This document shows positions 1 through 34,210 of a DNA stretch of 34,210 nucleotides, piece after piece. The position numbers were made by a program, and so were the translations under genes. The number at the start of each line of letters is the position of its first letter. Within the stretch, counting starts at the first letter, position 1. Source of the DNA: Gammaproteobacteria bacterium (GTDB lineage: Bacteria > Pseudomonadota > Gammaproteobacteria > SZUA-229); contig QIHT01000188.1 of the NCBI GenBank assembly GCA_003229115.1, positions 1 to 34,210 on the forward strand, given 5' to 3'. The notes under the pieces were generated by a model, which ran no database searches, had not been told where the DNA came from, and saw only the letters and a program-made list of their open reading frames with translations.

Positions 1-906
1 CTGGATATGGACAAGGCATTGCCTTACAAAAGAGGCAAGAACGGTTTTTACGATACCGAGGAAATCTTACGCGACATCATCCGCGCCTCGGAAGGCACCG
101 ATACCGACCTGACCGGTATTCTTGAACGTGAAAAAATAGATGGAATTTCACCTTACGAGCAACTTAAAGAACTAAGAGGCATTCAATGGCCCGCACCAAC
201 CTATGCAATCGCAAAAGCCGGTGGCACCAAACGCCGCTTCATGCTGCAGGAAGGTAACTGGAAAAACAAACCCTACGGCTACTTCCGCACCAAAGATGGC
301 AAGGTGCACATAAAACTGTGCGAACAGGACTATAGTGACCGCGAAGCCATTACCAAAAAGCTGATGGAATTCGGCAAAAAGAAGGGACACTACACCATCG
401 ACAACATTGCGCTACTCAAGGAAGCGCGTGACAAAGGCCTGACACCGGATTTACCCGATGAAAAAGAACGCGGTAAAAAATGGAACAAGGTGCCGAAGGA
501 TAAGTATCCATACTGGCTAGGTCTTGGCGTGGTGTACGAACATTTCCATACCGCCAAATCAAATCGTAGCCCAACCACGCGTAGACTGGTACCTGAGATG
601 TATGTGGAAATGCATCCTGATGATGCTAAAGATCTCGGCATTAAGGATGGCGATAAAGTTAACCTGATTACCCGTCGCGGAAAATTCCAGGCCAAGGCTC
701 AGGTTGGCGCAAACAGTCTGGTTAAACCGGCTCGTAACAATGTTCCAAGAGGATACATGTTTAGCCCATGGAACCTGTCAGTCGCTGACAGTGCTGATCC
801 AAAGAAAAACAAGTGGTTGGTGAACAGCACCTCCAGTCGTGTTTGGGATCCCGTTTCCGGCCAGGTAGACTTCAAGAAGCTGGCTGTCAGGATCGAAAAA
901 GCTTAG
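1..906 (+). CDS. NapA-like molybdopterin oxidoreductase, C-terminal part (5' end outside window)
   Basis: The frame is open from base 1, so about 301 C-terminal residues of a longer enzyme are visible. The last ~130 residues resemble the molybdopterin-dinucleotide-binding domain of the NapA encoded at 8345: TTRRLVPEMY, VEMHPDDAKDLGI, LITRRGKFQAKA and NNVPRGYMFSPW line up with [34 protein letters not shown] and [12 protein letters not shown]. The preceding part diverges strongly, so this is a paralogue and not a duplicate. The catalytic and Fe-S regions are upstream and unseen, so the substrate is open; nitrate is possible but unproven. Downstream genes encode NapG/NapH-type quinol-side partners but no NapB or NapC, suggesting a periplasmic enzyme fed by the Fe-S proteins. 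Family confidence is good; function is unknown. Confidence 0.8.
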   Translation: MDMDKALPYKRGKNGFYDTEEILRDIIRASEGTDTDLTGILEREKIDGISPYEQLKELRGIQWPAPTYAIAKAGGTKRRFMLQEGNWKNKPYGYFRTKDGKVHIKLCEQDYSDREAITKKLMEFGKKKGHYTIDNIALLKEARDKGLTPDLPDEKERGKKWNKVPKDKYPYWLGLGVVYEHFHTAKSNRSPTTRRLVPEMYVEMHPDDAKDLGIKDGDKVNLITRRGKFQAKAQVGANSLVKPARNNVPRGYMFSPWNLSVADSADPKKNKWLVNSTSSRVWDPVSGQVDFKKLAVRIEKA

Positions 907-947
907 CCAGATAAGCTCTTCATGCTATGTTTTCTGGGCTAATTTTT

Positions 948-1009
948 TGTAGGTGCGAATTCATTCGCACAGCAGTTTTATGCATCGTGCGAATGAATTC
1001 GCACCTACA
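948..1009. repeat. Perfect 23-bp inverted repeat (dispersed family A)
   Basis: Arms at 948-970 and 987-1009 are exact reverse complements with a 16-nt loop; the arm core is GTGCGAATGAATTCGCACC. A second copy lies at 24550-24617. It fills the gap between the NapA-like gene and the NapG-like gene and ends 8 nt before the GTG start, leaving no room for a normal ribosome binding site. The hairpin might affect mRNA stability, but it has no U-tract and is not a typical terminator. Confidence 0.85.
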
Positions 1010-1017
1010 TTAGCATT

Positions 1018-1593
1018 GTGAAACGCAGAAACTTTCTGAAAGCAACAGGAATGAGTGTAGTCGCGTTAGCGTTGGCTCCCACAACAACTCGTGCAGCGAA
1101 AAATCAACCATCTCTGCGCTTCCTGCGTCCACCCGGCGCACTGCCTGAAGAAGAATTTCTGAGTCGCTGCATTCACTGTGGCCAATGCGGTGAAGCTTGC
1201 CCGAATCGTTGCATCAAATACTTCGGACTGGAGAATGGTCTTACCTCCATTGATACACCTTATATAATCCCGCGCGAAAAAGCCTGCATCCTGTGTATGA
1301 AGTGTGGCGATATCTGCCCTACCGGCGCCATTCAAAAAGTTAAAGTTGAGCTTGAAGACATACTCGACAAAGTACATATGGGTACAGCAGTTGTAGATAA
1401 ACAACTGTGCCTGTCCTGGCAGGGAAAGAGTTGCGGCGTGTGTTACCGCGCCTGTAAATTACCCGATGTCGCTATTCGTGTTGGCTACATGGAACAACCG
1501 CACGTACTGGAGAATTGCATAGGTTGTGGCTTGTGTGAGCGTTCGTGCATACAAATTCCGCAAGCCATCAAAATACTACCCCGTAAGACATAA
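1018..1593 (+). CDS. NapG-like Tat-exported ferredoxin with four Fe-S motifs
   Basis: This 191-residue protein starts with a Tat signal (MKRRNFLKATGMSVVALALA, then TTTRAA), so it should fold in the cytoplasm and be exported. Four cysteine motifs follow: CIHCGQCGEAC, CILCMKCGDIC, the irregular NapG-type CLSWQGKSCGVCYRAC, and CIGCGLCERSC. In the NapG family such proteins pass electrons from a NapH-type membrane partner to a periplasmic enzyme. The start is GTG; an in-frame TGA at 994-996 limits upstream choices. It sits between the NapA-like gene and a napH-like gene, and its likely client is that NapA-like enzyme. It resembles the ferredoxin at 5017 (shared RPP-AL-E-EFL lead-in), but that one lacks an export signal. 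The name napG is avoided because this is outside the true nap operon. Confidence 0.85.
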   Translation: MKRRNFLKATGMSVVALALAPTTTRAAKNQPSLRFLRPPGALPEEEFLSRCIHCGQCGEACPNRCIKYFGLENGLTSIDTPYIIPREKACILCMKCGDICPTGAIQKVKVELEDILDKVHMGTAVVDKQLCLSWQGKSCGVCYRACKLPDVAIRVGYMEQPHVLENCIGCGLCERSCIQIPQAIKILPRKT

Positions 1594-1605
1594 CATGCAG
1601 ATATT

Positions 1606-1711
1606 TTTACCACAGAGGACACAGGGATACACAAAGGTTTTTTATTTGCGCTTCGCACAAATAACTAATAATTGTTTTCCTCTGTGCACCTCTGTGCCCT
1701 CTGTGGTAAAT
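1606..1711. repeat. Imperfect ~32-bp inverted repeat (dispersed family B, CCACAGAGG type)
   Basis: Arms at 1606-1637 and about 1680-1711 are near reverse complements built on TTTACCACAGAGGACACAG and CTGTGCCCTCTGTGGTAAA. Related arms occur at 24481-24500 and 24728-24757. The element occupies the whole gap between the napG-like and napH-like genes and would put a large hairpin into the transcript. Confidence 0.8.
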
Positions 1712-1727
1712 AAGTTTTTCTAATATT

Positions 1728-2729
1728 ATGACGCCAATAAAGCCATTTTTTCTCTGGAAACACCTGAACAAGTTACGCTGGGTTACCCTGTCCGTTGTAT
1801 TTTCAATGTTGATTTTTCTGCCTTATGCCCATTTATATCAAACCTACGAAGCTGCACATGCTTATGACCTACTTGCTGATTCCGAAAAACAAATTTATGA
1901 CACGATGGAAACCATCACATCACCGTTCATTAATGACCCAGAAGAAGATCTGGATGCAATTAAAGGCAATACCTGGTCAGGCACGTTCTTTGGTTTGCAA
2001 CTAAGCGATCCTTTAGCAGTAATCGGTCAAATATTTTCCAGCTTAACTTTCTATACACCTTTTTTACTCACTGCGCTCATCCCGATTGCTTTCACATTGG
2101 TCTTCGGGAGATTTTTCTGCGGCTGGATTTGTCCTGCAACATTTATCTATGAGCTCAATACCAACTTTTCTGCATGGTTACGCCGTGCCGGTTTGAAAAC
2201 CGGAAATCGACGTTTCGACCGCCGCGTAAAATATCTGGTACTCGGCACAGGTTTGGTTCTATCTGCATTCAGCGGTTCAGTAGTGGTTGCCAGTGTGTAT
2301 CCACCCGCTATTGTTGGACGTGAAATATATTATTCCATTGCGCTGGGCGGTTTTGGCGCTGGGTCAATTTTCTTTGTCGGTACACTGATGTTTGATTTAC
2401 TGGTTGCACGCCGTGGTTTTTGTCGTTACTTATGTCCTGGTGGCGCGCTTTACTCAATTCTCGGTCGTTTCCGAATTTTCCGCATTCAACGCATTGTTGA
2501 AAACTGCAATGATTGCGAAAAATGTAACGCTATTTGCGAATTCGGTCTCGACCCTTTACGTGACAGTTTCGGACAGGAATGCAATAACTGCACTGCCTGT
2601 ATAGCAATTTGTCCCACTGATGCATTGACATTCAAGGTACAAATAAGCGATGCGCCTGATAAGGGGCCCGGCCATTTGGGACGACAATATTCCAAAAATA
2701 AAGTGGGTATTATCGAGGCAGCAGCATGA
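1728..2729 (+). CDS. NapH-like polytopic membrane Fe-S protein
   Basis: A 333-residue inner-membrane protein with hydrophobic segments at roughly 18-37, 105-128, 167-190 and 205-226. The NapH hallmarks are two CxxxCP motifs (CGWICP at 131-136, CRYLCP at 232-237) and two C-terminal 4Fe-4S motifs (CNDCEKCNAIC at 260-270, CNNCTACIAIC at 285-295). In Nap systems NapH oxidizes quinol and passes electrons to NapG, which matches the upstream gene. Its stop overlaps the next start in ATGA at 2726-2729, so the two are translationally coupled. Family assignment is firm; its partner enzyme is inferred from gene order. Confidence 0.88.
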   Translation: MTPIKPFFLWKHLNKLRWVTLSVVFSMLIFLPYAHLYQTYEAAHAYDLLADSEKQIYDTMETITSPFINDPEEDLDAIKGNTWSGTFFGLQLSDPLAVIGQIFSSLTFYTPFLLTALIPIAFTLVFGRFFCGWICPATFIYELNTNFSAWLRRAGLKTGNRRFDRRVKYLVLGTGLVLSAFSGSVVVASVYPPAIVGREIYYSIALGGFGAGSIFFVGTLMFDLLVARRGFCRYLCPGGALYSILGRFRIFRIQRIVENCNDCEKCNAICEFGLDPLRDSFGQECNNCTACIAICPTDALTFKVQISDAPDKGPGHLGRQYSKNKVGIIEAAA

Positions 2730-3376
2730 ATCGATCAGGTTATAGACTTCAGGCTTTAGGTTTCAGGCTAAAACAGAGCCTTCATGCGTTTAGGTTTTCC
2801 TATGGCCTGAGGCCTGCAGCCTGTATCTTTCTACTTCTACTAGTAGAAACAGCCAACGCCCACCATGTTCTTGGCAGACCCGCTTACAGTTTAAACGAAG
2901 ATTCAAACACCCCGCCCAGTATGCAGGTGGAAACCCAAATCGGTGATTACTTTGTTACTTACATGATTTTTCCTGCGTTTCCAAAAGCGGGCGAACGTGG
3001 CCGCGTCAATTTATATGCAACTCGTATCGACAATGGCAAGGCATACAGTGGTGAAGTTACTTTTAAAGTCAGAGACGATGTTTATTTTGGTAATGACAAC
3101 TCTGAAACACTAGGTTCACAATTACCTGATGACAGCGTTTTTCGACAGGGCTTTGAATTTAGCAGCAATGGTGAATACATCATTACCGCAGAATTTACCG
3201 AAGCTGGAGAACCCTACATTATTGATTTCCCTTTACGTATAGGCCCTCCATCTTCAATCGGCCCTATAGGCATTGCTGTTGGTAGCATCGTAATTATTTT
3301 AGTTGGCGTTAATCTTGTACAACGAAAACGACTGCTGACTTCAAAAATACGTAATGCACATGAAGAAACACCGTAA
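2726..3376 (+). CDS. FixH/YtkA-like periplasmic protein with C-terminal membrane anchor
   Basis: This 216-residue protein has a signal-like hydrophobic stretch at about 31-44 (AACIFLLLLVETANA), a beta-rich middle (IGDYFVTYMIFPAFP, then NLYATRIDNGKAYSGEVTFK) resembling FixH/YtkA-type domains, and one transmembrane segment near the C terminus (IGIAVGSIVIILVGVNLV) with a basic tail. Cleavage after ANA would leave His-His at the mature N terminus, a possible metal site (inference). The start ATG overlaps the upstream stop. The first ~30 codons coincide with a repeat-like sequence (2741-2822), giving an unusually long n-region. Role unknown; the context suggests an assembly or electron-transfer accessory of the NapH-type proteins on either side. 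Confidence 0.7.
   Translation: MNRSGYRLQALGFRLKQSLHAFRFSYGLRPAACIFLLLLVETANAHHVLGRPAYSLNEDSNTPPSMQVETQIGDYFVTYMIFPAFPKAGERGRVNLYATRIDNGKAYSGEVTFKVRDDVYFGNDNSETLGSQLPDDSVFRQGFEFSSNGEYIITAEFTEAGEPYIIDFPLRIGPPSSIGPIGIAVGSIVIILVGVNLVQRKRLLTSKIRNAHEETP
2741..2822. repeat. Imperfect inverted repeat inside the signal-peptide region of the FixH-like gene
   Basis: The left arm contains ACTTCAGGCTTTAGGTTTCA and the right arm GGCCTGAGGCCTGCAGCCTG; they are imperfect reverse complements (about 13 of 18 compared positions match). This composition is typical of intergenic palindromes, yet here it is translated. No alternative in-frame ATG lies downstream of it. Confidence 0.5.
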
Positions 3377-3398
3377 TAACTATGTGTGATGAAATATC

Positions 3399-4931
3399 AT
3401 GACGATGACACATCCCGGCCTTCCCGACTTCTGGGGACTGGTTATCATTGGTTTTATATTGTTGGGCGTACTGTGGACATTATTTTCTCCCGCTCCCATA
3501 AAAATACGCACCTCGGTGTTAAGCCTGGCCAGCATACCTGTCATTGGCACGGGTATGCGCAATCTGGTTGCCAACCGCTGGCTACTACTGTCACTAAAGT
3601 TTGTGATGGTCGGTTTTTTCCTGCTGATAATATTTGCTGGCCTGTTTGGCACACCGATACCCGAGCGTAATATTGCAACTGTATTGACGTGGAACTTATG
3701 GTGGTCCGGGCTGGTGTTTTCAATCTTCTTTTTAGGTTCCGCGTGGTGCGCCGTTTGCCCCTGGGATGCGCTAGCGCAATGGTTAGTCCGCCGAAAACTG
3801 TGGCGACGCGCCGAACCCAATAACAGTCTTAATATCAAGGTTCCCCGCTGGCTGGCAAATGTGTGGCCGGCCTTATTGATGTTTATTGCACTCACCTGGT
3901 TAGAACTGGGTGTTGGTATCACTGTCAACCCTTACGCAACGGCTGCGGTTTCACTATTAATGGTAGTACTCGCCACTGCATCGCTCGCCATTTTTCAACG
4001 TAAGGCTTTCTGTAGATATTTTTGCCCTGTTGGCCGCACAGTCGGTTTTTATTCTCAACTGGCACCTATCGAACTACGGCCAATTGATAATGATACCTGC
4101 GCAAGCTGTAAAACACTGGACTGTTATCACGGCAATGAAGAAGTCGAACCCTGCCCAACCTGGTTGGTGATGGGACGACTAAAACAAAACAGTTACTGCA
4201 CCTCCTGTGGCAACTGCACACAAAGCTGCCCACATGAGAATATTGCCTGGCGTTTTCGACCACCCAGCGTTGAAGCATTGCACAGTGCACGTCCGCACTG
4301 GGATGAGTCATGGTTTATGATTGGCTTACTGGCACTGACAGGTTTTCATGGCGTAACCATGATGCCTTTCTGGGAAACATGGATGAGCCAGTTTGCACAA
4401 TTAACAGGTGACTCGGGGCGCTTGTTACCTAGTTTTACTATCGGCCTGCTTGCCTGCATCGCAGTTATCGCAGCCATATATTCAATACTGATCGAAGTCA
4501 CGCGAAAAATCACGGGTACCGATCTGGAATACAAACGCTTATTTTCAACCTTCGCCTTTGTCGCACTGCCACTCGCGTTTTCTTATCACATGGCACACAA
4601 TCTCAATCATCTAATCAGAGAGAGCGTTGGCATTAGTGCTGTTTTTTCAAACCCCTTAGGTGTTGATACTGTTCCTCTGAGTATGATGGAAAAACACGAA
4701 CGTCACTTAACCATGTGGATATCGCAGGATGCATTATTCACCATACAGGCAGGTCTGATGATTTTTGGTTTCTGGATTGCCCTGCAGGTAATACGGCATC
4801 GTGGCTTGAGTGTCATTGCAATAAATAACAAATTAGCCGGAGTTAAACTGTTACCAATGCTAACTTTTGCAATTGGCATAACCAGCTTCCATTTGTGGTT
4901 GCTGATGCAACCCATGATTATGAGAATGTAG
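3399..4931 (+). CDS. Large NapH/CcoG-like membrane Fe-S protein with His-rich C-terminal membrane domain
   Basis: At 510 residues this is much longer than usual NapH. The N-terminal half has the NapH layout: hydrophobic segments, two CxxCP/CxxxCP motifs (CAVCP at 117-121, CRYFCP at 205-210), then CASCKTLDC (234-242) and CTSCGNCTQSCP (267-278). The C-terminal ~200 residues add at least four hydrophobic segments with conspicuous histidines: H317, H397, H400 and H404 (YHMAHNLNHL), H433, H436 and H498 (SFHLWLLMQPM). Paired membrane histidines could ligate heme b or metal, but no recognised heme motif is proven. It lies between the FixH-like gene and a second ferredoxin gene, repeating the NapH-ferredoxin pairing. 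Two starts are possible (3399, 3405). I do not know its specific function. Confidence 0.82.
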   Translation: MTMTHPGLPDFWGLVIIGFILLGVLWTLFSPAPIKIRTSVLSLASIPVIGTGMRNLVANRWLLLSLKFVMVGFFLLIIFAGLFGTPIPERNIATVLTWNLWWSGLVFSIFFLGSAWCAVCPWDALAQWLVRRKLWRRAEPNNSLNIKVPRWLANVWPALLMFIALTWLELGVGITVNPYATAAVSLLMVVLATASLAIFQRKAFCRYFCPVGRTVGFYSQLAPIELRPIDNDTCASCKTLDCYHGNEEVEPCPTWLVMGRLKQNSYCTSCGNCTQSCPHENIAWRFRPPSVEALHSARPHWDESWFMIGLLALTGFHGVTMMPFWETWMSQFAQLTGDSGRLLPSFTIGLLACIAVIAAIYSILIEVTRKITGTDLEYKRLFSTFAFVALPLAFSYHMAHNLNHLIRESVGISAVFSNPLGVDTVPLSMMEKHERHLTMWISQDALFTIQAGLMIFGFWIALQVIRHRGLSVIAINNKLAGVKLLPMLTFAIGITSFHLWLLMQPMIMRM

Positions 4932-4937
4932 AGGGTA

Positions 4938-5010
4938 GTATCTTGTGTCTGGTTTCTAGTGTCTAGAAATAAACCTGCAAACCAAATGCAAGAAACCAGA
5001 AACTAGATAC
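4938..5010. repeat. Imperfect inverted repeat between the large NapH-like and ferredoxin genes
   Basis: Left arm near TCTGGTTTCTAGTGTCTAG (from 4938) pairs imperfectly with AAGAAACCAGAAACTAGATA ending at 5010. It ends 6 nt before the next ATG, so it may influence translation of the ferredoxin gene. No U-tract is present. Confidence 0.65.
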
Positions 5011-5016
5011 AGGAAT

Positions 5017-5589
5017 ATGGATAGAAGAGCTTTTTTTAGAACTGCACTCGACAAAGGTGGAAAAGCCGTTGTCAAAGCCGCTGACAGCAGCGCCAAAAAA
5101 CAGGCGGCACGATGGATTCGTCCACCTTATGCCCTTAATGAGCTTGAATTTCTATTAGCCTGCACGCGCTGCGGTGATTGTATTGATGCCTGTCCACATG
5201 ATGTCATATTTCCTTTATCCGCCAAAATGGGAGCGAAAGCTGCCGCCACGCCAGCACTGGATTTACTCAACAAAGGCTGCCACCTCTGCGAAAACTGGCC
5301 CTGTGTGACAGCCTGTGAAGCCAGGGCATTGCAACGACCCGAGTCTGATACCGACACCCTAAATCTGCCAAAACTGGCAAAGATATCCATAGATGAGCAG
5401 ACATGTTTGCCTTTCAATGGCCCCGAATGTGGCGCCTGTATAGACAGTTGTCCGGTTCCCGGCGCACTTACCCTGGAACTATATAAGCCATTGATTAACA
5501 GAGATATTTGTACTGGCTGCGGCCTATGCATTGAAGCCTGTATCGCCGAACCAAAAGCCATAAAGATTGCATCCCTTTATTCTCAGTGA
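5017..5589 (+). CDS. NapF/NapG-like ferredoxin, probably cytoplasmic
   Basis: A 190-residue protein with four Fe-S motifs: CTRCGDCIDAC, CHLCENWPCVTAC, CLPFNGPECGACIDSC and CTGCGLCIEAC. The N terminus has an RRAFFR sequence like Tat signals, but a charged, Ala/Lys-rich stretch follows instead of a hydrophobic core, so export is unlikely; NapF proteins have a similar leader. The lead-in RWIRPPYALNELEFL matches RFLRPPGALPEEEFL of the ferredoxin at 1018, so the two are related. It closes the first redox cluster. In Nap biology NapF helps mature or reactivate NapA in the cytoplasm; here its client would be the NapA-like enzyme (inference). Confidence 0.82.
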   Translation: MDRRAFFRTALDKGGKAVVKAADSSAKKQAARWIRPPYALNELEFLLACTRCGDCIDACPHDVIFPLSAKMGAKAAATPALDLLNKGCHLCENWPCVTACEARALQRPESDTDTLNLPKLAKISIDEQTCLPFNGPECGACIDSCPVPGALTLELYKPLINRDICTGCGLCIEACIAEPKAIKIASLYSQ

Positions 5590-5625
5590 GGCGTGTATGA
5601 TTCTGGTATCAGAAGACTTTGCGGC

Positions 5626-5675
5626 TTGATATAGGTCATAGCCCTGACCGGCAAACGCCCTATATAATGCAGCAA
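5626..5675 (+). promoter_or_regulatory. FNR-type class II promoter of moaA
   Basis: TTGATATAGGTCAT at 5626-5639 matches the FNR/Anr consensus TTGAT-N4-ATCAA with two mismatches and keeps the TGA-N6-TCA core. A perfect TATAAT lies at 5663-5668, predicting a start near 5675, which puts the site centre (5632.5) at about -42, the class II FNR position. This geometry strongly supports anaerobic activation of moaA and the downstream permease gene. Confidence 0.72.
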
Positions 5676-5687
5676 AACAGGAAAATT

Positions 5688-6692
5688 ATGACAAGCAAAC
5701 TACAGGACAAACGCACCTCTCTGATCGACCCTTTCGGTCGTCAGATAGAGTATGTGCGTCTGTCAGTCACTGATAAATGTAATTTTCGCTGCTTCTATTG
5801 CTTGCCTGAAGGATTCAACAACTTTGAACAACCTGAACACTGGTTGACGTTTGACGAAACCGAACGTGTCATAAAAGCATTCACAAAACTGGGCGTGAAA
5901 CGTGTTCGTATAACCGGTGGTGAACCGCTGGTAAGAAAAAACGTTACAGAACTTTCTGCCAGACTAAACCAACTTCCCGGCCTCGATGATTTGTCACTTA
6001 GCACTAACGCCAGTTTACTTGATCGCCATGCACAGGACTTGTTCGACTCAGGCATTTCACGTATTAACGTTAGCCTCGATACATTACATGCTGATCGTTT
6101 CAAAAAAATAACCGGTGGTGAATTGCAACCGGTATTAGATGGCTTAATGGCAGCGAAAATAGCTGGTTTCAAACCCGTCAAAATTAACATGGTTGCAATG
6201 AAAGGCATCAATGATGATGAGTTTGAAGACATGGTTGAATTTTGTCTTAAACATGACTTCACCTTAAGAATGATTGAGACCATGCCGATTGGCTCAACCG
6301 GTGTTAATGCCAGTAAACATTACCTTGATTTACAAAAAGTAAAACAGCAATTGTCTGAACGTTACGAACTCATTCCTGGCGTCATGCCTGGTGGTGGGCC
6401 AGCACGTTATGTTCAGGTTAAAGGTACTGATTTACGCATCGGCTTTATCACACCCATCTCACAACACTTCTGTGAAACCTGTAACCGTGTACGACTTTCA
6501 GTGGATGGGACTTTATATCTCTGCCTCGGTCAGGAACACAAAGTTGAACTACGCCCCTTACTTCGACAAGGTATTAGCGATGAAGACTTGCAGCAAGCTA
6601 TCCTCGAAGCCATCGCAATAAAACCTGAACGACATGACTTTAATGCTTCACCGGGTAAAGTCGTACGGTTTATGAGTATGACCGGCGGTTAA
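5688..6692 (+). CDS. moaA: GTP 3',8-cyclase (molybdenum cofactor biosynthesis)
   Basis: Radical-SAM enzyme that converts GTP to the 3',8-cyclo intermediate in the first step of molybdopterin synthesis. The N-terminal SAM cluster motif is CNFRCFYC, followed by ITGGEPLVRK and SLSTNASLL. The C-terminal substrate cluster has FCETCNRVRLSVDGTLYLC, and the protein ends in the expected Gly-Gly (MTGG). The ATG at 5688 is preferred over upstream in-frame starts: AGGA precedes it by 5 nt, and the predicted transcript begins near 5675; the product is then 334 residues, normal for MoaA. It supplies cofactor for NapA and the NapA-like enzyme, both in this window, and appears induced under low oxygen by the FNR-type promoter. 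Confidence 0.95.
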   Translation: MTSKLQDKRTSLIDPFGRQIEYVRLSVTDKCNFRCFYCLPEGFNNFEQPEHWLTFDETERVIKAFTKLGVKRVRITGGEPLVRKNVTELSARLNQLPGLDDLSLSTNASLLDRHAQDLFDSGISRINVSLDTLHADRFKKITGGELQPVLDGLMAAKIAGFKPVKINMVAMKGINDDEFEDMVEFCLKHDFTLRMIETMPIGSTGVNASKHYLDLQKVKQQLSERYELIPGVMPGGGPARYVQVKGTDLRIGFITPISQHFCETCNRVRLSVDGTLYLCLGQEHKVELRPLLRQGISDEDLQQAILEAIAIKPERHDFNASPGKVVRFMSMTGG

Positions 6693-6693
6693 T

Positions 6694-7440
6694 ATGTTTT
6701 TTGCGGACGCCGATTTCACCATCATATTTCTTGGTAGTATCGCAGTCGCTGCGATTCTCTATTCCAGCGTGGGTCACGGTGGTGCCTCCGGCTATCTAGC
6801 AGTGATGGCATTATTTGGCATGGAACCGGCACTCATGAAACCCGCCGCACTAACCATGAACATTTTTGTAACTGTACTTGTGCTTGCGCGTTTAAATAAA
6901 GCAGGTTATTTCAACTGGAAATTATTTATCCCATTCGTTGTTGCATCAATGCCCATGGCATTTCTCGGCGGCGCATATACCATCGACTCTTCTGCTTACA
7001 AAATTATTGTTGGCATTGCGTTATTGCTGGCCGTATTACGCATGGTATGGAGAAGCCATGATGATTATGAATTAAAAACCCCACCCTTACTCGTTGCAAT
7101 GATTGTTGGTGGCGTGCTTGGATTTGTTTCCGGACTCACTGGCGTGGGTGGCGGTATTTTCCTGAGCCCGTTATTACTGTTTTTCCACTGGACCAATATG
7201 CGCGGCAGCGCGGCAATCGCTGCAGGTTTCATCCTGCTTAACTCCATTGCCGGTCTAGCTGGCTTCGCAACAACAGATCAACCATGGCCTGTTGGTATTT
7301 CTGTTCTGGTTATCGCCGCTGTTGCTGGTGGGCTCATTGGCTCAGAACTTAGCGTCCGTAGACTTGCCCCTCTCAAACTACGCAAGGCACTTGCAGTGGT
7401 ACTCGCCGTTGCTGGGATAAAAATGATTGCCACAGCTTAA
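6694..7440 (+). CDS. TauE/SafE-family membrane permease
   Basis: A 248-residue polytopic protein with about seven to eight hydrophobic segments and the two-fold repeat of the TauE/SafE family: SSVGHGGASGYLAV in the first half and SGLTGVGGGIFLSPLLL in the second. The family exports or imports small sulfur anions such as sulfite, or related oxyanions. The ATG begins 1 nt after the moaA stop, so the genes are surely co-transcribed and would share the FNR-type promoter. In a sulfur oxidizer sulfite export is plausible; pairing with moaA also allows an oxyanion such as molybdate. The substrate is not determined. Confidence 0.85.
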   Translation: MFFADADFTIIFLGSIAVAAILYSSVGHGGASGYLAVMALFGMEPALMKPAALTMNIFVTVLVLARLNKAGYFNWKLFIPFVVASMPMAFLGGAYTIDSSAYKIIVGIALLLAVLRMVWRSHDDYELKTPPLLVAMIVGGVLGFVSGLTGVGGGIFLSPLLLFFHWTNMRGSAAIAAGFILLNSIAGLAGFATTDQPWPVGISVLVIAAVAGGLIGSELSVRRLAPLKLRKALAVVLAVAGIKMIATA

Positions 7441-7462
7441 TCCGTTTAGAAAATAAGGAAGT

Positions 7463-7512
7463 ATGATATAAGTCATGATACATAGACACAGTCTTACGTT
7501 ACACTACAACTG
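7463..7512 (+). promoter_or_regulatory. FNR-type promoter of the nap operon
   Basis: ATGATATAAGTCAT at 7463-7476 keeps the TGA-N6-TCA core but has three mismatches to the full FNR consensus. A weak -10 (TACACT, 7500-7505) gives a start near 7512 with the site centred at about -42. It is weaker than the moaA and yhcC sites but lies in the only sizeable gap before the nap operon. Confidence 0.5.
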
Positions 7513-7544
7513 AAATTGACATATTTATTGGATAATAAATAATC

Positions 7545-8051
7545 GTGAACACAGCAATCAGCAGAATGCAATTCTTGCGTGGGGATTTCTCCGGGCAAAT
7601 AGCACCTGTCAGACCACCCTGGTCATGCGCTGAACACACCTTTACTCAATTATGCAATCAATGTGGCAAATGCATTGAGCAATGCCCTACTGACATAATT
7701 AAAACCGGACGAGGCGGCTATCCAGTTATCGAATTTCATTCAGGCGAATGCCTGTTTTGTGATGATTGTGCAACAGCTTGCGAAACCGGTGCGATAAAAA
7801 AAATCGATGTCGTTCCCGCATGGGATATCCGCGCTTCAATAGATACTAATTTATGCCTGACATACCAGAAGGTAGAATGCTTCAGCTGTTCTGATCCTTG
7901 CGAAACACGTGCCATAAAAATGACACCCCAACCTGGCGGCATTTCTATTCCCACACTTATTACTGCGCAATGCACAGGTTGCGGTGCCTGTTATGCCGTC
8001 TGCCCGGTAACAGCCATCAACATAAATTCATTAACACGAGAGGCACTATGA
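7545..8051 (+). CDS. napF: NapF ferredoxin-type protein
   Basis: A 168-residue cytoplasmic Fe-S protein with the NapF-like leader SRMQFLRGDF and cysteine motifs CNQCGKCIEQCP, CLFCDDCATAC, CLTYQKVECFSCSDPC and CTGCGACYAVCP. NapF binds NapA and helps insert or maintain its Fe-S cluster before Tat export. GTG at 7545 is the best start because the NapF leader begins there; ATG at 7566 would cut into it. First gene of the true nap operon; its stop overlaps the napD start (ATGA). Confidence 0.92.
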   Translation: MNTAISRMQFLRGDFSGQIAPVRPPWSCAEHTFTQLCNQCGKCIEQCPTDIIKTGRGGYPVIEFHSGECLFCDDCATACETGAIKKIDVVPAWDIRASIDTNLCLTYQKVECFSCSDPCETRAIKMTPQPGGISIPTLITAQCTGCGACYAVCPVTAININSLTREAL

Positions 8052-8278
8052 ACATTAGCGGCGTACTGGTACATGCCTACCCAGAACATGTCGATTCTGT
8101 AGGACAGTCTCTAGCAGAGCTGGAAGGTGTTGAAGTTCATGGCAACAGTAACGACGGAAAAATAGTGGTGACTGTGGAACAGAATAACGCCAACCACATG
8201 TCAGATATTCTTAACAACATGCAAACCATCCCAGGCGTTCTTTCTGCATCGATGGTTTATCACCAGTTTGAAGAGTAA
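8048..8278 (+). CDS. napD: NapD Tat-proofreading chaperone
   Basis: A 76-residue NapD: it starts MNISGVLVHAYPEH and contains the expected IPGVLSASMVYH. NapD binds the Tat signal of NapA and holds back export until cofactor is inserted. ATG at 8048 overlaps the napF stop; a longer frame upstream runs through napF coding sequence and is rejected. Confidence 0.93.
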   Translation: MNISGVLVHAYPEHVDSVGQSLAELEGVEVHGNSNDGKIVVTVEQNNANHMSDILNNMQTIPGVLSASMVYHQFEE

Positions 8279-8295
8279 GTGCATTAAAAAATATT

Positions 8296-8319
8296 ATTCT
8301 CTAAATACTAATAGAGAAT
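8296..8319. other. 8-bp hairpin between napD and napA
   Basis: ATTCTCTA (8296-8303) and TAGAGAAT (8312-8319) form a hairpin with an 8-nt loop, 26 nt before the napA start. There is no U-tract, so it is not a terminator; a role in napA mRNA stability or relative expression is possible. Confidence 0.5.
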
Positions 8320-8344
8320 ATCAAGGTCACCAGGAGGCCTGATA

Positions 8345-10885
8345 ATGAAATTAACCCGAAGAGCTTTCATTAAGAGCAATGCCATTGCTGCAACTGCCGC
8401 TGCCGCAGGCATCACCATCCCAGGCATTAAAGAAGCCATGGCTAAATCAAAAGACATCATACGCTGGGATAAGGCACCATGTCGATTCTGCGGCACAGGA
8501 TGCAGCGTACTGGTTGGCACAAAGCAAGGTCGCATTGTTGCCACTCAAGGCGATCCCAAATCACCGGTTAATCGAGGACTCAATTGCATTAAAGGTTATT
8601 TCCTGTCAAAGATTATGTACGGCGAAGATCGATTAACAACACCATTGCTTCGCATGACTAATGGCAAGTACGACAAAGAAGGTGATTTCACGCCCGTAAG
8701 CTGGGAAAAAGCTTTCGATGTTATGGAGGAAAAATTCAAAGCTGCACTAAAACATGATATTGCAGCTAATAAAGGTAAAAAGCCAGAAGAGATCGTTTCC
8801 ACCGTAGGTATGTTTGGATCAGGTCAATGGACCGTATGGGAAGGCTATGCCGCATCGAAACTATACAAAGCCGGCTTTCGCTCCAATAACATAGACCCTA
8901 ATGCACGCCATTGTATGGCATCTGCCGTGGGTGCATTTATACGCGGCTTCGGCTCCGACGAACCTATGGGTTGTTACGATGACCTCGAACATGCAGACGT
9001 ATTTGTGCTGTGGGGTTCAAACATGGCAGAAATGCATCCCATATTATGGACGCGCCTGACCGATACACGTCTTAATAAAAAAGACTGTGAAGTACATGTG
9101 CTATCAACCTTCGAGCACCGTTGCTTTGATCTCGGCGATAACAACATGGTGTTTACACCACAAACAGATCTGGCCATTCTTAACTACATCGCCAACTACA
9201 TTATTCAAAACAAAGCGTATGATAAATCTTTTACTGACAAACACGTCAACTTCACAAAAACGCCAACCGATATCGGCTATGGTTTGCGTCCCGAACACTC
9301 TTTGCAACAAAAAGCAAAAAATCCTAATAAGGGAAAATTATCCAACATAAGTTTTGATGAGTACGCCAAATCAGTAGAGCCCTACACGCTTGAATACACC
9401 GCTGAACTTTCTGGCGTGCCTGAAGAAAACTTATTACGTTTAGCCAAAGTCTATGCCGACCCTAAAAAGAAAGTAACTTCTTTCTGGACCATGGGGTTCA
9501 ATCAGCACACTCGTGGTGTTTGGGCTAACGGTCTGGTTTACAACATACATCTGTTAATGGGAAAAATATCCGAGCCCGGCAACAGTCCGTTCTCACTGAC
9601 GGGTCAACCTTCTGCCTGTGGCACTGCGCGCGAAGTTGGAACTTTTTCACATCGCCTGCCTGCCGATTACGTTGTTTCGAAAAAACCACACCGTGACCTT
9701 GCAGAGAAAATCTGGAATTTACCCGAAGGCACCCTAAACGGGAAAAATGGTTACCATGCAGTTTTACAAAATCGCATGCTAAAAGACGGCAAGTTAAATG
9801 CCTATTGGGTTCAATGCAACAACAATGTACAGGCAGCCGCGAACATCAATGAAGAGGTTTTACCGGGGTATCGTAATCCAGCTAACTTTATTGTTGTTTC
9901 CGACCCCTACCCCACAGTAACAGCAACCGCTGCTGACTTGATTCTGCCTACGGCCATGTGGACAGAAAAAGAAGGCGCTTACGGCAATGCAGAACGTCGC
10001 ACACAGTTCTGGCGCCAACAAGTTAATGCGCCGGGCGAGTCGAAATCTGATTTATGGCAAATTGTTGAATTTTCTAAACGATTCAAAGTGGAAGATGTAT
10101 GGCCGGCGGACATCATCGCTAAAAAACCTGAAATGAAAGGAAAAACTTTATACGAAATTTTATTTACCAATGGACAAGTTGATCAGTTTCCTAAAACAAC
10201 TATTCGCGATAACGAGGGCAACATATACGCCAACGATGAAATGGATGACTTCGGATTTTATTTGCAAAAAGGTTTATTTGAAGAATACCGACGCTTTCAG
10301 TACGAAGGCCCAAAGAAAGGACATGAACTAGCAGCTTTTGACGTTTACCACAAAAACCGTGGGCTTCGGTGGCCGGTTATTAAAGGCAAAGAAACCTTAT
10401 GGCGCTACCGCGAAGGACACGATCCTTATGTGAAAACTGGAGAGAAATTTAACTTCTATGGCAACAAGAATGGTAGAGCCAATATCATTACCGCACCTTA
10501 TGAGCCGGCTGCAGAAAGCCCAGATGAAGAATACGATTTATGGCTAAGCACTGGTCGCGTACTGGAACACTGGCACTCAGGCACAATGACTCGTCGAGTA
10601 CCCGAGCTCTATAAAGCTTTTCCGGACGCCGTCATCTACATGCATCCAGACGACGCAAAAGAAAGAGGATTAAGCCGAGGACTTGCTGCCAAAATAGTTA
10701 GTCGGCGTGGTGAAATGAGCGCACGAATAGAAACTCGCGGGCGTAATCGAGTACCTAGAGGTTTAATCTTTGTGCCGTGGTTCGATGCCAGTCGTTTAAT
10801 TAACAAAGTAACACTGGACGCAACCGATCCTTTATCCAAAGAAACAGACTACAAAAAATGTGCCGTTAAGGTTATTAAGGCCTAG
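8345..10885 (+). CDS. napA: Periplasmic nitrate reductase catalytic subunit NapA
   Basis: This 846-residue bis-MGD molybdoenzyme reduces nitrate to nitrite in the periplasm. Tat signal: [20 protein letters not shown]. The 4Fe-4S motif CRFCGTGC plus a later Cys (GLNCIKGY) follows, and ARHCMASAV carries the Cys that ligates Mo in NapA. The C-terminal cofactor domain is intact through [20 protein letters not shown], and the length is normal for NapA. AGGAGG lies 8 nt upstream of the ATG, a strong ribosome binding site. Electrons should arrive through NapC and NapB encoded just downstream; NapD and NapF upstream handle maturation. No napG/napH are in this operon; the homologues in the first cluster might substitute. 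Confidence 0.97.
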
Positions 10886-10906
10886 AGAACAACACGAGGT
10901 TATATT

Positions 10907-11353
10907 ATGAATAAAAAATTAATCATCATGTTTGTGTTATTTCTTGCCGCAGGATTTAACCAACAGGTAATAGCGGGTGAGCTTCAGTCATTACGCGGCA
11001 GTGTAGATACAGACAAAAATTCTAAAGCTCCCGAACTAAAGAAATACTCAAAAGACGGTGAACCGATTGCGCGTGACTACGTGCAACAGCCACCCTTAAT
11101 TCCACATAAGATAAAAGGCTATCGGGTTAACAAGAACGCTAACAAATGTCTGAGTTGTCATAGTTGGAAAAACTATCGTGAATCAGGCGCGACCAAGATA
11201 AGTCAAACTCACTTCGAAGACAGAGAAAAACATGTACTTGCAAATATATCTGCTCGTCGCTACTTCTGTACTCAGTGCCATGTTCCACAAGTTGTCTCTC
11301 CTCCGCTCGTAAAGAACAACTTTAAACCTGTTGCCGCGATAACTGGCGAGTAA
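10907..11353 (+). CDS. napB: NapB diheme cytochrome c subunit
   Basis: A 148-residue periplasmic protein with a signal peptide (KLIIMFVLFLAAGF...VIAG) and exactly two heme-binding motifs, CLSCH and CTQCH, as in NapB. It relays electrons from NapC to NapA. The spacing (22 nt after napA, 32 nt before napC) indicates one transcript. Confidence 0.95.
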   Translation: MNKKLIIMFVLFLAAGFNQQVIAGELQSLRGSVDTDKNSKAPELKKYSKDGEPIARDYVQQPPLIPHKIKGYRVNKNANKCLSCHSWKNYRESGATKISQTHFEDREKHVLANISARRYFCTQCHVPQVVSPPLVKNNFKPVAAITGE

Positions 11354-11385
11354 ATCTCTCGCCGACCACTTAACGGAACATTGTT

Positions 11386-12012
11386 ATGAATGAAAAAAAA
11401 TCTAACTGTAATGACAAATTTATTTGTCGAATTTGGCAGTTACTTAAAAAACCTTCAGTCAAGTACTCACTTGGTGCTTTACTCGTGGTCGGCTTCATCT
11501 CTGGCATTCTCTTCTGGGGTGCTTTCAATACAGCAATGGAGATGACGAATACCGAGAAGTTTTGTATTTCCTGTCATGAAATGGAAGACACTGTATACCA
11601 GGAATACAAAGAAACCATTCATTACAGCAACCGCACAGGTGTACGTGCAACTTGCCCGGATTGCCATGTACCAAAAGAATGGCATCACAAAGTAGTACGA
11701 AAAATACAAGCCACTAACGAGTTATGGCATAAAGCACTTGGCAGTATCGACACTCTCGAAAAATTTGAAGCTAAACGCCTTACTCTTGCAAAAAATGTCT
11801 GGCGAGCCATGGAAACCACAGACTCTCGTGAATGTCGCAACTGCCATAACTTTGAATTTATGGACTTTGCCGAGCAAGGGCGTCGTGCCGTTAAAGCTCA
11901 TTCTGAGGGACTCACTTCTGGCAGCACCTGCATTGATTGCCATAAAGGTATCGCTCACAAACTACCTGATATGCGTGAAGTTGACTCATCAGCTGTAGTC
12001 GGCGATAAGTAG
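11386..12012 (+). CDS. napC: NapC tetraheme quinol dehydrogenase
   Basis: A 208-residue NapC/NirT-family protein: cytoplasmic N terminus, one membrane anchor ([20 protein letters not shown]), then four CxxCH motifs (CISCH, CPDCH, CRNCH, CIDCH). It oxidizes membrane quinol and feeds NapB. Only 17 nt separate it from pdxS, so the transcript probably continues into pdxST and ubiT. Confidence 0.95.
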
Positions 12013-12029
12013 CCACTGCCATCACACTA

Positions 12030-12929
12030 ATGAATAACTTAACAGACAAAAAGCAAAATAAATTTTCCATCAATGTAGGCCTTGCAGAAATGCTCAAAGG
12101 TGGCGCCATCATGGATGTCACCAATGTTGAGCAGGCCAAAATTGCCGAAGATGCCGGCGCCTGCGCGGTGATGGCTCTAGAACGTATCCCGGCCGATATT
12201 CGCCGCGATGGTGGTGTTGCCCGCATGTCTGATCCTGAAATGATTCAGGCGATTAAAGATACCGTTTCTATACCAGTGATGGCCAAGTGCCGCATTGGCC
12301 ATTTTGCGGAAGCACAGATTTTGCAGGCACTGGAAGTCGATTTCATTGATGAATCTGAAGTACTGACCCCGGCAGATGAAACCAATCATATTTTTAAAAG
12401 CGATTTCAAAGTGCCCTTCGTCTGCGGTGCTACCAATCTTGGCGAAGCCCTGCGCCGTATCGGTGAAGGTGCAGCCATGATGCGCACCAAGGGTGAAGCC
12501 GGCAGTGGCAATATTGTCGAGGCCGTGCGCCACATGCGTAACCTGCAGGATGAAATGAAACGACTGACGACACTAGGCAAAGAACAACTGATGGCGGTTG
12601 CCAAAGAACACGGCGCACCGTTTGACCTGGTTTGTTATGTGGCTGAACATGGCAAATTACCCGTGCCCAATTTCTCGGCTGGCGGCATTGCCACACCCGC
12701 TGACGCAGCACTTGTGCGTCAATTAGGCGCAGAAGCGATCTTTGTTGGTTCCGGTATTTTTAAATCCGATGACCCGGCAGCGCGTGCAGCGGCCATTGTT
12801 AAAGCAACCACACACTTTGATGACCCGGCCGTTCTGCTTGAAGTCAGCAGCGGCCTGCAGCCCGGCATGAAAGGACTGGAGATGTCCGAAATTCCTGAAG
12901 AAGAACGTCTTGCAGTCAGGGGCTGGTAA
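12030..12929 (+). CDS. pdxS: PLP synthase subunit PdxS (Pdx1)
   Basis: A 299-residue synthase of the DXP-independent vitamin B6 route; it condenses a pentose phosphate, glyceraldehyde-3-phosphate and ammonia into pyridoxal phosphate. Recognised by [20 protein letters not shown] (Schiff-base Lys), [11 protein letters not shown] (second Lys) and [14 protein letters not shown]. Paired with pdxT 9 nt downstream. Many gammaproteobacteria instead use the PdxJ/PdxA route that ends with O2-using PdxH; PdxS makes PLP directly, without that step. Its place right after napC suggests a tie to anaerobic growth (inference). Confidence 0.96.
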
Positions 12930-12938
12930 GCGTAGCCG

Positions 12939-13550
12939 ATGAATAAAGCTGTTGGCGTACTTGCTTTACAGGGCGCTTATCAAAAACATATCGACATACT
13001 AGGTGCGCTAAACATAGCCGCACAAACTGTGCGCACATCACACGAACTGGCTAGCTGCTGTGCACTGATTATACCGGGCGGTGAATCAACCACGATTAGT
13101 TTATTGATACAGAAAAATAGCTTATATGACCCGATTAAAATTTTTGCAGAAAACCACCCTGTCATGGGTGTATGTGCCGGCATGATCATGATGGCGACCG
13201 AAGTGGATGATGATCGCGTCACCCCCCTGGGATTGATGCCGTTCAAAGCGTTGCGCAATCATTACGGCGCACAGGTGCACAGCTTTACTACTGATATCAC
13301 TATGGATTTCGATAGCAAGGGCCAGACATTTCCTGCCATTTTTATCCGTGCACCCGGTGTTGATAAGGTATCATCGGAGGTTCAGGTATTGGCCAGAAAT
13401 GTAAACAAGAACAGAAATGAAGCTGTCATCCTGAAAAAAGGACAGCACATGGCGCTGTCATTTCATCCCGAGTTAACCGGCGACACACGCATACATAATT
13501 ACTGGTTAAACAACTTTAAACAGGTAACGCCACATGCAAGCATCAAGTAA
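12939..13550 (+). CDS. pdxT: PLP synthase glutaminase subunit PdxT (Pdx2)
   Basis: A 203-residue class I glutamine amidotransferase that releases ammonia for PdxS. Motifs: GVLALQGAYQKH at the start, PGGESTT (oxyanion region), GVCAGM (nucleophile Cys) and SFHPE (catalytic His-x-Glu). Its end overlaps the ubiT start by 17 bp, so translation of the two is probably coupled. Confidence 0.95.
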   Translation: MNKAVGVLALQGAYQKHIDILGALNIAAQTVRTSHELASCCALIIPGGESTTISLLIQKNSLYDPIKIFAENHPVMGVCAGMIMMATEVDDDRVTPLGLMPFKALRNHYGAQVHSFTTDITMDFDSKGQTFPAIFIRAPGVDKVSSEVQVLARNVNKNRNEAVILKKGQHMALSFHPELTGDTRIHNYWLNNFKQVTPHASIK

Positions 13551-14028
13551 TACCACTCCATCACATCCGGTCTTGCCTGCGGCTATTACATTACCATTTA
13601 AGCTCATTCCTTCATTTGTCCATAACAAAGTACTGGCGACTACGCTCAACAGGATTTTTTACCAGGACCTCAAAGAAGGTGAACTGGATTTTCTTCAGGG
13701 AAAAGTTGTACAGATCTCAGTAGAAGATGCCGGTATTGAATACAGTCTTACACTAAACAAGGAAAAACTAACACCTGCGAATAAAAACCAGTCAGTAGAC
13801 GTCTTTCTAAAAGGAACAGTCCATGACTACCTGTTACTGGCAAGTCGTCGCGAAGATGCAGATACATTATTTTTTAGCCGTCGTTTACACATACAGGGTG
13901 ATATAGAATTAGGTCTGCACATAAAAAACTTTCTAGATGGACTGGATATGGATTCACACAAGATTCCTGCATATCTTGAATCGGTATTACAAAAAAGCCT
14001 ACCGGTATATGAACGACTGTTCGGATAA
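13534..14028 (+). CDS. ubiT: UbiT, SCP2-domain accessory factor of O2-independent ubiquinone synthesis
   Basis: A 164-residue SCP2-family lipid-binding protein. The body has the SCP2 pattern (FLQGKVVQISVEDAGIEYSL, SVDVFLKGTVHDYLLLAS, then LHIQGDIELGLHIKNFLDGL), like UbiT/YhbT. UbiT is needed with UbiU and UbiV for ubiquinone synthesis without oxygen; ubiU and ubiV are 1-3 kb away on the opposite strand, which supports the call. It begins inside pdxT and is the last gene of the nap-pdxST-ubiT run. Confidence 0.88.
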   Translation: MQASSNTTPSHPVLPAAITLPFKLIPSFVHNKVLATTLNRIFYQDLKEGELDFLQGKVVQISVEDAGIEYSLTLNKEKLTPANKNQSVDVFLKGTVHDYLLLASRREDADTLFFSRRLHIQGDIELGLHIKNFLDGLDMDSHKIPAYLESVLQKSLPVYERLFG

Positions 14029-14084
14029 TGCATTGACCAGAATAATCACAGAGGCTGTTAGTTTTTTTGACCAGCAACAAATGA

Positions 14085-15023
14085 CTAACGACTAACGACA
14101 CTATTTTTATCCATTCGCTGATAATACCGCAACCGATATAACAGTCTTTTAATATCACCAGAATCTTCAAACCCGGATCGATCGTGCAATACGTTGTTGC
14201 TGACCAGACCCTGACCTGGTTGCAAAATTGTACGATAAATATAAGGCGATGATGAAGCCAGAAACTTTTCCAGTGCTGTTACCGCTGCCTGCGTGACAGC
14301 ATCATGCTTCCATTGAATACTACGAGTTCGCGCTGTATAACGCATATGCAGATTACCATCAGCCAGTACTGAAAAGACCGGCCCGGTACTCACCGGGCGA
14401 ACCACTTTTTTATTGATCACATTTGCTGGAATAGTCATCACATCACTTACCATAAGCGCCCTGATATAGTCCAGATTTTTATCACGTAAATGAATGTAGG
14501 CAATTTCGTGATCCAGCAAAGCATTGCCACCGCCCTTTGCTGCAGGCGAAACACAATGCAGAGACAACGCACAAATTTGATGTTCGGGTGAATTATAGTA
14601 TCCATCGGTATGCCAGTGGATGGGCTTGTCAGTATATGGAATATAATCGCCACGCCACTGACCTGAAACAACTTTCAACGAGGTGACACCATCGTCTGCG
14701 CCCATATTATCATCCAGTTCGGTCAAGCCAAACTGTTCGCCGAGTTTTGCAACTATGGTTTTATCAGGGTTATTTCCAGTATTACCTGCGTAGACAGCCA
14801 TATTGGCTTTTGCTAACCGCGATTGAATCGCGCCGAACTCCGCAGGAGATAGTTTTTTGGGATCATTAATTTCAACAATCAAATCTTCAACTCTATCAGG
14901 GTAATTTTCTAACTTGCTATCTCTCCATATCCGATAAAATTTTTCATTATCAAGCACAAACGGACTACCTAGTCGATAATGATCACTGAATTGCGTAACC
15001 GCTTTTATTGCTGCTTTATTCAT
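14085..15023 (-). CDS. TauD/TfdA-family Fe(II)/2-oxoglutarate dioxygenase
   Basis: A 312-residue protein with the dioxygenase iron triad H138-x-D140 (IHWHTDGYYN) and H280 (NNVLHDRSGF), plus Arg candidates for 2-oxoglutarate binding (RLLYRLRY). Such enzymes hydroxylate small substrates using O2. It is last in the yhcC-ubiU-ubiV operon, and its ATG overlaps the ubiV stop (ATGA, 15020-15023), so the two are translationally coupled. An O2-dependent enzyme made with an O2-independent quinone pathway is unexpected. The substrate is unknown; a role in quinone or lipid chemistry, or at low oxygen, is inference. Confidence 0.82.
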   Translation of the reverse strand: MNKAAIKAVTQFSDHYRLGSPFVLDNEKFYRIWRDSKLENYPDRVEDLIVEINDPKKLSPAEFGAIQSRLAKANMAVYAGNTGNNPDKTIVAKLGEQFGLTELDDNMGADDGVTSLKVVSGQWRGDYIPYTDKPIHWHTDGYYNSPEHQICALSLHCVSPAAKGGGNALLDHEIAYIHLRDKNLDYIRALMVSDVMTIPANVINKKVVRPVSTGPVFSVLADGNLHMRYTARTRSIQWKHDAVTQAAVTALEKFLASSSPYIYRTILQPGQGLVSNNVLHDRSGFEDSGDIKRLLYRLRYYQRMDKNSVVSR

Positions 15024-15964
15024 AATGCCTGACCCTGCTCTCTTGTTATGCTCGTATTATCCATACCAGCACTTCCGCGCCAGTAACCGTCACATTTACC
15101 GTACTGGATATATTTCTGGAGTTTAATTTCTGCGTCACATTCAGTTATATTACCGTGCAGACAATTATAAAAAATATCAATTATCTTCTCTGTGCCGTTA
15201 AATTGCGGACTGATACGTAACACATCGATTTCAAGATTAATGAAATCCTGTATGTCTGTAATAAGATTTTGTGTTTTTGACGACTGGGTTTGTATGCCAT
15301 TAAATACAAGAAATGATTCGTCTTCTCGTGTACGTAGAATTATGCCATCAGGATAATCCATACAAATAAACTGGCAACGGTCTTTGGGTAAGTTATGTGC
15401 GCGCGCAGTAAAACACCTGGCTGAATAAGCGAGTGGCAATCTACCAAAAACAAAAACTTCTGTTTCTACATTTTCTGGTCTGTTTTGATGCAAATGAGTC
15501 AACGTTTCTTTTGATAGCTCAACAGGCAGCGTCCAACGTCTCAAGCCGACCCGGGAAAGCATGGACAGTGTGCCAGAATTATATATATTCACAGCAGGGC
15601 CAGTAACAAATGGTTTCTTACCCGACATTATTTGTACTGCCGCAATATCGTTGGCTTCAACCATATATCGATTATTATTGCATATTGTTCGCAACGAACT
15701 GAATTCCGAATTCGCTTCAAGCAAGGTCAACGTTGACAACACAACTTGCTTACCCGCCTGCTGCAACATATCTGCCACCTCTAACCAGTCATCAAGACGC
15801 ATCACACGGCGTTTTGAACAAACAGTTTCACCCAGATAAACAATATCTACAGGTGATTCAGAAATAGACTTATAAAACCTTAAGACATCATCACGCGACC
15901 AGTAATAAAAAATCGGCCCAAGCGATAACTTCGGCAGACTAGTTTTTAATTTTTCATTATTCAT
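15020..15964 (-). CDS. ubiV: UbiV, O2-independent ubiquinone hydroxylation protein
   Basis: A 314-residue U32-family protein. The 4Fe-4S cysteines have the UbiV spacing: one early (GETVCSKRR), then C-x12-C-x3-C (ARCFTARAHNLPKDRCQFIC). With UbiU it hydroxylates the quinone ring without O2. Start chosen at ATG 15964 (MNNEKLK), 13 nt after the ubiU stop; the longer frame to 16108 overlaps ubiU and is rejected. Confidence 0.93.
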   Translation of the reverse strand: MNNEKLKTSLPKLSLGPIFYYWSRDDVLRFYKSISESPVDIVYLGETVCSKRRVMRLDDWLEVADMLQQAGKQVVLSTLTLLEANSEFSSLRTICNNNRYMVEANDIAAVQIMSGKKPFVTGPAVNIYNSGTLSMLSRVGLRRWTLPVELSKETLTHLHQNRPENVETEVFVFGRLPLAYSARCFTARAHNLPKDRCQFICMDYPDGIILRTREDESFLVFNGIQTQSSKTQNLITDIQDFINLEIDVLRISPQFNGTEKIIDIFYNCLHGNITECDAEIKLQKYIQYGKCDGYWRGSAGMDNTSITREQGQAL

Positions 15965-15977
15965 TTTTTCACTATGT

Positions 15978-16973
15978 TTATTGCCATGGCCGATGGTAAG
16001 CACCAAGAGTCGTCTGCGTGCCTTCAGACATTTTTTCAAGTACCGCAAGCCAATCAGGCTGGGGCTGGTAATTATCTGGACGCTTATGGCATGCATCAAT
16101 CGCTTCACGCCACACTTTTGTTACCTGTGCCACATACGCAGGACTACGCTGCCTGCCCTCAATCTTGATTGCTGCCACACCTACTGACTGCAACTCGGGG
16201 AGAAGTTCCAGTGTATTTAAACTTGTAGGTTCTTCAATTGCATAATACGTATGTCCGTTAACATTAAAACGTCCTTTACATAAAGTCGGATATCCTGCGG
16301 ACTCACCTTCTGAATGACAATCGATCAGTATGTTATTCAGTCTTGTCTCAAGCCCATCTGGAGTTTCCTTCCAGCTAACCGCATTCGCCGGTGAACAGGC
16401 ACCAAACGTATTGGGCGATCTACCGGTCACATAAGAAGATAACAAACAGCGACCTTCCACCATCACGCAAAGACTGCCAAACCCAAACACTTCAACAGGC
16501 ACAGGACTTTGTTGCGCTACCTGTTTAACCTGCTTGATTGACAATACTCGTGGTAACACCACACGTTGAATGCCAAAGTTTTGATGGTAAAAATTAATTG
16601 CCTCAGCACTGGTTGCCGAGGCCTGTACTGATAAGTGCAACCGGAGATCCGGCCAACGTTTTCTGGCATAATCCATCACACCAATATCTGCAAGAATTAG
16701 CGCATCAACACCCAGATCACCGGCATGGTCTACTGCATCCTGCCAACGCGGCCAACCTGAAGGCTGAGGAAAAGTATTGATTGCAACAAAAAGTCTGGTA
16801 CCACGATCGTGGGCATACTGAATACCTTGCAATGCGCGCTTATCATTAAAATTGAGTCCGGCAAAGTGTCGCGCATTGGTATCGTCTTTAAATCCCATAT
16901 ACACAGCATTTGCGCCGTTATCAACAGCCGCTTTCAACGAAGGTAAATTACCTGCTGGACATACCAGTTCCAT
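15978..16973 (-). CDS. ubiU: UbiU, O2-independent ubiquinone hydroxylation protein
   Basis: A 331-residue U32-family protein starting MELVCPAGNLPSLKAAVDNG as in UbiU. The Fe-S cysteines fit GSLCVMVEGRC, FGACSPANAV and LCKGRFNVNG. It forms the UbiUV complex with the next gene. The short gap (7 nt) after yhcC places it in the same operon, behind the FNR-type site at 18014-18027. In E. coli ubiUV is FNR-activated, which agrees. Confidence 0.95.
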   Translation of the reverse strand: MELVCPAGNLPSLKAAVDNGANAVYMGFKDDTNARHFAGLNFNDKRALQGIQYAHDRGTRLFVAINTFPQPSGWPRWQDAVDHAGDLGVDALILADIGVMDYARKRWPDLRLHLSVQASATSAEAINFYHQNFGIQRVVLPRVLSIKQVKQVAQQSPVPVEVFGFGSLCVMVEGRCLLSSYVTGRSPNTFGACSPANAVSWKETPDGLETRLNNILIDCHSEGESAGYPTLCKGRFNVNGHTYYAIEEPTSLNTLELLPELQSVGVAAIKIEGRQRSPAYVAQVTKVWREAIDACHKRPDNYQPQPDWLAVLEKMSEGTQTTLGAYHRPWQ

Positions 16974-16980
16974 AATCTAT

Positions 16981-17955
16981 TTATCCTGATGAGCAGGCAG
17001 GATTGTTAGTTACCTGCATGGAAGATGGTTCAATCTGATAGTCAAATAAACCATTATATAATCTGCACTGCTTGTCCAGTGCTTGCGTAACCCGGTTTAA
17101 TACCTGCCATTTTTTTGAGCACCATTCAGGTGCCAGCAAAATATCTGGTGATGCTGTACCGGTAATTCGATGGAATATAACTTCATCAGGCGTACGACTA
17201 ATCATTTCAACCACATCGGAAACATATTCGTTCATTGTTAACGGTCGATATTCGCCGCGTCTCCATTCATTGGCTAACTGCGTGCCTTTAACAACATGCA
17301 GCGGGTGAAACTTGAGACCATCTACGCCAAGATCCAGAACACGCTCTAGCGAGGTCATATGATGCTGGCTTGATTCACCGGGCAAACCTAAAATAAGATG
17401 CGTGCAGACTTTAATACCGCGACTTCTAGCTTTTAATGTTGTTTGTTCGTACTCGGCATAACCATGCCCCCTGTTCACAAGATCCAGCGTTGCATCATGT
17501 GCGGATTGCAGCCCCAATTCTAACCAGACTTCATAACCCTGCTGTTGATAAGCTTCCAGCAGGTCAAGCACCTTATCCGGAACACAATCAGGCCGTGTTC
17601 CAATATCAATTCCAATAACATCAGGTTCTCTTAACGCTTGCTCGTAGAGCAAGGATAGTTCCTGTACATCAGCATAGGTGTTGGTGTATGCCTGAAAATA
17701 GGCAAGATATTTTCTTGCGCCTGTTCGTTTCCTTATAACCTGTCTTCCAGATTCGATTTGTTTTGCAATTGATTCTGGCTTGCGGCCATTGGGACTAAAT
17801 GAAACATTATTACAAAAAGTACAGCCGCCTCGTCCTATGCTGCCATCACGATTCGGACAGGTAAACCCGGCATCAATAGCGATCTTGTGAATACGCTCAC
17901 CGTATTTCGCAAGCATCGCCTGACCGAAAGTATTTACGTAATTAGATAGAATCAA
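16981..17955 (-). CDS. yhcC: YhcC-type radical SAM protein (TIGR01212 family)
   Basis: A 324-residue radical SAM protein. Motif block: GFTCPNRDGSIGRGGCTFCN, with the SAM cluster cysteines, then YLAYFQAYTNTYADV, GTRPDCVPDKVLDLL and YEVWLELGLQSAHD, all features of E. coli YhcC as I recall it. The start is TTG at 17955: this makes the N terminus (ILSNYVNTFGQAMLAKYGE) as long as that of YhcC and leaves about 23 nt of leader after the predicted transcription start. TTG at 17973 is possible but too close to it. The biochemical role of YhcC is not established; here it leads the ubiUV operon. Confidence 0.85.
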   Translation of the reverse strand: MILSNYVNTFGQAMLAKYGERIHKIAIDAGFTCPNRDGSIGRGGCTFCNNVSFSPNGRKPESIAKQIESGRQVIRKRTGARKYLAYFQAYTNTYADVQELSLLYEQALREPDVIGIDIGTRPDCVPDKVLDLLEAYQQQGYEVWLELGLQSAHDATLDLVNRGHGYAEYEQTTLKARSRGIKVCTHLILGLPGESSQHHMTSLERVLDLGVDGLKFHPLHVVKGTQLANEWRRGEYRPLTMNEYVSDVVEMISRTPDEVIFHRITGTASPDILLAPEWCSKKWQVLNRVTQALDKQCRLYNGLFDYQIEPSSMQVTNNPACSSG

Positions 17956-17977
17956 GGCCTGAAACCCGGGCAATCAC

Positions 17978-18027
17978 AAATACAGTATTTTCCGCAAATA
18001 CAGTGATAGTCTGATGATCTATATCAA
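17978..18027 (-). promoter_or_regulatory. FNR-type promoter of yhcC-ubiU-ubiV-dioxygenase
   Basis: On the minus strand TTGATATAGATCAT (18027 to 18014) differs from TTGAT-N4-ATCAA at one base. A -10-like AATACT (17990-17985) predicts a start near 17978, so the site is centred near -42. The identical 14-mer is found before nrdJ (21408-21421). Confidence 0.68.
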
Positions 18028-18042
18028 GAACAGGCATATAAA

Positions 18043-18240
18043 TTATCCACAGATGAACGCAGATAAACACGGATAAAAGCCAAGGTAAAAGCAAAATATT
18101 TTGGCCGCGAATAACGCAAAGGGCGCAAAAAAAACAAAACATAATTAGCTTTTAAAGACTTTTTCGCGTTCTTTGCGTTATTCTCGGCCTAAGACTTTTG
18201 TTTGTTTTTTATCCGTGTTTATCTGCGTTCATCTGTGGAC
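18043..18240. repeat. Nested double inverted repeat (dispersed families C and D)
   Basis: Outer arms at 18043-18077 (ATCCACAGATGAACGCAGAT) and 18208-18240 (ATCTGCGTTCATCTGTGGA) are near-perfect reverse complements. Inside them are inner arms at about 18103-18132 (GGCCGCGAATAACGCAAAG) and 18160-18189 (CTTTGCGTTATTCTCGGCC). Together with the hairpins to the right they account for the gene-free stretch between yhcC and nrdJb. The inner type recurs around 25936 and 26112. Confidence 0.82.
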
Positions 18241-18259
18241 TAAATGTTTTATTTTTTAC

Positions 18260-18333
18260 CCAGCCTCCTGTAAAAGAAGGAAGCTGGCGGTAGACACCAA
18301 AGATTTACTGGCCCAAACACCATATCGGGCCAG
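18260..18333. other. Two adjacent hairpins downstream of nrdJb
   Basis: One stem pairs CCAGCCTCCT (18260-18269) with AGGAAGCTGG (18278-18287), one mismatch. The other pairs CTGGCCC (18308-18314) with GGGCCAG (18327-18333), and flanking bases can extend it. They follow the nrdJb stop, but no U-run follows either hairpin on the minus strand, so termination is uncertain. Confidence 0.5.
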
Positions 18334-18394
18334 GTAATTACTCTAGTGTTCTCCGTTCGTTTTATTTTTCTCCTGTCTACAATTAATTGTTCTG

Positions 18395-19099
18395 CTATCC
18401 ACATTTTGAATCACCACAACTCAAACAGGTCATGCAACCATCCATGCTAATCACCGCTTTGGTGTTGCATTTTTTACATAACTGGGAATTGACAGGGAAA
18501 TCAGTTGTAACTCTTCTGTTACCAGTGCCATTGCTGTATATAGCTTCATATTCTTTTCTTTTTGCATCAAGCATTTCTTTCTGGCAGTCATCCATTCCAT
18601 CACTTTTAATCATGCCTATCATTTTCATATGACATTCGATAGCATCACCAATTTCAGCAACCAACGATGGCTTGTACTTGCCACCTTTCTTAAAATATCC
18701 ACCACGCGGGTCAAATACACTACGCAGCTCATCGACAAGAAATGTCACGTCGCCGCCCTTCCTGAACACTGCTGATATAATTCTTGTTAATGCAACTATC
18801 CATTGGAAGTGATCCATATTTTTTGAATTTATGAATATCTCGTACGGCCGGCGAATCTCATGCTCAGTACCATGATTGAGCACAACATCATTGATAGTTA
18901 TATATAACGCATGCTCCGATTGCGGCGTTTTTATTTTATAGGTCGAACCAAGCAGCATATCCGGCCGCTCAAGTTTCTCGTGCATCTGGATTATTTCTGC
19001 ACCTTGTGTATCCGGTTCTTTTTCAACAGGGGCATCATTAACGGAAAGATTATCTACAACCTCATAACTTACAATTTTATTTTTTATTTCAATAGCCAT
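18395..19099 (-). CDS. nrdJb: NrdJb, second component of split class II ribonucleotide reductase
   Basis: A 234-residue protein ending in a cysteine-rich tail (CKKCNTKAV, then CMTCLSCGDSKC). In Pseudomonas the B12-dependent reductase is split into NrdJa, which is catalytic, and NrdJb, which carries the C-terminal TSCPD-like domain and the cysteine tail that re-reduces the active site. The 26-nt gap after the large-subunit gene on the same strand supports this. The middle (SEHALYITINDVVLNHG, then VDELRSVFDPRGGYF) fits the TSCPD-type region. Confidence 0.85.
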   Translation of the reverse strand: MAIEIKNKIVSYEVVDNLSVNDAPVEKEPDTQGAEIIQMHEKLERPDMLLGSTYKIKTPQSEHALYITINDVVLNHGTEHEIRRPYEIFINSKNMDHFQWIVALTRIISAVFRKGGDVTFLVDELRSVFDPRGGYFKKGGKYKPSLVAEIGDAIECHMKMIGMIKSDGMDDCQKEMLDAKRKEYEAIYSNGTGNRRVTTDFPVNSQLCKKCNTKAVISMDGCMTCLSCGDSKCG

Positions 19100-19125
19100 T
19101 GAATCAACCTTTATAATTGTTTTTA

Positions 19126-21282
19126 TTAAAGCTTACCGTAATACCCCTCTTTCAAGGCATCATACAAATTTGCTGCCGTATGAGTTTCACCATCATAATC
19201 AATTTCCTCATTTCCTTTTGCCTCTATAGCAGTGCCATCTTCAAGTGAAAATCGGTATGTTGTATCTTCCAGGTCTTTTTCTTTAACCAGGACTCCCTGA
19301 AATACTTCCGGATTGAATCTGAAGGTTGTGCACCCTTTCAGGTTTTTCTCATAAGCATACAAATAAATATTCTTAAAATCCTCATACGGAAAATCTGTTG
19401 GAATGTTGGCGGTCTTTGAAATAGATGAATCAATCCATTGCTGTGCAGCCGCCTGAACATCAACATGCTGTTTTGGAGTTACATCGTCAGCGCAAATGAA
19501 GTATTCCGGTAATCTTTCATCATCATTTTCTGAATACTGCTTCGCTTTTGGATTAATAAGCTCTCGATACGCCAGAAGCTCGTAAGACCAGACATCAACT
19601 TTTTCCTTGGTCTTTTTGCCTTCACGAATAATATTTCTCGCATAATGGTGTGCAAAGCTGGGTTCAATACCGTTGCTTGCATTATTTCCTATTGATAATG
19701 CAATGGTACCTGTTGGTGCAATCGAACTATGGTGGGTAAATCGCGCACCGATGTTTTCCAGCTCAGCGACCAGCCCGGGATTAACTTTCGCAATCTTCTG
19801 CATATAACGGCTGTATCTGGCATGCAGTACTTTTCCTTTAATCATACCCCCCTGTTTCCATCCATCTTTTATCATTTCCGGCCGGCGAGCTAACATCTCG
19901 GGTGTTATTTTGAAATCCTGTGTCAATACAGGTGCAGGGCCTTTTTCTTTTGCCAGTTCAAGCGCACATTCCCATCCTGCCATCGCCAGTTCGTAAGTAA
20001 CCTTTTCCGTGAACGTCAGTGACTCATCGGAACCATAGCGTATTCCCATCATAGTCAAAGCGGAACCCAGGCCCAGGTAACCCATGCCATGACGGCGCTT
20101 ATTTTTAATCTCAACCCGTTGCTGCTCCAGTGGTAAACCATTAATTTCAACAACATTATCCAGCATGCGGGTAAACACCTTCACCACTTTACGGTAGTTA
20201 TCCCAGTCGAAGTCGGCTTTATCAGTAAAGGGATGTTTAACCAGATGCGTAAGATTAATAGAACCCAGCAAGCAGGCACCATATTCAGGCAAACCCTGCT
20301 CGCCACAGGGATTAGTGGTTCTGATATTTTCACAGAACCAGTTATTGTTCATTTCATTGTACTGATCGATAAGAATAAAACCCGGTTCAGCATATTCATA
20401 GGTTGATGTCATGATGACATTCCATAATTCTGCCGCATCAATGGTTTTATAAATCCGGCAGGCGACTTTACCTTCATCATTCACGATATAGCCTTTTTTT
20501 ACCGGCCAATCACGCCATATAACCTGATCGGTTTTTTCAAGGTCTATATTATGGTCTTCAATTTCATCTTCAGATAATGGAAATGCCAATGGCCAGGCTG
20601 CTTTATTTACTACAGCCTGCATAAACTCACTGGTAATTAGCAACGATAAATTAAATTGCCTAAGGCGTCCGTCTTCGCGCTTGGCACGGATAAAATCCAG
20701 AACATCAGGATGACCAACATCAAAGGTCGCCATTTGCGCACCCCTTCGGCCACCCGCTGAAGAAATAGTGAAACAAACCTTGTCGTAGATATCCATAAAA
20801 GACATTGGCCCCGAGGTCAATGCACCTGAACCTGACACATAGGCGTCGTTCGGACGCAAAGTAGAAAACTCATAACCAATGCCTGCGCCTGACTTCAAAG
20901 TCATGCCAGCTTCATGCACCTTTTGCAATATATCATCCATCGAATCATGGATTTTCCCGGAGACCGTACAGTTAATTGTTGACGTCGCAGGTTTGTATTG
21001 CTGTGCGCCAGCATTGGAAATTATTCTGCCTGCGGGCACGGCACCCTGTTTTAAAGCCCATAAAAATTTCGCATACCAATACTGCTGTTTCTCCGGCGTG
21101 CTTTCGATATCTGCAAGCGCACGAGCAATACGCGTCAATGTTGCTTCCACACACAGGTCAACCGGATCACCGTGACTGTTTTTAAGCTGATATTTGCGTT
21201 GCCAGATGTCTTCAGATGCAGGTTGTAATGGAATGTCGACACGTCCGGTGTCGTTTGTCGGGGGTCGTGTAGCAGTCTTCAT
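19126..21282 (-). CDS. nrdJa: NrdJa, B12-dependent class II ribonucleotide reductase, catalytic chain
   Basis: Reduces ribonucleotides to deoxyribonucleotides with adenosylcobalamin, independent of oxygen. Motifs: LKSGAGIGYEFSTLRP, SSAGGRRGAQMATFDVGHPD, NPCGEQGLPEYGACLLGSIN (active-site Asn, Cys, Glu) and PTGTIALSIGNNASNGIEPS. About 718 residues from ATG 21282 (MKTATRP); this start is chosen because GGAG lies upstream and the residues before it look non-conserved; ATG 21294 or TTG 21300 would add 4 or 6 residues. The thiol tail is on the next gene. The promoter has two NrdR boxes and an FNR-type site. Confidence 0.95.
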   Translation of the reverse strand: MKTATRPPTNDTGRVDIPLQPASEDIWQRKYQLKNSHGDPVDLCVEATLTRIARALADIESTPEKQQYWYAKFLWALKQGAVPAGRIISNAGAQQYKPATSTINCTVSGKIHDSMDDILQKVHEAGMTLKSGAGIGYEFSTLRPNDAYVSGSGALTSGPMSFMDIYDKVCFTISSAGGRRGAQMATFDVGHPDVLDFIRAKREDGRLRQFNLSLLITSEFMQAVVNKAAWPLAFPLSEDEIEDHNIDLEKTDQVIWRDWPVKKGYIVNDEGKVACRIYKTIDAAELWNVIMTSTYEYAEPGFILIDQYNEMNNNWFCENIRTTNPCGEQGLPEYGACLLGSINLTHLVKHPFTDKADFDWDNYRKVVKVFTRMLDNVVEINGLPLEQQRVEIKNKRRHGMGYLGLGSALTMMGIRYGSDESLTFTEKVTYELAMAGWECALELAKEKGPAPVLTQDFKITPEMLARRPEMIKDGWKQGGMIKGKVLHARYSRYMQKIAKVNPGLVAELENIGARFTHHSSIAPTGTIALSIGNNASNGIEPSFAHHYARNIIREGKKTKEKVDVWSYELLAYRELINPKAKQYSENDDERLPEYFICADDVTPKQHVDVQAAAQQWIDSSISKTANIPTDFPYEDFKNIYLYAYEKNLKGCTTFRFNPEVFQGVLVKEKDLEDTTYRFSLEDGTAIEAKGNEEIDYDGETHTAANLYDALKEGYYGKL

Positions 21283-21333
21283 AGGGTAGAACATCTCCAA
21301 ACTACAATGGTCAACCCGTCTGAACCGACCAGT

Positions 21334-21349
21334 AGACCATATATAGTGT
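21334..21349 (-). promoter_or_regulatory. NrdR box 1 upstream of nrdJ
   Basis: The plus-strand 16-mer AGACCATATATAGTGT fits the NrdR consensus ACACWATATMTNGTGT at most positions. It begins 52 nt upstream of the nrdJa ATG and exactly 31 bp from box 2, the usual three-helical-turn spacing of paired NrdR boxes. Confidence 0.75.
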
Positions 21350-21364
21350 TATTATTATTTTTAT

Positions 21365-21380
21365 ATACTATATGTTGTGG
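21365..21380 (-). promoter_or_regulatory. NrdR box 2 upstream of nrdJ
   Basis: ATACTATATGTTGTGG (plus strand) matches the NrdR consensus at about 13 of 16 positions. It overlaps the predicted transcription start (near 21374), a position suited to repression by NrdR when dATP/ATP status is high. Confidence 0.75.
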
Positions 21381-21421
21381 ATATTATGAGTTAGCACCTG
21401 AAATAATATGATCTATATCAA
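21374..21421 (-). promoter_or_regulatory. FNR-type promoter of nrdJab
   Basis: Minus-strand TTGATATAGATCAT (21421 to 21408) is identical to the yhcC site. A -10-like TAATAT (21386-21381) predicts a start near 21374, so the site centre falls near -41. It could also face ctaA, but that start is about 190 nt away. Confidence 0.65.
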
Positions 21422-21522
21422 GTTTTACGTTTGTTTTTTCAATAAAACAGCGCGACATGCTTATAAACAGGAACGGTAATTATTTACCGGGTAAAACAAG
21501 CATTTTAAAAACCACAGCTTTT

Positions 21523-21548
21523 ACCTCGAAGGCGCAAAGCTTCGAGGT
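21523..21548. other. Perfect 9-bp hairpin in the ctaA leader region
   Basis: ACCTCGAAG (21523-21531) and CTTCGAGGT (21540-21548) pair exactly with an 8-nt loop, about 64 nt before the ctaA ATG. No U-tract follows. Function unknown. Confidence 0.5.
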
Positions 21549-21611
21549 AGGTTATAATTCGTACCACTTTTATATTCAAACAATCAGGCTTCAACTCCCG
21601 TCCACAGATCA

Positions 21612-22646
21612 ATGTCAGAAACCTCTTCACAAAAACCTGTAGCTATCTGGCTACTTATTTGCTGTGCCACCATATTTGGCATGGTGGTGCTGGGCGGCGT
21701 CACCCGACTTACCGGCTCGGGTTTGTCAATGGTGGAATGGGCACCGATTCTGGGAGCATTACCTCCACTCAACCAGACCGAGTGGCAAGAAGCATTCAAA
21801 CTCTATCAACAATACCCGGAATTTCTGATAAAGAATCATCACATGAATCTGGATGACTTCAAATCCATTTTCTGGTTTGAATATTCACATCGTTTACTCG
21901 GGCGCGGCATTGGTTTATTGTTTTTTATCCCCTTTATGTTTTTTCTTGTCACAGGAAAATTAAACAAAACACTGACACCAAAACTCGTTTTTATGTTTGT
22001 GCTCGGCGGCCTTCAGGGATTAATGGGGTGGTACATGGTAAAAAGCGGCCTCGTTGATAATCCTCATGTCAGCCAATACCGGTTAACAGCACATATGGGT
22101 CTGGCAGTTATTATTTATGCCTACATGTTCTGGATAGCGATGGAATTACTCACGCCAAAATCCGAGACGACCATGGCGACAGAAAACCGGAAACTATCCC
22201 GTTTCTCACTAATAATCAGCTTCATGATATTCCTCACCATCATTAGCGGAGCGTTTGTCGCCGGTACACGCGCTGGCTTTGCCTTTAACACTTTCCCGTT
22301 AATGGATGGCCGTCTTATTCCTGACGGGCTGTTTATTGAAAGTCCCTTGTGGCGAAATTTTTTCGAAAATATTGTCACGGTGCAATTCACTCACAGAGTT
22401 ATGGCCACCGTATTATTCATGCTCATTCCCTTCTTCTGGTGGCAAGCAGGAAAAACCATCACCCAACCACGAACCAGGCTGGGGCTGAACCTGCTGCTCG
22501 CTGCGCTGGCTCTACAAATCATCCTCGGCATATCAACCCTGCTACTGGTAGTGCCCATACCACTCGCTGCAGCACACCAGGCTGGCGCTCTCGTCCTGCT
22601 GACAAGCTCACTATTTGTCAGCCAGCTGCTTCAACGAAGCGGTTAA
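21612..22646 (+). CDS. ctaA: Heme A synthase (COX15/CtaA family)
   Basis: A 344-residue protein with about eight membrane segments; it oxidizes the C8 methyl of heme O to give heme A for aa3-type oxidases. Conserved features: VVLGGVTRLTGSGLSMVEW at the first helix, FEYSHRLLGR and FTHRVMAT with heme-ligand histidines, and further His in LTAHMGLA and AAAHQAGA. The length and motifs fit the proteobacterial Cox15-like type. No oxidase subunit genes are in the window. It implies the organism also respires oxygen. It is divergent from nrdJ. Confidence 0.93.
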   Translation: MSETSSQKPVAIWLLICCATIFGMVVLGGVTRLTGSGLSMVEWAPILGALPPLNQTEWQEAFKLYQQYPEFLIKNHHMNLDDFKSIFWFEYSHRLLGRGIGLLFFIPFMFFLVTGKLNKTLTPKLVFMFVLGGLQGLMGWYMVKSGLVDNPHVSQYRLTAHMGLAVIIYAYMFWIAMELLTPKSETTMATENRKLSRFSLIISFMIFLTIISGAFVAGTRAGFAFNTFPLMDGRLIPDGLFIESPLWRNFFENIVTVQFTHRVMATVLFMLIPFFWWQAGKTITQPRTRLGLNLLLAALALQIILGISTLLLVVPIPLAAAHQAGALVLLTSSLFVSQLLQRSG

Positions 22647-22788
22647 TCCGAGGCACAATCCCCCCTTCCCAACCTCGCCTGTATACCCACTCTGCCCTCG
22701 CTAAAAACTTGATTCCAGCATTCTAAAACAGGAAAATACGCGCCAGATTCCTAGCAACCATTTTTTAACACTTTCCGAGGAAAACCCC

Positions 22789-23430
22789 ATGAAATTGATA
22801 CTTTTAGGCGCACCGGGCGCTGGTAAAGGCACTGTTGCCAAATTACTGACAAAAATGGATGGCTCTGTCCAGATATCAACCGGCGACATTCTACGTGGCG
22901 CAGTAGCTGCTGGCACCGAATTGGGCAAACAGGCACAAGCTGCGATGAAAGCTGGCGACCTGGTATCTGACGACCTGATCATGGGCATTATGGAGGAACG
23001 TCTTAAAGAGGACGACTGCAAAGCTGGTTACCTGTTAGACGGCTTCCCACGTACTATTCCACAAGCCGAAGCTCTAAAAGTACTGCTGGACAAAATGGGT
23101 GAGAAACTGGATTGCGCCGTTGAGATCGATGTGCCACGTGATGTGATTCTTGATCGCCTGACCACACGCCGCACCTGTGAAGACTGTGGCGAAATTTACA
23201 ATGTGAAATCCAGCCCCACCAAAGAAGAAGGCAAGTGTGACAAATGTGGTGGCCCGGTAACACAACGTGAAGACGAAACTGAAGAAGCGATTAGTAACCG
23301 CCTGGAAGTCTATAACGACCAGACTGCACCATTAGTTGGTTTCTATAAAGATGAAGGTTTATTGCTTTCCGTCAATGCTACTTCCTCTGATGCCGTGATT
23401 AATGCTATTAAAGGACAGTTAGCTAAATAA
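22789..23430 (+). CDS. adk: Adenylate kinase, zinc-type LID
   Basis: A 213-residue AMP + ATP to 2 ADP kinase. P-loop GAPGAGKGT at 8-16, STGDILR, and DGFPRT are standard. The LID region has C-x2-C-x16-C-x2-C (TCEDCGEIYN, then KCDKCGG), the four-cysteine zinc form common in Gram-positives and absent from E. coli Adk. A strong terminator follows at 23442-23479. GAGG precedes the ATG. Confidence 0.96.
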   Translation: MKLILLGAPGAGKGTVAKLLTKMDGSVQISTGDILRGAVAAGTELGKQAQAAMKAGDLVSDDLIMGIMEERLKEDDCKAGYLLDGFPRTIPQAEALKVLLDKMGEKLDCAVEIDVPRDVILDRLTTRRTCEDCGEIYNVKSSPTKEEGKCDKCGGPVTQREDETEEAISNRLEVYNDQTAPLVGFYKDEGLLLSVNATSSDAVINAIKGQLAK

Positions 23431-23441
23431 TTTAGACTTAA

Positions 23442-23479
23442 ATAAAAAAGCCCTGATGTGGAAACATCGGGGCTTTTTT
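23442..23479 (+). terminator. Rho-independent terminator after adk
   Basis: AAAAAAGCCCTGATGTG pairs with CATCGGGGCTTTTTT around a short GAAA-containing loop, and the stem runs into a T-tract. It ends the adk transcript. Confidence 0.88.
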
Positions 23480-23528
23480 GTGTCTGAAAAAAACGACACT
23501 GACTAAAGCGTCAAAATAGTTTCGTAGC

Positions 23529-23606
23529 TTCGTAGGGCGGGCATTGCCCGCCAGCTCAGCAGATGGCATTGATTAAACATACGGTGGGCAGTGCCCAACC
23601 TACGAA
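23529..23606. repeat. Imperfect 24-bp inverted repeat (dispersed family E)
   Basis: Left arm 23529-23552 (TAGGGCGGGCATTGCCCGCC) and right arm 23583-23606 (GGTGGGCAGTGCCCAACCTA) are reverse complements with four mismatches. It lies in the otherwise empty 300-nt gap between adk and the hemolysin III gene. Confidence 0.75.
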
Positions 23607-23732
23607 ATTAAATAGAATCGCGCTTACTTAATACTCAACTGTTATTGCACACAGATTGACAATAACAGGAAAAACACGCACTATTTTTTAACTTATAAAA
23701 AATTCCACACGTAAAATAACTTCAGGAACTGA

Positions 23733-24359
23733 ATGTACTACTCAGAAAAATTCAACAGCATTACACACCTGGTCGGTGCTGTATTCGCCTTAATGGGAAT
23801 GGGGGCTTTACTGACTGTTGCAGTACAACAACAGAACCTTTTACTCTTTATCGGCTTCACAATTTTCGGCCTGACTTTAGTGACGCTTTATAGCATTTCA
23901 ACACTGTACCACAGCTTTAAGCACCCGCTGATAAAACGGTTATTTCAGAAACTGGATCATATTGCTATTTATTTTTTAATAGCAGGCACCTACACCCCCT
24001 TCATGCTGGTAACCCTGGTCGAGAGTAAGGGGTTGTGGATTTTACTGGCTGTGTGGTCTCTGGCACTGGTTGGAATTGTGCTGGAACTAAGAATAAAAAA
24101 TCGCATTGAAGCGCTGCAGGTTGTTATCTACCTGACGATGGGCTGGTTAGTGGTACTTGATTTTAGTGCTCTAAAAACAGCGTTGCCTGAAGCAGGTGTA
24201 AATTGGTTAATAGCAGGCGGGCTGGCGTACACCATTGGCGTGATATTTTATGCACTGGATGGTAAACCGTTCTTAAAACACTCTCACGGCATCTGGCATA
24301 TATTTGTGCTGACAGGTTCTTTTTGTCATTTTATCTCCATCCTTGTTTATGTGAGATGA
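23733..24359 (+). CDS. Hemolysin III / PAQR-family membrane protein
   Basis: A 208-residue protein with about seven hydrophobic segments. Family motifs are present: EKFNSITHLVGA near the N terminus, STLYHSFKH, FLIAGTYTPF and SHGIWHIFVL at the end, with His residues suited to a metal site. Members such as E. coli YqfA are widespread; the bacterial function is poorly defined, and the name hemolysin does not prove lysis. It stands alone, flanked by repeats on both sides. Confidence 0.9.
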   Translation: MYYSEKFNSITHLVGAVFALMGMGALLTVAVQQQNLLLFIGFTIFGLTLVTLYSISTLYHSFKHPLIKRLFQKLDHIAIYFLIAGTYTPFMLVTLVESKGLWILLAVWSLALVGIVLELRIKNRIEALQVVIYLTMGWLVVLDFSALKTALPEAGVNWLIAGGLAYTIGVIFYALDGKPFLKHSHGIWHIFVLTGSFCHFISILVYVR

Positions 24360-24389
24360 AAGAATTGCGCACAGAAACTCTCTGACGTT

Positions 24390-24757
24390 ATTATTTGCCA
24401 CAGACACATTTGACGGGATCAAATGTGAACGCACAAAGTGCGGCCCGAAGGGTGGAGGGCAGGAAGCCCGAAATAACTCACAGAGCACACAGAGAAAAAC
24501 TTTTTATTGTTAAATAAACTACCCCGCCGTAAGCAAACCGGGTATTAATTGTAGGTGCGATTAAATCGCACAAAATGCAAGCATAACCAGTTTTGTGCGA
24601 ATGAATTCGCACCTACAGGTTACGTGGCAAGTCACTGTGAGTTACACCCACAGTGATTAAACCGTGTTCGTTACTCCCGGATGCTTTCAGCGGCAATAAC
24701 GATCCAGATAAGAAAAAATTATTTATACCTCTGTGTGCTCTGTGACCTCTGTGGCTA
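24390..24757. repeat. Gene-free block of nested inverted repeats (families A and B)
   Basis: Family B arms (CACAGAGCACACAGAG near 24481; CCTCTGTGTGCTCTGTGACC near 24728) enclose a family A element at 24550-24617 whose right arm (24595-24617) is identical to an arm at 987-1009. A separate perfect 9-bp hairpin, CACATTTGA/TCAAATGTG, lies near 24407-24429. No gene is evident in this ~400-nt stretch. Confidence 0.75.
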
Positions 24758-24767
24758 AGACAGCCTT

Positions 24768-24899
24768 TTAACCAGAAGTCCCGAAATACATCCAGATGGT
24801 CATAAACACAAGAAACACTGCAAAAGTCACTAAACCAACAACGAGTTCACTCGAACCTTTATCTGTACTACTCTCATTATTTTTTGATTTCTGAATCAT
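24768..24899 (-). CDS. Small single-pass membrane protein, 43 aa
   Basis: Minus-strand ATG at 24899 opens a 43-residue frame: a polar N-terminal half (MIQKSKNNESSTDKGSSE) and then one hydrophobic helix (LVVGLVTFAVFLVFMTIWMY) ending FGTSG. The clean polar/membrane split argues for a real gene, such as a small subunit of a membrane complex, though no ribosome binding site stands out. It lies 36 nt downstream of the HIT gene on the same strand. Function unknown. Confidence 0.55.
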   Translation of the reverse strand: MIQKSKNNESSTDKGSSELVVGLVTFAVFLVFMTIWMYFGTSG

Positions 24900-24935
24900 A
24901 ACAGTAATGATGTTATAGCTACCGATTGAGCTGTA

Positions 24936-25349
24936 TCAGTCTGGCTCAAAAGTATAAAGCTTTTTATCAGGTATAACTCCACGCACTCCACCTTTTGGGT
25001 TTTCCACATCTCCTTTATAACGCGGGATTACATGGATATGCAAATGAGGAATGGACTGCCCTGCCGACTCGCCGACATTGATTCCAATATTATAGCCATC
25101 AGGGTTCCATTTCTCATCAGCCATAACTTTACCTTCGGCGACAAGATTCCAGAGATCCTCGCGCTCATCGTCATTAATATCGAAATAAGAGGCAAAGTGC
25201 CGGTACGGAATCACCAGAAAATGTCCGTCACTCGCCGGATGACGATCCCAGGCGGCGAAGCCAAATTTACTTTCGATCATCACACGACGACCGGGCTTTG
25301 AGATGCAAAATCGGCAGTCATCTTCTGCAGTCTTTTTACTTGCTTTCAT
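24936..25349 (-). CDS. HIT-family nucleotide-binding hydrolase
   Basis: A 137-residue protein with the histidine triad HLHIHVIPR (nucleophile region) and the upstream DGHFLVIPYRHFAS and GYNIGINVGESAGQSI patterns of the HIT superfamily. An N-terminal CRFC could be half of a zinc site. Likely a Hint- or Ap4A-type nucleotide phosphohydrolase; the exact substrate is not readable. Confidence 0.9.
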   Translation of the reverse strand: MKASKKTAEDDCRFCISKPGRRVMIESKFGFAAWDRHPASDGHFLVIPYRHFASYFDINDDEREDLWNLVAEGKVMADEKWNPDGYNIGINVGESAGQSIPHLHIHVIPRYKGDVENPKGGVRGVIPDKKLYTFEPD

Positions 25350-25426
25350 ATTGCGCTAAAATCTTGATTTAAAAAATAAATGCGGATTTTAATGAGAATG
25401 GCTCAGATTACAAGGCCAGATAAGGA

Positions 25427-25464
25427 TTGTTCAGAATAGTGCGATACGCGGTATAATCAGCCAC
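25427..25464 (+). promoter_or_regulatory. Sigma70-type promoter candidate before the DUF4279-like gene
   Basis: TATAAT at 25452-25457 with a weak -35 (TTGTTC, 25427-25432, 19-bp spacer) predicts a start near 25464. It is the only obvious promoter-like sequence in the gap before the plus-strand gene at 25495. Confidence 0.45.
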
Positions 25465-25494
25465 CATATTTACACCTAAATTGAGGCAACCACC

Positions 25495-25905
25495 TTGGCA
25501 TCTAACAAAGGACGAGCTTATTTCGGGCTCTCTGGCTATCATTTCAATCCTGACAACATCACACAACTGCTTGGTATAGAACCCACTACGACCAATAGTG
25601 GGGGTATGGGTGGCAGCCTGGACAAGCCTGCAATCAGTTCGTGGGAGCTATCGACGGAGATTGTTACTGATGATATAGATGTTTATGATTTGACAGACAT
25701 TATTACCAAACAACTTGAGCCCATTAAGGACAAGATTCTACAGGCTGTCAAAGGTTACAATGTATCACCCAGATTTGGCGTAGTGTTAGAGCTGGCTATC
25801 GACAAAGATGAAACCAACCCGGACATTGGTTTTGGTGCCAGGACCATTCGTTTGTTGGCGGAGATTGGCGCGTTTATTAATATTGAATATAAACTTTCCA
25901 AATAA
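25495..25905 (+). CDS. DUF4279-like protein
   Basis: A 136-residue cytoplasmic protein with features of the DUF4279 family: AYFGLSGYHFNPDNITQLLG, EPTTT, and a central SSWELST. No function is known. TTG at 25495 is the start: an in-frame stop lies a few codons upstream and GAGG sits 8 nt before it. Single-gene unit with its own promoter candidate, followed by repeats. Confidence 0.65.
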   Translation: MASNKGRAYFGLSGYHFNPDNITQLLGIEPTTTNSGGMGGSLDKPAISSWELSTEIVTDDIDVYDLTDIITKQLEPIKDKILQAVKGYNVSPRFGVVLELAIDKDETNPDIGFGARTIRLLAEIGAFINIEYKLSK

Positions 25906-25935
25906 TTTTATATTATTGAAAGGCTAAAGATATTT

Positions 25936-26133
25936 AGCCGCGAAGAACGCAAAATACGCAAAGGAAAACGATGAATATTTTTTTACTATTTCAAAGTAGG
26001 CCAGCATAAGCGATAGCGTTGCTGGCGCTATTATCTGACATCGCAAAAAACGCCGGGAACGGCAAAGCCTTATCCCGGTCTACAGGTACATAAACAAAAA
26101 AGGTTTTTTTTCGCCCTTTGCGTTCTTCGCGGC
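25936..26133. repeat. Inverted repeat (family D) enclosing a second repeat (family F)
   Basis: Outer arms: AGCCGCGAAGAACGCAAAAT (25936) and CCTTTGCGTTCTTCGCGGC (about 26115-26133). Inside, about 26000-26085, is a REP-like unit (GGCCAGCATAAGCGATAGCG; CCTTATCCCGGTCTACAG) whose relative lies at 31811-31900. No gene is seen between the DUF4279-like and TPR genes. Confidence 0.75.
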
Positions 26134-26146
26134 AAAGTTTTTCTTT

Positions 26147-27181
26147 TTACACATCAACACCAAATGCTTCTGTCATTTCCCGCGCTTTATTCATCTGCTC
26201 TTCACAATGTTTCAAACACAGCGGTTGCAGAGCGTGAGGAAAACACTCGATAATCACCTCGAAGTCATCAGCTGCTTCTTCAGCAAGAGCAGGATCTTGT
26301 GTTAACTCTGCCAACACTACGCGCGCAGTAGACTTATTTACCCGACACAGTACGGCGAGATGAAACGGTTGCTGTTGTTCCATGCAGACGGTTAATGCGG
26401 TTTCATAAGATCTTATCGCCTCTTGCAGACGCTCTGCATTATCTTCCGATTCAGCTAAATTATGCAGCACTACACCACGACTGTTGTGTGTTGCAGCCAG
26501 CGCAAGAGCGTTGTTATCCGCGTCAAAGCCTGCCAGTGCATTCTTAAAAGCGACAACCGATTTTTGAAAGGTGCGATTGCCTTTTAATAACTTACCGTGA
26601 GTATAAAAACTGGCACCCAGCTGGAACATGGTAATCGCCCATTCATCAGGCACCTGCTCACGCGTCCATACCAGTAAAGCATCAGTATAAGCATCCACAG
26701 ATGTTTTCATCAGTTTTGAATCAACCTGCTGCCGGCCTAGCGCCTGTGTCGCGGTGCCGAGATTGTACTGCGCTGTCGCCCACTCAGAAGGTGAATCTTG
26801 CTGAGTAAATTCTTCGAGTGCGTAATGAAAAGCCGCAATGGCACTTTCATATAAAGCGACATCCATTCGTTGTTGCCCGAGTGCGCCAAGGACATTGCCC
26901 AAACTATTTTGTACCCTGGCCCACTCCAGAGAAGATTGCTCTCGAGACAGTTCAGTCAGTTTTGACTCAAATGCTGCCTGCGCAGATTCAAGAATGCTGG
27001 TACTAAAATGGTGTTGCTCGAAATTACCACGGGTATGTAAAAAATTATCCTGTATGGCAACGCTACTGTCTGCCGCACCATCTACAGCAGCTTGATCACC
27101 CGCTAAACTCTTATAGTGATCAATAGCCTTAACCAGCTCAGCATTGCTCGGGTAAAAAATGTAATTATTTGAAAATTTCAT
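26147..27181 (-). CDS. TPR-repeat protein
   Basis: A 344-residue protein with helical repeats. Three copies of a unit starting SLEWARVQNSLG, SEWATAQYNLG and DEWAITMFQLG recur every 47 residues (about 86, 133 and 180), each followed by an AL-rich second helix (AIAAFHYALEEF, SVDAYTDALLVW). Degenerate repeats continue beyond 200. Such repeats bind protein partners. Its ATG overlaps the SlyD-like stop (ATGA at 27178-27181), so it is coupled to that gene. No catalytic motif is seen. Confidence 0.8.
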   Translation of the reverse strand: MKFSNNYIFYPSNAELVKAIDHYKSLAGDQAAVDGAADSSVAIQDNFLHTRGNFEQHHFSTSILESAQAAFESKLTELSREQSSLEWARVQNSLGNVLGALGQQRMDVALYESAIAAFHYALEEFTQQDSPSEWATAQYNLGTATQALGRQQVDSKLMKTSVDAYTDALLVWTREQVPDEWAITMFQLGASFYTHGKLLKGNRTFQKSVVAFKNALAGFDADNNALALAATHNSRGVVLHNLAESEDNAERLQEAIRSYETALTVCMEQQQPFHLAVLCRVNKSTARVVLAELTQDPALAEEAADDFEVIIECFPHALQPLCLKHCEEQMNKAREMTEAFGVDV

Positions 27182-27681
27182 TGAGACAGAATTTCATTAA
27201 GATCCGGATTGGCACCAACAGCACCACCAAGGTCGACTTCTTCATCGGTTGCATCACGAACCGTCAAAACTTCCAGCTGAAAGATAACGTCTCTACCACA
27301 CAGTGGATTGTTACCATCCACAGTCAAGGTCTCGTCGTCAAACCGGGTAACGATAAAGTTTTTAGGTTCGCCTTTATCATTTTCCATAGTGATGGTCATG
27401 CCGATTTCTCGATAGTCTTCCGGTACATTTTCGATACTATCGGTAAACACCAGCGATTCGTCTCTCTCACCGTATAACTGTTCGGTGTCAATCGGTATTT
27501 CTATGACATCACCCACCATCTTTCCAGCCAGCTCTTTTGTCACCTGTTCAGACAAAACATCATTGATGCCATGAACATAACCCAGCGGATAATCGACGGT
27601 AACAAGCACATCACCGGTTTTTACATCGACGACCTTATAATTTAATTCAACGAACTTTTCTTTTTCTATTGTTTCTGACAT
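27178..27681 (-). CDS. FKBP-type peptidyl-prolyl isomerase, SlyD-like
   Basis: A 167-residue protein with the SlyD/FkpB pattern: short N-terminal FKBP strand block, PLGYVHG in place of the usual FKBP turn, inserted-flap-type segment LAGKMVGDVIEIPIDTEQLYGERD, and FDDETLTVDGNNPLCGRDVIFQLEV near the end. It lacks the His/Cys-rich metal-binding tail of E. coli SlyD. It speeds prolyl isomerization and folding. Middle gene of a three-gene run with the unknown gene at 27699 and the TPR gene. Confidence 0.87.
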   Translation of the reverse strand: MSETIEKEKFVELNYKVVDVKTGDVLVTVDYPLGYVHGINDVLSEQVTKELAGKMVGDVIEIPIDTEQLYGERDESLVFTDSIENVPEDYREIGMTITMENDKGEPKNFIVTRFDDETLTVDGNNPLCGRDVIFQLEVLTVRDATDEEVDLGGAVGANPDLNEILSQ

Positions 27682-27698
27682 AACTAGAACTGCCCTGC

Positions 27699-28049
27699 CT
27701 AAAAGAGCGTGGCGCCAAATATTTTTACTTTATCGTTCTCATAACCCAGAACCAGTCTACCAAGCCATTCACCTTCTTTTTTTGTATTAGTTTGTTTATA
27801 AAGAACTGAAATGTGCTCACCACGACGTATCATGCCGAGGTACTCATATTTTTCAGACAGGTTTTTTGTTAACGTGCTTCTTGCAAATTGTTTACCCATC
27901 TCAATCTCGTTTGCACCCAACATCATCTTTGCAGAAAAATTACGGGTAAATGCACCGTAATTTTCTTCATTAGAGAATTTAATCAGGTCTTCCCACATAG
28001 GGTGAGCCAGCTCTATAATCTCTTCATCAGTTTTTTCAAGTATGTTCAT
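27699..28049 (-). CDS. Unrecognised 116-aa protein, possibly NTF2-like
   Basis: A small, soluble, mixed alpha/beta protein. The layout (N-terminal helix with AHPMWEDLIKFSNEENYGAF, then FSAKMM, and strand-rich WLGRLVLGYENDKVKIFG at the end) is compatible with an NTF2/SnoaL-type cone fold, but I cannot name the family. Starts the three-gene run with the SlyD-like gene 17 nt downstream. Confidence 0.65.
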   Translation of the reverse strand: MNILEKTDEEIIELAHPMWEDLIKFSNEENYGAFTRNFSAKMMLGANEIEMGKQFARSTLTKNLSEKYEYLGMIRRGEHISVLYKQTNTKKEGEWLGRLVLGYENDKVKIFGATLF

Positions 28050-28110
28050 ATCTTTCTATCTAAATATTAGTTGTAGTAATTACTACTACTTAACTTTAAG
28101 CAGTTTTAAT

Positions 28111-28147
28111 AAAAAAGGACCAACACTATACATGCCAGTCCTTTTTT
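28111..28147 (-). terminator. Rho-independent terminator after aprA
   Basis: On the minus strand AAAAAAGGACTGGCATG pairs with TGTTGGTCCTTTTTT, ending in a T-run, 27 nt after the aprA stop. The symmetric A/T flanks make it likely bidirectional. Confidence 0.82.
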
Positions 28148-28173
28148 ACCGCAGGAAAAATCAGGCTGTGTTT

Positions 28174-30060
28174 CTAGCTAGCAGCCTGCTTCTCCTCTTC
28201 ATCACCAACTAAGTGATAACAAGGAGCTTTTTCCATAGTGTACTCACCCGTTTTAGGATCACGACGAGAAACTGTCAGTACGTGCCAGTTTTCATCATCA
28301 AGCTTCATCGCATCACCACGGTAATAGTAACCAGGCCAGCGTGTTTCCTTACGGAATAAAGTATGCTGGAACACAGCCTCAGAAGTAAGGAAGCGATGCT
28401 TCAGTTCCCATGCACGTAGTAGCTCATGCACATCCTGAGCAGCAATATTCTCCAGATCTTCTCCAAAAACACCCATTTTCTTGAGGCCGATTTGTAGAAG
28501 TTTCTCGTTGGTCATGTAGTTAACACCAAAACCAGCACAGTACTCATCCATCAACTTCTGTAGACGATCAAGGCCCTGTCTTGGATTGATGTAATTTGGA
28601 TTAACATCACCAGCAACAATTTCGTTACGATAAACCGTATAAGTTTCCATAGGCTTATAAATCTTGGCCTTAAGCTCATCAATTTGCTTTTGATCAACAC
28701 GGATACCTTCAGCTTTACCATCATCAATATATTGACAGGCGGCTTTAGCTGCAAGACGACCTTCAGTGAAAGAACCTGAAGAGAATGCGTGAGGTGTACC
28801 ACCAACAGCATCACCCGCGCCAAACATACCTTCTACTGTGGTCATACGGTTGTAACCCCAGAAGTATTCATCAGGAGAAACATCTTCAGGACCTGAACAC
28901 CATGCACCACAACCTGTAGCGTGTGAACCCATAACATAAGGTTCAGAAGTTGTTAATTCAGGGTTTTCGTATTTAGGATCAACGTCTGTTGCAGCCCAAA
29001 GTACAGCCTGACCAACGGTCATGCCCAGGAAGTTGTGCCAGCCAATTTCCTCAAGATGAGGATCCTGGAACGCCTCCATGGTCACCATGTGGATAGGACC
29101 ACGACCCGCATTCACTTCATTGATGAATGCATGGTTACGTAAACAGGTTGGAATTGGTTTGTGAGATAAATGCTGGTTTTCCGTATCCAGGTATTCTTTA
29201 CCTACCATCTCTGTTAGAGCCGGGAACCATTTTGATTCATACTCTTCACCTATACCATTCTGGGTATAAGTCTTGAGGTGTAAGAAGTACGCGCCTACAG
29301 GACCGTAACCGTCTTTGAATCGAGCTAATACGATACGGTTTTCCATTTGAGTCATCTTCGCGCCAGCGTCGATCATAAGACCATAGGCAGAACCCGATGA
29401 CCATGGTGCGTACCAGACACGACCCGCGCCTTCACCCACTGAACGTGGTTTAAAGATGTTAGACGCGCCACCCGCACCAACGATAACAGTTTTAGCTTTA
29501 AATACGTGGTAGTTACCAGTACGAACGTTAAAGCCAACAGCACCCGCAACGCGGTTCTCTTTAGCATCGTCCATCAGCATGTGAGTTACACATATACGGT
29601 TAAATACTTTGTCAGCAGACTTCTTCGCAGCTTCTGCAACAATCGGCTTGTATGATTCACCGTGAATCATAATCTGCCAGCGACCTTCACGAAGGTAAGT
29701 ACCCGTCTTCTCATCTTTCATGATGGGCAGACCCCAGTCTTCGAACTGGTGAACCGCTGAATCTACGTGCCTGGCCATATCAAACGCCAGATCTTCGCGA
29801 ACCATGCCCATCAAATCCATACGCGCATAGCGTACGTGGTCTTCTGGATTATTTTCACCGAAGCGTGTACCCATATAACAGTTAATCGCATACAAGCCCT
29901 GAGCTACCGCACCAGAACGATCAATGTTTGCTTTTTCTGCAATAACAATTTTCTTGTCCTTGCCCCAATATCTCGCTTCAAACGCAGCACCGGTACCACC
30001 AAGGCCCGCACCTGCAATCAATACGTCGATATTGTCTTCAATAATTGTTTTGTAAGCCAT
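28174..30060 (-). CDS. aprA: Adenylylsulfate (APS) reductase alpha subunit
   Basis: A 628-residue flavoprotein of dissimilatory sulfur metabolism. In sulfur oxidizers it works in the oxidative direction, turning sulfite plus AMP into APS. The N-terminal FAD fold is VDVLIAGAGLGGTGAAFEAR; later GMFGAGDAVGGTPHAFSSGS closes the FAD site. The length fits AprA. Its ATG shares one base with the aprB stop (TAATG), so the two are coupled, and a terminator follows. Together with aprM this is the sulfur-oxidizer arrangement. A sulfate-reducing role is unlikely given aprM and the gammaproteobacterial context. Confidence 0.96.
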   Translation of the reverse strand: MAYKTIIEDNIDVLIAGAGLGGTGAAFEARYWGKDKKIVIAEKANIDRSGAVAQGLYAINCYMGTRFGENNPEDHVRYARMDLMGMVREDLAFDMARHVDSAVHQFEDWGLPIMKDEKTGTYLREGRWQIMIHGESYKPIVAEAAKKSADKVFNRICVTHMLMDDAKENRVAGAVGFNVRTGNYHVFKAKTVIVGAGGASNIFKPRSVGEGAGRVWYAPWSSGSAYGLMIDAGAKMTQMENRIVLARFKDGYGPVGAYFLHLKTYTQNGIGEEYESKWFPALTEMVGKEYLDTENQHLSHKPIPTCLRNHAFINEVNAGRGPIHMVTMEAFQDPHLEEIGWHNFLGMTVGQAVLWAATDVDPKYENPELTTSEPYVMGSHATGCGAWCSGPEDVSPDEYFWGYNRMTTVEGMFGAGDAVGGTPHAFSSGSFTEGRLAAKAACQYIDDGKAEGIRVDQKQIDELKAKIYKPMETYTVYRNEIVAGDVNPNYINPRQGLDRLQKLMDEYCAGFGVNYMTNEKLLQIGLKKMGVFGEDLENIAAQDVHELLRAWELKHRFLTSEAVFQHTLFRKETRWPGYYYRGDAMKLDDENWHVLTVSRRDPKTGEYTMEKAPCYHLVGDEEEKQAAS

Positions 30061-30551
30061 TAGTAGTAAACCCCTTCTTTCAATGTAAGGCCATTAGACT
30101 CGAGAGTGTGGAGACTATCCTTACCATCTTTATCGAGTTGAATATATTTAGGTTCGTTGTAAAGCAAATGGCTATTACGCATAGAATCAGCAGGTGCAGG
30201 CTCATCAGCAAGTTGGGGAATACCTGTGCCCCATGGCTTGGTAGTGATAGGCGCGAGCAGATCAAAGTCTTTTTTACCGTTACGGAACTTGATGCGCCAT
30301 GCAATGGTGCCTTTTTCTTCATCACGAAGAACACGTACCGAATGGCCTAGTGGCGCAAAGTCAGCATATCCACGTACGTCAATTGCCTGGTGTGGGCATG
30401 CTTTTACACAGGAGTAACACTCCCAGCACATGTTAGGTTCAATGTTGTAAGCACGTCGAAGGGTTTTATCGATGTGCATGATGTCAGATGGGCAGATGTC
30501 AACACACTGGCCACAACCATCACAACGAGTCATATATACAAAAGTTGGCAT
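30060..30551 (-). CDS. aprB: APS reductase beta subunit (ferredoxin-like)
   Basis: A 163-residue protein with two 4Fe-4S motifs, CDGCGQCVDICP and CWECYSCVKACP, in the N-terminal 60 residues, and the AprB-type C-terminal tail that wraps AprA. It carries electrons between the FAD of AprA and the membrane partner. It lies between aprM and aprA on one transcript. Confidence 0.96.
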   Translation of the reverse strand: MPTFVYMTRCDGCGQCVDICPSDIMHIDKTLRRAYNIEPNMCWECYSCVKACPHQAIDVRGYADFAPLGHSVRVLRDEEKGTIAWRIKFRNGKKDFDLLAPITTKPWGTGIPQLADEPAPADSMRNSHLLYNEPKYIQLDKDGKDSLHTLESNGLTLKEGVYY

Positions 30552-30604
30552 ATTATTTCTCTCTTATTCTATAAATTAGTTAATGGATATTAGTAATGCT
30601 GAGT

Positions 30605-31447
30605 CTAATAATGATTGGGTCTTTCGCGTTTGATACCAAGACCCATGTTAGCTGGGTTTTTGCCCATATATTGCGGAATATCCGGGAACTGTGCCTGTAC
30701 AGCAGGATCCGTCAAATCGAAATCAGCAGGTAGATTCTCAGCTGAACCATCTGCTTTAGTAATACGCTTCTGATAAGCCGCTGCAGGTTTGAAGAACATG
30801 TGAGCAAACTTGGACCAGAGCACACCACCGAACAGTATTGTGCTAGACATAATGAATAGACCAAACATCAGCCAACCCAGATCAGAGCCTTGAGTGTTGG
30901 ACCAGACCAATGCAAACGTACAGGTAGCAAGCAGCGAAACGATAAACAAATCTGCACGTACCAGTTTGAACAATGAAACGCCTTCAGAGTATACGTCAAC
31001 ACGAATAAAGAACCAGAACCAGTAACCACCGACACACAACATAATCGCACCGATGTGCCACAACATTGAGACCATTTCCGGAGCTGCTGCTTCAGGTGTT
31101 GGGAACATAAAAATCAGAATGGCTGTGGTCGCACAAAAAATGATGAATCCATACATAATGAGGAGGTGAGACATTCTACGAATCGGGTTAGCAAATTCTG
31201 AAGAAGTGATGACTTCACTGGTTACCGTTTTAATAGCCAGTGACATTTTTTCGCCACCGCTTACCTGACGTTTTGCTTCCTTCTCAGCTTTTTTTGCATT
31301 CTCGAAAAAGTACTGCGCACTCTTCTTATGCAGCATGTCTAAAATGGTTCCGCCTACAACAAGGAAGACCATGGCTATGACATAGGCCTGCATTGCATAT
31401 TCAGGAATAGTCGCCGAAAGCTCGGCGAAAGGATTGGTAGTAAACAT
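30605..31447 (-). CDS. aprM: AprM, membrane anchor of APS reductase
   Basis: About 280 residues with some six hydrophobic segments (YVIAMVFLVVGGTILDML, MYGFIIFCATTAILIFMF, MLWHIGAIMLCVGGYWFWFF, ADLFIVSLLATCTFALVW, WLMFGLFIMSSTILFGGVLW) and a soluble C-terminal tail. AprM is the presumed link between AprBA and the quinone pool in organisms lacking QmoABC. Start at ATG 31447 (MFTTNPFAEL), preceded by GAGGAG; the frame is open further upstream, but those residues look unstructured and overlap the regulatory palindromes. First gene of aprMBA. Confidence 0.9.
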   Translation of the reverse strand: MFTTNPFAELSATIPEYAMQAYVIAMVFLVVGGTILDMLHKKSAQYFFENAKKAEKEAKRQVSGGEKMSLAIKTVTSEVITSSEFANPIRRMSHLLIMYGFIIFCATTAILIFMFPTPEAAAPEMVSMLWHIGAIMLCVGGYWFWFFIRVDVYSEGVSLFKLVRADLFIVSLLATCTFALVWSNTQGSDLGWLMFGLFIMSSTILFGGVLWSKFAHMFFKPAAAYQKRITKADGSAENLPADFDLTDPAVQAQFPDIPQYMGKNPANMGLGIKRERPNHY

Positions 31448-31539
31448 TGAGTCTAAACTCCTCATTAGAGATAGGGGGTATTTAACGTGCGCGTATATTA
31501 AAGGATATTTGCCTTCTCTTCTATTCAATGTGCTTACTA

Positions 31540-31573
31540 GACCATAAAATAATTTTATGGTCTCCATAAAATT
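31540..31573 (-). promoter_or_regulatory. Overlapping palindromes with three alternating half-sites upstream of aprM
   Basis: GACCATAAAAT (31540-31550) and ATTTTATGGTC (31552-31562) form a perfect palindrome. The middle arm (AATTTTATGG, 31551-31560) is also an exact reverse complement of CCATAAAATT (31564-31573). The central arm can pair with only one neighbour at a time. It is 93-126 nt before the aprM start. This fits a multi-site operator or an attenuator-like switch; the regulator is unknown. Confidence 0.6.
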
Positions 31574-31651
31574 CACTAATAGAGAAACCACTTATCCCAT
31601 CAAATTTAGGCTGCCAGGTACCAGCAGATCGATGCGAAAGCATTATTAGAT

Positions 31652-31670
31652 GATAATGATTCTCATTAGA
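31652..31670. promoter_or_regulatory. Fur-box-like site
   Basis: GATAATGATTCTCATTAGA agrees with the 19-bp Fur consensus GATAATGATAATCATTATC at 15 positions. It is about 205 nt upstream of aprM, and no plus-strand gene follows. It may be a relic, or it may regulate aprMBA. Confidence 0.45.
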
Positions 31671-31810
31671 GCATTATGCAGGAACGGAGATACTACCTGG
31701 CGTCCTGCCCTTCGCCCCACGAGCCGCGCTTTGCACGCTCAAATTCAATCCAGTCGATTTATGCCGCGATATCACCTGCAACTGAATGTGTCTTGATGGA
31801 TTTAGAAGTA

Positions 31811-31900
31811 GGCCTGCATAAGGCACGTTGCAGGCAGAGCCATACAGCCGGAAATCGCCGGCAACGACAAAACCTTATCCCGGCCTACGGAAGCACAGGC
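31811..31900. repeat. REP-like repeat (family F), second copy
   Basis: TAGGCCTGCATAAGGCACGT and CCTTATCCCGGCCTACGG resemble TAGGCCAGCATAAGCGATAG and CCTTATCCCGGTCTACAG near 26000-26085. The gap between aprM and the DUF5329-like gene (31448-32009) holds this, the palindromes and the Fur-like site, and no credible gene. Confidence 0.65.
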
Positions 31901-32009
31901 TTTTTTTCACCGCCATAACGGCCTGACGCTGGAGGCTGGTTCAAAGTATGCCGTACTGACAGTCACCCCGGAAAACAGAAATTAAACCGGGCCAGCTTCA
32001 ACTGCCTTG

Positions 32010-32369
32010 TTATGAACGATTATTCTCACGATATCTCCCCAGCTCCTTCAACAACCATTCTTTCGTTTTATGTGGCTTATTCTCTCCACATTGAACCATA
32101 TAAAATTTACCGCTCATAGTGCTTTTTGTGGCTGCCATAAGGATAAACTGCTCTGTTGTTTCTATCTCGTCTTTAAAATATTCATATTTTCTTTTTATAT
32201 GATTTACGGCTTCTGAGTCCTGGTATGTAGTGCCGTTTCTAGTGACTTTACAATGTGTTATTTTTATAAAATTTAAGAGGTGTTCGATTTCTATTTTTTG
32301 TTTAGGCGGCACATCTGAATTTACAGGTATTGATAACAGAATAAGGGCAATGACTAATATGTGTTTCAT
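32010..32369 (-). CDS. DUF5329-like secreted protein
   Basis: A 119-residue protein with a signal peptide (MKHILVIALILLSIPVNS), then IEHLLNFIKITHCKVTRNGT, EAVNHIKRKYEY, TTEQFILMAATKSTMSGKFY and VQCGENK, a pattern I associate with DUF5329. The two cysteines could form a disulfide in the periplasm. Start at 32369: the frame is open further, but the extra residues are unlike a protein, run over the neighbouring gene and would bury the signal peptide. Function unknown. Confidence 0.7.
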   Translation of the reverse strand: MKHILVIALILLSIPVNSDVPPKQKIEIEHLLNFIKITHCKVTRNGTTYQDSEAVNHIKRKYEYFKDEIETTEQFILMAATKSTMSGKFYMVQCGENKPHKTKEWLLKELGRYRENNRS

Positions 32370-32424
32370 ATTGTATTTACACATAGCCACAAAAATAACA
32401 GGTACTAGAGAACAATTGTTTCCA

Positions 32425-33525
32425 CTAATTATTAACCCATGAACGTGCTTGCAATTCATCTCGCAACCGCTGTAACGCAAGTTTCTCTGTGCTGTCGTAG
32501 TTACCCAAACCCAATGTCCAGAGATACTGCTTAAACTTATCTTCATTCGGTTGGCCGGACATTCCAAAATCGATAACCCACTGATCAACTTCAGTTTCTG
32601 ACACATCGTACTGCCATGCAATATCAATCAGTTTAATGCGATCGCTATAATTGTCCCAGGCTTTAAAAACTGACGAGATAAAATCTGCCTGCAATGATTC
32701 ACTACTATTGTTCAACGCACTCGTTGGGTAGCCACACTCCTGCAACAAAATGTCTTTAGCGGTGATGGTGTTCACCATGATTTCAAAATCAGCTGCCACT
32801 GTCGTTGGCGGACGCATGGTAAAGTCTGCATTAAGCGGATAGTAAGTAAGCACCGCATTATCAAGGTCGGCCAATAAATTCAAATAAAGCGCGCGCTTAG
32901 CCACATCGTTTAAAACATTAAATTGAACAATGCTGCTGACTTCAATCTGCGCACCCCAAAGACTTTTAATTTTCGCTTTGATGGCAACAAAAAATGTTTG
33001 CCACTGCGCCCATTTGACTGCATCGGTACCCAGGTTGGCATCAATCTCATTACCTACATGTATCCACTTGAGCTTGCCGCTAGCATTAAGGTTAGCTAAT
33101 CTGCTATGTAAGTTCGTAAGAAAGTTTTCATACGCTAAAATAACCGCGGGGTCATCAAAATTTCCGGCCAGATCAGAGGGAAAACTGGGGCCCGGTGTAT
33201 CCAGTGGGCGCAACACCAAAGTAAGGTCACCCGTTTGTATCGGGTAATACGACTCTATGATGTCAGCAAGTGCATTGTCATAGTTGCCCAGCGTCGGCTC
33301 AAGCAATGCCCAGTCAAGCGCAACACTCACTTCACGCACACCCAGTGCCATCGCTTGCTGGTAAGCCGAGTCATAAGTGACGGACGGAATTTCCTTTACA
33401 TCAATCCCAAGCACGCGAGTACCCTGCGACAGCGGCTGCTGAACTGGATTTTTTGATGGGCTATCGCTACCACTGCAACCGACCAGTAGCAATATTGAGA
33501 AAATCAGGAGGTGAATAATATTCAT
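32425..33525 (-). CDS. Lipoprotein with glycosidase-like TIM-barrel fold
   Basis: A 366-residue protein starting MNIIHLLIFSILLLVGCSGS, a lipoprotein signal with lipobox VGC, so it is anchored at a membrane. The rest looks like a clan GH-A type barrel: ALDWALLEPTLGNYD early, KWIHVGNEIDANLG with a candidate acid/base Glu after strand 4, and ILLQECGYPTS with a candidate nucleophile Glu after strand 7. It may cleave or bind a polysaccharide; the family is not assigned. ATG 33525 is chosen because the signal peptide starts there; the longer frame adds unrelated residues over an inverted repeat. Confidence 0.75.
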   Translation of the reverse strand: MNIIHLLIFSILLLVGCSGSDSPSKNPVQQPLSQGTRVLGIDVKEIPSVTYDSAYQQAMALGVREVSVALDWALLEPTLGNYDNALADIIESYYPIQTGDLTLVLRPLDTPGPSFPSDLAGNFDDPAVILAYENFLTNLHSRLANLNASGKLKWIHVGNEIDANLGTDAVKWAQWQTFFVAIKAKIKSLWGAQIEVSSIVQFNVLNDVAKRALYLNLLADLDNAVLTYYPLNADFTMRPPTTVAADFEIMVNTITAKDILLQECGYPTSALNNSSESLQADFISSVFKAWDNYSDRIKLIDIAWQYDVSETEVDQWVIDFGMSGQPNEDKFKQYLWTLGLGNYDSTEKLALQRLRDELQARSWVNN

Positions 33526-33558
33526 GCTCTGTGGATTATAGCTACAATTAAACTGGGT

Positions 33559-33600
33559 CAGAGAGCAATTAGCCCTAGCATTAGAAACAATTGCTCTCTG
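33559..33600. repeat. Perfect 12-bp inverted repeat upstream of the lipoprotein gene
   Basis: CAGAGAGCAATT (33559-33570) and AATTGCTCTCTG (33589-33600) are exact reverse complements with an 18-nt loop, 34 nt before the lipoprotein start. It could be an operator or a leader hairpin. Confidence 0.55.
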
Positions 33601-33639
33601 ATACCTATTTCTTTTCAACATGGCTCCATGTTCGAAAAT

Positions 33640-33671
33640 GTTGGGTTACGGCAAAAAACGCCTAACCCAAC
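33640..33671. repeat. Dispersed palindromic repeat of the GTTGGGTTA/TAACCCAAC type
   Basis: GTTGGGTTA (33640-33648) and TAACCCAAC (33663-33671) flank CGGCAAAAAACGCC. The same kind of element is common between genes in beta- and gammaproteobacteria. Confidence 0.75.
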
Positions 33672-33767
33672 CTACAGACTGCTGATACAGTATCTCCATT
33701 ATTGAGTTTTTATTTGGTTTTTATCTTTTTTGTTTTTGACCTACCCCCCCCCACTTGAGCTCACAGA

Positions 33768-34147
33768 GGAACGAATGCGGTGTTCGGAGGCTTTCCGCGA
33801 GGATGTCTGAGCCCATGTGGTTTATGGGCGAGTTCCGCAGCGGCCGAACAGTGCGTGAGTGACGAAGGAACCCTCGGTGCTTTTCCGAGGGTGAGCGATT
33901 CGGGGCGGCATTTTTCTGGTTACTCTTTTGTTGCTGTAGACAAATCAGAACAGGAAAAAGCAAAAGCATGGATTGCCGCGCTACCGCTCGCAATGACGGC
34001 AAACAAAAACCAGAATCCCTCACATCCGTTCGGGATGACATTCTAATTAGATAAAACAGACTCCTCAGGATGACAAGCTATAGATTGCCACGCTACCGCT
34101 CGCAATGATGGCAGGGAACTGGATTCCGGCTAAATGCATGCCGGAAT
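33768..34147. repeat. Cluster of dispersed repeats at the right end
   Basis: A non-coding block from about 33768 to 33920 (TGTTCGGAGGCTTTCCGCGA onward) looks like a widespread repeat remnant. Then two 32-nt copies of ATTGCCGCGCTACCGCTCGC-type sequence lie at 33969-34000 and 34081-34112 (three mismatches), and a palindrome ATTCCGGC/GCCGGAAT at 34123-34147. I see no gene between the lipoprotein start and 34176. Confidence 0.65.
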
Positions 34148-34176
34148 GACGGCAAATAGAAAGAGAAGACTAAAAA

Positions 34177-34210
34177 TCACCCCAACTCTTTTCCCTCTGC
34201 CAGCGTATCC
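34177..34210 (-). CDS. Possible last codons of a minus-strand gene running out of the window
   Basis: Read on the minus strand, the end of the window encodes DTLAEGKELG followed by TGA at 34179-34177. The composition is protein-like and it sits just outside the repeat cluster. Only 10 codons are visible, so this is tentative. Confidence 0.25.
   Translation of the reverse strand, partial: DTLAEGKELG

Follow-up and report, generated by a model that had tools for sequence, protein, structure and literature searches.

Gene organization at the contig edge

The stretch of DNA analysed here (the window) comprises bases 1–34210 of contig C2, from a draft genome of 252 contigs that is 82% complete. 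On the + strand, positions 1–5589 contain six open frames arranged head to tail, and ORF calling recovered every one of the six listed in the preliminary description (Table 1). The window also contains aprBA and a complete canonical napFDABC set, and a NasA-type enzyme is encoded in the same genome.

Table 1. Genes of the A2 cluster and related features of the same genome.
Feature	Position	Strand	Remarks
A2, 3′ part of a NapA-like catalytic subunit (301 codons)	1..906	+	Molydop_binding domain recognised
NapG/MauM-like ferredoxin with four Fe-S motifs and a Tat signal	1018..1593	+	NapG model, 142.5 bits (equivalog cut-off 269)
NapH-like membrane quinol-dehydrogenase subunit	1728..2729	+	NapH model, 152.4 bits (equivalog cut-off 234)
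Protein X, predicted anchored periplasmic Ig-like beta-sandwich	2726..3376	+	Predicted structure; no Pfam family
H510, 510-residue membrane Fe-S protein of NapH type, extended at the C terminus by a multi-helix membrane domain	3399..4931	+	
NapF/NapG-like four-cluster ferredoxin lacking a hydrophobic segment for export	5017..5589	+	napF model, 68.9 bits (cut-off 102.2)
moaA, molybdenum cofactor biosynthesis	5619..6692	+	Open frame; adjacent to the cluster in several relatives too
Canonical napFDABC, complete	7545-12012 of the window		Same genome as A2
Dihaem class-I cytochrome c	L112 8556-9248		Own genome, contig C67, upstream of the A2 start
NapC/NirT tetrahaem protein	L112 7841-8482		Own genome, contig C67; napC_nirT model, 257.8 bits (cut-off 310.6)

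Because the window begins at base 1 of its contig, only the 3′ third of the catalytic subunit gene, named A2 here, is present, and this fragment is 85% identical to residues 606–905 of a 906-residue relative (P0007, from locus L031). The first 32 residues of A2 are encoded at the end of a second contig, C67, and are 81% identical to P0007 residues 1–32. The NapC/NirT-family and cytochrome c genes precede this start, with moaB and moeA divergent and further upstream. Judged by synteny, the two contigs very probably join within A2 with ~1.7 kb unassembled, because P0007 matches both and the order moeA–moaB / NapC–cytochrome c–A2 is uninterrupted in loci L029 and L031. The full cluster is operon-like, with the order MoeA/MoaB / NapC – dihaem cytochrome c – A2 – NapG – NapH – (NapG′) – X – H510 – NapF-like – MoaA. 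The NapG′ in parentheses is a further NapG-like protein that most relatives carry and the window cluster lacks.

None of the NapG-, NapH- and NapF-like proteins of the window cluster reaches the equivalog cut-off of its own family, though NapG and NapH are still the best-matching families of their respective proteins, and the Fe-S motifs are kept. The NapG-like gene has a GTG start and its product a Tat motif (RRNFLK), and is predicted to be periplasmic; the NapH-like protein has CX3CP pairs and two 4Fe-4S motifs. The last ferredoxin has an RR motif with no accompanying hydrophobic stretch. It had been proposed to form a second Fe-S path on the cytoplasmic side, an assignment that finds no support, as the protein resembles NapF, an accessory or maturation factor, no less than it resembles an electron carrier. 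The NapC-like protein falls just below its model cut-off, and the window's own canonical NapC reaches 310.5 bits on the same model.

Protein X had been called FixH-like. A Pfam search with it returned zero families, FixH included, and among 35 members of the X family there was one marginal match to YtkA (E 0.19) and none to FixH. The predicted structure (mean pLDDT 86) combines an Ig-like beta-sandwich and a membrane helix at the C terminus, so the name is apt for the general kind of fold and finds no support in Pfam. An invariant histidine follows the signal peptide. Foldseek gave weak matches to the copper proteins PmoD (E 3.8e-4, query TM 0.37) and CrdA, which are too weak for X to be assigned as a copper protein and were kept as a lead only. 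H510 is predicted to be a many-helix membrane protein (pLDDT 83) and has no significant Foldseek match among solved structures (PDB). Two histidines, H317 and H397, are invariant in 43 sequences, lie within helices of the extra domain and are possible ligands of haem b or a metal. Together, X and H510 would constitute an added membrane pair for electron entry or assembly.

Distribution and genomic context of the cluster

With H510 as the query, a search across 84,980 species genomes yielded 78 loci. The A2-bearing loci (n=64) contain genes for the NapG-like protein (61), the NapH-like protein (58), the dihaem cytochrome (57), H510 (54), X (53), the NapF-like ferredoxin (46), a further NapG-like protein (40) and NapC (32), with many of the contigs cut. 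The arrangement cytochrome c – A2 – NapG – NapH – (NapG′) – X – H510 – NapF-like, in many cases accompanied by NapC, is found at ~60 loci in Gamma-, Alpha- and Zetaproteobacteria and in deltaproteobacterial MAGs; most genomes carrying A2 are draft MAGs. As most of the 64 loci had been picked through H510, a selection through A2 alone was added. Of 299 genomes drawn from across the phylum, 17 have a match to A2 at E <= 1e-60, and A2 proper (at least 71% identity) is present in ten of those 17 as well as in the window genome; further A2 genes with 61–66% identity were found in genomes related to the deltaproteobacterial one that carries locus L099. Cytochrome, NapG-, NapH- and H510-like genes surround A2 in conserved order in all 11 A2-selected stretches with enough flanking sequence, and X was undetected in three divergent deltaproteobacterial loci. 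The neighbourhood survey thus finds the six window genes kept together in other genomes, within a conserved set of eight to nine. This is larger than the six-part complex first proposed, and complex formation is not something that sequence alone can show.

NapB was found at none of 60 A2 loci, and NapD was absent from the same 60 except for a single match in L034, located beside a canonical napF. Of the three components described as missing in the preliminary description, NapB and NapD are thus truly absent, and the lack of NapC is an artefact, since the window starts at the contig edge and the NapC gene is on C67.

Several A2 loci are flanked by genes of nitrogen-oxide metabolism. A NarX/NarL-type nitrate sensor pair adjoins four of them (L045, L058, L100 and L098), which represent few, partly related lineages; the sensor shows the domain composition of NarX, and against the E. 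coli protein it has 28.5% identity (E 1.8e-78) and a matching P-box (SAHAINKAGSLRMQSYR versus QATAINESGALRMRSYR in E. coli). The gene for the cd1 nitrite reductase, nirS, lies beside the A2 cluster in L031 and L034. H510 also occurs without A2 at the end of nir haem-d1 clusters in L078 and L082, followed in L078 by canonical nap. Molybdenum-cofactor genes recur beside A2 clusters, and no arsenic, selenium or halogen genes were recognised among the neighbours of A2 loci. A DsbH-like (DUF255) gene near some loci and formate-dehydrogenase-type accessory genes near L050 were judged incidental.

Eight A2 genomes are more than 90% complete and have both NapA and NarG below cut-off (G004, G034, G046, G079, G142, G158, G169 and G198), and A2 is the only respiratory nitrate-reductase candidate detected in them. 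Six of the eight have a full-length nosZ match and four have nirS; in the other four NirS was unseen at the search sensitivity used. NirS is also present in two near-complete relatives (G002 and G011) with no A2 and no detected NapA or NarG, and its co-occurrence with A2 is therefore weak evidence. NirK was above cut-off in zero genomes and NrfA, among the genomes checked, was found in Shewanella only, such that neither discriminates between the hypotheses. Many A2 carriers also encode NapA, including the cultured Shewanella gelidimarina (ATCC 700752, locus L077), which has two, and the window genome, in which nitrate reduction is already covered by the canonical napFDABC and NasA. Overall, the genome association favours a nitrate role for A2 without proving one.

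The dihaem cytochrome next to A2 resembles soluble cytochrome c and CcoP-type carriers and is unlike NapB. This, the constancy of its gene among the neighbours (57/64 loci) and the presence of lithotrophs among the carriers (aprBA lies in the window) would fit an enzyme that works oxidatively, for example from nitrite to nitrate or on a sulfur or one-carbon donor, with the dihaem class-I cytochrome c and the oxidase as its electron acceptors. Such a role is nevertheless very unlikely, as proteins of the NapC and NapGH types are known to oxidise quinol and supply reductases, and the associations with nirS, nosZ and narXL fit reduction.

Phylogenetic position and active site of A2

Full-length A2 proteins are ~900 residues long and share 27–35% identity with NapA. 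The Tat motif is RRTFLKG or RRNFLKG in P0007 and P0008. Matches to an A2 query either have at least 61% identity or are at ~39% and lower over shorter stretches, with a gap between. The full-length P0007 fails both NapA models (NCBIfam NAPA, 307.3 bits versus a cut-off of 930.55; PRK13532, 334 versus 904), on which the canonical NapA of the window scores 1472.7 and 1512.1 bits, respectively; NapA is also the best family for the window A2 fragment (75.9 bits versus 904). P0007 is below the NasC (224.6 versus 1100 bits) and NasA (259.3 versus 1000 bits) cut-offs and far under every other curated molybdoenzyme cut-off, and it scores lower on the NCBIfam models of arsenite oxidase, ArrA and the selenate, thiosulfate and DMSO reductases than on NapA.

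A phylogenetic tree covered A2, NasA/NasC, one formate dehydrogenase and NapA of Proteobacteria, Bacteroidota and Desulfobacterota. The NapA and A2 clades each have support of 100/100 and are sisters with support of 97/94, in agreement with a smaller tree, and A2 is separate from NasA and from the formate dehydrogenase. Forced nesting of A2 within NapA is rejected by the AU test (delta lnL 132.8, p-AU 1.6e-9), placing the full-length enzyme outside the ordinary NapA clade. The earlier view of a divergent NapA-like enzyme accompanied by a duplicated NapG and NapH set of its own is supported. The A2 stem is long (1.9–3.0 changes per site in two trees), which calls for caution, and the sister relation to NapA is less certain than the separation from it.

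No description of the A2 clade was found in the open-access full-text literature, and the available text of a superfamily study does not single it out (PMC10100899). Papers on related organisms mention 'nap' (PMC10993476) or, for the related isolate Hiromi 1, two Nap (PMC4136832), genes that may or may not include A2. The latter report could be taken to mean that A2 is an ordinary NapA paralogue, a divergent Nap already covered by that name. NapA is indeed the best-scoring family and the nearest solved structure for A2, and annotation that ignores cut-offs would probably label it napA. The score of 334 bits against a cut-off of 904, the position outside a fully supported NapA clade that includes the Bacteroidota and Desulfobacterota-type sequences, the rejected nesting and the missing NapB and NapD make this explanation highly improbable.

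Active-site residues were compared in 28 A2, nine NapA, NasA-type enzymes and one formate dehydrogenase, using D. desulfuricans numbering (PMC13223375) with E. coli NapA aligned. All 28 A2 retain the Fe-S cysteine, the lysine bridging the Fe-S cluster to the pterin, the Mo ligand Cys140, Met141, Asp155, Gln346 and Arg354. A review locates Arg354 over the catalytic pocket, where it may serve as a nitrate site (PMC13223375). A replacement of the nitrate-binding arginine by histidine (NQHIH) was considered and rejected, as the arginine in question belongs to the GQPNAMG-ER motif farther along, where it is conserved. Every A2 departs from the nine NapA, which agree among themselves, at four sites (E156T, M308I, E355F/L and R720V). 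The pocket thus reads as nitrate-type, with a changed and less acidic channel.

Because these four positions are replaced throughout, the substrate could differ from nitrate. A2 might instead reduce, in the periplasm and through the same quinol-linked carriers, a different oxyanion such as chlorate, selenate, iodate or arsenate, or an oxide such as an N- or S-oxide, with nitrate a side substrate at best. The long stem is consistent with this, as is the co-occurrence of NapA in many carriers, which suggests a non-redundant role for A2. The retained Arg354, Gln346, Asp155 and Mo-Cys/Met, of which the aligned formate dehydrogenase lacks Met141, Asp155, Gln346 and Arg354, argue against it, as do the narXL and nirS neighbours, the lack of recognised arsenic, selenium or halogen genes and the low scores on the other reductase models. 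We regard a non-nitrate substrate of this kind as possible, if rather unlikely. A further reading, in which A2 represents a separate respiratory Mo-enzyme family, sister to NapA, with a non-nitrate substrate, a quinone coupling through double NapH and multiple NapG of a kind not known for Nap, and a possible haem or metal site in H510 (H317 and H397), is doubtful.

Proposed function and comparison with known systems

On balance, and with moderate confidence, A2 is probably a quinol-linked periplasmic nitrate reductase that forms a new clade sister to NapA. Nitrate, another oxyanion and a sulfur compound had all been put forward as substrates; the active-site residues and the gene neighbourhood favour nitrate, and sulfur finds no support. 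The clade, the gene order, the Tat, Fe-S and haem motifs, the active-site residues and the co-occurrence are observed directly, and from the protein families present we infer the substrate, the direction of electron flow, the order and roles of the carriers and any complex formation. A2 is a Tat-exported Mo-bis-PGD enzyme, and quinol would be oxidised at the membrane by NapH and H510 and by NapC. Electrons would reach the 4Fe-4S cluster of A2, and then the Mo site, by way of the NapG-type ferredoxin(s) and of the dihaem cytochrome, the likely substitute for NapB; nitrate would there be converted to nitrite on the periplasmic side. For the NapF-like protein, a role in maturation on the cytoplasmic side is the most likely one, replacing the second Fe-S path.

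Many sulfur- and iron-oxidising bacteria probably respire nitrate through the A2 cluster. The first step of denitrification in many such bacteria, at vents and in oxygen-minimum zones and groundwater, may depend on A2, an unstudied protein, because it is the sole nitrate-reductase-like respiratory enzyme found in several near-complete genomes with nirS or nosZ. Surveys of napA and narG that use strict models miss A2, and looser ones probably count it as napA.

Canonical Nap (napEDABC or napFDAGHBC of E. coli, Paracoccus and Cereibacter) is similar to the A2 system in its Tat-exported Mo-bis-PGD subunit with an N-terminal 4Fe-4S cluster and a Cys ligand, and in its NapG-, NapH-, NapC- and NapF-type partners. 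However, A2 is longer (~900 versus ~830 residues for E. coli-type NapA), a class-I dihaem cytochrome is present in place of the missing NapB and NapD, and the cluster adds X, a second NapH-like protein with an extra membrane domain and often a second NapG. The assimilatory enzymes NasA, NasC and NarB are cytoplasmic and have no Tat signal. They share with A2 the active-site Cys, Met, Asp, Gln and Arg and a spacing before the Arg that is shorter by one residue, but their partners are NirBD and they form separate clades in the tree.

The napMADGH and napAGHBFLD clusters of Desulfovibrio, Thermosulfurimonas and Campylobacterota combine NapGH with an alternative cytochrome, as the A2 cluster does, and may be missing NapB or NapC (PMC5276818, PMC5317091). 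In contrast to A2, their catalytic subunit is described as NapA and NapD is carried, and the available text of those reports contains no description of X or H510. Desulfobacterota NapA-type sequences group inside the NapA clade in our tree, apart from A2.

CcoG and CcoH (FixG and FixH) are similar to H510 and X in layout only, with a Fer4_5 membrane Fe-S protein beside an anchored beta-sandwich; X has no Pfam FixH match and H510 has no CcoG match, and the CcoG model weakly matches the NapH-like protein (30.8 bits versus a cut-off of 316.7). As it encodes two proteins of NapH type and as many as three of NapG/NapF type, the A2 module is a natural comparison for electron transfer by NapGH-type quinol dehydrogenases.

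Repeats and palindromes in the window

Intergenic spacers in the window's copy of the cluster of A2, a NapA-like catalytic subunit, seem to be filled by palindromic elements of the sort listed in the table. The 23-nt element TGTAGGTGCGAATTCATTCGCAC is a dispersed palindromic repeat, with an additional exact copy at window positions 24595–24617. Protein X, a predicted Ig-like beta-sandwich with a C-terminal membrane anchor, has an N-terminus (window 2726–2860) that is longer than those of most relatives and is overlapped by repeat-like sequence (CAGGCTTTAGGTTTCAGGCT...); its signal-peptide region possibly contains an in-frame repeat insertion.

Features of the window and of the loci compared
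Feature	Location	Remarks
Perfect 23-nt inverted repeat, TGTAGGTGCGAATTCATTCGCAC	window 948–1009	spacer between A2 and NapG-like gene
Long imperfect palindrome, ACCACAGAGGACACAG...	window 1606–1710	intergenic, within A2 module
Long imperfect palindrome, TCCACAGATGAACGCAG...	window 18046–18239	intergenic
Long imperfect palindrome, GCCGCGAATAACGCAAAG...	window 25934–26136	intergenic
napF-napD-napA-napB-napC	window 7545–12012	complete canonical set
aprA, aprB and QmoC-like membrane protein	window 28174–31591	aprA, aprB above cut-off
NirS	L031 12464–14176	
NasA-type enzyme (734 aa), then 611-aa fusion protein	G000 (window's genome) C56 4064–8192 (L005)	downstream of nirB
H510 without A2	L078 8944–10963	end of nir haem-d1 cluster
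H510 without A2	L082 8959–10530	end of nir haem-d1 cluster
H510 without A2	L090 8441–10536	paired with X homologue; Zetaproteobacterium

Canonical nap, NirS and sulfur genes

The canonical nap set, from which napGH are absent, is complete and shares a contig with the A2 module, and both systems are therefore present in one genome, a few kilobases apart. From aprA, aprB and the QmoC-like protein, this organism probably oxidises sulfur. There are two groups of NirS, the type encoded beside the A2 locus L031 (68–83% identical) and a second type (42–47%); the L031 type occurs in most A2 genomes bearing NirS and in just a few relatives without A2.

Fe-S membrane proteins outside A2 loci

H510, the 510-residue NapH-like Fe-S membrane protein, is also encoded at loci without A2, and X/H510 may constitute a module used more widely in nitrogen-oxide respiration. 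The 611-aa protein following the NasA-type enzyme is an Fe-S domain fused to a multi-helix membrane domain; assimilatory nitrate reductases do not usually have such a partner.
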